47,550 nt of DNA from Desulfovibrio sp. (GTDB taxonomy: Bacteria; Desulfobacterota; Desulfovibrionia; Desulfovibrionales; Desulfovibrionaceae). Numbering within the stretch: position 1 is the first letter of the stretch; every line of letters starts with the position of its first letter. Below, one piece after another: positions 1 to 47,550 of this stretch. Both the position numbers and the translations under genes were made by a program. The notes beneath the pieces were generated by a model. That model was given only the letters and a program-made list of their open reading frames with translations. It ran no database searches and was not told the origin of the DNA. The stretch is taken from contig JAISKK010000101.1 in the NCBI GenBank assembly GCA_031260965.1, positions 1-47,550 on the forward strand, read 5' to 3'.

Positions 1-53
1 TCAAAAACCTCTTCAAGAATTGCCAAGAGTCTTTTCCGAAGTCCTGCCGACAT
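1..53 (-). CDS. 5' end of an unidentified gene, cut by the window edge
   Basis: On the minus strand an ATG at 53..51 opens a frame that runs off the left edge, giving 17 codons (MSAGLRKRLLAILEEVF). A purine-rich GGGAAGG lies eight bases upstream, a good ribosome binding site, and this is the main reason to believe the start. Too little protein is visible to assign a family. The upstream region (54-525) holds hairpins and a (GA)n tract, so expression may depend on that leader. Confidence 0.4.
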   Translation of the reverse strand, partial: MSAGLRKRLLAILEEVF

Positions 54-178
54 ACGTTTTACCTTCCCAAAGAGGCAGCAATAAAATTTATTTTTGCCTC
101 AAATTGCGTGACAGATCACACCAGAGAACCAGCGGCACAACCGCCGGATGCGTCATGTACCGAAACAAACGCCGAAAC

Positions 179-229
179 GGCCCTGTCTTCGCAAAGAACA
201 CAGGGCCTGCCGACGCGGTCGGCGGCAGG
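179..229. terminator. Two adjacent stem-loops
   Basis: GGCCCTGT (179-186) pairs with ACAGGGCC (200-207). A second stem follows at once, CCTGCCG (206-212) with CGGCAGG near 223-229, ending in a short T-rich stretch. This fits a terminator for plus-strand transcription or a structured leader for the minus-strand gene starting at 53. It lies in the 54-525 gap, which otherwise holds only the GA tract and no supportable gene. Confidence 0.35.
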
Positions 230-263
230 GTTTCTTAGAAAAAGTAAATTATTTAGCTGAGAT

Positions 264-316
<53 letters not shown>

Positions 317-525
317 CAAAAAGCGGGCCAAAACCAAAGGTTTCAGCCGGCAAATCAGGGTACAAGGCTAAACTTTTTGCTCCTGTCATCTCCATCCCGA
401 AAGCCCGTAGCGTTTGTGTTGATAGAAATGTTTCGCGTTACATAATGGAGAGACCGGCCATAGTCAAGTATTTCACGGGAAAATCTCTCAATGTTCCCCC
501 CTGGCAGTCACGGCAGGTCGCGCCG

Positions 526-1098
526 TCAGCCTATGAGATCATAGGGGGCTCCCCCTTGGCAGCCCCGGCAGATTGCGCCGTCATTCTTGGGAAAACCTTC
601 GCCGCAGACCGGGCACAGACCCACCTCGCCCATGTGCGCATGCTCCAGAAAACGACTGTGGATGCGTATGGTCTGGATGCCGCAAACTCTGTCCCCGGCG
701 GCTTCAATTTCCTTGAGCAAATTTTCCGCGTTCTGCTCGGCCTTGGGTTTTTCCTTCATGAGCCAGGCGCGCAGTTCCGGCCAGGCCTCAAGCCTGCGGG
801 CGTCCACATATACGCGCACACCTTCGCCCGTGTATTTGTCGTACATGACAAGGGCATAACGGCCAAGGTTGATCACCTTCATCCAGTTATTGCCGGCGCT
901 GCACGGCGTGAGCAGTTGTATAGCGTCCGGCAGGCATTTTGCGCTTTCCGCCACAACTTCAAAAAGGACGCCCGGCGGCAGGGCGGTCCTGGCCATCTCC
1001 ACCATATAGCCGCCGAGGAGCACTCCCGGCGCGGGATAGCCGTGAAAGGCGGCCACCAGGGACTTAAATTCTTCAAAGGTATGTGCGCCTATATTCAT
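526..1098 (-). CDS. FmdE-family zinc-ribbon protein
   Basis: The 190-residue product resembles the FmdE family (formylmethanofuran dehydrogenase subunit E-like), which also occurs widely in bacteria without methanogenesis. Visible features are an N-terminal FEEF...FHGYPAPGVLLGGYMVEMA region matching the family's H-G-x-x-x-P-G-x-x-x-G pattern, a cysteine near residue 55, and a C-terminal zinc ribbon with CPVCGEGF and CRGCQGG cysteine pairs. Its bacterial role is not established; metal or pterin-related functions are guesses. The start at 1098 has AAGGA a few bases upstream. That start region is duplicated (see 1078-1139). No partner gene is adjacent. Confidence 0.75.
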   Translation of the reverse strand: MNIGAHTFEEFKSLVAAFHGYPAPGVLLGGYMVEMARTALPPGVLFEVVAESAKCLPDAIQLLTPCSAGNNWMKVINLGRYALVMYDKYTGEGVRVYVDARRLEAWPELRAWLMKEKPKAEQNAENLLKEIEAAGDRVCGIQTIRIHSRFLEHAHMGEVGLCPVCGEGFPKNDGAICRGCQGGAPYDLIG

Positions 1099-1139
1099 GC
1101 CGATCCTTGGTATGTGTGCCTATGGTCATGCCGATCCTT
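1078..1139 (-). repeat. 31-bp tandem duplication of the FmdE-like gene's start region
   Basis: Copies at 1078-1108 and 1109-1139 differ at only a few bases. Each holds an AAGGATCGGC ribosome-binding segment, an ATG and about six codons. The upstream ATG (1129..1127) is 31 bases from the real one, so it is out of frame. It reads an 18-codon ORF that stops at about 1073, overlapping the true start. The result looks like an accidental upstream ORF that may lower translation of the gene. Confidence 0.8.
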
Positions 1140-1199
1140 CAGGGAAATATGCCAGCGGATCATTGGTAGAAGAAAATGCCACGCTCGTCAACCGTGGGG

Positions 1200-1303
1200 T
1201 TTTGCGGCACCGCTCATTTGGGGCAAAACAGGACCCTGACAGGTTGACAGTTCAACAATGGTTATCGTTTTGCGGCAGCGGCTCATTTGGGGCAAAAAAG
1301 GAC
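1200..1303. repeat. Two imperfect ~35-bp direct repeats
   Basis: A TTTGCGGCA..CGCTCATTTGGGGCAAAA.AGGACC unit occurs at about 1200-1235 and again at about 1267-1303. Both copies lie in the 1099-1340 gap upstream of the FmdE-like gene. I see no gene there. With the neighbouring 31-bp duplication, the region looks like a patch of local duplication. Confidence 0.75.
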
Positions 1304-1340
1304 CGACTGGCTCTGGCGCTGGCGCTGGGATATGCGTTTT

Positions 1341-1778
1341 TTATCTTTTTCCGGCGATAAATTTTATTTTTTTCCAGAGATTGCGGTCAGACATATGGCG
1401 CATGGTCATCAGGGAGAGAAGCAGTCCAGTCCCGATGTGCAGACTGCGCGAAACCACGCCGCTGCCCGCTGTGAGCAGAAAGAGCGCGGCGTAGAGCAAA
1501 TTTTCCTTGTCCCGGCTGGAGAGTTCCTGTTTTTTGTCGTCCTGTGCGGGTTTCGCGTCAAGCTGTTTTTCCAGAAGCGCGCAGGCCGCCAACAGGTCTT
1601 CGCCTGAAATGCGCCTGGGATCATAAAGGATTAAAAGGCTGCCCGTGCGCAGGTTTTCCGTAGTGTTCAAAATCCCGTCCCGGGCCGCGAGCAGATTTTT
1701 AATTCCGCCCATGACCTTCTCGTCCCGCAGGGCAGGGTGGCGCACCCGCACTCGTCCGTCAAAGAAACTGGCGATCAT
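1341..1778 (-). CDS. HMA-like protein with C-terminal membrane segments
   Basis: The 145-residue product has an N-terminal ferredoxin-like fold region resembling heavy-metal-associated domains (RVRVRHPALRDEKVMGGIKNLLAARDGI...TGSLLILYDP) but without the CxxC metal site. A linker and one or two hydrophobic C-terminal segments follow (NLLYAALFLLTAGSGVV, HIGTGLLLSLMTM). The ATG overlaps the stop of the P-type ATPase as ATGA, so the two are translationally coupled. It is probably an accessory subunit or a split-off domain of the pump. The metal is unknown. Confidence 0.7.
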   Translation of the reverse strand: MIASFFDGRVRVRHPALRDEKVMGGIKNLLAARDGILNTTENLRTGSLLILYDPRRISGEDLLAACALLEKQLDAKPAQDDKKQELSSRDKENLLYAALFLLTAGSGVVSRSLHIGTGLLLSLMTMRHMSDRNLWKKIKFIAGKR

Positions 1779-3964
1779 TTATCTCTCTCCTGGTTCAAGA
1801 GGGGCCGCAGGGTGTTGACAGCCACGGCGGTGGTGGTGGCGTTGTGCAGCAGGGCGGATATGCCGGGAGTCAGCAGGCCGAGCAGCCCGCCGGCCAGGAA
1901 AATGCTGTTCCAGAATAAAGAAGTGTAAAAGTTCCTGCGTATGCGGGTGATCGCGCGCCGGGACAGGATGCGGGCGACCGGAAGACCGGCCAGATTGCCG
2001 TCGGTGAGTACGATGTTCGCCACTTCCCTGGCCAGATCCGCGCCGCCGGACAAGGACACTCCCGCATCCGCCGCCGAAAGGGCCTGGGAGTCGTTGATGC
2101 CGTCCCCGACCATCAGCACCTTGAAACCGCGTTTTTTCAAATCCGCCACAAAAGCCGCCTTGTCCGCCGGCAAAAGCCTGGCCCGGTACTCGTCTATCCC
2201 CGCCTCGGCGGCAATGCTTGCCGCCGTCAGCTCCCCATCCCCGGTGAGCATGATCACGCGCCGGATTCCGTCCGCGCGCAGTGCGCGCACAATCTCGGCC
2301 GCTTCCGGACGCAGTGTGTCTTCCACGGACAAGATGCCGGCCAGACTGCCGCCGACGGCCAGATAAAGAATGGATCGCCCCTGAGCGGATTCTGCCGCCA
2401 CATGGCGCTCCTGCTCCGGGCTTATGGGGATGCCTTCGTCTTCCAGCACGAAATGGTCGCTGCCTATGAGCACGCGCTTGCCGCGCCATTGCGAGGCAAT
2501 GCCGTGGGCGACGACGTATTCCAGTTCCGCATGTTCTTCCTGGTGTTTCAGGCCTTCTTTCTCAGCAGCGCGCACGACGGCGCGCCCGACCGGGTGGGGG
2601 AAATGCTCCTCCAGACAGGCCGCCAGACGCAGTACCGTATTCCGCTCGTGTCCCGCAAAGGGGATGACTTCGGCCAGCGCCGGTTTGGCCTTGGTCAGGG
2701 TGCCGGTCTTGTCGAATACGGCCACATCGGCTTCAGCGAGGGCTTCCATGTATTTGCCGCCCTTGATGAGAATCCCGGCCTCCGCGCCTTCGCGCATGGC
2801 CGTGAAAATGGTCAGGGGAGTAGCCAGACGGATGGCGCAGGAATAATCCACAAGCAGCACGGCCCCGGCCTGGGCCGGGTTGCGTCCCGCCGCGTAGATC
2901 AATCCGCTGAGCAGGAAATTATAGGGCACGATGGCGTCGGCCATGCGTTCGTAACGGCTCTGAATGGCGGCTTTGGCGGCCTCGGAGACTTCTATGGCGC
3001 GGGCGATGTTGTGAATGCGCGTATTGCTCCCGGCGCGCACGGCGGTGATTAAAAGTTCGCCTTCCTCAAGCACGGTCCCTGCGTATACGCTGGCGCCCTT
3101 GCTGCGTCTGATGGGCAGAGGCTCGCCGGTCATGGATGCCTGGTTGACCAGTCCTTCCCCCTCGGCCACAATTCCGTCCACAGGCAGGGCCAACCCGGCG
3201 CGCGCCACCACCAGATGTCCGGGCCGCACCTCGGAGGCGGGGATGCGCACTTCCTGTTCCCCGTCGCGTATCCAGACATTGCTGATATTCAAGGCCAGAC
3301 TTTCCTCAAGACTTGCGCGCGACTTTGCCTCAATGCGATCCGCGAGAAATTCTCCCAGGGCAAAGAAAAAAGTGATCGAGGAGAGGGAGCGGAAGTCGCG
3401 GCGCAGGATACAGACGAGGAGAGCCGCGCCGTCCAGGGCGTTTAAATTGAGTTTGCCGCACAATACCGCCTTGGCTGCCCGCAAAATATAGGGCAGGGCA
3501 CGCAGAATGGCCAGAGCGCGGGTGAGCAGGCGCGGATAGAAAAAACTGCGAAATTTCGCTGGTATGGGGTTGGAAGCCAGATTTTGGGGCGTATTGTCCG
3601 GGGGCGTGTTTTTTCGCGCTTCTCCGCTTTTGACGGGAAGGGAAAAATTGCCGCGCAAAGCCTTGCGCGCCTCCTCGCCCGGCAGGGCGGCCAGAACGCG
3701 GGCACGCAGACGCGCGTCCGTATAGAGGAGAAGAATGCTGCCCGTGCTCGCGGATACGCTGACTTGCGCTCCGCTGAACAGATCGGAGGCAAGGGGGGCG
3801 ATCGCGGCGGCGGCGGGCCGCGCGGCCTGCCCCCCGGACAGGGGGCGCAGACGCATGCGTCCCGGCAGGTCATGCGCCAGCATATAGCGGCTCAGAACAC
3901 TGGATAAAGCAGGCCTTTCTCCTGTGTCAGGATTTTGCGGCCCAAGAGCGACGGGATCGGGCAC
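1775..3964 (-). CDS. P1B-like heavy-metal P-type ATPase
   Basis: The 729-residue cation pump has all the catalytic marks: TGEP in the actuator domain (~residue 278), DKTGTLT with the phosphorylated Asp (~416), an HP motif in FPHPVGRA (~456), TGDGE, and GDGIND (~618). A degenerate HMA-like domain precedes the membrane part. The membrane motif normally CPx reads SCA in DYSCAIRLATP (~375), so the transported ion cannot be assumed to be Cu or Zn. The start is GTG at 3964, six bases after the upstream small gene; an internal ATG at residue 28 is the alternative. It forms an operon with the small membrane protein before it and the HMA-like protein after it. Confidence 0.9.
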   Translation of the reverse strand: MPDPVALGPQNPDTGERPALSSVLSRYMLAHDLPGRMRLRPLSGGQAARPAAAAIAPLASDLFSGAQVSVSASTGSILLLYTDARLRARVLAALPGEEARKALRGNFSLPVKSGEARKNTPPDNTPQNLASNPIPAKFRSFFYPRLLTRALAILRALPYILRAAKAVLCGKLNLNALDGAALLVCILRRDFRSLSSITFFFALGEFLADRIEAKSRASLEESLALNISNVWIRDGEQEVRIPASEVRPGHLVVARAGLALPVDGIVAEGEGLVNQASMTGEPLPIRRSKGASVYAGTVLEEGELLITAVRAGSNTRIHNIARAIEVSEAAKAAIQSRYERMADAIVPYNFLLSGLIYAAGRNPAQAGAVLLVDYSCAIRLATPLTIFTAMREGAEAGILIKGGKYMEALAEADVAVFDKTGTLTKAKPALAEVIPFAGHERNTVLRLAACLEEHFPHPVGRAVVRAAEKEGLKHQEEHAELEYVVAHGIASQWRGKRVLIGSDHFVLEDEGIPISPEQERHVAAESAQGRSILYLAVGGSLAGILSVEDTLRPEAAEIVRALRADGIRRVIMLTGDGELTAASIAAEAGIDEYRARLLPADKAAFVADLKKRGFKVLMVGDGINDSQALSAADAGVSLSGGADLAREVANIVLTDGNLAGLPVARILSRRAITRIRRNFYTSLFWNSIFLAGGLLGLLTPGISALLHNATTTAVAVNTLRPLLNQERDK

Positions 3965-3970
3965 GGGTTT

Positions 3971-4222
3971 TTAAGCCTGCTGACCGCCGGATTTGCGTTT
4001 TCCCTGCTCATGGCGGGCTTCAGCGGCGATATCTTCGATATTTTCCTTGGCCGTGTCAACGAAGGCGGCGGCTTTGTCCTTCGCGTCCAGACCGTGGCTT
4101 AAAAGCGCGGCTGCGGTTTTTTTGATGTCAATGTCCCCGCGCGAGAGCACAACGACAGCCGCCGCGCCAACAACCGCTCCGAGTCCGGCGGCCAGACCGT
4201 ATTTCCAGATTTCATTTGCCAT
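3971..4222 (-). CDS. Small membrane-anchored protein upstream of the P-type ATPase
   Basis: The 83-residue protein has one N-terminal hydrophobic helix (YGLAAGLGAVVGAAAVVVL), then a charged amphipathic region rich in Ala, Asp and Lys. The ATG at 4222 is chosen because AAGGAG sits seven bases upstream; a longer frame from 4252 has no such site. Small one-helix proteins of this kind often accompany P-type ATPases. A regulatory or chaperone role is inferred from position only. It is the first gene of the pump operon, directly behind the 37-bp palindrome. Confidence 0.7.
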   Translation of the reverse strand: MANEIWKYGLAAGLGAVVGAAAVVVLSRGDIDIKKTAAALLSHGLDAKDKAAAFVDTAKENIEDIAAEARHEQGKRKSGGQQA

Positions 4223-4252
4223 AAGATGCTCCTTGGGATGTATTGTTGGCAC

Positions 4253-4289
4253 AAACTTATTGAAAATGAAATTCTATGTCAATAAGTTT
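4253..4289. promoter_or_regulatory. 37-bp imperfect palindrome, likely operator
   Basis: The sequence is symmetric about base 4271. The outer eleven pairs are perfect (AAACTTATTGA with TCAATAAGTTT), and three of the inner positions are mismatched. It lies between the divergent P-type ATPase operon and the esterase gene and covers the proposed -35/-10 of the former, as expected for a repressor site. A metal-sensing regulator is a plausible ligand, inferred from the pump. Confidence 0.6.
4254..4282 (-). promoter_or_regulatory. Candidate promoter of the metal-pump operon
   Basis: On the minus strand TTGACA (4282..4277) is followed after 17 bases by TAAGTT (4259..4254), about 32 bases before the start at 4222. 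The -35 is perfect and the -10 is weak. It is embedded in the palindrome. Confidence 0.45.
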
Positions 4290-4306
4290 TTTCTTTGCGG
4301 TTGTGT

Positions 4307-4335
4307 TTGACACAACGCTGACTTATGTCTAAAAA
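4307..4335 (+). promoter_or_regulatory. Candidate promoter of the esterase gene
   Basis: TTGACA (4307-4312), 17 bases, then TAAAAA (4330-4335). The start site would lie just before the GAGGAG ribosome binding site of the gene at 4355, so the leader would be very short. Confidence 0.35.
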
Positions 4336-4354
4336 CTGTTCGAGGAGAAGAAAG

Positions 4355-5389
4355 ATGGACAAAGGACTCAACCCCGCGCTGGTCCGCTGGCTGCGGGATT
4401 TTTATGTGAATGTGGAAAAAGCGCTCGCGGCGGGCTTTATAGCCACCCCGACCAACGCCCGCGAGTTCCTGGCCGGGCTGACCAGGCGCCATGTGGCTTT
4501 TATTCCCGATGTGGCCTCCGTGCTGGACGATTTGGCTCCCGGCGGCGCTTTCAGGCATCATCCCTCCAAGCCCAGGAAGCCGCGCTGGCCTGTGCCGGAC
4601 GCTCTGGCTCCCGGCGACGATTTTCAGGTCCCGCTGCGTATTTATCATCCCGATCCCGGGAAGGATCTTCCTGTCCTGCTCTATTTCCACGGCGGCGGGC
4701 ATATGTGCGGCAGCGTGACTGTTTATGATCCCATCTGCCGCAGGCTGGCCCTGGCTGCAAAGCACATCGTTGTGGCCGCCGATTACCGTCTGGCCCCGGA
4801 AAATCCCTGGCCGGCCGGGGTAAACGACGCTTTGAGCGTTGCGCGCTCCGTCTGGAGCGTGCTGGAGAGGCGGAGACTCAATTTTCAAAAAGAGCTGTCC
4901 ATAGCCGGGGATTCCGCCGGAGGGGCGCTCTGCGCGACCCTCAGCGACCTGGCCCGGTTCGAACCGGGGCTCACGATAAAACGTCAGGCCCTGATCTATC
5001 CGAGCCTTGATTATACCCTGAGTTTGCCGAGCGTTGAGGAAAACGCCAAAGGCTATCTGCTGGAGAAGGAAAAAATTGAATGGTACTTCAACAATTACCT
5101 GCCCGCAGGCACTGACCGGGAAAAAGTCTCGCCCCTGTTCGGGGAATTTACGGACGAGCTCCCGGAGACGCTGGTGCTTACTGCGGAATACTGCCCCCTG
5201 CGCGATGAGGGCTCGGCCTATCATAAAAAGCTGGTGGCCGCCGGGGTCAGGTCTGAACTGGTGAACTTCGCGGATATGATCCACACCTATATCTGCATGG
5301 AAGATATTGTGCCGGACGCCTGCAGAAAAACCTATGCTCTGCTCGACGTTTTTCTGAACGGGAAAAAGGGTGTTCTCACACATAAATAA
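4355..5389 (+). CDS. Alpha/beta hydrolase, hormone-sensitive-lipase type esterase
   Basis: The 344-residue family IV esterase/lipase hydrolyses short acyl esters. Diagnostic motifs are YFHGGGHMCG (oxyanion hole), DYRLAPENPWPAG, and the nucleophile motif GDSAGG. A C-terminal acid and His follow; the His is probably that of FADMIHTYI. There is no signal peptide, so it is probably cytoplasmic. The ATG at 4355 is preferred to the one at 4325 because GAGGAG precedes it at the right distance. It is transcribed alone, divergent from the metal pump; the physiological substrate is unknown. Confidence 0.88.
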   Translation: MDKGLNPALVRWLRDFYVNVEKALAAGFIATPTNAREFLAGLTRRHVAFIPDVASVLDDLAPGGAFRHHPSKPRKPRWPVPDALAPGDDFQVPLRIYHPDPGKDLPVLLYFHGGGHMCGSVTVYDPICRRLALAAKHIVVAADYRLAPENPWPAGVNDALSVARSVWSVLERRRLNFQKELSIAGDSAGGALCATLSDLARFEPGLTIKRQALIYPSLDYTLSLPSVEENAKGYLLEKEKIEWYFNNYLPAGTDREKVSPLFGEFTDELPETLVLTAEYCPLRDEGSAYHKKLVAAGVRSELVNFADMIHTYICMEDIVPDACRKTYALLDVFLNGKKGVLTHK

Positions 5390-5397
5390 TCTTTTCC

Positions 5398-5425
5398 TTG
5401 ACAAAATACACCGCCTGCCTGTAAT
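5398..5425 (+). promoter_or_regulatory. Candidate promoter of the N2O-reductase operon
   Basis: TTGACA (5398-5403), 16 bases, then TGTAAT (5420-5425; five of six match the consensus). It lies about 105 bases before the first gene (Rieske), in the only sizeable gap upstream of the cluster. I see no FNR-type TTGAT-N4-ATCAA box beside it. Confidence 0.5.
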
Positions 5426-5530
5426 ACTCCATCCAAACTGGACCCTGTCCGAATGCTGTGTCTTCGGAGGGCGCTGTCTGTTTTGGAGCCTGATCCCATG
5501 TCTTCAGGCTAGGGACATAAGGATAAGCGC

Positions 5531-6016
5531 GTGGATTTGCCTGAAGAAAATCAATCCTTGCCCCGGCGCAGATTTTTCATCAACGGGATAAAGGCTCTGG
5601 CCGCTCTATTCGGTTTGGGTCTGGGTATTCCGCTGGCAGGCTTTTTTATTTCGCCGGCTCTCAAGAAAGACAAACACGACTGGATTGAAATCGCGGATTC
5701 TTCTCTGCTCAAGGACGGGGAGCCGTCCAGAATAAATTACAGCTATGCCCGTAAAGACGGCTGGAAGACAGCGCAAACGCCCCGGACGGCCTTTGTCGTG
5801 AAGCAGGCCAGCGGCGAGTTCGCGGCCTTCTCCAACCGCTGCACCCACTTGGGCTGCGGAGTAAACTGGGATTCCGCCTTGAAGCAGTTCAAGTGTCCCT
5901 GCCACGGAGGCGTATTCGACGCGCAGGGCAGAGTGGTGGAAGGGCCTCCGCCGAAAGCTCTGACCCGTTTGGCGCTCAAGGTTGAGGCAAATAAAATTTT
6001 CGTCATGGAGGCCTGA
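5531..6016 (+). CDS. qcrA: Rieske iron-sulfur protein of a menaquinol-cytochrome c reductase
   Basis: The 161-residue protein has an RRRFF start, one N-terminal membrane helix (IKALAALFGLGLGIPLAGFFI) and a C-terminal Rieske domain. The 2Fe-2S ligands are C104/H106 in CTHLGCG and C122/H125 in CPCHGG; C109 and C124 form the usual disulfide. It takes electrons from quinol at the Qo site of cytochrome b and passes them to cytochrome c. The start is GTG at 5531 with AAGGA upstream. It is first in an operon with cytochrome b (two bases downstream), a subunit IV/cytochrome c fusion and then the NosZ-like enzyme, which suggests this complex feeds N2O reduction. Confidence 0.92.
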   Translation: MDLPEENQSLPRRRFFINGIKALAALFGLGLGIPLAGFFISPALKKDKHDWIEIADSSLLKDGEPSRINYSYARKDGWKTAQTPRTAFVVKQASGEFAAFSNRCTHLGCGVNWDSALKQFKCPCHGGVFDAQGRVVEGPPPKALTRLALKVEANKIFVMEA

Positions 6017-6018
6017 GC

Positions 6019-6687
6019 GTGGGCAGAATCTATCAGTTCCTTGACGAGCGCTTAAACCTCACGCCTCTGCTTCGGGACATAACGGATCATCCGGTTCCGG
6101 ATCACGCCAATGTCCTGAAAACGCGTTCCGCCTTCATTTACTGTTTCGGCGGCATCGCCTTTTTTATCATTCTGCTGCAGGCGCTGAGCGGCGTTTTTCT
6201 TATGCTCTATTACTCGCCCACGCCCGAGGACGCCCACGCCAGCGTCACTTACATCCAGAACGAAACGGCCTTTGGCGCCCTGTTGCAGGGCCTGCACAGG
6301 GTCGGGGCAAGCGCGGCCGTGATTATGGTTCTTCTGCACATGCTGCGCGTTTTTTTTACCGGATCCTACAAAAATCCGCGCGAACTGAACTGGGTGGTCG
6401 GGGTTTTCCTTTTGCTGATCGTCCTGGCCTTCGGCTTTACCGGATACCTGCTGCCCTGGGACCAGAAAGCCTATTGGGCGACGACGGTCGGTCTGAACAT
6501 GGTGGCAAACGTCCCTTTGATTGGCGACTTTCTGGCGAGCGCGCTCAGGGGAGGGAATGAGATGGGAACCCTCACCCTGCTGCGCTTCTTTGTTATCCAC
6601 GTCATGTTTCTCCCGGCCCTGCTGGCGATTTTTCTGGCCGCCCATTTCTTTATGTTGCGGCGTCAGGGAATTTCCCGTCCCCTGTAA
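6019..6687 (+). CDS. qcrB: Cytochrome b (b6-type N-terminal half) of the bc complex
   Basis: The 222-residue, four-helix diheme cytochrome b has heme ligands H93 and H107 in helix B (LHRVG...LLHMLR) and H194 and H209 in helix D (VIHVMF...AAHFFM). The 14/15 spacing is typical of b6. The Qo-site segment PWDQKAYW is present. The start is GTG at 6019, two bases after the Rieske stop. As in cytochrome b6f and Bacillus Qcr, the C-terminal helices are on a separate gene, which follows with a one-base overlap. Confidence 0.92.
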   Translation: MGRIYQFLDERLNLTPLLRDITDHPVPDHANVLKTRSAFIYCFGGIAFFIILLQALSGVFLMLYYSPTPEDAHASVTYIQNETAFGALLQGLHRVGASAAVIMVLLHMLRVFFTGSYKNPRELNWVVGVFLLLIVLAFGFTGYLLPWDQKAYWATTVGLNMVANVPLIGDFLASALRGGNEMGTLTLLRFFVIHVMFLPALLAIFLAAHFFMLRRQGISRPL

Positions 6688-7409
6688 TGAGTTCGAGCGA
6701 TAATATGAGCAGCCTTCCCTCACCTCCCGAGCCGGATAAAAGTCCCTGCCCCTTTTATCCAAACCACCTTTTCGTTGAGGGAGTGTGCGCTCTGGCGGTT
6801 TTCGCGGCTATCGTCATTGTCGCTTTGGTCTGGCAGGTTCCTTTGGAGGAAATAGCCGACCCCGGCGACGCCACCTATGTTCCCCGGCCCGACTGGTATT
6901 TTTTATTTTATTTCCAGCTCCTCAAATATTTTCAGGGTCCGCTGATCGTTGTCGGGACTTTTGTCCTGCCTGTGCTGGTCATGGCGGTCCTCATCCTTTT
7001 GCCCTTCTTCGACAAAGGCAAGGCGACGGGCATCAGGAAAAGGCCCCTGGCGGCGGCGGCCGGTCTGGCCGGCGTTGTTTCCATAGTCGCTCTGACCGCA
7101 GTCTCCGTTCTGGAAGACGAGTCCCACACGACAAAAATGGTTCTGCCGCCGGTCACAGAGGCGCAGATAGCCGCCGGGGAAAAAATTTTCGCCAGCTTCT
7201 GCCAGATTTGCCACAGCATAGACGGCAAGGGCGGGTTTATGGCTATGGCGCCCGATTTGACGGAGATTGCTTCGCGCGTGAGCAGAGCGCGAATTGAACA
7301 GATTATTATCGATCCCCAGGTTGTAAGCCCGACCACCATTATGTCTGTAATTCCCCTCAGCGAGGAAGAAAGGCATAATGTATCCGCATATCTTTCGCGC
7401 AAAAAATAA
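6687..7409 (+). CDS. qcrC: Subunit IV / cytochrome c fusion of the bc complex
   Basis: The 240-residue protein joins the C-terminal part of cytochrome b to a c-type cytochrome. The first part has three membrane helices and the Qo motif PDWYFLFYFQLLKYF (PEWY variant). The tail carries one heme site, CQICH (C172, C175, H176), and a later Met in VVSPTTIMSVIP that could be the sixth ligand. The arrangement resembles Bacillus QcrC. The ATG shares one base with the qcrB stop. The c domain should lie on the periplasmic face and could pass electrons to the NosZ-like protein encoded next. Confidence 0.92.
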   Translation: MSSSDNMSSLPSPPEPDKSPCPFYPNHLFVEGVCALAVFAAIVIVALVWQVPLEEIADPGDATYVPRPDWYFLFYFQLLKYFQGPLIVVGTFVLPVLVMAVLILLPFFDKGKATGIRKRPLAAAAGLAGVVSIVALTAVSVLEDESHTTKMVLPPVTEAQIAAGEKIFASFCQICHSIDGKGGFMAMAPDLTEIASRVSRARIEQIIIDPQVVSPTTIMSVIPLSEEERHNVSAYLSRKK

Positions 7410-7427
7410 GAAAGGAGGAAGAAGAGA

Positions 7428-7604
7428 ATGAGGCTGGTGAACAGCCGGGTGTATGGGAATGTGAAGGGTCAGAATTCGGGGTTTTTACAAAGGCCGGAAC
7501 AAGGTTCCGGAATAAATTTACGGCGTCAGGGTATGAGAATGTTGTTTCGGAAAAATCTTAAATCCGGTTGTAGTGGAATTAAGGAGAATGAGAATGAAAG
7601 ATAA
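7428..7604 (+). CDS. Small ORF overlapping the start of the NosZ-like gene
   Basis: A 58-codon frame opens at an ATG nine bases after a strong AAGGAGG and stops inside the NosZ-like gene, overlapping its start by 11 bases in another frame. The peptide is basic (MRLVNSRVYG...), with no signal peptide or membrane helix and no family I recognise. The strong ribosome binding site and overlapping stop suggest translational coupling to the reductase. It could equally be a chance frame in a leader. Confidence 0.35.
   Translation: MRLVNSRVYGNVKGQNSGFLQRPEQGSGINLRRQGMRMLFRKNLKSGCSGIKENENER
7494..7510 (+). other. Perfect hairpin before the NosZ-like gene
   Basis: CCGGAAC and GTTCCGG flank a three-base loop, followed by AATAAATTTA rather than a T run. 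Within the operon it may be an mRNA processing or stabilising element that sets reductase expression apart from the upstream bc genes. Confidence 0.5.
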
Positions 7605-9174
7605 AAAGATCCTGCGGACGGCCATCTCTTTGCTGGCAGCGCTTTTTGTGATGGCTGCGGGTCTGGAGGCTCAGGCCGCCGACCCGCCGGGTGGAGTCAA
7701 ACAGTTCGGCCCCAAGGACGATTACGTCATTTTTGCTTCCGGCGGCATTTCCGGAACTTTGCAGGTTATCGGCCTGCCCAGTTTGCAGACCATCAAACTG
7801 ATCCCGGTAGGCGTGGACACCCATGAACCGGTTTTTTCCGGTTCCAACCAGCCGGGCACCAACGGAACCCCTGACGGCAAGTATGTCTTTATAAACGACA
7901 AGGGCGACTCCGCCGTCGGGATTGTGGACATCGCCACCCAGGAATTGATCCGCAAGATCAATATCCCCGCTCCCTTCGGACCGCACCACATCGCCCTTAC
8001 CCCGGACGGGAAAACCCTGTTCGCCACAGGTGAGCTGTCCGGCAAAATGGCCAAAATCGACATTGCCAGCGGCAAAGTCGAGGTCATCGACGTTTCCGAC
8101 GGTCAGGAGTCCGCCCCGGACTATCTGCTGGTCACGCATGACGGCAAGTATTGTCTTGCTACCGACTATTATCGTTCCGGCGTCCATGTGATCGAAGTGG
8201 ACAGCTTCAAACGGACCAAGTTCATTCCCGCCGGCAAAAATCCGCACGGCATAGACCTGACCATGGACGGAAAACTGGCTTTTGTCGCCGGCAAACTCTC
8301 CGGGAATATAGTGGTCATCGACGTCGGCAAACTGGAAATAGTCAAGGAAATAGATCTGACGCCCGCCGTCCCCGGTTTCAACAAGAGCCCGGCCCCCGGT
8401 CCTCTGCACACTGTTTTTACCAATGACGGGAAATGGGCCTATACGACCCTCTTTGTCGATAACGCCGTGGCCAAAATTGATCTCGGCAAGATGGAAATGG
8501 TGAAAAAGATCCCCGTCCATTACCGGCCGGGTCACCTGCAAATCACGCCGGACAGCAAATACATCACCGTCTGGAACAAATACTCCACAGGGCTTTTCGC
8601 GGGTTCCATCTCCAACCAGGACCCGACCAATGTTGAGTTGATCGACCTGGCCAAGGATGAAGTGATCGGCAGGGCCCCGACCGTGCCGGAACCGCACAAC
8701 GCCAAGATCATCAAGGCTGACGCCGTTCTGGGCTATATGCACGCCAATCTGCCGAAGGAAGGACATCCTTCCATTTATGCCCCGCATAAAGACCCCAATG
8801 TGGTGGCCAGACTGGTTCCCGAAGACAAGGGCGCGCCCGGCATTACCAAAACCAGCGACGGCGTGGTGGAAATTCGCATTCAGGAATTCAGTTACGGCTT
8901 CAAGCCTGAGACTATTAATGTGAAGAAAGGCGACAAGGTGCGCTTTATTCTGACCAATATCGACAAGGCTACGGGACTGACCAATGACCCCGCGCCTGTG
9001 CACGGCTTCATCATCAACGAATATGGTCTGCAGACCAACTGGGGCGTTCCCCAGGGCAAGTCGGTCATTTTTGAATTTTCCGCCGACAACGTCGGAAAAT
9101 TCGCCATGTTCTGCTCTTACTTCTGCGGACCGCTGCATCTGGAAATGCGCGGCTGGTTTGTTGTTGAAGCATAA
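7594..9174 (+). CDS. nosZ: Divergent nitrous oxide reductase (beta-propeller plus CuA cupredoxin)
   Basis: The 526-residue precursor has a Sec signal peptide cut after AQA (~28). A seven-bladed propeller with YVTN/lactonase-like repeats follows (~35-400), then a cupredoxin domain (~425-526). Seven His sit where CuZ ligands are expected: H77, H131-H132, H218, H272, H314 and H368, with spacings close to canonical NosZ except for one shorter gap. The cupredoxin has a CuA site: H470, C507, C511, H515 and M518 in CSYFCGPLHLEM. The predicted reaction is N2O to N2 in the periplasm. It is about 100 residues shorter than usual NosZ and lacks a Tat signal. It best fits the lactonase-type N2O reductase group recently reported, from memory. 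The ATG at 7594 is favoured by GGAG seven bases upstream; 7573 and 7588 are poorer. Confidence 0.8.
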   Translation: MKDKKILRTAISLLAALFVMAAGLEAQAADPPGGVKQFGPKDDYVIFASGGISGTLQVIGLPSLQTIKLIPVGVDTHEPVFSGSNQPGTNGTPDGKYVFINDKGDSAVGIVDIATQELIRKINIPAPFGPHHIALTPDGKTLFATGELSGKMAKIDIASGKVEVIDVSDGQESAPDYLLVTHDGKYCLATDYYRSGVHVIEVDSFKRTKFIPAGKNPHGIDLTMDGKLAFVAGKLSGNIVVIDVGKLEIVKEIDLTPAVPGFNKSPAPGPLHTVFTNDGKWAYTTLFVDNAVAKIDLGKMEMVKKIPVHYRPGHLQITPDSKYITVWNKYSTGLFAGSISNQDPTNVELIDLAKDEVIGRAPTVPEPHNAKIIKADAVLGYMHANLPKEGHPSIYAPHKDPNVVARLVPEDKGAPGITKTSDGVVEIRIQEFSYGFKPETINVKKGDKVRFILTNIDKATGLTNDPAPVHGFIINEYGLQTNWGVPQGKSVIFEFSADNVGKFAMFCSYFCGPLHLEMRGWFVVEA

Positions 9175-10324
9175 TTCCGCTTCAAGGGATCAAGCGGAGG
9201 GAGCGCGTAGCGCTCCCTCCCGGGGGCTCTTCACCCCGCCGGCGCCCAAATGGGCGAACTGGCTCTATCGTCTTGGCGGAGTGACCTTTCTTTTTTGCCT
9301 GCTGCAGGTTCTGTCGGGCATTTATCTGGCTTTCTTTTTCCAGCCCACACCGGCGGACGCCTGGACGAGCCTCGAATTTATTGAAAAAAGCGTCCCTCTG
9401 GGAAAATTCTCCCACTCCCTCCACCGCTGGGGCGCCTTTGCCGTAATGTCTTTTCTGATCCTGCACCTTTTGCGCTATATCTGGCTTGGCGCTTACCGCA
9501 CGGCTGCAAAGGCGGTCTGGATCAGCGGCATTTTTCTGCTGCTGACCCTTGCGGCTTTTATTGTGAGCGGCTATTTGCTGCCCTGGGACTTCAGGGCCTA
9601 CTGGACGGTCAAGACCGTCGGCAACTGGCTCGACCATTTGCCTTTTTTTGCGGACACCCTGCGCTGGCTCCTGTTTACGGATACGCCTGGCGGCGTTGTG
9701 CCGGTGAACAGATGGTTTGCCCTGCATACGCTTGTGCTGCCTCTTTTGACGGCTGTAATTGTCGCCGTTCATTTTTGGAACGCGCGGGCGCGCGGAATCT
9801 TCGGGCCGGCGCAAAGAGCGCGGGCCATCCTCACGCTTGCGGGCGCGACGCTGCTGCTTGCGGGACTCGCGGCTTTCGGGACGCAGGAGCACAATATAGC
9901 CGATCCCATCACCACCTCTTCTGTGCCCCAGCCGGACTGGCTTTATATGATGTTCTTCCAGGTGACGCGCTATTTCCAGGATGGTCTGGAAATGGTCGGC
10001 GTCTTCTGGATCCCCGCAGGCATCGTGCTTGGCCTCTTCCTGCTTCTGTTTGTCGATCTTCGCAAAGACCGGCTCAAATGGACGATCTTCTCTTTGAGCG
10101 CGGCCGCTGTTCTGCTTTTGTGCATCGTCACTTATCACACTTGCAGCACCAGTCCCATATGGAGCTGCGCGAGTTGCCACAAAAAGAGTTTCGGCCAGGC
10201 CTTTGCCACCGCCCCGAGGAATCTGGGCGCTTTTTCAAACCGCTATGACAATAAATGGTTGGCTCTGCATTACCGTTATCCGCAATATTTCTGGATGATG
10301 GACGCTGAAGTGCCTGGCTGGTAA
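9164..10324 (+). CDS. Full-length cytochrome b with a C-terminal heme-c tail
   Basis: The product has about eight membrane helices. Heme b ligands (numbered from TTG 9164) are H87/H101 (LHRWGAF...ILHLLRY) and H188/H203 (ALHTLVL...AVHFW). It has PWDFRAYW, a PDWLYMMFFQ variant of PEWY, and a single heme-c site CASCH near C335 at the periplasmic end. It thus fuses cytochrome b, subunit IV and a cytochrome c. Its place right after nosZ suggests a dedicated quinol-to-reductase electron path. The start is uncertain: the frame is open from 8984 inside nosZ, but no ATG with a ribosome binding site lies near the expected N-terminus. TTG 9158-9164 and GTG 9281 are the options, and a strong hairpin (9196-9220) lies in between. 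Confidence 0.8.
   Translation: MKHNSASRDQAEGARSAPSRGLFTPPAPKWANWLYRLGGVTFLFCLLQVLSGIYLAFFFQPTPADAWTSLEFIEKSVPLGKFSHSLHRWGAFAVMSFLILHLLRYIWLGAYRTAAKAVWISGIFLLLTLAAFIVSGYLLPWDFRAYWTVKTVGNWLDHLPFFADTLRWLLFTDTPGGVVPVNRWFALHTLVLPLLTAVIVAVHFWNARARGIFGPAQRARAILTLAGATLLLAGLAAFGTQEHNIADPITTSSVPQPDWLYMMFFQVTRYFQDGLEMVGVFWIPAGIVLGLFLLLFVDLRKDRLKWTIFSLSAAAVLLLCIVTYHTCSTSPIWSCASCHKKSFGQAFATAPRNLGAFSNRYDNKWLALHYRYPQYFWMMDAEVPGW
9196..9220 (+). other. 11-bp perfect hairpin after the NosZ-like gene
   Basis: GGAGGGAGCGC and GCGCTCCCTCC flank the three-base loop GTA, 22 bases after the nosZ stop. No T run follows, so it is more likely an mRNA-stabilising or attenuating element than a full terminator. It overlaps the ambiguous start region of the downstream cytochrome b gene. 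Confidence 0.65.
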
Positions 10325-10371
10325 GTTATTTTACGCAGCAAAAACAAACCTCACGCGTAGGGAGCTTGAAA

Positions 10372-10809
10372 ATGAGTTGGTCAGGAAGAAAATGCCTTTT
10401 CGCCCTTTTGGGTCTTATCTGCTTGTCTTTCGCCAATTTTCCGGCCGGACCCGCTTTTTCGGCGTCGAATGCCGGGAACGTCCCGGAACTGGCAGTGGAA
10501 AAGCAATCTCCGGAATATATCTGGGTCTTGAGAACTCCGGGCAAAGCCGGTGTGGTTCAGGTCATCCTGACCCTGCGCGACGCGGCGGGCAAGACAGTGA
10601 AAGGACGTCGGGTGACGGGCGAGGTATTGATGCCGACAATGCCCATGCCCGGCTATCCCCTGGAACTGGAATTTCAGGAAGCGGAAGATGGAAAATATGC
10701 CGCGCTGGTCCAGTACGGGCATGGCGGTTACTGGCAGATCAAGGCCAGGTTCAAAGATGACAAGGACCAACTGTTCCAGCAGGTATTTGATCTTGACATA
10801 AAAGACTAA
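10372..10809 (+). CDS. Exported YtkA/FixH-like protein
   Basis: The 145-residue protein has a signal peptide (MSWSGRKCLFALLGLICLS...) and a beta-sandwich domain of the YtkA/FixH type: GEVLMPTMPMPGYPLELEF followed by DGKYAALVQYGHGGYWQIKARF. The Met-rich MPTMPMPG segment and Gly-His are typical of this group, whose members often sit in copper-enzyme or cytochrome oxidase assembly operons. A periplasmic copper delivery or assembly role for the reductase is inference from position. ATG 10372 is chosen because GGGAG lies upstream at a good distance; the TTG at 10366 is less likely. Confidence 0.75.
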   Translation: MSWSGRKCLFALLGLICLSFANFPAGPAFSASNAGNVPELAVEKQSPEYIWVLRTPGKAGVVQVILTLRDAAGKTVKGRRVTGEVLMPTMPMPGYPLELEFQEAEDGKYAALVQYGHGGYWQIKARFKDDKDQLFQQVFDLDIKD

Positions 10810-10828
10810 CTGAATAAGGCTGAACACA

Positions 10829-12037
10829 ATGCGGCAGATCTTTTATCTGGTCAGACAAAACCTGAAACGCAAGCCTTTCCGCGCCTGGATGATGATCGGC
10901 GGAATTGTTCTGGCTTGCGCTACGCTTTTTGTGGCGGCCATACTCTCCAGAGGGATTCAATCCACCCTGCAAACCGCCCGGGAACGCCTTGGGGCCGACA
11001 TTGTGGTCGTGCCGGCCGATGCCCGGGAAGAAGCGCTGTCGGCGTTGATTTCAGGCAGTCCCACCAGCTTTTTTATGCCCTCATCCCTGGAAGAAAAAGT
11101 GCGTACGGCGCCGGGAGTGCAGCAGACCTGTTCACAAGTTTATCTGCGCAGTCTGGACGCGGCCTGCTGCGTGGCCCAGGTGGCCCTGGTCGGTTATGAC
11201 CCTGTACGGGATTTTACCATCAATCCCTGGGTCTTGCAAAAAACCAGCGAACCTTTGCAAGCTAACCAGCTCGTTGTCGGGGCCAAGGTCATTTCGGCTT
11301 TGGTCGGCACCCCCGCGAAGGCTATCGGGCAACGCCTGATGTTTATGGGTAAACCTTTCAGCGTAGCCACGATTTTGGAGCCCACGGGACTGGGAACGGA
11401 TTATACGGTATTTCTGCACATGGATATGGCCTATCAAATGACGCAGGGTTCGCCGCTTTATCCCGTGCCTGTAAAAAAAGACCAGATCTCGACCATTCTG
11501 ATCAAAGTTGCCGACGGGATGGCTCCGGAGACCGTAGCGGCAAATATTGAAAAAAATATTCCGGAGCTCAAAGCTTTGACGTCCAACCAGCTTACCCGCT
11601 CTTTCAGCCGGCAGTTGCAGGATCTGGTTGACGTCCTCTTTGTGGCCGGGGGACTTTTCAGCCTGCTGGCCCTTGTTCTGGTTGGCAACCTCTTTGCCTT
11701 GTCGGTGCGGCAGCGCATGCGGGAGCTTGGCTTGTTCCGGGCCATGGGGGCAAGGCGGAGTGTGATTTTTCAGTTAATTATCCTTGAAGCGCTTTGCATC
11801 GCCGGAGCGGGCGGATTGCTCGGCGTGCTGATCGGCTTTTCCGTGATCTGGTTCGGCAAAGACATTATTACGGAGATGATCGGCAACATGTATATGTGGC
11901 CGGGCAACCCCTATTTCTTGAAAGCCGTTTTGCTGACCATGGCTGCGGCTCTTGTGACGGGAATACTGGGCGGTCTTTATCCGGCCTGCCGCATCAGCAG
12001 TCTGGAACCTTATGAAGCCATCAGAAAAGGAGAATGA
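10829..12037 (+). CDS. FtsX/MacB-type ABC permease (first of two)
   Basis: The 402-residue protein has one N-terminal helix (WMMIGGIVLACATLFVAAILS), a periplasmic MacB_PCD-like domain, and three C-terminal FtsX helices beginning near residue 265, ending with LEPYEAIRKGE, the usual tail of this family. The periplasmic part contains the Cys cluster DAACCVAQV. Such permeases pair with LolD/MacB-type ATPases as mechanotransmitters instead of carrying solutes through a channel. The ATPase gene follows six bases later and a second permease lies 2.3 kb downstream. In this operon it may take the place of NosY in copper-site maturation; that is inference. Confidence 0.88.
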   Translation: MRQIFYLVRQNLKRKPFRAWMMIGGIVLACATLFVAAILSRGIQSTLQTARERLGADIVVVPADAREEALSALISGSPTSFFMPSSLEEKVRTAPGVQQTCSQVYLRSLDAACCVAQVALVGYDPVRDFTINPWVLQKTSEPLQANQLVVGAKVISALVGTPAKAIGQRLMFMGKPFSVATILEPTGLGTDYTVFLHMDMAYQMTQGSPLYPVPVKKDQISTILIKVADGMAPETVAANIEKNIPELKALTSNQLTRSFSRQLQDLVDVLFVAGGLFSLLALVLVGNLFALSVRQRMRELGLFRAMGARRSVIFQLIILEALCIAGAGGLLGVLIGFSVIWFGKDIITEMIGNMYMWPGNPYFLKAVLLTMAAALVTGILGGLYPACRISSLEPYEAIRKGE

Positions 12038-12043
12038 GCCGCG

Positions 12044-12757
12044 ATGATACAAGTGGAAGCTCTCAGCAAAGATTATAAAAGCGTGAGAGTGTTGCAGGGG
12101 ATAAACTGGGCAATTGAGGACGGCGCATTTGTCATTGTCACCGGACGTTCCGGCGGAGGAAAAACAACCCTGCTCAGCATTGTGGGCGGTTTGACCAGAC
12201 CGGACGCAGGCCGGGTGCTTATTGACGATACCGATATCTGGCAACTGTCCGAGCCTGATCTGGCGGCCCTGCGCAATGAAAAGCTCGGTTTTGTTTTTCA
12301 GTTCCCCAGCCTGATTCCGACCCTGAGTGTACTGGATAACGTCCTTTTGCCCATTGCCTTCGGAGACAAAAGCCCCAACCTTGAAGACCTGAAATTCGCT
12401 ACTTCGCTTCTGGAAATGGTCGGGATAAGCGGTAAAGACGGTCAGTATCCCGCCCAGCTTTCCGGAGGGCAACAACGCCGGGCGGCAATAGCCAGGGCGA
12501 TGATCAAGCGTCCTGCGATTATTCTGGCTGACGAGCCGACGGGTGATCTGGACGAAAAAACCGAAGCGGAAATAATGGACCTTTTTCAGAGCATCAACGG
12601 GCAGGGGACAACAATCGTCATGGTGACTCACGCCCTGGATTACGCCAAAATCGGTAAAACCTACACCTTGAAAGACAGTCACTTATTCCCGTACGAAGAC
12701 AGTGAAGCGTCTCCCCGGGACCTGACGCGGGGAGGGGAATTGCGACATGACGCTTAA
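12044..12757 (+). CDS. LolD/MacB-type ABC ATPase
   Basis: The 237-residue nucleotide-binding subunit has Walker [10 protein letters not shown], a Q-loop in [11 protein letters not shown], the signature [15 protein letters not shown], and Walker [14 protein letters not shown] followed by the H-loop VTHALD. It is closest in pattern to LolD, MacB and FtsE. It sits between FtsX-type permease genes and overlaps the next gene by 11 bases. It should power the two permeases as a heterodimeric transporter. Context suggests work on the periplasmic reductase or its metal centre, as NosF does in standard nos clusters. Confidence 0.92.
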
Positions 12758-13148
12758 AAAAAAGATCGCCTTGTCGGTAAGCGCCTTGCTCCTCATTGGA
12801 ATCGGGATTACGGCGGGACAATATTACTTTTATAATATAAAACTGCCGGATATTTCTCCCCGTCAGGTGGTCGAGCAGTATTTCGCGGCCGTGAAAGAGG
12901 GCGATTATAAAAAAGCCTATGCTTTCGTAAGTCTTAAATACTATCACGAATCTTACAACCAGTTTATCGACAGGGTTGTGATGTACTCGCCCGAGATGCG
13001 CCTGGAAGTGACAAAAGAAAGCATGGAAGATGATAAAGCCGTTGTTGACGCGAGTGTTGTCGTCCCTTTGCAGTTCGGTTCCTATACGGCAGATTCACGT
13101 ATGGATCTGGTCCGCGATAAACGAGAATGGAAGATCATCCACCCCTAA
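12747..13148 (+). CDS. Membrane-anchored NTF2-like (DUF4878-type) protein
   Basis: The 133-residue protein starts with KKK and one hydrophobic helix (IALSVSALLLIGIGITAG), so it is anchored and faces the periplasm. The rest (RQVVEQYFAAVKEGDYKKAYAFVS ... REWKIIHP) matches the small cone-shaped NTF2-like fold common in exported proteins of unknown function. There are no catalytic residues or metal ligands to point to. The ATG lies within the end of the ATPase gene. It is a probable accessory part of the ABC module. Confidence 0.65.
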   Translation: MTLKKKIALSVSALLLIGIGITAGQYYFYNIKLPDISPRQVVEQYFAAVKEGDYKKAYAFVSLKYYHESYNQFIDRVVMYSPEMRLEVTKESMEDDKAVVDASVVVPLQFGSYTADSRMDLVRDKREWKIIHP

Positions 13149-13167
13149 CCCGCGTGATGTTAATAAA

Positions 13168-14334
13168 ATGAGCAGAATATTCAGTTTGGCCCTGCTTTTT
13201 GTTTTTTGCGGATTTGCCCTTGTGCCGGCTGGGGCCGGGGAAAACACCTGGGATAAAATCGCCCTGGACAAAACGCATATTGTTTCTTTGATCAGCGATC
13301 CCGCGCGTCCTGCCACCCTCTATGCCGTCACCCCTTCGGGTCTGCAAAAGAGCCTGGACAGCGGGGCGAACTGGAATGTCATCGGCCAAAGTCTGCCCCT
13401 GGATATGCCTGCAAGTTGTGTGGTGGTGAACCCTCTGAACAGCAAGGAATTGTATGTGGGTTATGACGGTCAGGGCATCTTCAAAAGTTCCGACTCCGGC
13501 GGCACCTGGCGATCCGTCAACGCTGGACTGCCCAGCCTGAATGTCCGCTGCATTGTCATAAGCCCCAAAGACACCAATCTGATATACGCAGGAATAATGG
13601 GAGGCGTGGCGATCAGCACCAGCGCCGGCAAATCCTGGCACATGGCCTCGGGGTTCAAGCGCGCGGTCAACGTCAACGCCATTGTCATCGATCCGAAGAA
13701 CCCCCAGTATCTGTATGCGGGCACGGGCGGAGCCGGAGTTTTTAAAAGCGGCAACGGCGGGGTTTCCTGGACGGACGTCAATCAGGGTTTAAGCAGCCTG
13801 AGTATTCTCGCCCTGCATATTGATCCGGAAAATCCCGACATCGTGCTGGCCGGGGCCTATCACCCGGCAACGCCGAGCGATTTTTACGTCGGCGTCGCCA
13901 ACGGGGGCGTCTTTCAGACTCTGGACGGAGGCAGGACCTGGAAAGAAACCAGCCTGCTCACGGTAACGATTTTTTCTTTTGCCTCGGATCCTCTTTACCC
14001 GGACCTTGTCTACACCGGGGCCTGGGGCGGGGCTTACCGCAGCCTGGACAAGGGCACGACCTGGGTGGACCTGAATACCGGTCTGGACAATGCCTTTATG
14101 CACACGATGTATCTTAAGCCCACAAAGCCGCCCCTGCTTCTCGCCGGCACGACTTTCGGTCTTTTGTCTTACACGGACAAAGATCTGGAAAAATTGCAGC
14201 CCCAGAAGGGCGGCGAGACCCCCTTTGTATGGTACGCGGCCGCAGGCGTGGGCGCAGCGTTGCTGATAGTATCGTTTTGTTTTTGGCGGAAAAGAAGAAG
14301 AGCCGCGCGGAACCCGGAACGCTCCGTCTGGTAA
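13168..14334 (+). CDS. Asp-box (BNR) beta-propeller protein with C-terminal membrane anchor
   Basis: The 388-residue protein has a signal peptide and at least six Asp-box type repeats, such as KSLDSGANW, KSSDSGGTW, KSGNGGVSW, QTLDGGRTW and RSLDKGTTW, spaced about 45-60 residues apart as in sialidase/YCF48/sortilin propellers. A C-terminal helix (AAAGVGAALLIVSFCFW) and RKRRR tail anchor it with the propeller outside. It sits between the ATPase/NTF2 genes and a second permease, the place a NosD-like periplasmic assembly factor would occupy. NosD, however, is a right-handed beta-helix, so this would be an analogue, not a homologue. ATG 13168 begins a good signal peptide; the longer frame from 13030 overlaps the previous gene. 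Confidence 0.75.
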   Translation: MSRIFSLALLFVFCGFALVPAGAGENTWDKIALDKTHIVSLISDPARPATLYAVTPSGLQKSLDSGANWNVIGQSLPLDMPASCVVVNPLNSKELYVGYDGQGIFKSSDSGGTWRSVNAGLPSLNVRCIVISPKDTNLIYAGIMGGVAISTSAGKSWHMASGFKRAVNVNAIVIDPKNPQYLYAGTGGAGVFKSGNGGVSWTDVNQGLSSLSILALHIDPENPDIVLAGAYHPATPSDFYVGVANGGVFQTLDGGRTWKETSLLTVTIFSFASDPLYPDLVYTGAWGGAYRSLDKGTTWVDLNTGLDNAFMHTMYLKPTKPPLLLAGTTFGLLSYTDKDLEKLQPQKGGETPFVWYAAAGVGAALLIVSFCFWRKRRRAARNPERSVW

Positions 14335-14359
14335 AAATATTTAAAAAAAGACTGTCCTC

Positions 14360-15499
14360 ATGTGGAATTTGGCGTTGAAAAATTGCAAAGGTCACAAGGC
14401 ATACAATGCCATTATTGTGTTCGCCGTTGCCCTGGCTGTCGCCATGTCTTTTGTCGCCGCTTTTATGAGTGGGGGCATCCAGAAGGAACTTGAAAACACG
14501 CGTCGTTTGCAGGAACCGGATCTGGCCCTTGTTCCCGGCGGGACAAAAGAAAAGGGGAATATTTATCTGACCAAGGGACCGCCGGCCCTGGGCGCGGTCG
14601 CCGCCGACGCGGCTTCGGAAATACGGGGTTTTGCCGGAATTGAGGCTGTGACCAGCCAAAAATACCTGGGGAAGTTTTCCATAGGGAATGTTCAGGCGAC
14701 GCTTATCAGTTATGAGCCGGAAACGGACTTTGTCGTTGCACCCTGGCTGGAAAAGAAAAACTTGAAGGAAATTCAGGGGCGCTCCGACAAAATTGTGCTG
14801 GGAGCGCGGGTAGCGGTGGGAAAGCTTCCCGGCGACAGCCTGCAATTGAACGGCAAGGATTTTCTCATTTCCGGCCGTCTGCGGGAAAGCGGCGCTTTTC
14901 TGGATAGCGCGGTCTTTTTCCCTGTGGCCGGAACCCGGATTGAGGATCCGTCCTGGATTTTGCTCCGGCTGACGCAAGGGGTATTTCTGGATGCCATGGT
15001 CAACAGGATTGAGGCGAATATTCCCCGGGTCGAAGTAATTACCCGTCCGGAAATGCTTAAAACCATAAATGACCAGTTGCACGGCCTTGTGCGGGGCGGC
15101 AGCTTCGGCACGGCGGCTATACTGGTGGCAGTCGGCGCGCTGTTGATTACAGTCGCCATATTTGCCTTGATGATCCATGAACGCAGGCGGGAATTCGGCT
15201 TGCTGAAGGCCATGGGGGCCGGAAACAGCTTCGTCTTCAAGCTGATCGTCAAGGAATCCGTCCTGCTGGGCGGACTGGGTGGAATAATTGGCCTTGGGCT
15301 TGCGGTCTTCTGGCTGTTGCTGAGCGGCGCCGGGCTGGCCTTTGGCGAATTATCCGCCCTGTCTTTTACCGGCTTCATTCTGTTTCGGATGTTCATGACC
15401 CTGGCCCGGACAGTCGGAGTTTGCATGCTGGCGGCTCTTTTCCCTGCGCTGCTTGCGGCCAGGCTGGAGCCCTATGCGGCTATTCGCGGCGGCGAATAG
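14360..15499 (+). CDS. FtsX/MacB-type ABC permease (second of two)
   Basis: The 379-residue permease has the same plan as the one at 10829: N-terminal helix (AYNAIIVFAVALAVAMSFVAAFMSG), periplasmic domain, three C-terminal helices and the tail LEPYAAIRGGE. It differs enough in sequence that the two probably form a heterodimer with the single ATPase. It is the last gene of the plus-strand operon; 18 bases separate it from the convergent polyferredoxin gene. I see no clear terminator in that gap. Confidence 0.87.
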   Translation: MWNLALKNCKGHKAYNAIIVFAVALAVAMSFVAAFMSGGIQKELENTRRLQEPDLALVPGGTKEKGNIYLTKGPPALGAVAADAASEIRGFAGIEAVTSQKYLGKFSIGNVQATLISYEPETDFVVAPWLEKKNLKEIQGRSDKIVLGARVAVGKLPGDSLQLNGKDFLISGRLRESGAFLDSAVFFPVAGTRIEDPSWILLRLTQGVFLDAMVNRIEANIPRVEVITRPEMLKTINDQLHGLVRGGSFGTAAILVAVGALLITVAIFALMIHERRREFGLLKAMGAGNSFVFKLIVKESVLLGGLGGIIGLGLAVFWLLLSGAGLAFGELSALSFTGFILFRMFMTLARTVGVCMLAALFPALLAARLEPYAAIRGGE

Positions 15500-15517
15500 G
15501 GAGTGGTTCTTTTGCCG

Positions 15518-17029
15518 TCAGATAGGCCGGTGCTCCTCATTGCCCTGCACGGCGATGGCCGCCAGGGGCCGGACCGGGCAGTAGTATTCGCAGGCCCCGC
15601 AGCCTGTGCAACGTTCGGCGTCAACGGCCACCGTCCTTGAGCCGTCCGCTTTCTCCAGCAGATTTATCGCCCCCGGAGGACAGTTGCGGCCGCAGGCGAA
15701 GCAGCGTCCCTCACCTTTACTGTTTATGCACAGGCTCGGGTCAAGGACGGCCCTGCCAATCTGGGTGGCGCTTTTTTTGGCCGCGCTGATCGGCAAAATC
15801 GCCCCGGTCGGGCAGACGGCGGAACAGGTTACACAGTTCACGCGGCAAAATCCCCTCTCAAAAGAAAGCGTGGGCTGCAACAGCCCCTCCCCCTGATCAA
15901 AGGAGCTTAAAACCTGATTCGGGCAGGCGGAAACACAGAGTTGGCAGCCGCTGCACTTTTCCCGGAAGGAGGCTAGTCCGCGCGAGCCGGGGGGCGTGAT
16001 AGGCGTGTTCCTTGGCGGACGCTCTTTGCGGATCAGGGCCGCAATCTCGTTTTCATTGATCTCCTTGACCGCGTGCGCCGGAGATGCGGCCAGACCAAAG
16101 GCGGCGACAAGCAGACCGCGCCGGGCCAGATTTGGTCCCCCGGCTGCCCCGGTTTTATTCACGAGAGCGGCCGCCTGGGCTGTCCTTTCCGGAATGGCGG
16201 CTTGAGCCGCTTTGGGCGCAAAGGACCTTGGTCCGTAGTCAATGGCCCCGCGCCGGCATTTATCCAGGCAGTTAAAGCAGACCACACAACGGCCGGCGTC
16301 AATCTCGGATTTTTTCGAGTCTATGCAGGAGGCCTTGCATTCCCGCACGCACAAGCCGCAGTGAATGCATTTTGCGGCCTCAAGGCGGGGCCGGATCAGG
16401 GCAAAACGGTTTAAATAGCCGAGCATCGTCCCCACCGGACAGATAGTATTGCACCAGGTCCGTCCGCCTTTAAAGGCCAGATAAGCAATCAGGGCCAGGG
16501 TCAATACTGCTGCAGCCAGGGCGGATACTCCTTTCTGCCAGATGGGCGTGGGTCCTACGGCATAGCTCCCGGCACTTTCGCTAGCCAGATTGAGCAGATT
16601 GGACCCGGCCTGCCAGAGCGGGGCAAAAAGGTCTGTCGCGATACGACCGAAGGAGCTGTAAGGATCCAGCAAGGCGAAAAGCCAGGGTATGCCGAGGCAA
16701 AAAGCCAGGACAAAAAGGACCATAGCTCCAACACGCAACTGACCACGCGCCGGGCTGAAGCTATAGCGCCCCTTTTTGCCCAGGCGGGCGATCAGATCCT
16801 GCAAAATACCCAAGGGACAGAGGATGGAGCAGTAAACCCGACCCAGAAGCAGGGTGAGAAGAGCCAGGGCCAGAACTATAAGCAAACTGCCGGCGATAAG
16901 GGCCGGGACAAGCTGAATTTTGGCGAGGAAGGCGAGTTTTTGGGGCCAGAAGCCGCTTACGTCCACAAAAAGCAGGCAGAAAGCGGCGAAGCAGAGCGCG
17001 GCCAGACTGATGCGCAGTTTTCGGATCAC
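15518..17029 (-). CDS. NapH/NosR-like membrane polyferredoxin
   Basis: The 503-residue protein has an N-terminal membrane part (about five helices) carrying two CxxxCPxG motifs (CSILCPLG, CNTICPVG) typical of NapH, NosR and RdxA. Several 4Fe-4S motifs follow: CIHCGLCVREC, CVVCFNCLDKC, CSGCQLCVSACP, a CVTCSAVCP region and CTGCGACEYYCP. A Tat-like LARRGLLVAAFG stretch lies in the middle. It should move electrons between the quinone pool and a periplasmic or cytoplasmic partner. It is co-transcribed with the aldo/keto reductase (GTG start three bases after its stop, GAGGG upstream). It lies tail to tail with the N2O reductase operon, so a NosR-like role is possible but not shown. Confidence 0.85.
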   Translation of the reverse strand: MIRKLRISLAALCFAAFCLLFVDVSGFWPQKLAFLAKIQLVPALIAGSLLIVLALALLTLLLGRVYCSILCPLGILQDLIARLGKKGRYSFSPARGQLRVGAMVLFVLAFCLGIPWLFALLDPYSSFGRIATDLFAPLWQAGSNLLNLASESAGSYAVGPTPIWQKGVSALAAAVLTLALIAYLAFKGGRTWCNTICPVGTMLGYLNRFALIRPRLEAAKCIHCGLCVRECKASCIDSKKSEIDAGRCVVCFNCLDKCRRGAIDYGPRSFAPKAAQAAIPERTAQAAALVNKTGAAGGPNLARRGLLVAAFGLAASPAHAVKEINENEIAALIRKERPPRNTPITPPGSRGLASFREKCSGCQLCVSACPNQVLSSFDQGEGLLQPTLSFERGFCRVNCVTCSAVCPTGAILPISAAKKSATQIGRAVLDPSLCINSKGEGRCFACGRNCPPGAINLLEKADGSRTVAVDAERCTGCGACEYYCPVRPLAAIAVQGNEEHRPI

Positions 17030-17032
17030 AAG

Positions 17033-18433
17033 CTAAACCCTCGTTTTAAGCTCTTCCACAAATTTCCCCAGACGCTGCATTTCCGTGGGGATGGCTATGT
17101 TCTGCGGACAAAGCGGCAGACATTGCCCGCAATCCGTGCAGCGCGCGGCCTGCCGAAGCTCCGGCACGGAGCGGTCATAGCCTACCAGATAGGCCCGCCG
17201 GGCCTCTTCGTAATTTGCGCTCTCGCGCCCTGTGGGGATGAAATCATCGTCCACACAACGGTTGTAATGGCTGAACAGGGCCGGAATATCCACGCCGTAA
17301 GGACAGGGCATGCAGTAGCCACAAGCCGTGCAGCGGATGTTCGCCTGACTCAGAAAGCCGTCCAGGGCCGCCTTGAGGACCGTCAGCTCGCTTTCGGAAA
17401 AGGCATCCAGAGGGGAGAAGGTGCGCAGATTGTCCTCCAGATGCTCCATATAGGTCATGCCGGTCAGAACCGTCAGCACATTGGGGATGGAAGCCGCGTA
17501 ACGGAAGGCCCAGGAAGCGGCGCTGGCCTGCGGGCGCTCGGCCTGCAAAATGGCCAGGGTCTTTTTGTTCAGACGGGCCAGGCGTCCGCCCAGAAGCGGC
17601 TCCATGATCATCATGGGAATGCCGCTCTCCTTCATCTTCTCCAGATACCAGGGGGCGGGAGGCGGGGGCTTTGCCCCGGCGCGCATTTGCGCCGGCTTGA
17701 CCTCGTAGCCGCGCATCAGATCATGATAGTTGAACTGCACGAGGGCGAAGTCCCAGCGCTGTTCCCGCGAAAGGAGATATTCAAGGGCCTCGGTATCTCC
17801 GTGGAAGGACCAGCCCAGGTTACGGATACGCCCGGCGGCTTTTTGTTCCAGAAGAAAATCCAGGACCCCGTTTTCTTCGTAAATCTTTTTGTAGCCTTCG
17901 ACGCTCTGGATGTTGTGCAACAGGTAATAGTCGAAATACTCCACACGGCAGCGCTGCATCTGGGTGGCGAAGATCTCTTTGGCCTGGTCCAGAGTCGGGT
18001 TTAAGTAGGTGGGCATCTTGGTGGCCAGATAAAAGCTCTGGCGCGGGTAGGCGCTCAAAATTTTGCCGATTACGGCCTCGGACGCGCCCCGGTGGTAGCC
18101 GTAAGCGGTATCGAAATAATTGACTCCCTGTTTGATGGCGCGATCCACCATGCGCGCCGCCGCCGCTTCGTCAATCTCCGGGCCGCCCGGTGAAACGGCT
18201 TTGGCCTGCATGGGCAGACGCATGCAGCCGAAGCCGAGCAGAGAGATGCTGTCCCCATTGCCGGGATTGACGCGCCGGCTCATTTTGTCCGGGGCAGGCG
18301 CCTCGGCGGCGAAGGATTTTTCCGTAGCAAAACCCAGGCGTGACATGCCGTAAAAAGCAGCGCCGCCCAGCGCGCCGGCGCCGACGGTTTTGAGTATGCC
18401 GCGGCGGGTGAGAAGTTTTTCGTTTTCGTCCAT
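17033..18433 (-). CDS. Tat-exported aldo/keto reductase with 4Fe-4S domain
   Basis: The 466-residue protein has a twin-arginine signal (TRRGILKTVGAGALGG) and an aldo/keto reductase barrel. The catalytic tetrad is visible: Asp and Tyr in YFDTAYGYHRG, Lys in LATKMP and His in YLLHNI. A C-terminal ferredoxin-like domain carries CTACGYCMPCPYGVDIP and CTDCGQCLPLCPQNIAIP. This architecture is common in anaerobes next to a membrane polyferredoxin, as here. The substrate is unknown. GGAGG lies seven bases before the ATG. The pair is probably an independent redox module. Confidence 0.88.
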   Translation of the reverse strand: MDENEKLLTRRGILKTVGAGALGGAAFYGMSRLGFATEKSFAAEAPAPDKMSRRVNPGNGDSISLLGFGCMRLPMQAKAVSPGGPEIDEAAAARMVDRAIKQGVNYFDTAYGYHRGASEAVIGKILSAYPRQSFYLATKMPTYLNPTLDQAKEIFATQMQRCRVEYFDYYLLHNIQSVEGYKKIYEENGVLDFLLEQKAAGRIRNLGWSFHGDTEALEYLLSREQRWDFALVQFNYHDLMRGYEVKPAQMRAGAKPPPPAPWYLEKMKESGIPMMIMEPLLGGRLARLNKKTLAILQAERPQASAASWAFRYAASIPNVLTVLTGMTYMEHLEDNLRTFSPLDAFSESELTVLKAALDGFLSQANIRCTACGYCMPCPYGVDIPALFSHYNRCVDDDFIPTGRESANYEEARRAYLVGYDRSVPELRQAARCTDCGQCLPLCPQNIAIPTEMQRLGKFVEELKTRV

Positions 18434-18650
18434 GCCGACCTCCGGCTTTTAGAGCAACTGCCGCTCAATATGACCGGAATCCGGCCGCGCCGGAATATCC
18501 GAAGCAACATATTTCACGTTTGCGAATTATTGTGGAACTCGAAAGGGACTTTTGTCAAGCTGATACAACCTGTCCAACCCACTACCCGGGCTGGACAGCG
18601 CATAACGCGTAATGTATCGTTTCACGAACAGACAAGGAGAATTTAAAGCC
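18434..18650. promoter_or_regulatory. Divergent promoter region of the aldo/keto reductase and serS
   Basis: This 217-base gap must hold promoters for both directions. A perfect 7-bp inverted repeat, CTGTCCA (18570-18576) and TGGACAG (18592-18598), lies about 55 bases before serS and may be an operator or leader stem. I could not identify convincing -35/-10 pairs or a T-box. Confidence 0.4.
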
Positions 18651-19940
18651 ATGCTGGACATCAAGGTATTGCAGCACGAGCCGGAAAGGGTGCGAAAAGC
18701 CCTTGAGGCGCGAGGCGCGCGCATTGATATGGCCGAATTCGCGGCCCTGGACGAGCAAAGGCGGGTTCTGATCGCGAGATCCGAAGAACTGCGCCGGGAG
18801 CGCAACGCGGTTTCAGCCCGGGTGGGCGCGCTCAAGCGCAAGGGTGAAGACGCTACCGAGATCATCGCCCGCGTGGGATCGGTGAACGCCGGCATCAAAG
18901 ACCTGGAGGGGGAGCTTGACCTTGTTCAGGAGCGTCTTCATGACTGGATTCTGCGTCTGCCGAATATCCCGCACGCCAGTGTCCCTGTGGGCCGGGACGA
19001 AAATGACAATCCGGAGTTCAGCCGCTTTGGTGTCGCGCCTGTCTTTGCTTTTCCTCCGAAAGAGCACTGGGAACTGGGCGAGGTCTTGGGCGGCCTTGAT
19101 TTTGAACGCGGGGCCAAGCTCTCCGGCAGCCGTTTTGTGCTTTACAAAGGCTGGGCGGCGCGCCTGGAACGCGCCCTGGCCAATTTTTTTCTGGACGTTC
19201 ATATTCAGGAACACGGCTATACGGAAATGCTGCCGCCTTTGATGGTGAACAGCAAGACGATGACCGGGACGGGTAATCTGCCCAAATTCGCGGAGGATCT
19301 TTTTCGGATTGCGGACTCCGACTACTGGCTAATACCTACGGCCGAAGTTCCTCTGACCAACATTTATGCGGGCGAGGTTCTGGAAGCCGGGATGCTGCCC
19401 CTGGCCCTGACCGCCCAGACCCCCTGTTTTCGCTCCGAAGCCGGCAGTTACGGCAAGGACACGCGCGGGCTTATCCGCATGCACCAGTTCACCAAAGTGG
19501 AGATGGTGCGTATTGTCCGCCCGGAGGAATCTTACGCCGCCCTTGAAGAGATGCGTGAGAACGCCGAAGATTTGTTGCGCCGTCTGGAATTGCCCTATCG
19601 CGTCATTACCCTGTGCACGGGTGATATGGGCTTTGCTTCGGCCAAAACCTATGATCTGGAAGTCTGGCTGCCCGGTCAGAACAAATACCGGGAAATATCA
19701 TCCTGCTCAAATTGCGAGGATTTTCAGGCCCGGCGCATGGACCTGCGTTTTCGCCCCAAAGATGGCAGCAGGGGGGGGGGCGGCAAACCGGAATTTGTCC
19801 ATACCTTGAACGGATCCGGTCTGCCTGTGGGCAGGACCATGGCGGCCATTCTGGAGAATGGGCAGCGCGCGGACGGCAGCGTCACGCTGCCCAAGGTTCT
19901 GCGTCCCTACCTGGGAGGGCTGGAGGTTCTCCAGGCCTAG
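18651..19940 (+). CDS. serS: Serine--tRNA ligase
   Basis: The 429-residue class II aminoacyl-tRNA synthetase charges tRNA-Ser. The N-terminal [14 protein letters not shown] begins the tRNA-binding coiled coil (~30-100). The core has motif 2 ([15 protein letters not shown]...MHQFTKVEM) and motif 3 ([12 protein letters not shown]...LRPYLGG). The ATG at 18651 has AAGGAGA ten bases upstream; the longer frame lacks support. Odd feature: between RFRPKD and [12 protein letters not shown] lies a Gly-rich stretch encoded by a run of ten G. Family members usually have a short loop there, and any change in tract length would frameshift the essential C-terminus. Confidence 0.97.
19771..19780 (+). repeat. 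G10 homopolymer inside serS
   Basis: Ten consecutive G bases encode part of SRGGGG, about 50 codons before the serS stop. Tracts of this length slip often during replication and are also a common site of sequencing error. The frame is intact with ten. Confidence 0.9.
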
Positions 19941-19943
19941 GGC

Positions 19944-19987
19944 AGATCGTTGCAAGGCGAATTCGCTTCGCCGTCAAACGACGATCT
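19944..19987. terminator. Bidirectional hairpin between serS and glpX
   Basis: AGATCGT (19944-19950) pairs with ACGATCT (19981-19987). An inner stem GGCGAA (19956-19961) pairs with TTCGCC (19967-19972). It sits in the 72-base gap between convergent genes, where a shared terminator is expected. No clear T run is present on either side. Confidence 0.5.
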
Positions 19988-20012
19988 CAAGCGAAATGCT
20001 CTGGTTGGGACT

Positions 20013-21023
20013 TCAGCTCCTGGTCGTGTAGTCCACGGAGCTTATTTTCATCAGCTTGTCAAAATTGTGGTGCGCTTCAATATAGCGCATTCCGCCGGTC
20101 TTGCCGCGGATGACCAGGGAACGGGTGACGGCGCCGTTGCCGATGTATTGCACACCCTTGAGGAAGGTTCCCCCGGAGATGCCTGTGGCGGCGAAAAAGA
20201 CTTCATCCGTTTTGATTAGGGAGTCCGTAGTCAGAACATCGCGTATATCCAGACCGGCGTTCAGGATGGCCTCTTTTTCCACATAGGACTGCGGGTCCAG
20301 ACGGGCGAGAATTCTGCCGCCCATACCTTTTATGGCGCAGGCCGCGATCACCCCTTCCGGGGTGCCGCCCGTGCCCAGCATCATGTCCACTTCCGACTTG
20401 GGGTCGGCGGTCATCAGGGCCCCGCTCACGTCTCCATCGCTGTGCAGCTGAATGCGGGCCCCGGTTTCGCGGATGCTCTGGATCAACTGCTGGTGTCTGG
20501 GTTTGTCCAGCACAAAGACAATCAGATCGTCAACATCCTTCTCCAGAGCGCGCGCCACCTTGCGCAGGTTGTCGGAGACAGGGGCGTCTATGTCCACCAC
20601 ATCCTTGGCGGCTTCGGGAACCACCAGTTTGCGCATGTAAAAGCTGGGTCCGGGATTATACATGGACCCGGCCGGAGCCGCGCCCACAACGCTGATGGCG
20701 TTGGGCCGCCCGAAGGCCAGCAGATTGGTCCCCTCCACCGGGTCCACCGCGATGTCCAGCTTCGGCCCGTCGCCGAGGCCAAGTTTTTCGCCGTTATAGA
20801 GCATGGGGGCATCGTCTTTTTCGCCCTCGCCGATAATTACCGTACCGTTAATGTCCAAAGAGTTGAAGACCAGACGCATGGCGTCTACCGCCGCCTTGTC
20901 GCCGGCCTCCTTCTCGCCGCGTCCCAGCCAGCGGCCGCTGGCCAAGGCCGCGGCCTCGGTCACGCGTACCAGATCCAGACCGAGGTTGTTGGTGGGTGCT
21001 TCTTTAGATTGGGACAGGGTCAT
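20013..21023 (-). CDS. glpX: Class II fructose-1,6-bisphosphatase
   Basis: The 336-residue enzyme hydrolyses fructose 1,6-bisphosphate in gluconeogenesis. GlpX-family features are clear: GDKAAVDAMR near the N-terminus, GTVIIGEGEKDDAPML, the metal-binding DIAVDPVEGTN and MLGTGGTPEGVIAACAIK. Length matches the family (about 320-340). GGAGG lies six bases before the ATG. It is the last gene of a minus-strand run dapA-terC-glpX; terC ends 24 bases upstream. Confidence 0.95.
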   Translation of the reverse strand: MTLSQSKEAPTNNLGLDLVRVTEAAALASGRWLGRGEKEAGDKAAVDAMRLVFNSLDINGTVIIGEGEKDDAPMLYNGEKLGLGDGPKLDIAVDPVEGTNLLAFGRPNAISVVGAAPAGSMYNPGPSFYMRKLVVPEAAKDVVDIDAPVSDNLRKVARALEKDVDDLIVFVLDKPRHQQLIQSIRETGARIQLHSDGDVSGALMTADPKSEVDMMLGTGGTPEGVIAACAIKGMGGRILARLDPQSYVEKEAILNAGLDIRDVLTTDSLIKTDEVFFAATGISGGTFLKGVQYIGNGAVTRSLVIRGKTGGMRYIEAHHNFDKLMKISSVDYTTRS

Positions 21024-21047
21024 AGCGTCCTCCAGAGAAATAAAAGG

Positions 21048-21995
21048 TCATTCTTTTTCCGGGTAAAGCAGGGATGCCGCGATGCCGCCGATCAACAAAA
21101 CAGCTACGACCGCCAGACTTACCAGAGGCGAGAGGTGCAGCCAGCCGGTCATGTCCAGGAGCATTTTCAGACCGATATAGATAAGGATTACGATAACTGC
21201 TTTTTCCAGATGCACGAGATAGCGTTTGGCCGCAGCCAGGAGAAAGAAGAGGGAGCGCATGCCGAGGATGGCGAAAACGTTGCTCGTGTAAACCAGAAAG
21301 GGGTCCTGGGTGATGGCGATAACCGCCGGAACGGAATCGAAGGCGAACATGATGTCCGCAAATTCTATGACGACCAGACAGAGAAAGAGGGGAGTGGCCA
21401 GATATGCGCCGTTTTCCCCGGAGCGGACAAAGAAGTCGTGTCCGCTTAAGCGGTCATGGACGGGGAAAAATTTCCGGGTCAGGGTCACTGCCCAGTGTTT
21501 GCTGTAATCCTCTATTTCCGTTTGCGGCGCGTGCATCTGCTGCCACATCTTGTATGCCGACCAGAGGACAAAGATGCCGAAAATGGCCAGAGCGTATGGT
21601 CCGAAAAAGGCCAGGAAGGAGGAACCGAGGACGATGAAGACCAGACGCAGCACCAGAGCCCCGGCTATGCCGTAAAAGAGCACCCGGTGCAGATACTCGT
21701 CCCGGATGGAAAAGGATGCGAAAATGGCCATCATTACAAAGAGATTGTCCACGGACAGGGATTTTTCCAGCCAGTAGCCGGCGAGAAAGAGCGAGGCGTC
21801 ATCCGCCCCGTGCACAAGGAAAATATAGAAGGCGAAGCATTGGGCCAGACCGATCCAGAAGACGGACCAGCGCAGGGCGCTACCTGTGGAAACGGGTTTG
21901 TCTTCGCTGTGCGCTTTGAGGTCAACGAACAGGCAGACAATGATCCCCACGAGAAAGATGAGCAGATGGGACAGGGTATAGTGGGTGTGCATCAT
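21048..21995 (-). CDS. TerC-family integral membrane protein
   Basis: The 315-residue protein has about eight membrane helices. Family marks are the acidic motifs in helices, SLSVDNLFVMMAIF and FADIMFAFDSVPAVIAIT, with the repeated Asp residues proposed to bind metal. TerC/Alx proteins have been linked to tellurite resistance and Mn2+ export during secreted-protein metalation. The ATG shares its A with the dapA stop (TGATG), so it is translationally coupled. The role in this organism is uncertain. Confidence 0.9.
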   Translation of the reverse strand: MMHTHYTLSHLLIFLVGIIVCLFVDLKAHSEDKPVSTGSALRWSVFWIGLAQCFAFYIFLVHGADDASLFLAGYWLEKSLSVDNLFVMMAIFASFSIRDEYLHRVLFYGIAGALVLRLVFIVLGSSFLAFFGPYALAIFGIFVLWSAYKMWQQMHAPQTEIEDYSKHWAVTLTRKFFPVHDRLSGHDFFVRSGENGAYLATPLFLCLVVIEFADIMFAFDSVPAVIAITQDPFLVYTSNVFAILGMRSLFFLLAAAKRYLVHLEKAVIVILIYIGLKMLLDMTGWLHLSPLVSLAVVAVLLIGGIAASLLYPEKE

Positions 21996-22891
21996 CAGGC
22001 CTTGAGGCAAAGACCCCGGGCGTCCCCGCGCAGGATCTCTTCCAGTTTGCGCGCGTTGTCCGGAGTCAGGGGCGCGAGCGGCAGACGCGAGCTTGCGTCT
22101 TCAATGATTCCGAGCAGACCGAGGGCGCTTTTGACAGGCACGGGATTGGTTTCCAGAAAACAGGCCCGGCACAGGGGGGCCAGTTTGTAATGCAGTTCAA
22201 CGGCTTTTTGCGTGTCGCCGGCAAACCAGGCCGCGCACAATTCATGCATCGGGCCGGGGGCGATGTTCGAGACTACGGAAATCACCCCTTTGCCGCCGAT
22301 GGCCAGGATGGGGAGCAGGGTGAAATCGTCGCCGGAGAGGAGGGTAAAGTCATCGTCGCAGAGTTCGAGGATGTCCGAGATCTGGGTGAGATTGCCCGTG
22401 GCCTCCTTGACGCCGAACACGTTATCCAGGTCCTTGTACATGCGGGCCAGGGTCGCGGGGGCGACGTTGACCCCGGTGCGGCCCGGCACGTTGTACACGA
22501 GCATGGGTATGGACACGGCATCGTTGACGGCCCTGAAATGGGCGTAGAGACCGTCCTGGCTGGGCTTGTTATAGTAGGGGGTGATCAGCAGCGCGGCATC
22601 CGCGCCCGCTTCGCGGGCAAAGCGGGTCAGGCTGATGGCCTCGCTGGTGTTGTTGGACCCGGACCCGGCGATAACCGGCACGCGTCCTTTCACCTGATCG
22701 ATACAGATGCGGATGACCGCCTCATGTTCCGCGTGGGACAAAGTTGCGGATTCGCCCGTGGTGCCACAGGGCGCCAGTCCGTCTATGCCTCCCTCAATCT
22801 GGATTTCAATAAGCTTCCGGAAAGATTCCTCGTCGATTTTTCCCTTTTTGAAGGGCGTCACGATGGCCGTTATTGCTCCCTGCAGTCGCAT
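21995..22891 (-). CDS. dapA: 4-hydroxy-tetrahydrodipicolinate synthase
   Basis: The 298-residue class I aldolase condenses pyruvate with aspartate semialdehyde in lysine and meso-diaminopimelate synthesis. Seen: GAITAIVTPF at the start, the CGTTGES substrate loop, YNVPGRTG with the proton-relay Tyr, and GVKEATG with the Schiff-base Lys. Size is normal. GAGGCGGA lies upstream of the ATG. It is first in the operon with terC and glpX, an unusual grouping for a lysine gene. Confidence 0.96.
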   Translation of the reverse strand: MRLQGAITAIVTPFKKGKIDEESFRKLIEIQIEGGIDGLAPCGTTGESATLSHAEHEAVIRICIDQVKGRVPVIAGSGSNNTSEAISLTRFAREAGADAALLITPYYNKPSQDGLYAHFRAVNDAVSIPMLVYNVPGRTGVNVAPATLARMYKDLDNVFGVKEATGNLTQISDILELCDDDFTLLSGDDFTLLPILAIGGKGVISVVSNIAPGPMHELCAAWFAGDTQKAVELHYKLAPLCRACFLETNPVPVKSALGLLGIIEDASSRLPLAPLTPDNARKLEEILRGDARGLCLKA

Positions 22892-23211
22892 GATTATTCC
22901 GCCTCAGGCCTTGCCTGTTTGAGATTCAGGATCGTCGTTGCCGGAAATTCAATAAACATGAAGACGCGAAGACGTCAACAGCAGGAGTCTCTTTTTTTTG
23001 GGCGCAGGAATTTCAGTGAAAAAAAAGTTCCGGGGGCTGGACACAGGTCTGGTGATAGTCTAGGATATCCGCGAAATACGGGTTTTAACCCTGTTTCAGC
23101 CTTATGCGCAGAGTTTTTTTTTGGCACTTGCTGGCGGAAAAATTTGACCGGCTTTGTCTGAGCGGACAGATTCCGTCTTTCTGTGTAACCATCTTGTCGG
23201 TGAGAAAAGAA
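22892..23211. promoter_or_regulatory. Divergent intergenic region, dapA and acyl-CoA dehydrogenase
   Basis: On the minus strand, TTGACG (22978..22973) and TATTGA (22954..22949), 18 bases apart, form a candidate dapA promoter. A short GGGTT-TT-AACCC palindrome lies near 23083-23094. The plus-strand reading frame of the next gene stays open upstream to 23104, but I see no homology there. No convincing plus-strand promoter was found. Confidence 0.4.
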
Positions 23212-24348
23212 ATGATATTGACAGAACATCAAAAGCTGATTCAGAACATGGTGCGGGAATTCGCGACTGCGGAAGTGGCGCCCATCGCCGCGGAAATCGA
23301 CAAGACCCACAAGTTTCCGGCCCCTACGGTTGCCCGCATGGCGGAACTCGGCCTTTTCGGCCTGACCACCACCGAAGAGTATGAAGGCTCCAACGGTGAG
23401 GATTATCTGGCCTACATCCTGGCAGTGGAGGAACTTTCCCGCGTTTGCGCCACCCACGGGGTTATCCTCTCGGCTCAGGTGTCCCTGGGCGTGTTTCCCA
23501 TTTCCCAGTACGGAACCCCGGAGCAGAAGAAAAAATATCTGCCCGATCTCGCCACCGGCCGTAAACTGGGCGCTTTCTGCCTGACCGAAGCCGGCGCCGG
23601 AACGGATGCCTCCGCCCAGAAAACCGTGGCCGTTGCAGATGGCGACAACTACATTCTGGACGGCACCAAGGTCTTCATCACCAACGGCGGCGTGGCGGAG
23701 ACCTTTATCGTTTTCGCCATGACGGACAAATCCAAGGGCACCAAAGGCATTTCCGCCTTTATCGTGGAAAAGGGCTTCCAGGGTTTCGCCGTTGGCCGGC
23801 TTGAAGACAAAATGGGCATCTGCGCTTCTTCCACCACGGAAATCATCCTGAAAGGCTGCGTTGTTCCGAAAGCGAACCTGCTCGGCAAAGAAGGCGACGG
23901 CTTCAAAATCGCCATGGGCACCCTGGACGGCGGACGCATCGGCATCGGCGCCCAGGCTCTGGGCATAGCGCAGGGCGCGCTGGACGCCGCCGTGGTCTAT
24001 GCCAAGGAACGCGTGCAGTTCGGCAAACCCATTTCCGCCAACCAGGGCATTCAGTGGATGCTGGCGGATATGGCCGCCCGCACCGAGGCCGCCCGTCAGG
24101 TCGTGTACCACGCCGCCGCCACCAAGCAGGCCGGTCTGCGTTACTCCAAAGAAGCTGCGGTCGCCAAACTGGTGGCTTCCGAAGCGGCTATGTGGGTATC
24201 CACCAAGGCTGTGCAGGTCCACGGCGGTATCGGCTACACCAAATCCTATCCGGTGGAGCGCTATATGCGCGATGCCAAAATCACGGAACTCTATGAAGGC
24301 ACGAGCGAAGTGCAGCGCATGGTTATAGCCGGCAGCGTTCTCGCCTAA
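23212..24348 (+). CDS. Acyl-CoA dehydrogenase (first)
   Basis: The 378-residue FAD flavoenzyme oxidises acyl-CoA to the trans-2-enoyl-CoA with electron transfer flavoprotein as acceptor. Seen: N-terminal LTEHQKLIQNMVREFA, CLTEAGAGTDAS (substrate/FAD region), QVHGGIGYTKSYPVERYMRDAKI, and the C-terminal YEGTSEVQRM segment. Short or branched-chain substrates are likely from the similarity to butyryl/isovaleryl types, but specificity cannot be read here. ATG 23212 gives the normal N-terminus. It is transcribed alone; a second copy lies at 29505, close to the liv transporter. Confidence 0.93.
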   Translation: MILTEHQKLIQNMVREFATAEVAPIAAEIDKTHKFPAPTVARMAELGLFGLTTTEEYEGSNGEDYLAYILAVEELSRVCATHGVILSAQVSLGVFPISQYGTPEQKKKYLPDLATGRKLGAFCLTEAGAGTDASAQKTVAVADGDNYILDGTKVFITNGGVAETFIVFAMTDKSKGTKGISAFIVEKGFQGFAVGRLEDKMGICASSTTEIILKGCVVPKANLLGKEGDGFKIAMGTLDGGRIGIGAQALGIAQGALDAAVVYAKERVQFGKPISANQGIQWMLADMAARTEAARQVVYHAAATKQAGLRYSKEAAVAKLVASEAAMWVSTKAVQVHGGIGYTKSYPVERYMRDAKITELYEGTSEVQRMVIAGSVLA

Positions 24349-24355
24349 TCTCTTT

Positions 24356-24479
24356 TGGGAGGGCTCTTTTGCCGTGATACTGCGTCAGGCGGCGCTTTTT
24401 GCTCCGGGGCAGGCCGGAAGAGGTCAGCCCCATCGCAAAAAGCTTGCCTTGCCTGCTGACGTCAAAAGAGCCTCTCCCA
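24356..24479. terminator. ~124-base imperfect long hairpin between convergent genes
   Basis: The outer arms TGGGAGGGCTCTTTTG (24356-24371) and its complement at 24463-24479 pair with one bulged base. Inner elements continue the stem: GTCAG with CTGAC, GCTTTTTGC with GCAAAAAGC, and a GGGGC/GCCCC tip. It lies between the convergent acyl-CoA dehydrogenase and transporter genes. It may serve as a bidirectional terminator, a MITE-like remnant or a structured RNA. Confidence 0.6.
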
Positions 24480-24490
24480 TATCCGCGCCA

Positions 24491-25678
24491 TTATCTTTTT
24501 TCTTTGAAACGGTTGCAGATAAAAGCCGCCGCGCCGATCAGCAGCATAACCGGGGCGGTCACGCCCAGGGCGGAATTATAGGGGAGCAGGAGGCGATAAA
24601 AAATAAAACCGCCCAGCCAGAGCAGCATATTGCCCCGGTCCAGGGCGTAGTCTGTTGCGCGTTTGCCGAAGATATAAAAATCCACGAAAAGAATGGCGAA
24701 AAGCGGGGCGAATACGGAGCCGATCAGATAGAGAAAACTTTCATAGGCGCTCATCGGCGTCAAAATGGCAATGGTCGTGCTGACCACGCAGACCAGCAGC
24801 CCGATTTTTTTCGGATTCGCCGTCGGGAAGATGTTCACCGCGCTGACCCCGGCGGAATGCGCGTCCAGAAATGAGCTCACCACGGTGGAAAAAACCGCGA
24901 TGAACAGGGTGACCAGACCGAGACCCGAGGCCGCGAGAATCGCCCCGATGTCCGTAGCCCCCACATAAAGGGCGGAACCAAGTCCGATCGCATACATGAG
25001 GATGCTGCCGAAAAAATAGCTCAAGACAGAGGCGAATGTCCCGAAGGTGGGATTTTTCAGGTCCCGGGTATAATCCGAGATCAGCGGCAGCCAGGACAGG
25101 GACATGGCGACATTGAGTTCAACAGCCCCTCCGAAAGAGAGATCTTGCGCGGGTGCGGCAAAAGGCGCCCCGTTGCGGCTGAAAACCGTCCAGCCCAGGG
25201 CGAGCATGGCGAAAAAGAGGGCCGTTACGACAACGGCGTTGGCGCGGAAAATATTTTTCAGCCCCATCAGGACCCAGCAGGCGATCAAAGCGCCGATCAG
25301 CAGACACCAGAGCGTTTCATTGCGATATGCGGCCAGTTGCATGGTTATGCCGTCCATGGCCTTGGCGCCGCTGATGATCATGACTGCCGCCCAGCCCAGC
25401 AGCTGCAGGATGTTCAGCAGGGAAAAAACGTAGGAGCCTTGGCGTCCGAAGGAAATACGAAAAGATTCCGTGGCGGAAAGTCCGCTTTTCGCGCCTATGA
25501 GACCGGCCTGAAACAGGATGCCCGCCCCGATGCAATGTCCGATAATAATAGCGGCCATCCCTCTGCTCATCCCCAGGGGACTGAGCATGGCGCCGGTGAG
25601 GATTTCCGCTATGGAAACAGATGCGCCGAACCAGAGCAGCATCTGGTTCAGGGTCGGGAGATCTCTTTGCCGCGTCAT
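24491..25678 (-). CDS. NCS1-family transporter, CytX/CodB-like
   Basis: The 395-residue permease has about twelve membrane helices. The N-terminal RQRDLPTLNQMLLWFGASVSIAEILTG and the short loops resemble CytX, the presumed hydroxymethylpyrimidine carrier; cytosine permeases are the next closest group. No thiamine gene or TPP riboswitch is nearby, so the substrate is unproven. ATG 25678 is taken because family members start shortly before LPTLNQ; the longer frame overlaps the transglycosylase gene. It lies 14 bases behind that gene in a minus-strand run. Confidence 0.8.
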   Translation of the reverse strand: MTRQRDLPTLNQMLLWFGASVSIAEILTGAMLSPLGMSRGMAAIIIGHCIGAGILFQAGLIGAKSGLSATESFRISFGRQGSYVFSLLNILQLLGWAAVMIISGAKAMDGITMQLAAYRNETLWCLLIGALIACWVLMGLKNIFRANAVVVTALFFAMLALGWTVFSRNGAPFAAPAQDLSFGGAVELNVAMSLSWLPLISDYTRDLKNPTFGTFASVLSYFFGSILMYAIGLGSALYVGATDIGAILAASGLGLVTLFIAVFSTVVSSFLDAHSAGVSAVNIFPTANPKKIGLLVCVVSTTIAILTPMSAYESFLYLIGSVFAPLFAILFVDFYIFGKRATDYALDRGNMLLWLGGFIFYRLLLPYNSALGVTAPVMLLIGAAAFICNRFKEKR

Positions 25679-25691
25679 GGAGAGACCTTTT

Positions 25692-26957
25692 TTAATTGAC
25701 GGAGTAAGTGCGCATGCGTCCGAGGACCAGTTCGACATAACGGCGGGTCTCGCTGTTCGGCATCTGCGTGGTCATGTGCGTGTATAGCTGATCCGGACTC
25801 ATGGCGTTTATGCGATCGACCGCGCTTTTGTCGTCCGAGGGATCAAAATGGCGCAGCACCGCTCCCGGACCGCCGTTGTATGCAGCTATAATGCAGATCT
25901 GGCGGGAATGGATGTTTTTTACCCCGCTGAAATAACGCCGCCCGAGCAGATGCAGATAAGCCGTGCCGTAACTGATGTTACGTTCCGGACTCATCAGGAT
26001 GTCCAGGCCGGGCGTTGAGCGTGAGCCGGTAAGATAACGGTGCGCTTCAGAACCTGCGCTGTCCGGCACGATCTGCATAAGACCGACGGCTCGGCTGCGG
26101 CTGACGGCCAGGGGGTTGAAATTGCTCTCCGTGTGCATGACAGCCAGCACCAGAGCGGGGCTCAAATTGTATTTTTCCGCATAGCGGCCGACCGCGTTTT
26201 TATAGGGTCCGGCAGCCGCGAAACCGGATCCGGGCTGGGCAAAACCGCGTCCGATCAGGCGCATGAGATTGATGTAGTAGCGGTCAGGGCCGCAGGCCAG
26301 AACATCCTTCTCTTCTACGTCCCCCGGCATTTTGCGCCAGCGCAGGGGTACTCCGTCCTCATCCCATTCCTCGCCGTCAAGCGGGGGGACAAGGATTTTT
26401 TCGCCGTTGGGCATGGGCGGGGCAAAAAAATTCGCCTGGAAAATGTCCGGCTCATCATGCGGGGCAAGGATCAGTGTGGCGGCGGAACGTCCGAGAGGGG
26501 TAATTTCAGTTGAGCCATCCAGAGAGGAGAAGAAGACCCTTCCCTGCGCAAAACGCAAAAACCCGCCCGCTTTTTTGTCCATCGCAACAAAGATAAAGTC
26601 GTCCGCATCCCTGACGTAGGCTTCTTCGTCCACCCGACCCGCGCGGGCCGGGGAAGGGCGCGGCCTGTAGCTTTCAGGGTCCGGGAAGAAACGATCCGGC
26701 GCATGTTTTGCAAGCAGGGTCGGATTAATTGCGAAACGGACCAGCGGACCGGAAGACGGCGGCTGCACCCGGTGCAGGTGGCCGACAAATATCCCCGCGC
26801 ACAGGACCGTCACGGCAAGGGAGAGATAAAAACAGAGCAGCTTCTTCAGGGCCGGGGAACCGGAAGGTGCAGTCTTCGCTTTCGGGAGCGCCTGGGGAGA
26901 ATTGTCGTTCATGGAGGAAGATATGCAAAATGCGTTCCGTAAACCGGTCCTGTTCAT
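25692..26957 (-). CDS. Lytic murein transglycosylase (MltC-like)
   Basis: The 421-residue protein has one N-terminal membrane anchor (LLCFYLSLAVTVLCAGIFVGHL) and a C-terminal SLT domain with the catalytic Glu in HTESNFNPLAVSRSRAVGLMQIVP and the AAYNGGPGAVL motif. It cleaves peptidoglycan glycan strands with 1,6-anhydro product formation in the periplasm. The N-terminal ~200 residues resemble the MltC accessory domain. The ATG overlaps the upstream stop (ATGA). Start alternatives inside (26912) lack a ribosome binding site. Confidence 0.88.
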   Translation of the reverse strand: MNRTGLRNAFCISSSMNDNSPQALPKAKTAPSGSPALKKLLCFYLSLAVTVLCAGIFVGHLHRVQPPSSGPLVRFAINPTLLAKHAPDRFFPDPESYRPRPSPARAGRVDEEAYVRDADDFIFVAMDKKAGGFLRFAQGRVFFSSLDGSTEITPLGRSAATLILAPHDEPDIFQANFFAPPMPNGEKILVPPLDGEEWDEDGVPLRWRKMPGDVEEKDVLACGPDRYYINLMRLIGRGFAQPGSGFAAAGPYKNAVGRYAEKYNLSPALVLAVMHTESNFNPLAVSRSRAVGLMQIVPDSAGSEAHRYLTGSRSTPGLDILMSPERNISYGTAYLHLLGRRYFSGVKNIHSRQICIIAAYNGGPGAVLRHFDPSDDKSAVDRINAMSPDQLYTHMTTQMPNSETRRYVELVLGRMRTYSVN

Positions 26958-27646
26958 GCCTTGTCCGTTGAAAGAGGGTCCGAAGCGGGGTCCGGGATGG
27001 GCGAACCTTTAAGGTCATCCCGGTAGCGGCGGTAAATCAGGACACCCGCGCCGGAGGCCAGTACAAAGAGCAGTGCTGCTGTAAGGATGCGCCACAGGGG
27101 ATCTACGCGCAAACCGCTGCCCAGCAGGGCGAAAATCAGGGTCTGGGGGCTATATCCGATACAGGAGCCGGCGAAAAAGGGCAGGGCGGGAATGGAGGTC
27201 AGGCCGGCCGCCAGATTGGTCAGAGCGTTGTTGCCCAAGGGGAAACAGCGTACTGCCACGGTCATGGCGAAGGGATTGCGGGAGAGAAAATCGTCCAGAC
27301 GCTGAATTTTTTTTCCGAATCTTTTTTGCAGGGCAGGACGGGCCAGGATACGGGCGTAAAAAAATCCGGCGGCGCAGCCGAGGCTTAATCCGGCCAGGGT
27401 CAGCAAAGTTCCGGACAGCGCTCCGAAGGCATAGCCGCCCAGAACGGCCAGTCCCTGACGCGGAAAACCGAGGGGCGAGAGAAACATGACCAGGGCGATA
27501 TATAAAAAGGTCCCGCCGTTTTGTCGTAAATGGGTGTCGGCAAAGGCCGGGTCAAGGAGTTCCTGGAGGTCCAAAAGATGCACACAGGCGATAACCCCGG
27601 CCAGACCGAGAAAAAAAAGGCTCATTTTCAGGATGGGAGAAGACAT
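26954..27646 (-). CDS. TVP38/TMEM64 (VTT-domain) membrane protein
   Basis: The 230-residue protein has about five or six hydrophobic segments and the VTT pattern (ALVMFLSPLGFPRQGLAVLGGYAFG...GCAAGFFYARILAR, then RCFPLGNNALTNLAAGLT). Related DedA/VTT proteins act in lipid carrier or phospholipid movement across membranes. ATG 27646 gives a compact N-terminus. The frame is also open from 27700, overlapping the glycosyltransferase; neither start has a strong ribosome binding site. Its position next to a polyprenol-type glycosyltransferase fits cell-envelope work. Confidence 0.85.
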   Translation of the reverse strand: MSSPILKMSLFFLGLAGVIACVHLLDLQELLDPAFADTHLRQNGGTFLYIALVMFLSPLGFPRQGLAVLGGYAFGALSGTLLTLAGLSLGCAAGFFYARILARPALQKRFGKKIQRLDDFLSRNPFAMTVAVRCFPLGNNALTNLAAGLTSIPALPFFAGSCIGYSPQTLIFALLGSGLRVDPLWRILTAALLFVLASGAGVLIYRRYRDDLKGSPIPDPASDPLSTDKA

Positions 27647-27675
27647 GCAGGGTCCGCCGGACGAAAAGGGGAGGG

Positions 27676-28449
27676 TCAGCCGCGCTCTTTGATTTTGCAT
27701 CCGTAAATGTTGCGTTTTTGCATCCAGCGCACGGCCAGAAGATCATAGAGACCGGAAAAAGCCCGGTCCCAGACGCCGTATTTGGAGATGCCCTGCAGGC
27801 GCGGGCGGTGGTTGACCGGGGCCTCGGCAACCTTTGCGCCCTGCATTTTCATCAGGGTGGGCAGAAAACGGTGCATGCCCCTGAACAGGGGCAGACGTCT
27901 GACCATGGAGGCGCGCATGGCTTTCAGGGAACAGCCGGTGTCGCTGACCTCTTCGTGGGTCAGGCGGTTGCGAATGGCATTGGCGATTTTTGATGCTATT
28001 TTTTTGACGGCGGAATCTTGACGGCGGGCACGCACGCCTATGGTCATGTCGTAGCCCTGGTCGAAAAGCTCAAGCAAAAGCGGAATGTCCGCCGGGTCGT
28101 TTTGCAGGTCCGCATCCAGAGTGACCAGAATTTCTCCCCCCGCTTCCTGAAAGCCGGCAAAGAGGGCGGCGGACTGTCCGCTGTTCGCGGCAAGGGCGGC
28201 ATAACGCAGGCGGCTGTCCGCCGCAGCCGCAGCCCTGATCCGGGCCAGGCTCTGATCGTTGCTGCCGTCGTCCACAAAAAGCGCTTCCCAGGAACGGGGC
28301 TGGCGCGTCATGGCCGCCTGAATTTCCGCAACCAGGGTGACTATATTGCCTTCTTCGTTGTAAACCGGGATGACCAGACTGACCTTTGGAGAGTCCTGGG
28401 CGGACGGGACGGCATTTTCAGCTTGATTTATCGGGCTGTTTTGCTGCAT
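27676..28449 (-). CDS. Family 2 glycosyltransferase (dolichol-phosphate-mannose-synthase type)
   Basis: The 257-residue GT-A enzyme shows SLVIPVYNEEGNIVTLV, FVDDGSNDQSL, the DXD-type LDADLQNDPADIP and the HRFLPTL segment of polyprenyl-phosphate sugar transferases. It has no C-terminal helices, so it is probably a soluble or peripheral form. It would move a sugar from a nucleotide donor to a lipid carrier. ATG 28449 is preferred; the frame is open to a TTG at 28495. First gene of the minus-strand run GT2-VTT-transglycosylase-transporter. Confidence 0.88.
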   Translation of the reverse strand: MQQNSPINQAENAVPSAQDSPKVSLVIPVYNEEGNIVTLVAEIQAAMTRQPRSWEALFVDDGSNDQSLARIRAAAAADSRLRYAALAANSGQSAALFAGFQEAGGEILVTLDADLQNDPADIPLLLELFDQGYDMTIGVRARRQDSAVKKIASKIANAIRNRLTHEEVSDTGCSLKAMRASMVRRLPLFRGMHRFLPTLMKMQGAKVAEAPVNHRPRLQGISKYGVWDRAFSGLYDLLAVRWMQKRNIYGCKIKERG

Positions 28450-28527
28450 AGCAACAATATGCCAAAAAACAGGCATTCTGTAAAGGTATTTAGCCAAGTT
28501 ACCGGTATATTGGTTGATTATACAACG

Positions 28528-29247
28528 ATGAACGCCAAATCAGGATCATCAAACCTTGGCCCCTACCGGGAAAGCGTCTCCATGCTGCGTCCCTTTTCGG
28601 TCCAAAGCCTGCGCGCGGTTTTTTTTGATTTTGACCGCACCCTGTCCGATACCAGACTGGATTTTCCCGAACTGCGCAGGCGCGGGCTTGCGGCTCTGGC
28701 ATCTTTCGTCCCCGTGTCCGGGGATGGATCAATGCCCATGATGGAGCGGATGGCCGAGGTACTCGCCTCTCTGGAGCCGGATGTGGCCGCGCAGGCCGAG
28801 GCGGCGGCCCTCAAAGCCATGGAGGAGGTAGAGGTTGAGGCGGGACGCCGTTCTTCTCTTTTTCCTTATGCCAAAGACATTCTGCTCTCCTTGCGGGAGA
28901 GGGGGATCGCCTCGGCCATCGTCACCCGCAACTGCCCACAGGCCGTCTATGCAGTTTTTCCGGACCTGGACGATTACTGCGCCTGTGTGCTTACGCGCAA
29001 TCATGTCAAAAAGGTCAAACCCGACCCCGAGCACCTGGGACTGGCCCTGCAACGAAGCTCTTGCCTTTGCGGGGAAGCGCTGATGGTCGGGGATCATGCC
29101 ATGGATATCGAGGCGGGAAAACGCGCCGGCACACACACGGCGGCAGTGCTTACCGGAGAGGGCAGCTTTGCGGAGCTTATGGCCGTCCGCCCGGATGTCA
29201 TGGCCCCGGACGCCGGGGCGCTGATGCGTGGACTGGGTCTGTTGTAG
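28528..29247 (+). CDS. HAD-family hydrolase (phosphoglycolate-phosphatase-like)
   Basis: The 239-residue protein has the HAD motifs in order: motif I FFDFDRTLSDT with the nucleophile Asp, motif II in AIVTRNCP, the Lys in HVKKVKPDPEHLG, and motif IV GDHAMDIEAGKRAGT. The cap is of the small helical type between motifs I and II. The substrate is an unidentified phosphate ester. The start is uncertain: ATG 28528 or ATG 28582, the latter with GGGAAAG upstream. It is divergent from the glycosyltransferase. Confidence 0.87.
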   Translation: MNAKSGSSNLGPYRESVSMLRPFSVQSLRAVFFDFDRTLSDTRLDFPELRRRGLAALASFVPVSGDGSMPMMERMAEVLASLEPDVAAQAEAAALKAMEEVEVEAGRRSSLFPYAKDILLSLRERGIASAIVTRNCPQAVYAVFPDLDDYCACVLTRNHVKKVKPDPEHLGLALQRSSCLCGEALMVGDHAMDIEAGKRAGTHTAAVLTGEGSFAELMAVRPDVMAPDAGALMRGLGLL

Positions 29248-29292
29248 CTTCACAGCCGCTGTTTTAAAATGAGATCAGCAATCCCGCATTTC

Positions 29293-29321
29293 TTGACAGG
29301 CAGGCGGGGAAAGTTTAAAGA
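29293..29321 (+). promoter_or_regulatory. Candidate promoter of the second acyl-CoA dehydrogenase
   Basis: TTGACA (29293-29298), 17 bases, TAAAGA (29316-29321) in the 257-base gap before the gene at 29505. It would give a leader of about 175 bases. The -10 match is weak. Confidence 0.35.
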
Positions 29322-29504
29322 CAAAGAAAATAAACCGTCAGTTGAACATGGTCAGATTATCTTTTGCTTACCCGTAAAAAACGCTTGAAGAGCTTGGCGG
29401 GTAGTACATTATCCCTGGGGAGAATTACTGCATTCGCAGCAATTGTATGTGGCGTTTCAAAGTCTTGTGGAACAGGAACCTTTTAGCAGTAGCAAGGAGT
29501 AAAC

Positions 29505-30647
29505 ATGTTTGCATTAACAGATGAACAGCAGTTGATCCAGAAAACAGCGGCCGAGTTCGTCGCCAAGGAATTGCTGCCTTCAATCAACGAGCGCTATGTC
29601 TACGATGCGCCCTATGACCGTAAGCCTTTTGAAGAGGCTGCGAAACTGGGTCTGGTTGGCATACCCTATCCCCAGGAATACGGCGGAGCCGGGGCGGATG
29701 TGGTAAGCTATGCGATTGCTATGGAAGAGATCGGCAAAGTTGACGGCGGTTTCGCTATTTCTGTTTCCGTACACACTTCCCTGTGCAGCTGGCCCATTTA
29801 CCATTATGGCACGGAAGAGCAAAAGAAAAAGTTTCTTACGCCTCTGGCCAGTGGCAAAGCCATGGGTTCTTTCGGCCTCACCGAACCCGACGCCGGCACC
29901 GATGTGGGCGGCGGCAAGACCGTTGCCGAAGACAAGGGCGACCATTATCTGCTGAACGGTTCCAAGTGCTTCATCACCAACGCCGGGGAATCCGACATCT
30001 ATACGGTGTTCGGTGTTACCGACAAGAGTGTGCCCGCCTTCAAGGGCATGTCCGCTTTTATTCTTGAAAAAGGCATGCCGGGATTTACCTTCGGCAAAAC
30101 GGAAAGAACCCTGGGCATCAACAGCGCCAGAGTGCGTGAGCTGATTTTCAACAACGTGCAGGTGCCCAAAGAAAATCTGCTGGGCAAAGTGGGCGACGGT
30201 TTCAAGATCGCCATGGCATCCCTGGACGGCGGCCGTATCGGCGTTGCCGCGCAGGCAGTCGGCATTGCCGCCGGCGCTTTGAACCATGCCATCACCTATA
30301 CCAAGACCCGCCAGCAGTTCGGCAAACCCATTTCTTCCAATCAGGCCCTGCAGTTCATGATGGCGGAAATGGCCACCAAAATTGACGCGGCCCGTCTGCT
30401 GACCCATCGTGCCGCTTATGCCAAAGACACCCAGAAGTCCTGGAGCAAAGAAGCCGCCATGGCCAAAATGTTCGCTTCCGATACGGCCATGAGCGTGACC
30501 ACGGACGCCGTGCAGCTCTTTGGCGGCTATGGCTACACCCGTGATATGCCGATTGAGCGCTACTTCCGCGATGCCAAAATCACCCAGATTTACGAAGGCA
30601 CCAACCAGGTGCAGCGTATGGTGATTGCCGGCTCAATCCTGCGTTAG
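29505..30647 (+). CDS. Acyl-CoA dehydrogenase (second)
   Basis: The 380-residue paralogue of the enzyme at 23212 starts with MFALTDEQQLIQKTAAEFV. It shares SFGLTEPDAGTDVGG, LFGGYGYTRDMPIERYFRDAKI and the final YEGTNQVQRMVIAGSIL. An AAGGAG lies five bases before the ATG. It would oxidise short or branched-chain acyl-CoAs using ETF. The branched-chain amino acid transporter genes start about 250 bases downstream on the same strand, which makes an isovaleryl/isobutyryl-type role attractive but unproven. Confidence 0.93.
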   Translation: MFALTDEQQLIQKTAAEFVAKELLPSINERYVYDAPYDRKPFEEAAKLGLVGIPYPQEYGGAGADVVSYAIAMEEIGKVDGGFAISVSVHTSLCSWPIYHYGTEEQKKKFLTPLASGKAMGSFGLTEPDAGTDVGGGKTVAEDKGDHYLLNGSKCFITNAGESDIYTVFGVTDKSVPAFKGMSAFILEKGMPGFTFGKTERTLGINSARVRELIFNNVQVPKENLLGKVGDGFKIAMASLDGGRIGVAAQAVGIAAGALNHAITYTKTRQQFGKPISSNQALQFMMAEMATKIDAARLLTHRAAYAKDTQKSWSKEAAMAKMFASDTAMSVTTDAVQLFGGYGYTRDMPIERYFRDAKITQIYEGTNQVQRMVIAGSILR

Positions 30648-30657
30648 GAATAGATGT

Positions 30658-30739
30658 CGCCAATCCTCCGGCTCTGACCGGGGATTGGCGATAATTGCAA
30701 TCCGGCAACGAGGACCCTTGGGTCCTCGTTGCCGGATTG
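30658..30739 (+). terminator. Two strong stem-loops after the acyl-CoA dehydrogenase
   Basis: A 9-bp stem (CGCCAATCC, 30658-30666, with GGATTGGCG, 30682-30690) is followed by a perfect 20-bp stem with a two-base loop (30698-30717 with 30720-30739). Both share the CAATCC/GGATTG core. No U run follows directly. They separate the dehydrogenase from livK and may terminate transcription, protect mRNA ends, or be a remnant of a repeated palindrome. Confidence 0.7.
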
Positions 30740-30901
30740 GGGGTAATGCCGGGTTTATTTGCGTCTGTTTTGCCTCTCCAGATATTTTCCCCCGCGCCTT
30801 AGTTCCTTGTTGCAATTTCCAGTCAGGCCAATTATTTTATGTCGGGCTGTCGGGTCATAAATCCCCGGTCCTTGAACATAAACATTTTCAGGAGGAAAGG
30901 T

Positions 30902-32065
30902 ATGAAAGCGTCCAGAGTGGCTTTGGCATTGCTTTGTCTGCTGTTTGCCGCCGGGACCGCGCAAGCGGCGAATTCCATAAAAATAGGCTTTCCCATCCCC
31001 CTGACCGGTGAAATTCCCAAGGTGGGCGAATCTACCAAATTTGCGGCGGAGATGCTCAAGGAAGAGATAAACGCCCAGGGCGGCTTGCAGGTGGGCAAGC
31101 AGAAATATCCCCTGGAATTCATTTATGAAGACAATGAATCCAAGGCGGAATCCGCTGTCAACGTCACCCTGAAACTCATTGACCGGGATGAGGTTGTGGC
31201 CCTTGTCGGCCCGCAGTCGTCCCGGCAGGCGGTTCCGGCGGGCGGCGTGGCCAACGATAATGAAGTGCCGATGATCTCGCCCTGGTCCACCAACCCCGAC
31301 ACCACCTTCAACCGGCCCTGGGTTTTCAGGGGCGCCTTCCTGGATCCCTTCCAGGCCCCGGTGGCGGCCAATTTTGCCAGCAAACAGTTCCAGGCGAAAA
31401 CAGCGGCAGTGCTTTTTGAAATTTCCAATGACTACTCCAAGGGACTGGCGGATAATTTCAAAGCGGCCTGGGAAAAACTGCATGGTCCGGGTTCCGTTGT
31501 GGCTTTCGAATCTCACGGTCCGAAAGATCAGGATTTCTCCGCCCAGTTGACCAAAATTATCGGTCTCAAACCGGATTTCCTCTTTCTGCCGCAAAACTAC
31601 AGCTTCGCAGCCATGATCGTGCCCCAGGCCAGAGACCTCGGCTTCAAGAATCCCTTTATGGGTTCGGATGCCTGGGGTTCCGCCGAACTCATGAATTTGT
31701 GCGGCAAGGCCTGTATAGGGCAGTTTTTTTCCACGCATTACGCCGCCGCGGGAGCCACCGGCGCCACCAAGGAATTCATAGACAAATACCAGAAGAAGTT
31801 CGGTTATGTGCCGGACGATGTGGCCGCGTTGACCTGGGATTCCGTGAACATCGTGCTGACCGCCATTCAGAAGGGCGGGGTTGTAGATTCCAATGTGCGC
31901 AAAATGCGCAAACTGATTCGCGACAATATCGCCGCCACTCCGAAGTTTGACGGGATCACCGGCAGCATGAGCTTCGATGAGCAGGGCGACCCCATTAAAT
32001 GCGCAGTGGTTGTCAAGGTCTCCGACGCAGGCGAGTTTACCTTTGTGGAATCCGTATGTCCCTAG
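30902..32065 (+). CDS. livK: Branched-chain amino acid ABC transporter, substrate-binding protein
   Basis: The 387-residue periplasmic binding protein has a signal peptide cut after AQA (MKASRVALALLCLLFAAGTAQA) and the LivJ/LivK fold: IKIGFPIPLTGEIPKVGES, VGPQSSRQAVPAGGVANDNEVPMISPWST. It delivers a hydrophobic amino acid or related ligand to LivHM. AGGAGG lies before the ATG at 30902; the longer frame from 30839 is leader. First of five liv genes. The true ligand cannot be told from sequence. Confidence 0.92.
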   Translation: MKASRVALALLCLLFAAGTAQAANSIKIGFPIPLTGEIPKVGESTKFAAEMLKEEINAQGGLQVGKQKYPLEFIYEDNESKAESAVNVTLKLIDRDEVVALVGPQSSRQAVPAGGVANDNEVPMISPWSTNPDTTFNRPWVFRGAFLDPFQAPVAANFASKQFQAKTAAVLFEISNDYSKGLADNFKAAWEKLHGPGSVVAFESHGPKDQDFSAQLTKIIGLKPDFLFLPQNYSFAAMIVPQARDLGFKNPFMGSDAWGSAELMNLCGKACIGQFFSTHYAAAGATGATKEFIDKYQKKFGYVPDDVAALTWDSVNIVLTAIQKGGVVDSNVRKMRKLIRDNIAATPKFDGITGSMSFDEQGDPIKCAVVVKVSDAGEFTFVESVCP

Positions 32066-32084
32066 TTCTTTGAGAACTGTTTTG

Positions 32085-32121
32085 CCAAAGTCCCGGAATG
32101 TTAAGCCTTTCGGGACTTTGG
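32085..32121 (+). terminator. Attenuator hairpin between livK and livH
   Basis: CCAAAGTCCCG (32085-32095) pairs perfectly with CGGGACTTTGG (32111-32121). Placed between the binding-protein gene and the permease genes, such a stem usually lets the binding protein be made in excess by partial termination or 3' end protection. It also argues against a livH start at 32098, inside the loop. Confidence 0.65.
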
Positions 32122-32157
32122 TCTCTGCCCTGTAACCCGACAGCTTCCGCCCAGCCT

Positions 32158-33072
32158 ATGGAACAATTTATCCAGCAATGCGTGAACGCTCTGCAGTGGG
32201 GCAGTTTTTACGCCCTTATCGCCCTGGGCTATACCTTGGTGTACGGAGTGTTGCGGCTCATAAACTTTGCTCACGGCGACATATTTATGGTGGGAGCCTA
32301 TATTTCTTTTTTCGTCTCCACCTTTTTTCTGAGTTCCTCCGGTCCCGCGCTGTCGCGGGATCTCGCCCTGGCCCTGACCATCCCCTGTACCGTTGTGCTC
32401 ACCTCCGGGGTGGGGGTGACCCTGGAGAGGATCGCCTACCGACCTTTGCGGCGCAAAGGGGTGCATCGCCTCTATGTGGTGATCACCGCGCTCATGTGCG
32501 GTCTTGTCCTGGAAAACGGCAACCTGGCCCTGCTCGGGGCCAGCCGCAAGGCCCTGCCCGATCTGCTTGACAAGCATATCTACATGATCAGCGGCATCGC
32601 CGTCACCAACCTCAAACTTATTGTCATCTGCACGGCCCTGCTGGTTTTTTTCGCTCTGCATTTTATCGTCACCCGCAGCCGTATCGGGATGGCTATGCGC
32701 GCCGTCGCCTGGGACGAGTTCGCTCTGCCCTTGATGGGCATTCCCCTGGACCGGGTGATTGTCTTCACCTTTATGCTCGGATCCGGTATAGCCGGGCTGG
32801 GCGGGATGCTTTTCGCCATGTCCTATCCGGTTCTTGATCCCTATATGGGGGCCATGACCGGCTGGAAGGCCTTCATAGCCGCCGTGGTCGGCGGCATAGG
32901 GGATATCCGGGGGGCCTTTGTGGGAGGATTTCTTCTGGCTTTCGTGGAGATTATGGTGGCCGCCTTTCTGCCTTCAACCTTCAGAGATCTCTTCGCTTTT
33001 TCAATACTGCTGCTGATTCTCTGGAAACGCCCGACGGGCATTTTCGGTATGCCCATGAGCACCAAGATTTAG
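32158..33072 (+). CDS. livH: Branched-chain amino acid ABC permease LivH
   Basis: The 304-residue inner-membrane permease has about eight helices. Seen are the family N-terminus QWGSFYALIALGYTLVYGVLRLINFAHGDIFMVGA and the C-terminal GMPMSTKI. The cytoplasmic coupling region is likely RAVAWDEFALPLMGI. ATG 32158 gives the usual start; the open frame upstream to 32098 lies within the attenuator hairpin. No strong ribosome binding site is visible. Confidence 0.92.
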   Translation: MEQFIQQCVNALQWGSFYALIALGYTLVYGVLRLINFAHGDIFMVGAYISFFVSTFFLSSSGPALSRDLALALTIPCTVVLTSGVGVTLERIAYRPLRRKGVHRLYVVITALMCGLVLENGNLALLGASRKALPDLLDKHIYMISGIAVTNLKLIVICTALLVFFALHFIVTRSRIGMAMRAVAWDEFALPLMGIPLDRVIVFTFMLGSGIAGLGGMLFAMSYPVLDPYMGAMTGWKAFIAAVVGGIGDIRGAFVGGFLLAFVEIMVAAFLPSTFRDLFAFSILLLILWKRPTGIFGMPMSTKI

Positions 33073-33084
33073 CCCGGACCGGAC

Positions 33085-34161
33085 ATGCAACGCTACAGCA
33101 TAAACGTCGGTTTTTTTCTCCTGGCCCTGACCCTGATCGGCGCCGCCTACGCCGGGCTGCTCGACAACTATACCCTGACCGTGCTCATGTTCATGGGCAT
33201 AAACATCATTTTCGCCTCCAGCCTCAATCTGGTGAACGGCTACATGGGCGAGTTCTCCTGTGGACACGCGGGTTTCATGTGTGTGGGGGCCTATGTCGGC
33301 GCTTTGCTCTCCCTGGCCCTTTTCGGCGGCGGAAAACCCTTTGGTCCTCCCCTTCTGCCCCCGGAACTGGCCGTATTTTTTTTCCCGCTGGTACTCATAG
33401 CTGCCGGGCTGGTGTCCGCGCTTTTCGGACTGCTCGTGGCCCTGCCTTCCTTTCATACGCGCGGCGATTATCTGGCGATCATCACCATCGCGGCCAACTA
33501 CATTATTATTTCGGTCATTGAGAACATAGACGCCATCGGCGGTCCGCGCGGGCTCTCCGGCATGAAAAAGAACATTAACGCCATGAGCGATTTTTTTGAG
33601 GCTCCCTGGATGTTTATCTGGGTAATCCTTGTCACCTTTGTCTGCGTCATCATTCTTTACCGGCTGGTTACCAGCACTTGCGGCAAAGGCGTTTCCGCCG
33701 TTTGCCAGAACGAGGTGGCCGCGGAGATCATGGGTGTCGATACGAACAGGGTGAAGATCATGGCCTTCATGCTTTCCTCCGGGCTGGCCGGGGTGTCGGG
33801 GGCGCTTTACGCCCACGTTTACGGCTATGTGAACGCCCAGTCCTTCAATATCCTGAAATCCACCGAAGGCATGGTCATGGTTTATCTGGGCGGTATGGGT
33901 TCCCTGTCCGGGGTGGTCATGGCCGCGGTGGCCTTTACCCTGCTCGTGGAGGGTCTGCGCTTCGCGATTCCGGCCCTGAACGGGGTGTTGCACGATTTGA
34001 GCCTGTTGCCCGCAAGTTTTGAAGTGAGTCAGGTCTGGAAATGGGTGATTATCCCCCTGATCCTGATCCTGCTCATGCAGTTTCGTCCGGAGGGGCTTCT
34101 GGGCAACCGGGAATTGACGCATGTCTTTCCGCGACTTAAAAAATGGGTAAGTTTCAAGTGA
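33085..34161 (+). CDS. livM: Branched-chain amino acid ABC permease LivM
   Basis: The 358-residue second permease subunit has ASSLNLVNGYMGEFSCGHAGFMCVGAYVGALL near the N-terminus and the conserved coupling segment CQNEVAAEIMGVDTNRVKIMAFMLSSGLAGVSGALYAH. It pairs with LivH to form the channel. The start is 12 bases after the livH stop, with GGACCGGAC upstream. Confidence 0.93.
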   Translation: MQRYSINVGFFLLALTLIGAAYAGLLDNYTLTVLMFMGINIIFASSLNLVNGYMGEFSCGHAGFMCVGAYVGALLSLALFGGGKPFGPPLLPPELAVFFFPLVLIAAGLVSALFGLLVALPSFHTRGDYLAIITIAANYIIISVIENIDAIGGPRGLSGMKKNINAMSDFFEAPWMFIWVILVTFVCVIILYRLVTSTCGKGVSAVCQNEVAAEIMGVDTNRVKIMAFMLSSGLAGVSGALYAHVYGYVNAQSFNILKSTEGMVMVYLGGMGSLSGVVMAAVAFTLLVEGLRFAIPALNGVLHDLSLLPASFEVSQVWKWVIIPLILILLMQFRPEGLLGNRELTHVFPRLKKWVSFK

Positions 34162-34170
34162 GGGATTTTT

Positions 34171-34938
34171 TTGGCTCTTCTTGAACTTGATGCTGTATCG
34201 CAGCGTTTCGGCGGCCTGAAAGCCCTGACCGATTTCAGCATTTCCCTGGAAGAAGGGGAACTGGTCGGACTCATCGGACCGAACGGAGCGGGCAAGACCA
34301 CGGTTTTCAATCTGGTTTCCGGTTTTTATGTCCCGAGCGAGGGCGCGATTACCTTTGCCGGTCGGCCGACCCGGGGACTCAAACCGCATCAGGTTACGGC
34401 ACTGGGGATGGCCCGCACCTTTCAGAACATCCGCCTCTGGAACGACATGAGCGTGCTGGACAATATCCGTCTCGCCCACTACCACCGCCTGGGCTACGGG
34501 CTGGCTGACGCCATTCTCCGCACCCGGCGCTACCGGCAGGCGGAAAAAGATATCGAGCGGGAATCCAGGAAAATTCTGGAAGTTATGGATCTGGCGGATT
34601 TTGCCGGAGAATTCCCCAAAAATCTGCCTTACGGTTTGCAACGTCGCGTGGAACTGGCCCGGGCGCTTTCCACCCGACCGCGTCTGCTCCTTCTGGACGA
34701 ACCGGCGGCGGGGCTCAACTCCGCCGATGTCGATGGTCTGATTCGCCTGATCCGCTGGATTTATGAGGAATTCAAAATCTGCATCTGGATGATCGAACAC
34801 CAGATGAAGGTGGTGATGTCTTTGTGCCAGAGACTGATGGTTATTGATTTCGGCATCACCATAGCGAGCGGGACACCAAAGGAAATTCAGAATAACCCCG
34901 AAGTCATCAAGGCTTACCTCGGCGACAGCGCCCTTTGA
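34171..34938 (+). CDS. livG: Branched-chain amino acid ABC ATPase LivG
   Basis: The 255-residue ATPase has Walker A GPNGAGKTT, MARTFQNIRLW (Q-loop), a degenerate signature LPYGLQRRVELARAL, Walker B LLLLDEPAAGLN and the C-terminal IASGTPKEIQNNPEVIKAYLG typical of LivG. The signature reads YGLQR instead of YGxQR/SGGQR, normal for this family. The start is TTG at 34171 behind GAGGG. It works with LivF. Confidence 0.93.
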   Translation: MALLELDAVSQRFGGLKALTDFSISLEEGELVGLIGPNGAGKTTVFNLVSGFYVPSEGAITFAGRPTRGLKPHQVTALGMARTFQNIRLWNDMSVLDNIRLAHYHRLGYGLADAILRTRRYRQAEKDIERESRKILEVMDLADFAGEFPKNLPYGLQRRVELARALSTRPRLLLLDEPAAGLNSADVDGLIRLIRWIYEEFKICIWMIEHQMKVVMSLCQRLMVIDFGITIASGTPKEIQNNPEVIKAYLGDSAL

Positions 34939-34951
34939 TCCGGTGAGAAAA

Positions 34952-35716
34952 ATGGATACGACGGTCAGGGATTTATCGCAAAAACAGGGTTCTGCCCTGA
35001 TCAGTGTGGAAAATCTCCATGCCGGCTACGGCAAGATAGAGGCACTGCACGGAATTTCTTTCCATGTGGAGCAGGGGGAGATAGTCACACTCATCGGCTC
35101 AAACGGGGCCGGAAAATCCTCCACCTTAAAAGCTCTCATGCGCCTTGCCCCTCCGGAATCCCCAACGGTCACGAGCGGGGAGATACGTTGCAAGGGCCAG
35201 TCTCTGCTCAATGTCGAGCCTCATAATGTAGTGGATCGCTTCAAAATGACGCTGGTCCCGGAAGGCAGACATATTTTCGGCAACCTGACGGTCATGGAAA
35301 ACCTCCACCTGGCCGCCTGGACCCGGAAAAACGAGGATACGCGCAAAAGTCTGGATCATATTTTCGGTCTTTTTCCGAGGCTCGCGGAGCGGGCCAGGCA
35401 ACGCAGCGACACCCTGTCCGGGGGCGAGCAGCAGATGCTGGCCGTGGGCCGGGCGCTGATGACCAACTGTTCGGTTATCCTGCTGGATGAGCCTTCCATG
35501 GGTCTTGCCCCGGTTCTGATGTATGATATGTTCCGTACCTTGAAACGCTTGAACGACTCCGGGCTGACCATAGTCGTGGTGGAGCAGAATGCCCGTCTGG
35601 CCCTGGAAGTGGCGGATCGCGGCTATGTGCTGGACACCGGGGAGATAGTGGCCGAAGGGAGTGGAGAGGAGTTGATGCGCCGGCCGGAGATCATGGAAGC
35701 CTACCTGGGGGGCTGA
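34952..35716 (+). CDS. livF: Branched-chain amino acid ABC ATPase LivF
   Basis: The 254-residue ATPase has Walker A GSNGAGKSS, LVPEGRHIFGNLTVMENL, signature LSGGEQQMLAVGRAL, Walker B VILLDEPSMGLAP and H-loop VVVEQNARLAL. All are typical LivF. ATG 34952 follows GGTGAG; the GTG at 34943 is an in-frame alternative. Last gene of the liv operon. No clear terminator is visible in the following bases. Confidence 0.93.
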   Translation: MDTTVRDLSQKQGSALISVENLHAGYGKIEALHGISFHVEQGEIVTLIGSNGAGKSSTLKALMRLAPPESPTVTSGEIRCKGQSLLNVEPHNVVDRFKMTLVPEGRHIFGNLTVMENLHLAAWTRKNEDTRKSLDHIFGLFPRLAERARQRSDTLSGGEQQMLAVGRALMTNCSVILLDEPSMGLAPVLMYDMFRTLKRLNDSGLTIVVVEQNARLALEVADRGYVLDTGEIVAEGSGEELMRRPEIMEAYLGG

Positions 35717-35820
35717 TTCCCTGACACGGGGGGGCGGAGTCTGTATATGTGGCTTTGCAGATATAATGGAGGTCGACCGCAGTGGACTTTAAGATGACAG
35801 CCGGAAGGAGTTGAAGCAAA

Positions 35821-36056
35821 ATGGCGAACCACAACTTAACCTAGGCGAAAAACGCCAAGAAAGACGAGTTCTACACGCAATGGGCGGACATTGAACGTGA
35901 GGTTCAGGCATATTTGGAGTTTGATGCCGATGTTTTTCGCGGAAAGACTATTCTATGCCATGCGACGACCCGTACGAGAGCAATTTCTTCAAGTATTTTG
36001 CCCTGCGCTTTAATGAGTTCGGACTAAAAAAATTGATTGCCTTTTTCATCAGCTGA
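35821..36056 (+). pseudogene. EcoRI-family adenine DNA methyltransferase remnant
   Basis: After an intact ribosome binding site (GGAAGGAG) and ATG, the frame reads MANHNLT, then TAG where family members have Lys, then AKNAKKDEFYTQWADIEREV and on to VFRGKTILCH. A frameshift near 35960 moves to a second frame reading CDDPYESNFFKYFALRFNEF then GLKKLI. This order matches the N-terminus of EcoRI-type adenine-specific methylases, whose D-D-P-x-x-S-N-F motif is clear. Homology stops at about 36040, where an IS110-type fragment begins. The gene carries a nonsense codon and a frameshift and has lost its 3' part. Confidence 0.75.
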
Positions 36057-36113
36057 AAAAAATTGAAAAATGTTCTTGGCAATGTCCAGTACGATAAAGT
36101 ATGCTCCGTTCAT
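36024..36113 (-). pseudogene. N-terminal fragment of an IS110-type transposase
   Basis: On the minus strand GGAGGCGAGTC precedes an ATG at 36113. The 29-codon frame contains YFIVLDIAKNIFQFF then SADEKGN, which matches the start of IS110/IS1111 DEDD transposases (V-x-x-D-x-A-K-N-x-F-Q ... D-E-x-G). It stops at TAG 36026..36024, where it meets the methyltransferase remnant. The rest of the element is gone. The match is short, so the call is tentative. Confidence 0.5.
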
Positions 36114-36307
36114 GACTCGCCTCCATATTTTGGTGCTCCTTCGGGATGACGCCGGTTATTAATAACGACCGATATTATCGGCTATATGGGGACGGGTCTA
36201 TCCCATCATTTTTCGCTTGAGATTTATGTAGCTTACGGCAAAAAAAGTCAGCCTGCACTAATCTCTTGGCAAGGAACAAATCTGTCAACGGAACACTTGG
36301 AGGCCTT

Positions 36308-37306
36308 ATGTACATGAACAAAGCTTTCATGCGAACGGTTTTTGCTATTGCTCTCTGTTTTGTTTTGAACAGTGCCGCTTTTGCCGCAAGCCAGGACAGC
36401 TATGATTTGCCCGATCCTTACATTTCGCTGGAAAAGCAGTACCTGAAGGAATTCCCCGAACTCCAGGTTCTGATGGACAAAATGATTGCCAACAGCAAGG
36501 CCATGCTGAAAGACCCCGCTCAGGATGTTTTACACAACCGCGTTTGCGCGGCCCTTGCCTATCAGATGGCATTGGATCGCAAAGGGGCTACTGAACTGCG
36601 CAAGCTTGGACCGGCAACCGACCTTTTGCATAACATCACAAAAGACAACAAAAAAGCCGTACTCAGTGACCCCGCCGTGCTGCAACGGGTGTCCGATCTG
36701 GTCGCTGGCCTGAAAAAAGCCGGCAAGTTTGGAAAATCAAAGGGATTTTTCTCCGACAAGGCTATTCTTGTTAATAAAGGCATTGTTGATAACCTTGCCC
36801 TTGTACACCATCTGACCGGCGCGGTTTGGGCGGCTGATGCGCTGAAAGAAGCGGGTGGATTCAGCGAAGACGAGGCGCGTACGATAGAAACGGCCATCCT
36901 CGCACATTCCACGGGATACTGGTATTTCCGTGATTCCGTTGATGAGGCGGCAGGTACGCCGGGGGCGTGGGAAACGGTATTTCCCCAGCCGGAGAGCGAC
37001 ATAGACAAATTTGCGCATGACGCTGATCTTATTTCACAGTTCGTGCCCGAGTCTGTGGCACCGGATGGAAGCAAGTGGAGACAGCTTGCCACCAAGCGCT
37101 GGGGCGCGAAAAACACGAAGGATGAAGGGCATGTCGTCTATTATGTGTTCAGCCGTCTGTATGACGAGGCCAAGACCGAGGAAGGCAGGGCCATGGCGCT
37201 GGAGCAATGGAAAGTCATCCAGCCGGATCTCTTGAAACTCATGGGCTTGAAGCCCGGTGACGATCCCCTCAAAATATTGGGGACACCGGCGTTCTGGAAA
37301 AAGTAA
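36308..37306 (+). CDS. Exported protein with a degenerate HD-hydrolase pattern
   Basis: The 332-residue protein has a signal peptide (MYMNKAFMRTVFAIALCFVLNSAAFA). Four segments come in the order seen in HD phosphohydrolases: DLLHNITKDN (HD expected), LVHHLTGAVWAADAL, TAILAHSTGYW and FAHDADLISQF. The second residue of the HD pair is Asn, so metal binding may be altered. I do not recognise a named family. ATG 36308 has GGAGG upstream. It stands alone, between decayed mobile DNA and a good terminator. Function is unknown; a periplasmic phosphohydrolase is one possibility. Confidence 0.7.
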   Translation: MYMNKAFMRTVFAIALCFVLNSAAFAASQDSYDLPDPYISLEKQYLKEFPELQVLMDKMIANSKAMLKDPAQDVLHNRVCAALAYQMALDRKGATELRKLGPATDLLHNITKDNKKAVLSDPAVLQRVSDLVAGLKKAGKFGKSKGFFSDKAILVNKGIVDNLALVHHLTGAVWAADALKEAGGFSEDEARTIETAILAHSTGYWYFRDSVDEAAGTPGAWETVFPQPESDIDKFAHDADLISQFVPESVAPDGSKWRQLATKRWGAKNTKDEGHVVYYVFSRLYDEAKTEEGRAMALEQWKVIQPDLLKLMGLKPGDDPLKILGTPAFWKK

Positions 37307-37314
37307 CAATAACA

Positions 37315-37371
37315 TGTCATTAGAATGCCCGGTGTTGCTTGTTTGCATGGCAGCGCCGGGTATGACATTTT
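37315..37371 (+). terminator. Rho-independent terminator of the HD-like gene
   Basis: TGTCAT (37315-37320) pairs with ATGACA (37362-37367), and CCCGG (37328-37332) with CCGGG (37356-37360), inside one long stem that ends in TTTT. It begins eight bases after the stop. Confidence 0.7.
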
Positions 37372-37398
37372 AAGATAGCCTGTAAAAATTATTGATTT

Positions 37399-37413
37399 TG
37401 AAATTCATTTTCA
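37399..37413. promoter_or_regulatory. Fur-like 7-1-7 inverted repeat
   Basis: TGAAATT-C-ATTTTCA has the 7-1-7 shape of Fur-family boxes, with five symmetric outer pairs. It lies in the 37372-37637 gap. Downstream, GGGAGG (37451-37456) precedes an 11-codon ORF (37461-37496, MCGTLIGGMTD) that ends at once. I see no other gene in this gap. Confidence 0.3.
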
Positions 37414-37637
37414 GTATGCTTCCTTCAGGTGGCAAGATATCCCGTTACCCGGGAGGAAATATGTGTGGGACACTGATTGGCGGTATGACAGATTGAAGCG
37501 GCAATACATCATGGCTGATTTCTCTCACCAGTGGCGAGAGTTTTTCACTGCTAATTCCCTGGCTCAGATGTCGGGTCTATACATGTCCAATCATTGGGGG
37601 AGTCCCTCAGATCAGGGCTATACCAGCGAAAAATGCT

Positions 37638-38957
37638 CTAGACCAGGGCTGTCAAATCATAAGTCGCGGCTTCCACAATCTCCGCCTCCAGCAAAGCGCC
37701 GGGACTTACTCCGGGACCGCTGACATAGGTTATCCCGTCTATTTCCGGGGCCTGGAACCAGGTCCGCCCCCTGTGCAGCCCCGGCCACTCCCCGTGGCTT
37801 GCATCCACCAGAATTTCCAGGCGTCTGCCCACATAAGCGGCGAGAAGATCCGCGCTGATCCCGGCCTGTATGCCCAGCAGTTCGTCGCGCCTGGCTTCTT
37901 TTTCCGTCTGCGGGATTTGCTCCCGCAGGGTGGCCGCCTTTGTGCCTTCCTCTGCCTCGTAGGCGAAAACGCCGAGGTGAGCGAAGCGCGTTTCTTCCAC
38001 AAAACGGCGCAGCAGCGCAAAATCAGCCGGGCTTTCGCCCGGAAAACCGGTGATCAGCGTGGAGCGCAGGGAGGCATCGGGAAAATGGGAGCGGATGCGT
38101 TCCACAATCGCCTGGGGCGGGCTTGAAAAAGGCCGGCCCATGCGTTGCAGAACAGCCGGCGCGGCGTGTTGCAGAGGCAGATCAAAATAGGGGACAAAAG
38201 GCGGGCCGGACGCGCGTAAAAAATTCAGCAAATCCTCGTTCAGACCCGAGGGATAAAGATAGAGCAGACGCAGCCGTGCCAGTCCCGGCAAGGGAAGGAG
38301 TTTCTCCAGCAGACTTTTCAAGCCATGTTTTAACCCCAAATCCCGCCCATAGGCCGTGAGGTCCTGGGCTACGAGGGCGAGTTCACGCGTCCCGCGCTGC
38401 AGAATCTGCCGCGCTTCGCGCAGCAGATTCGCCACGGGCGCGCTGCTGGCGGGCCCGCGAATCGCTGGTATGGTGCAGAAGGCGCAGGAGTTGTCGCAGC
38501 CGTCAGCGATCTTGAGCCAGGCATAGGAGGGATCTGTAGAGAGCAGACGGGCCGGGCGGCGGGCGGATGCCCCGGATAGTCCGCGCCGGACCAGGGCCGC
38601 GGCGATGCGCGTTCCCCAGGAATCCAGGTCCTTGTTATCAAGGAGCAAATCGATCTCCGGCAGGTCCGGAGCCAGGTTTTTTTCCCCGAAACGCCCGACC
38701 AGACATCCGGCCAGAACCAGCAAAGGCTTCGCCTGGGCGGAATTTTCCGTCAGTCCGTGTATGGTCTCCAGGGTCCGGCGCACGGATTCCTCAACTGCCG
38801 GGCCTATGAAGGCACAGGTGTTGATAAATACAAGGTCTGCCCCGGCCGGGTCCTCGACAAGTTTCAGACGGGAGCGTCCACCCAGAGCGCCAAGGGTTTT
38901 TTCCGTATCCACGCGATTTTTCGGGCAGCCAAGGCTGATGGAATAAATTTTAAGCAT
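37638..38957 (-). CDS. rimO: Ribosomal protein uS12 methylthiotransferase
   Basis: The 439-residue radical SAM methylthiotransferase modifies an Asp of ribosomal protein S12. It has an N-terminal UPF0004 domain (SLGCPKNRVDTEKTLG, NTCAFI, LAGCLVGR) holding one cluster by three Cys, the radical SAM motif in KIADGCDNSCAFCTIP, and a C-terminal TRAM domain. CPKNRVD separates RimO from MiaB. ATG 38957 matches the family N-terminus (MLKIYSISLGC); the open frame upstream to 39131 overlaps the divergent kinase gene. No ribosome binding site is evident. Confidence 0.94.
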   Translation of the reverse strand: MLKIYSISLGCPKNRVDTEKTLGALGGRSRLKLVEDPAGADLVFINTCAFIGPAVEESVRRTLETIHGLTENSAQAKPLLVLAGCLVGRFGEKNLAPDLPEIDLLLDNKDLDSWGTRIAAALVRRGLSGASARRPARLLSTDPSYAWLKIADGCDNSCAFCTIPAIRGPASSAPVANLLREARQILQRGTRELALVAQDLTAYGRDLGLKHGLKSLLEKLLPLPGLARLRLLYLYPSGLNEDLLNFLRASGPPFVPYFDLPLQHAAPAVLQRMGRPFSSPPQAIVERIRSHFPDASLRSTLITGFPGESPADFALLRRFVEETRFAHLGVFAYEAEEGTKAATLREQIPQTEKEARRDELLGIQAGISADLLAAYVGRRLEILVDASHGEWPGLHRGRTWFQAPEIDGITYVSGPGVSPGALLEAEIVEAATYDLTALV

Positions 38958-39060
38958 GGCGGGAGAATAAGACGCTTTGCGGCGGCGCGCAAGCGGGCAG
39001 GACTTGCCGGGCGCGACAGATTGCGCTAAAAAGCAGGGTAAAGCAAAAAAAGGAAAGGTA

Positions 39061-40191
39061 ATGCCCGCAAAAGACACTCCGGCTGGCACGACTGATTGCC
39101 GTGTGCAGAACAATCTCCTCGACCTGCTCATAGATCAGTTGGACGGTGAAATATTCATCCTGAACGAAGATGGACTTTGCCTGTCCTCAGGCCCCAAGAT
39201 TTTGGAAGGTCTGGACAAGAATGCGGAGGAACTGGACGGGCTGAGACAGAAGGATTTGGATCAGGAAAGACTGCACTGCTCAGAAAATGCAGAAAACTGC
39301 CCGATCCGGGTGGCCAGGGAAAGCGGTAAAAAGGCCGAACGCGTCTGTACCCTTGTGCAGGAAGACGGCGAGGTGCGTTATATCAACGCGTTCTGCTGTC
39401 CTTTCCCGAACCCTTCCGGGAAGGAGCGGCGTTATATTTATATACGGCGTGATGTAACCGAGCGGGAACATATGCAAATCTACAACCGCCAGACGGAAAA
39501 GATGGCGGCACTCGGTGAGCTTTCCAACTACATGGCCCATGAGATCCGAAATCCTCTTTTCTCCATAGGCGGCTTTGCCAACGCGCTCCTGCGCAACTCT
39601 TCCCTGAACGATTTGGCCAGGGAAAAGGCGAGCATAATTTACGATGAAGCCAAGCGTCTGGATTACATAATCACCGGCATCCTCAATTTCGCCCGACCTA
39701 CGGAGCAGACACTGACCGACTTCGCTGCCGAGACTGTGGCCCAACAGACCTTTGAACTCAGGACTTTGGGTTGCGAGGGACGCGGAATAAACGTTATCCT
39801 GGACATTGAGAAAAATTTGCCCAGAGCGGAAGGGAATGTGGAAAATTTCAAGCAGAGTCTGGTCAACATTATAAAAAATTCTCTGGAAGCCATGCCGGAG
39901 GGGGGGATTTTGACCCTGGTCGTAAAACGGGCGGAACCTTTTGTGCAGATTGATGTGATTGACACTGGTGCCGGTATGGACGCCGATCTGCAAAAGCAGG
40001 TTTTCAATCCTTTTTTCAGTACCAAGAATGTGGCTGCTGGTCTGGGGTTGGCGATGTCCCGTAAGGTCATCAAGGAAATGGGCGGAGATCTTGTTCTGGA
40101 AAGCCACAAGGGCAGAGGCACGCGCGTCAGCATTACGTTGCCGATGGCCCTGCACGCAAGTCAGGCTAAACATGAGGGCGAGCATGCCTGA
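39061..40191 (+). CDS. PAS-domain sensor histidine kinase
   Basis: The 376-residue cytoplasmic kinase has an N-terminal PAS domain (~20-130, IFILNEDGLCLSSG...YIYIRRDVTER), HisKA with the phosphorylated H160 in MAHEIRNPL, and an ATPase domain: N box NIIKNSLEAM, G1 DTGAGMD, F box FNPFFSTK, G2 GLGLAMSRKV. There are no membrane helices, so it senses a cytoplasmic signal; Cys residues in the PAS (CSENAENC) are notable. AAAGGAAAGG precedes ATG 39061. No response regulator is adjacent. Its last ~20 codons overlap and are duplicated with rdgB sequence at 43743. Confidence 0.9.
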   Translation: MPAKDTPAGTTDCRVQNNLLDLLIDQLDGEIFILNEDGLCLSSGPKILEGLDKNAEELDGLRQKDLDQERLHCSENAENCPIRVARESGKKAERVCTLVQEDGEVRYINAFCCPFPNPSGKERRYIYIRRDVTEREHMQIYNRQTEKMAALGELSNYMAHEIRNPLFSIGGFANALLRNSSLNDLAREKASIIYDEAKRLDYIITGILNFARPTEQTLTDFAAETVAQQTFELRTLGCEGRGINVILDIEKNLPRAEGNVENFKQSLVNIIKNSLEAMPEGGILTLVVKRAEPFVQIDVIDTGAGMDADLQKQVFNPFFSTKNVAAGLGLAMSRKVIKEMGGDLVLESHKGRGTRVSITLPMALHASQAKHEGEHA

Positions 40192-40328
40192 AAATCCGGG
40201 CTTGTTCGTCTTGCCGCGTAAATCCATAGTGCTGGATACCCGTAACCGGGGCAAGATTGGTGAACTGGCCGTGCTTTTGCGGCCTTTTGGCTGGCCGGAG
40301 TTTTGGGAAAAGTGGCTGAACAGGGGTT
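40132..40328 (+). repeat. Left copy of the kinase-tail/rdgB duplication (internally deleted)
   Basis: From ATTACG at 40132 the sequence matches 43743 onward at most positions for about 150 bases. It then jumps to match 44413-44453 up to the stop. The central ~500 bases of rdgB are missing. Similarity ends at the rdgB stop codon. The partner copy is 43743-44453. Confidence 0.88.
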
Positions 40329-40330
40329 GA
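40184..40330 (+). pseudogene. rdgB remnant with in-frame internal deletion
   Basis: ATG 40184 overlaps the kinase stop and reads 48 codons: the first ~35 residues of RdgB (MPENPGLFVLPRKSIVLD then TRNRGKIGELAVLLRPFG) joined in frame to the last 12 (WPEFWEKWLNRG). The substrate-binding TRNRGK segment remains, but the ENALLKA, DDSGL, GYDPVF and SHR motifs are lost, so it cannot be an active pyrophosphatase. It probably marks the original place of rdgB, downstream of the kinase. Confidence 0.82.
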
Positions 40331-40432
40331 GCAAATTTACATTGAAAATGTACATCGGTTTTGCAGGGGTTGCGGGCAAACATAACTCACAGCAGCGGGA
40401 TAAGAGCGGGATAAACGCCCAAATAACAGAAA

Positions 40433-40463
40433 AAGGGTTTACGACTCAGCGTCGTAACCCCTT
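40433..40463 (+). terminator. Hairpin upstream of the hybrid kinase
   Basis: AAGGGTTTACGAC and GTCGTAACCCCTT pair around TCAGC with one bulge, followed by AAAGTTT. It may terminate transcription from the kinase/rdgB remnant. The surrounding 40331-40519 is AT-richer than its neighbours and holds no gene I can support. Confidence 0.5.
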
Positions 40464-40519
40464 AAAGTTTCCGGTGGAGGCGAAGTTTAAACAGGTCTTG
40501 TCAGAAACTGGGGTTGCCT

Positions 40520-43500
40520 ATGTTTTGGAATAGACTTTTTGAATTATGCGGAGCCGGTATCAATACTGACACTATGTTTTCCGTGCTTGTGTTCTGCAAT
40601 CTGACCGCTATAATCCTTGACATTTCTTATTACTACTTGAAAAATTTTGAAAAACATGATGGGCTCCTTAAAATATCGACTTTGAAAAGAGTCGGTTACA
40701 TTCTTGCCTATGCTCTGATTTTTTTGCGGGGGACAATTCCGAATTTAATATCGGTAAATATCGGAAGTACTCTTTTGTTTTGCTGTTTCACTGCTGACGC
40801 CATGGTGTTGCTCAAATCCGTAAACAGGTGGAATCACAAAGATCGGACTATTGAATTTTCAATAACTGCTGTTTTTATTTTACTTTTTAACATGGCAGAA
40901 TTTTTTGCCGTTGGTTCAAAAATTTATATGGTTGCCACTGCCTCATTTACAGTTTTTGCCATCATGTGCTATCCAACTGTTATATTTATTTTTTCAAAAG
41001 GACTCGAAAAGTTCAAGCGCGGAATCGGTGTGTTTTACCTCTTGCTGCTTGCGTCGTTATTACCGCGTGCGTACAGCGACATTGTAACCCCGGATTACAA
41101 CATATTTACGAATAGTATCCCGCAAGCGGCCTTCTTTATCTCGCTGTTGATGATGACTATCGCGAGTCAGGTTGTGTTCCTGTTTTTCCTGAAAGAGAAA
41201 TCGGATCACGAGATGGAATCCAAGAATAGACTCCTGAATACGATCAACGAAGCTGCCGCAACGCTGCTGAAGGCGGAAGCAGGCAATTTTGAGAACGACA
41301 TCAGAAATTGCATGAGTATGATGGCGCTGTGCGTGGACGTGGATCGCATGCGCATTTGGCAAAACTACACCAGAGACGGGAAACTCTATCGCAAACAAGT
41401 CTACGAGTGGTCGGGAAAAGCAGCGCCGCAGTTGGAGCCGGGATACACGTCGGAGATTCCCTATGGCAAACATATGTCCGGGTGGGAGGCAAAGTTTTCC
41501 CGCGGGCAGATTATAAACGGTCTTGTCCATACTTTTCCACAGGCGGAGCGGGCGCGTCTGTCTACGCAGGGGATTCTTTCCATTCTTGTTGTTCCCGTGT
41601 TTTTCCAGGGACGCTTTTGGGGACTTGTCAGTTTTGACGATTGCCATGAGGCGCGTGCATTTTCCCAGAATGATGAGAATTTATTGCGCTCCGGAGGGCT
41701 GCTGATTGCCAACGCCATACTGCGCAACGAAATGACAGACAATCTCGTAGCGGCGCGTGAAGAGGCGCTTGCAAGCGCCGCAGGGAAATCCGATTTTCTG
41801 GCCAATATGAGCCATGAAATGCGCACACCGCTCAACGCGATCATCGGCCTCTCAGAGCTGACGATTGATTCCGGTGAGCTGGGCGGCAATGCGCGGGAGA
41901 ACCTGGAGAAAGTATATAATGCGGGCGTAACGCTGCTTAGTCTTATCAATGATATTCTGGACATATCGAAAATAGAATCCGGCAAGTTTGAAATCATCCC
42001 GGTGGAATACAACACGCCAACCCTTATCAATGATATAGTCATCCTGAATAGTGTGCGGACAGGCTCCAAGCCCATAACCTTCCATCTGCATGTGGACGAG
42101 AACATGCCGAGCAAGCTTTTTGGGGATGAGTTGCGCGTCAAGCAGGTGTTTAATAATCTTTTGAGCAATGCTTTCAAATATACGAAGGAAGGCCGTGTTG
42201 ACTGGAGCCTTTCCTGCGAGCAGGATGGCGATTCCGTGTGGCTGGTTTCCACTGTCAAGGACAGCGGTATCGGCATCCGCCCGAAGGATTTGGAAAAGCT
42301 TTTCTCCACATACAACCAGGTTGATACAAAAAGCAATCGTAAAATTGAGGGTACCGGCCTTGGCCTCTCCATCTGCAAAAGCATGGTAGATCTGATGGAA
42401 GGCAAAATCTCCGTCGAGAGCGAATACGGAAAGGGCAGCTCCTTTACGGTGCGCATCAGGCAGGGCAAAGCGACCAGTGTTCCTATCGGCGCGGAGGTCG
42501 TGGAGAGTCTGAAAAACTTTCATTTCGCCGATCATAAACGGGATCGGAGCGCAATGCTGGTGCGCGCGCATATTCCTTACGCAAGGGTGCTGGTTGTAGA
42601 TGACGTGCCCACGAATCTGGATGTGGCCCGGGGCATGATGAAACCCTATGGGATGCAGGTTGACTGTGTATCAAGCGGCCCCGCCGCCATAGATCTGATT
42701 CGTGAAGCCAAGGTAACATACAACGCGATTTTTATGGATCACATGATGCCGGGCATGGACGGCATTGAGGCCACCAGGATCATCCGTGAGGAAATCGGAA
42801 CGGAGTACGCGAAAACAGTGCCTGTTATTGCTCTTACCGCAAACGCCATTGTCGGGAATGAAGACATGTTCATGCAAAAAGGCTTCCAGGCCTTTCTTTC
42901 CAAGCCCATCGACATTATGCGCATGGATTTTGTTATCAATCACTGGGTGCGTGATAAAGAACTGGAGGAAAAACTTTCCGCGGATATCAAGAATGACCAA
43001 AACGCGCCGCATACGAGCAAGGGTGAGGGAAAAAGCGACGTTGACAAGATGGAGGAACGCGGCGGAGCAGGCGGCAAAAGGAGCGGTTTTAAGAAGATCA
43101 GTCTTAAGGAGATTCATCTCAGTGGACTTGACCTTGAAAAAGGCTTGAAGCGTTTCGGCGATGACGAAGAAACTTATTTGGATGTTTTGAAATCCTATAC
43201 GCTGCATACGTCCCCACTGCTTGATGATCTGCGTGGCTGTTTGCAGGAGAGGTTGCCGGATTATGCGATTGTGGTGCATGGGATAAAAAGCAGCAGCCGC
43301 AGTATCGGTGCGGAGCAGATTGGGGCGCAGGCCGAGGATCTGGAGTTTGCGGCCAAAGCCGGCGACTTTGCGTTTGTCGATGCGCACAACGCCACTTTAA
43401 TCGAAACAGTCCAAGTGCTGATCGAAAAATTGTCCGCCCTGTTGCACGATATTGCAGAAAAAAATCCAAAGCCCCTAAAAGCCGAGCCGGATGCAAATGT

Positions 43501-43684
43501 GTTGGCCGTCTTGCTTGAAGCCTGTACAAACTTTGACATTGATGGAGCGGACAAGGCAATGGCGGAACTGGAAAGCTATTCCTACACCTCCCGCGGCGAA
43601 CTGGTTGAATGGTTGAAAACACAGATAAGTGTGGCGGGGTTTAAACAGATTACAGAACGTCTGTCACAGGAAAACAACACTTGA
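40520..43684 (+). CDS. Hybrid sensor histidine kinase with REC and Hpt domains
   Basis: The protein of about 1054 residues has seven or so N-terminal membrane helices (to ~225), then a GAF-like domain (~235-395) and HisKA with H432 in MSHEMRTPLNAIIGL. An ATPase domain follows (LLSNAFKYT, DSGIGI, GTGLGLSICKSMVDL), a receiver with D740 in IFMDHMMPGMDG, and a C-terminal Hpt with H920 in VVHGIKSSSRSIG. It is a full phosphorelay chain in one protein, so a separate output regulator is expected elsewhere. ATG 40520 follows a TTG at 40514; the ribosome binding site is weak. Its N-terminal third is AT-rich. It lies between two copies of rdgB-derived sequence. Confidence 0.9.
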   Translation: MFWNRLFELCGAGINTDTMFSVLVFCNLTAIILDISYYYLKNFEKHDGLLKISTLKRVGYILAYALIFLRGTIPNLISVNIGSTLLFCCFTADAMVLLKSVNRWNHKDRTIEFSITAVFILLFNMAEFFAVGSKIYMVATASFTVFAIMCYPTVIFIFSKGLEKFKRGIGVFYLLLLASLLPRAYSDIVTPDYNIFTNSIPQAAFFISLLMMTIASQVVFLFFLKEKSDHEMESKNRLLNTINEAAATLLKAEAGNFENDIRNCMSMMALCVDVDRMRIWQNYTRDGKLYRKQVYEWSGKAAPQLEPGYTSEIPYGKHMSGWEAKFSRGQIINGLVHTFPQAERARLSTQGILSILVVPVFFQGRFWGLVSFDDCHEARAFSQNDENLLRSGGLLIANAILRNEMTDNLVAAREEALASAAGKSDFLANMSHEMRTPLNAIIGLSELTIDSGELGGNARENLEKVYNAGVTLLSLINDILDISKIESGKFEIIPVEYNTPTLINDIVILNSVRTGSKPITFHLHVDENMPSKLFGDELRVKQVFNNLLSNAFKYTKEGRVDWSLSCEQDGDSVWLVSTVKDSGIGIRPKDLEKLFSTYNQVDTKSNRKIEGTGLGLSICKSMVDLMEGKISVESEYGKGSSFTVRIRQGKATSVPIGAEVVESLKNFHFADHKRDRSAMLVRAHIPYARVLVVDDVPTNLDVARGMMKPYGMQVDCVSSGPAAIDLIREAKVTYNAIFMDHMMPGMDGIEATRIIREEIGTEYAKTVPVIALTANAIVGNEDMFMQKGFQAFLSKPIDIMRMDFVINHWVRDKELEEKLSADIKNDQNAPHTSKGEGKSDVDKMEERGGAGGKRSGFKKISLKEIHLSGLDLEKGLKRFGDDEETYLDVLKSYTLHTSPLLDDLRGCLQERLPDYAIVVHGIKSSSRSIGAEQIGAQAEDLEFAAKAGDFAFVDAHNATLIETVQVLIEKLSALLHDIAEKNPKPLKAEPDANVLAVLLEACTNFDIDGADKAMAELESYSYTSRGELVEWLKTQISVAGFKQITERLSQENNT

Positions 43685-43701
43685 AAGCTGCCTTATACAC
43701 A

Positions 43702-43742
43702 TAAAGGGCTGAATTTATCTTTGAGGAGAGATGATGCACGAT
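43702..43742 (+). repeat. 41-bp direct repeat, copy 1 (tssC start signals ahead of rdgB)
   Basis: The 41 bases starting TAAAGGGCTGAATTTATC and ending ATGATGCACGAT are identical to 44617-44657. They carry a GAGGAGAG ribosome binding site and the codons M-M-H-D. This copy now leads into the kinase-tail/rdgB block. The two copies flank the 874 bases 43743-44616 in the manner of a long target duplication. Confidence 0.93.
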
Positions 43743-44453
43743 ATTACGCTGCCGGTGGCCCTGCGCGCAAGGCAGGCTGAACATGAGGCGAGCGTGCCTG
43801 AAAATCCGGGTTTGTCCGTCTCGCCGCGTGAATCCATAGTGCTGGCTACCCGTAACCGGGGCAAGATCGGTGAACTGGCCGTGCTTTTGCGGCCTTTTGG
43901 CCTGGAAGTGCTGGGGATGGGCGCCTTTCCGGAAATAGGGGAGATTGAGGAAAACGGCAGCAGCTTTGCGGAGAATGCCTTGCTTAAGGCCAGAACTGTC
44001 GCGGCGGCCACGGGTTTTGTGGCTTTGGCCGACGATTCCGGTCTGGAGACGGACGCTCTGGCCGGCGCTCCGGGAATTTTTTCCGCCCGCTACGCGGTTG
44101 CTGCGCATGAAGCTGCCTCGGACAGGCGTAATATTGAGAAATTGTTGCAGGATATGCACGGGGTAGCGGCAGAAAAGCGCGGGGCGTGTTTTCGCTGCTG
44201 TATGGCGGCCCGTGCTCCGGGCGGAGAGGAAATTCTGGCTGAAGGCGCATGGGAGGGACGGATTACGCAAGCCCCCGCAGGTGGGAACGGCTTTGGTTAT
44301 GACCCGGTTTTTTTTGATCCAGAACTGGGGTGCACAGCGGCACAAATGAGCGGGGAAGAAAAAAACCGGCGCAGCCACCGGGCCGCCGCCGCAGCCCGTC
44401 TGCTCAAGCTCTGGCCGGAGTTTTGGGAAAAGTGGCTGAACAACAGGGGTTGA
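43731..44453 (+). CDS. rdgB: RdgB/HAM1 non-canonical purine NTP pyrophosphatase with chimeric N-terminus
   Basis: The enzyme hydrolyses dITP, ITP and XTP to monophosphates, keeping deaminated purines out of nucleic acids. The core has TRNRGKIGEL, FAENALLKA, DDSGLETDALAG, GYDPVF and SHRAAA, all family motifs, and normal length from about residue 22. The first 21 residues are foreign: MMHD comes from the start of tssC, and ITLPVALRARQAEHEAS from the tail of the kinase at 39061. GTG 43794 corresponds to the ancestral ATG at 40184 and may still be used. The gene thus borrows tssC's ribosome binding site. Confidence 0.9.
   Translation: MMHDITLPVALRARQAEHEASVPENPGLSVSPRESIVLATRNRGKIGELAVLLRPFGLEVLGMGAFPEIGEIEENGSSFAENALLKARTVAAATGFVALADDSGLETDALAGAPGIFSARYAVAAHEAASDRRNIEKLLQDMHGVAAEKRGACFRCCMAARAPGGEEILAEGAWEGRITQAPAGGNGFGYDPVFFDPELGCTAAQMSGEEKNRRSHRAAAAARLLKLWPEFWEKWLNNRG
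43743..44453 (+). repeat. Right copy of the kinase-tail/rdgB duplication (intact)
   Basis: This is the partner of 40132-40328. It begins at the same base of the kinase 3' end (ATTACG), contains the whole rdgB gene and ends with the shared AGGGGTTGAG. Point differences show the copies have diverged for some time. Confidence 0.88.
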
Positions 44454-44471
44454 GTTCAAATAGTCGCTTAC

Positions 44472-44488
44472 GGCGAGCAAAGCTCGCC
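44472..44488 (+). other. Hairpin after rdgB
   Basis: GGCGAGC and GCTCGCC flank AAA, 18 bases after the rdgB stop and without a T run. It lies in the 192-base gap before tssC, which also holds an AT-rich stretch and copy 2 of the 41-bp repeat. Confidence 0.5.
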
Positions 44489-44616
44489 TATGCCCAGTTG
44501 ACAGCAAGGATTTATAGGAAATCATTAGCGAGCATTTTATGTGTGAAATACTAATTTTTTATGCTGACATGGCTGGCGTCAGTTCCCTCTGCGTGCATTT
44601 TACGGCGCGCAGATCG

Positions 44617-44657
44617 TAAAGGGCTGAATTTATCTTTGAGGAGAGATGATGCACGAT
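44617..44657 (+). repeat. 41-bp direct repeat, copy 2 (native tssC start)
   Basis: Identical to 43702-43742. Here the GAGGAGAG and ATGATG lead into the full tssC frame, so this is probably the original location. Confidence 0.93.
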
Positions 44658-46106
44658 GAAAAAACATCGCCGCTTGAAGCAATTCTGACAGCGGCGCAAG
44701 CGCCGGAAAAAGGCCCGGAGCGCGATACTCTCACGGTCGGGTTACGGACGCTGTTGCGTCTTGCCCCCCCTGCCGTTGTGGCCGGGCGGCTTTCTGATGC
44801 GCTGCCGGACTATATCATCTCCATGATCGACGACAAGCTCTCGGCACAACTCAATGCAATTTTGCATCACCCTGATTTTCTTGCTCTGGAGGCCGCCTGG
44901 CGCGCCCTGTACTTTCTGGTGGACCGGATAGATTTCAGCCAGAACATCAAAGTGGAATACATCAATGTTTCCAAAACAGACTTGCTGAATGATTTTCATG
45001 ATGCGCCGGAAGTGGTGAAGTCCGGTCTGTATCACCATGTATATACTGCTGAATTCGGTCAGTTTGGAGGGCAGCCCGTGGCGGCCATCATTGCGGATTA
45101 TGAATTTAACGGCGATGCGCAGGACATGCAGTTGCTGAGTTATGCGGCGTCTGTGGCCTGCATGTCGCACGCGCCCTTTTTTGCCGCTGCGGGCAAGGGC
45201 CTTTTCGGCATTGACGCTTGGCGGCATTTCCCGGATCTCACGGACATCAAAAGCGTGTTTGACACGCCCCGTCTCGCGCGCTGGAATTCCTTTCGGGAAT
45301 CGGAAAATGCCCGTTATGTGGGACTTACGCTGCCGGGATTTTTATTGCGTCGGCCCTATAATGAAGACGCCGCTGTCGTTTCGGCGTTTAATTTTATCGA
45401 ATCAACAGAGAGCGAAGACAATTTTTGTTGGGGGAACACGGCCTTCGCTCTGGGCGTGTGTCTTGCGGACAGTTTTGCCAAATACCGCTGGTGCGTGAAT
45501 ATCATCGGTCCGGACGGCGGCGGCGCGGTGACGGGTCTGCCCTGTTGCAGCTTCGACGCCATGCGCGGCATACAAAACAAGATCCCGACGCGAACGCTTA
45601 TATCTGAACGCCGGGAATTCGAGCTTGCTGACCTGGGTTTTATCACTTTTGCCGCTGACAGAAATGCGGGGGACGCGATTTTTTATTCCGCAAATTCCGT
45701 ATTGAAGCCGAAACTTTTCCCCAAAACTCCGGAAGGTTTTACGGCGGAAATAAATTTCAAACTCTCCACGCAGTTCCCCTATATGATGATCATGAACAGG
45801 CTCGGGCACTATATTAAAGTCATACAGCGCGAAAGCGTGGGCGCTTGGCGGGAATGCGCCGACATCGCCCGCGAGTTGAACAAGTGGACCAGCCAGTATG
45901 TGACGGAAATGGATACGCCGGATGCGCTTACCCGCAGTCGGCGTCCCTTGCGTATGGCCAGGATTGATGTTAAAGAGGTTCCGGGTGATTCGGGATGGTA
46001 TGCTGTTACGGTGCTTGCCTGTCCCCATTTCAAATATATGGGCGTGAATTTTACGCTTTCCCTTGAAGGCAAGCTGGACAGACAAAGTCCCGAGGCGGCA
46101 AGCTAA
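44646..46106 (+). CDS. tssC: Type VI secretion sheath protein, large subunit
   Basis: The 486-residue TssC/VipB/IglB protein, with TssB, forms the contractile sheath around the Hcp tube. Family segments are PDFLALEAAWRALYFLVDRI, IKVEYINVSKTDLLNDF, LADSFAKYRWCVNIIGPDGGGAVTGLP, FITFAADRNAGDAIFYSANS and a C-terminal LACPHFKYMGVNFTLSLEGKLD. Length is usual. TssB, normally the gene just upstream, is missing; that place holds the rdgB block. clpV, whose product recycles the sheath, lies downstream on the opposite strand. Confidence 0.94.
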   Translation: MMHDEKTSPLEAILTAAQAPEKGPERDTLTVGLRTLLRLAPPAVVAGRLSDALPDYIISMIDDKLSAQLNAILHHPDFLALEAAWRALYFLVDRIDFSQNIKVEYINVSKTDLLNDFHDAPEVVKSGLYHHVYTAEFGQFGGQPVAAIIADYEFNGDAQDMQLLSYAASVACMSHAPFFAAAGKGLFGIDAWRHFPDLTDIKSVFDTPRLARWNSFRESENARYVGLTLPGFLLRRPYNEDAAVVSAFNFIESTESEDNFCWGNTAFALGVCLADSFAKYRWCVNIIGPDGGGAVTGLPCCSFDAMRGIQNKIPTRTLISERREFELADLGFITFAADRNAGDAIFYSANSVLKPKLFPKTPEGFTAEINFKLSTQFPYMMIMNRLGHYIKVIQRESVGAWRECADIARELNKWTSQYVTEMDTPDALTRSRRPLRMARIDVKEVPGDSGWYAVTVLACPHFKYMGVNFTLSLEGKLDRQSPEAAS

Positions 46107-46134
46107 TTTTATTTTATCGCTGAAATAGGTCTCT

Positions 46135-46731
46135 ATGCTGTTTCTCTATTCACGCAGAATCCAGTTCATGTTGCTACTGTGCTGGAGCGCGGCCATGGTT
46201 GTTTTGTATGTGACCATCGTCGGGTCCGATGCGCGATTTTTCCATCAAGCCGATATTCCCCCTGCCGTCACGGCCGAACCGAGTGTCGCGGCCCTGCCCG
46301 TTCCGGAATTGCCTGCGCCTGCGCCGCAACCCGTTGTTGCCAAAAGGCCGGAGGCGGACGCCGTAAAAAATAGAGCCGAGGCCTTGCGCGTTACTACGCA
46401 GAGCGAGGGCGACAGCAAAGCGCTGGTGCTGGACTTTGATTATGTGCCGGCGCAGGCAAAGGGATTTGCCCCCGCCGCGACGAAGCATTATTTTATGGAG
46501 GGTTCGCCGACATTTGTGCTGGCTTTGGGCGAACACTGGATAATGGATATAGAGCAAAAGTCATATTCTACCGGGCTTCCCCAAGTCGGGAGCGTCAGCG
46601 TTATTTTGTCGCGCTCCAATAATCTGCGTTTTCTTGTTCACACGCGCACTATGGCGCAGGCGATTGGCGCGAGGGTAAAAATCAATCCTACAGCGACAGG
46701 CTTGCAGGCGATAATTCACGTCCCGCAATAG
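46135..46731 (+). CDS. Membrane-anchored protein of unknown function in the T6SS locus
   Basis: The 198-residue protein has one N-terminal helix (FMLLLCWSAAMVVLYVTIVG), a Pro/Ala-rich linker (LPVPELPAPAPQPVVA) and a C-terminal beta-rich domain (ALVLDFDYVPAQ...FVLALGEHWIMDIEQ...LRFLVHTRTM). The C-terminal pattern is loosely like AMIN domains, which bind peptidoglycan or secretin partners, but I cannot confirm this. It follows tssC by 28 bases and probably belongs to the same operon. Confidence 0.65.
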   Translation: MLFLYSRRIQFMLLLCWSAAMVVLYVTIVGSDARFFHQADIPPAVTAEPSVAALPVPELPAPAPQPVVAKRPEADAVKNRAEALRVTTQSEGDSKALVLDFDYVPAQAKGFAPAATKHYFMEGSPTFVLALGEHWIMDIEQKSYSTGLPQVGSVSVILSRSNNLRFLVHTRTMAQAIGARVKINPTATGLQAIIHVPQ

Positions 46732-46748
46732 GGGGGTGATTGGTGATT

Positions 46749-46795
46749 GTTGCCTGCAACGCTTATAGAGCGTTCTGCGGACGGACGCGGGCAAC
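46749..46795. terminator. Imperfect hairpin between convergent genes
   Basis: GTTGCC (46749-46754) can pair with GGCAAC (46790-46795), and inside it AACGC (46758-46762) with GCGTT (46770-46774). It lies in the 114-base gap between the protein at 46135 and clpV. No U run is present. Confidence 0.35.
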
Positions 46796-46845
46796 CCCAG
46801 GATACGTCTCTTGGTGTGCTCTCTGTATCTTCCTGATGATTCAGT

Positions 46846-47550
46846 CTATTCGTCGGCAAAATTCATAGTGAAATCGCCGGCTTCACTGATATCCAGGTTC
46901 AGGGACGGGGGCAGCGCGCTTTCGTCCGACATTTTGTCAAGCAGGGTCTGCGCAAGTTGAGGCAGCACATTGGCCGCGAGAATGTGATCAATGGCGCGCG
47001 CCCCCGTATCCACCTCGGTACAGCGCGCGACAATGGTTTTAACAAGCCCCTCGGAGTAGTGTAGCGCCACTTTATTGTTTTTGGCAAGCCGCTCGCCCAG
47101 GGCGGTCAGTTTCATGTTGGCGATGCGCGTGAGCGCGTCTTCGTCAAGCCCCAGGTAGGGCACGATGGTCATGCGCGCCAGCAGCGCCGGCTTGAAGTGG
47201 GCGGTAAACTCAGGCCAGAGGAGTTTTTGCAGGGTTTCGCCGTCAGGCGGCGGCGTCTGCGCGCGGGCGGCAAGCAATGTTTCCGACCCCAGGTTCGAGG
47301 TCAGCAGGATAACAGTGGATCCGAAGCCTACTTTCTTGCCTTCGCCGTCGGTCAGTTCGCCCTTGTCAAAGACCTGATAGAAAAGGTTCATCACATCGGG
47401 GTGGGCTTTTTCCACCTCGTCCAGCAGAATGACGCTATAGGGGCGGCGGCGTACGGCTTCCGTCAGCAGACCGCCTTCACCGTAGCCGACATAGCCCGGA
47501 GGGGAGCCGATGAGGCGGGAAACCGTGTGTTTTTCCTGAAATTCGCTCAT
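46846..47550 (-). CDS. clpV: T6SS AAA+ ATPase ClpV, C-terminal part
   Basis: The last 234 residues of a Hsp100/ClpB-type ATPase are visible; the gene begins beyond the right edge. Seen are the SRLIGSPPGYVGYGEGGLLTEAVRRRPYSV block, Walker B ILLDEVEKAHPDV, the sensor segment TVILLTSNLG, and the D2 small domain with TGARAIDHILAANVLPQLA, including the sensor-2 region. Next to tssC it is most likely ClpV/TssH, which disassembles contracted TssBC sheaths; ClpB is the alternative. Confidence 0.88.
   Translation of the reverse strand: MSEFQEKHTVSRLIGSPPGYVGYGEGGLLTEAVRRRPYSVILLDEVEKAHPDVMNLFYQVFDKGELTDGEGKKVGFGSTVILLTSNLGSETLLAARAQTPPPDGETLQKLLWPEFTAHFKPALLARMTIVPYLGLDEDALTRIANMKLTALGERLAKNNKVALHYSEGLVKTIVARCTEVDTGARAIDHILAANVLPQLAQTLLDKMSDESALPPSLNLDISEAGDFTMNFADE

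Follow-up and report, generated by a model that had tools for sequence, protein, structure and literature searches.

A clade III lactonase-type NosZ within a conserved eleven-gene cassette of a Desulfovibrio genome

Locus and cassette organization

The window (the whole 47,550-nucleotide stretch analysed, contig JAISKK010000101.1 of a Desulfovibrio sp.) contains a cassette of 11 genes on one strand, arranged in the order given in Table 1 and spanning positions 5531–15499. Its fourth gene, L-nosZ, is open throughout from the ATG at 7594 to the stop at 9174, and an AAGGAG sequence lies about 8 bases upstream of the start codon. The cassette was compared by tblastn of the window genes against 17 L-NosZ loci. 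Termite-gut Desulfovibrionaceae and Sporomusa acidovorans share its gene order wherever the contig is long enough.

The genes next to L-nosZ encode electron-transfer proteins whose cofactor ligands are conserved. In the Rieske protein, which is 55–69% identical at the equivalent place in related loci, the CxH...CxxW...CxCH signature (C104, H106, C109, C122, C124, H125) is invariant in 10 sequences. The cytochrome b6-type subunit (71–79% identity across loci) has invariant histidines at positions 93, 107, 194 and 209, while C172, C175, H176 and M219 are invariant in the fusion of subunit IV with cytochrome c. The second cytochrome b-c, encoded directly after L-nosZ, is 50–66% identical at the equivalent place in related loci and is represented by two ORFs in Sporomusa.

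The remaining genes encode exported or membrane-associated proteins and an ABC ATPase (64–74% identity across loci). Residues M89, M92, M94 and H119 of the YtkA-like protein are invariant in 9 sequences; tblastn did not detect this gene in the L013 and Sporomusa L015 loci. The first permease (FtsX1) carries a Cys113-Cys114 pair in the region of the MacB-like periplasmic domain, invariant in 11 sequences. These Met/His residues and the Cys-Cys pair are plausible Cu(I) sites. The BNR propeller and the second permease (FtsX2) are 58–69% and 43–63% identical across loci, respectively. The NTF2-like protein is kept in group A (the window-like L-NosZ) and in loci L096 and L098 (E values of 1e-7 to 1e-10), and by eye a similar ORF adjoins L-NosZ in L099 and L100. 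Besides cytochrome b, its gene is the only accessory found beside both L-NosZ groups, which makes it a candidate core factor.

The flanking genes of the window (P-type ATPase, esterase, polyferredoxin, aldo-keto reductase and serS) do not accompany the cassette in related loci, and this sets its limits at 5531 and 15499. Two neighbors were considered as cassette genes and rejected, the esterase (4325–5389) and the NapH/NosR-like polyferredoxin (15518–17029), since related loci contain no homologue of either one close to L-nosZ. The G+C content is 53–55% across the cassette versus 58–60% on both sides. Rfam and tRNA searches of the window gave no hits, and promoter and terminator scans gave results no better than shuffled sequences.

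Several other features were observed around these genes. The polyferredoxin, of the NapH/NosR/NapG type, lies on the minus strand directly after the cassette. A heavy-metal-type P-type ATPase is encoded at 1775–3964 on the minus strand, and a YtxH-like small gene (3971–4252) lies upstream of it. Positions 268–314 form a perfect (AG)23.5 dinucleotide run, which is unusual in a bacterial genome, and the right end (44646–47550) carries genes that resemble type VI secretion genes (TssC-like and ClpV-like, judged from the translations). In Sporomusa acidovorans (L015:16756–19606), the cassette is followed directly by genes for another MacB-type ATPase and a further two FtsX permeases.

Table 1. Positions in the window of the cassette genes and of the ligand sites within L-nosZ.
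Feature	Positions	Strand	Basis or remark
Rieske [2Fe-2S] protein, first cassette gene, proposed quinol-side electron entry	5531..6016	+	PF00355 7e-14
Cytochrome b6-type subunit	6019..6687	+	NF002990 cytochrome b6 311 bits, below cut-off 325
Subunit IV fused to mono-haem cytochrome c (CQICH), proposed CuA donor	6687..7409	+	PF00032, PF00034
L-NosZ, clade III lactonase-type nitrous-oxide reductase	7594..9174	+	526 aa, NF052460
CuZ site, blade 1: His77-Glu78 (D-T-H77-E78-P); clade I/II His-His	7822..7827	+	alignment
CuZ site, blade 2: His131-His132 (P-H131-H132-I); clade I His-Gly	7984..7989	+	alignment
CuA loop CSYFCGPLHLEM (C507, C511, H515, M518)	9112..9147	+	with His470, full CuA set
Second cytochrome b, C-terminal CxxCH (CASCH), start codon not fixed	9200..10324	+	PF00033 1.6e-33
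Exported YtkA/FixH-like protein, proposed copper chaperone	10366..10809	+	PF13115 6.4e-7, PF05751 5.8e-7
MacB/FtsX-type ABC permease 1 (FtsX1)	10829..12037	+	PF02687, PF12704
ABC ATPase, MacB/LolD type	12044..12757	+	TIGR02211 190 bits, below cut-off
Small exported NTF2-like protein	12747..13148	+	PF05223 4e-4, just under gathering score
Exported BNR/Sortilin-type propeller, C-terminal membrane anchor	13168..14334	+	PF15902 3.8e-15
MacB/FtsX-type ABC permease 2 (FtsX2), last cassette gene	14360..15499	+	PF02687, PF12704

Family assignment and predicted fold

L-NosZ matches the NCBIfam equivalog NF052460 ("clade III lactonase-type nitrous-oxide reductase") with 865.1 bits (E = 1e-260; cut-off 700 bits) over positions 1–479 of the 480 in the profile, and chance is ruled out by a score of this size. 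The models of clade II (TIGR04246, 229.5 bits) and clade I NosZ (TIGR04244, 176.7 bits) both stay below their cut-offs of 625, so that only the lactonase-type model is passed. A clade II identity is ruled out by the profile score and the tree. The N-terminus, MKDKKILRTAISLLAALFVMAAGLEAQA, was judged by eye to be a Sec-type signal peptide; it has no twin arginine, unlike the signal of the TAT-dependent clade I (clade II is Sec-dependent). The host genome (2.46 Mb, 95.7% complete) contains this single match to NF052460.

On the evidence of its sequence, the product of L-nosZ is a further member of the L-NosZ family, already described and modelled; three articles (PMC13033781, PMC13122619 and PMC13274427) credit clade III NosZ to He et al. 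2025 (Nature 646:152). It resembles that family over the whole length of the model, being short, Sec-exported and composed of a propeller and a CuA domain, and differs in its host setting, a termite-gut Desulfovibrionaceae, which is new. With 526 residues, it falls short of clade I NosZ (median open frame 643 aa) by about 100. The first-pass annotation had proposed a short, Sec-exported, lactonase-type N2O reductase, and both the profile search and the predicted structure bear this out.

In Pfam, the Lactonase and YNCE propeller models score above their gathering thresholds, the nos_propeller repeat reaches 32.5 bits (cut-off 30), and the cupredoxin domain is also matched. A lactonase function was considered and rejected: the 6-phosphogluconolactonase equivalog PRK11028 gives 22.1 bits against a cut-off of 370. 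Since the lactonase equivalog models fail, the Pfam name Lactonase denotes only the propeller. L-NosZ shares the propeller repeat and the Lactonase match with 6-phosphogluconolactonases and YVTN propellers, whereas these lack the histidine set and the cupredoxin.

An AlphaFold2 model of L-NosZ was built with 23 sequences from related loci (pLDDT 78.4, pTM 0.74). The propeller is strongly predicted, the cupredoxin (pLDDT about 55–65) and the linkers weakly. Together with Pfam and the nearest folds, the model defines an N-terminal seven-bladed propeller and a C-terminal CuA cupredoxin. The full-length rmsd is about 15–17 Å, and the placing of the domains relative to each other in the model is unreliable. 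All 50 Foldseek matches listed are NosZ proteins (best E 1.6e-33). In VIA-align, NosZ structures superimpose with Z scores of about 42 and 2.3–2.5 Å over about 325 propeller residues, in line with the two-domain fold shared with clades I and II. An S-layer YVTN propeller reaches a nearly equal Z score of 41.6, and the phosphogluconolactonases follow at 34–37. Because the S-layer propeller scores so close to NosZ, the fold alone is no proof of catalysis, and more weight falls on the ligand set and on membership in the sequence family.

CuZ and CuA ligands

The ligand positions were compared in pairwise and multiple alignments of 18 L-NosZ, 69 clade I and one clade II sequence, with the ligand residues of P. 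stutzeri NosZ taken from the mutant titles of the listed PDB series. Seven propeller histidines of L-NosZ (H77, H131, H132, H218, H272, H314 and H368) are invariant in 18/18 sequences. Five of them, H131, H218, H272, H314 and H368, align one to one with the P. stutzeri ligands H178, H326, H382, H433 and H494, and H77 aligns with H129, one of the blade-1 pair. The position of the other member of that pair, H130, is occupied by Glu78 in L-NosZ, while the residue after H178, Gly179 in clade I, is His132. In all 69 clade I sequences and the clade II sequence, blade 1 bears a histidine pair (D-x-H-H-P) and blade 2 one histidine; in all 18 L-NosZ the pair is in blade 2 and the single histidine in blade 1, the total of seven being kept. 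The CuZ coordination is not identical to that of clade I, because His130 of clade I corresponds to a glutamate. DSSP analysis of the model places the CuZ histidines at the opening of the first strand in blades 1, 2, 4, 5 and 6 and just before it in blade 7; in blade 3, an invariant Asp176 occupies the corresponding position. By homology, the seven histidines probably share one copper cluster.

The cupredoxin has the CuA pattern His...Cys-x3-Cys-x3-His-x2-Met, with H470 aligned to the P. stutzeri CuA ligand H583. The CuA ligands, like the seven propeller histidines, are invariant throughout group A. Tyr509 in the CuA loop replaces a tryptophan found in 68/69 clade I sequences. The first-pass annotation had named the same CuA set and the Tyr-for-Trp exchange, both of which hold, and had described seven propeller histidines in the order and near-spacing of the NosZ CuZ ligands, a description that holds in part. 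All seven are present and six align with ligands as described above; the order differs, with the pair in blade 2 and H132 beside an aligned ligand.

A divergent group of L-NosZ from other families of the phylum (L002–L007, also L095–L100) is 43–46% identical and scores 690–778 bits with NF052460, most members passing its cut-off. In these proteins Met occupies the position of CuA ligand His470, and the CuA loop carries His or Thr, so that either their CuA site may be altered or they may not be N2O reductases. Around L-NosZ in L095, L099 and L100 lie genes for several cytochromes c, two propeller proteins and an ABC-2 transporter of the GldF type, a context unlike that of the window cassette.

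Proposed function, distribution and setting

Family membership, fold, complete ligand counts and the conserved 11-gene cassette are established for L-NosZ. The gene very probably encodes a clade III N2O reductase, and the cassette would be dedicated to anaerobic N2O respiration with this reductase as its terminal enzyme. In the proposed pathway, the Rieske/cytochrome b/c complex, whose genes directly precede L-nosZ, would oxidise menaquinol, and cytochrome c would reduce the binuclear CuA of the cupredoxin domain. NosZ works as a head-to-tail dimer; CuA of one subunit would reduce the tetranuclear CuZ in the propeller of the other, where N2O would be converted to N2 and water.

In classical systems, NosL and NosDFY handle copper delivery and CuZ assembly. 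Neither NosD nor NosL was found genome-wide in the host and 7 group A genomes, although both families were detected in controls. Copper delivery and CuZ assembly may instead be carried out by the YtkA-like protein, the MacB-type ABC transporter and their NTF2-like and BNR-propeller partners. We infer this maturation role from the co-occurrence of the genes and from a few invariant Met, His and Cys residues. COX1-type proteins, which include NorB and the heme-copper oxidases, were likewise not found in the same 8 group A genomes. The bc-type complex thus has no heme-copper oxidase to feed, which leaves L-NosZ as the sole partner of this kind in evidence, and the host has no NorB of its own to produce N2O. 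NrfA is present in the host genome, which would be that of a non-denitrifying N2O consumer (NrfA present, NorB absent).

L-NosZ was found in 7/15 genomes of the host genus, in 0/20 genomes from other genera of the family (same draw) and in 0/24 elsewhere in the order, and it is 79% identical to a Bacillota protein. This patchy distribution and the high identity to a Bacillota protein point to horizontal transfer of the cassette. The tree places Sporomusa inside group A without resolving its position there, and transfer may have gone in either direction. No L-NosZ was found beyond Sporomusa itself in a wider sample of its phylum (398 genomes) and order (28). The PLSDB matches listed comprise only clade I/II NosZ at <60% identity and no plasmid-borne L-NosZ.

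The patchiness within the genus, the lack of a NorB-type source in the host and the origin of N2O from other organisms in the gut would also fit an enzyme that detoxifies or scavenges N2O released by neighbors without supporting growth. We consider this unlikely, as a quinol-oxidising complex that is encoded together with the enzyme and dedicated to it points to respiration. Less probable still is a copper enzyme of the NosZ fold whose propeller copper site would oxidise or reduce another substrate, with the cupredoxin as electron carrier. The scaffold can evidently switch substrate: thiocyanate dehydrogenase, which oxidises thiocyanate at a trinuclear copper site, shares the seven-bladed propeller and copper-binding histidines and is a close fold (Z scores of 32–34), and the CuZ ligand pattern of L-NosZ is unlike that of clades I and II. 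The NosZ matches score clearly higher, however, and the thiocyanate dehydrogenase alignments cover only the propeller, up to residue 377, and do not reach the CuA domain. In addition, NF052460 and the founding paper that it cites assign N2O reduction to the family, and the cassette provides the quinol-to-cytochrome c chain that a reductase needs. The Lactonase and YNCE matches would suit a structural or sensor propeller with a degenerate cupredoxin and no redox catalysis, a reading made very improbable by the invariance of all copper ligands in group A, the failure of the lactonase equivalogs and the conserved electron-transfer cassette.

Respiratory N2O reduction by L-NosZ would have its setting in the termite gut. 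The accessions of the relatives (JAISxx, JAITxx) fall in the range JAIRJQ–JAITXW, given for termite-gut MAGs in PMC11257099, and the sample code Nt197 of L013 denotes Neocapritermes taracua according to PMC7024585. Six of these termite-gut relatives are placed in the genus of the host genome, and the closest relatives of L-NosZ come from termite guts. N2O is a strong greenhouse gas. With the sequences that we take to be those of the clade I and clade II nosZ primers, the clade II forward primer has a site in L-nosZ at 8395–8411 with one mismatch, and neither the two clade I primers nor the clade II reverse primer finds a site in the gene when up to three mismatches are allowed. For lack of matching primer sites, PCR surveys of clades I and II would miss L-nosZ. 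A termite-gut nosZ survey by PCR is described in PMC12993464 as counting clades I and II only, and the same article describes termite guts as N2O sources of very variable strength, with some species as net sinks.

The cassette may amount to a self-sufficient module for N2O respiration that moves between Desulfobacterota and Bacillota and in which a rearranged CuZ (Glu78 for His130, His132 for Gly179) is built without NosD and NosL by the co-transferred system of YtkA-like protein, MacB-type ABC transporter (Cys-Cys), NTF2-like protein and BNR propeller; we hold this extended proposal to be possible, if somewhat short of an even chance. The interest of the locus lies in its termite-gut setting, in the self-contained cassette without NosD or NosL and in the transposed histidine pair. 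Because the cassette is compact and brings its own electron supply, perhaps along with assembly factors, one can test directly which genes suffice to build CuZ without NosDFYL.
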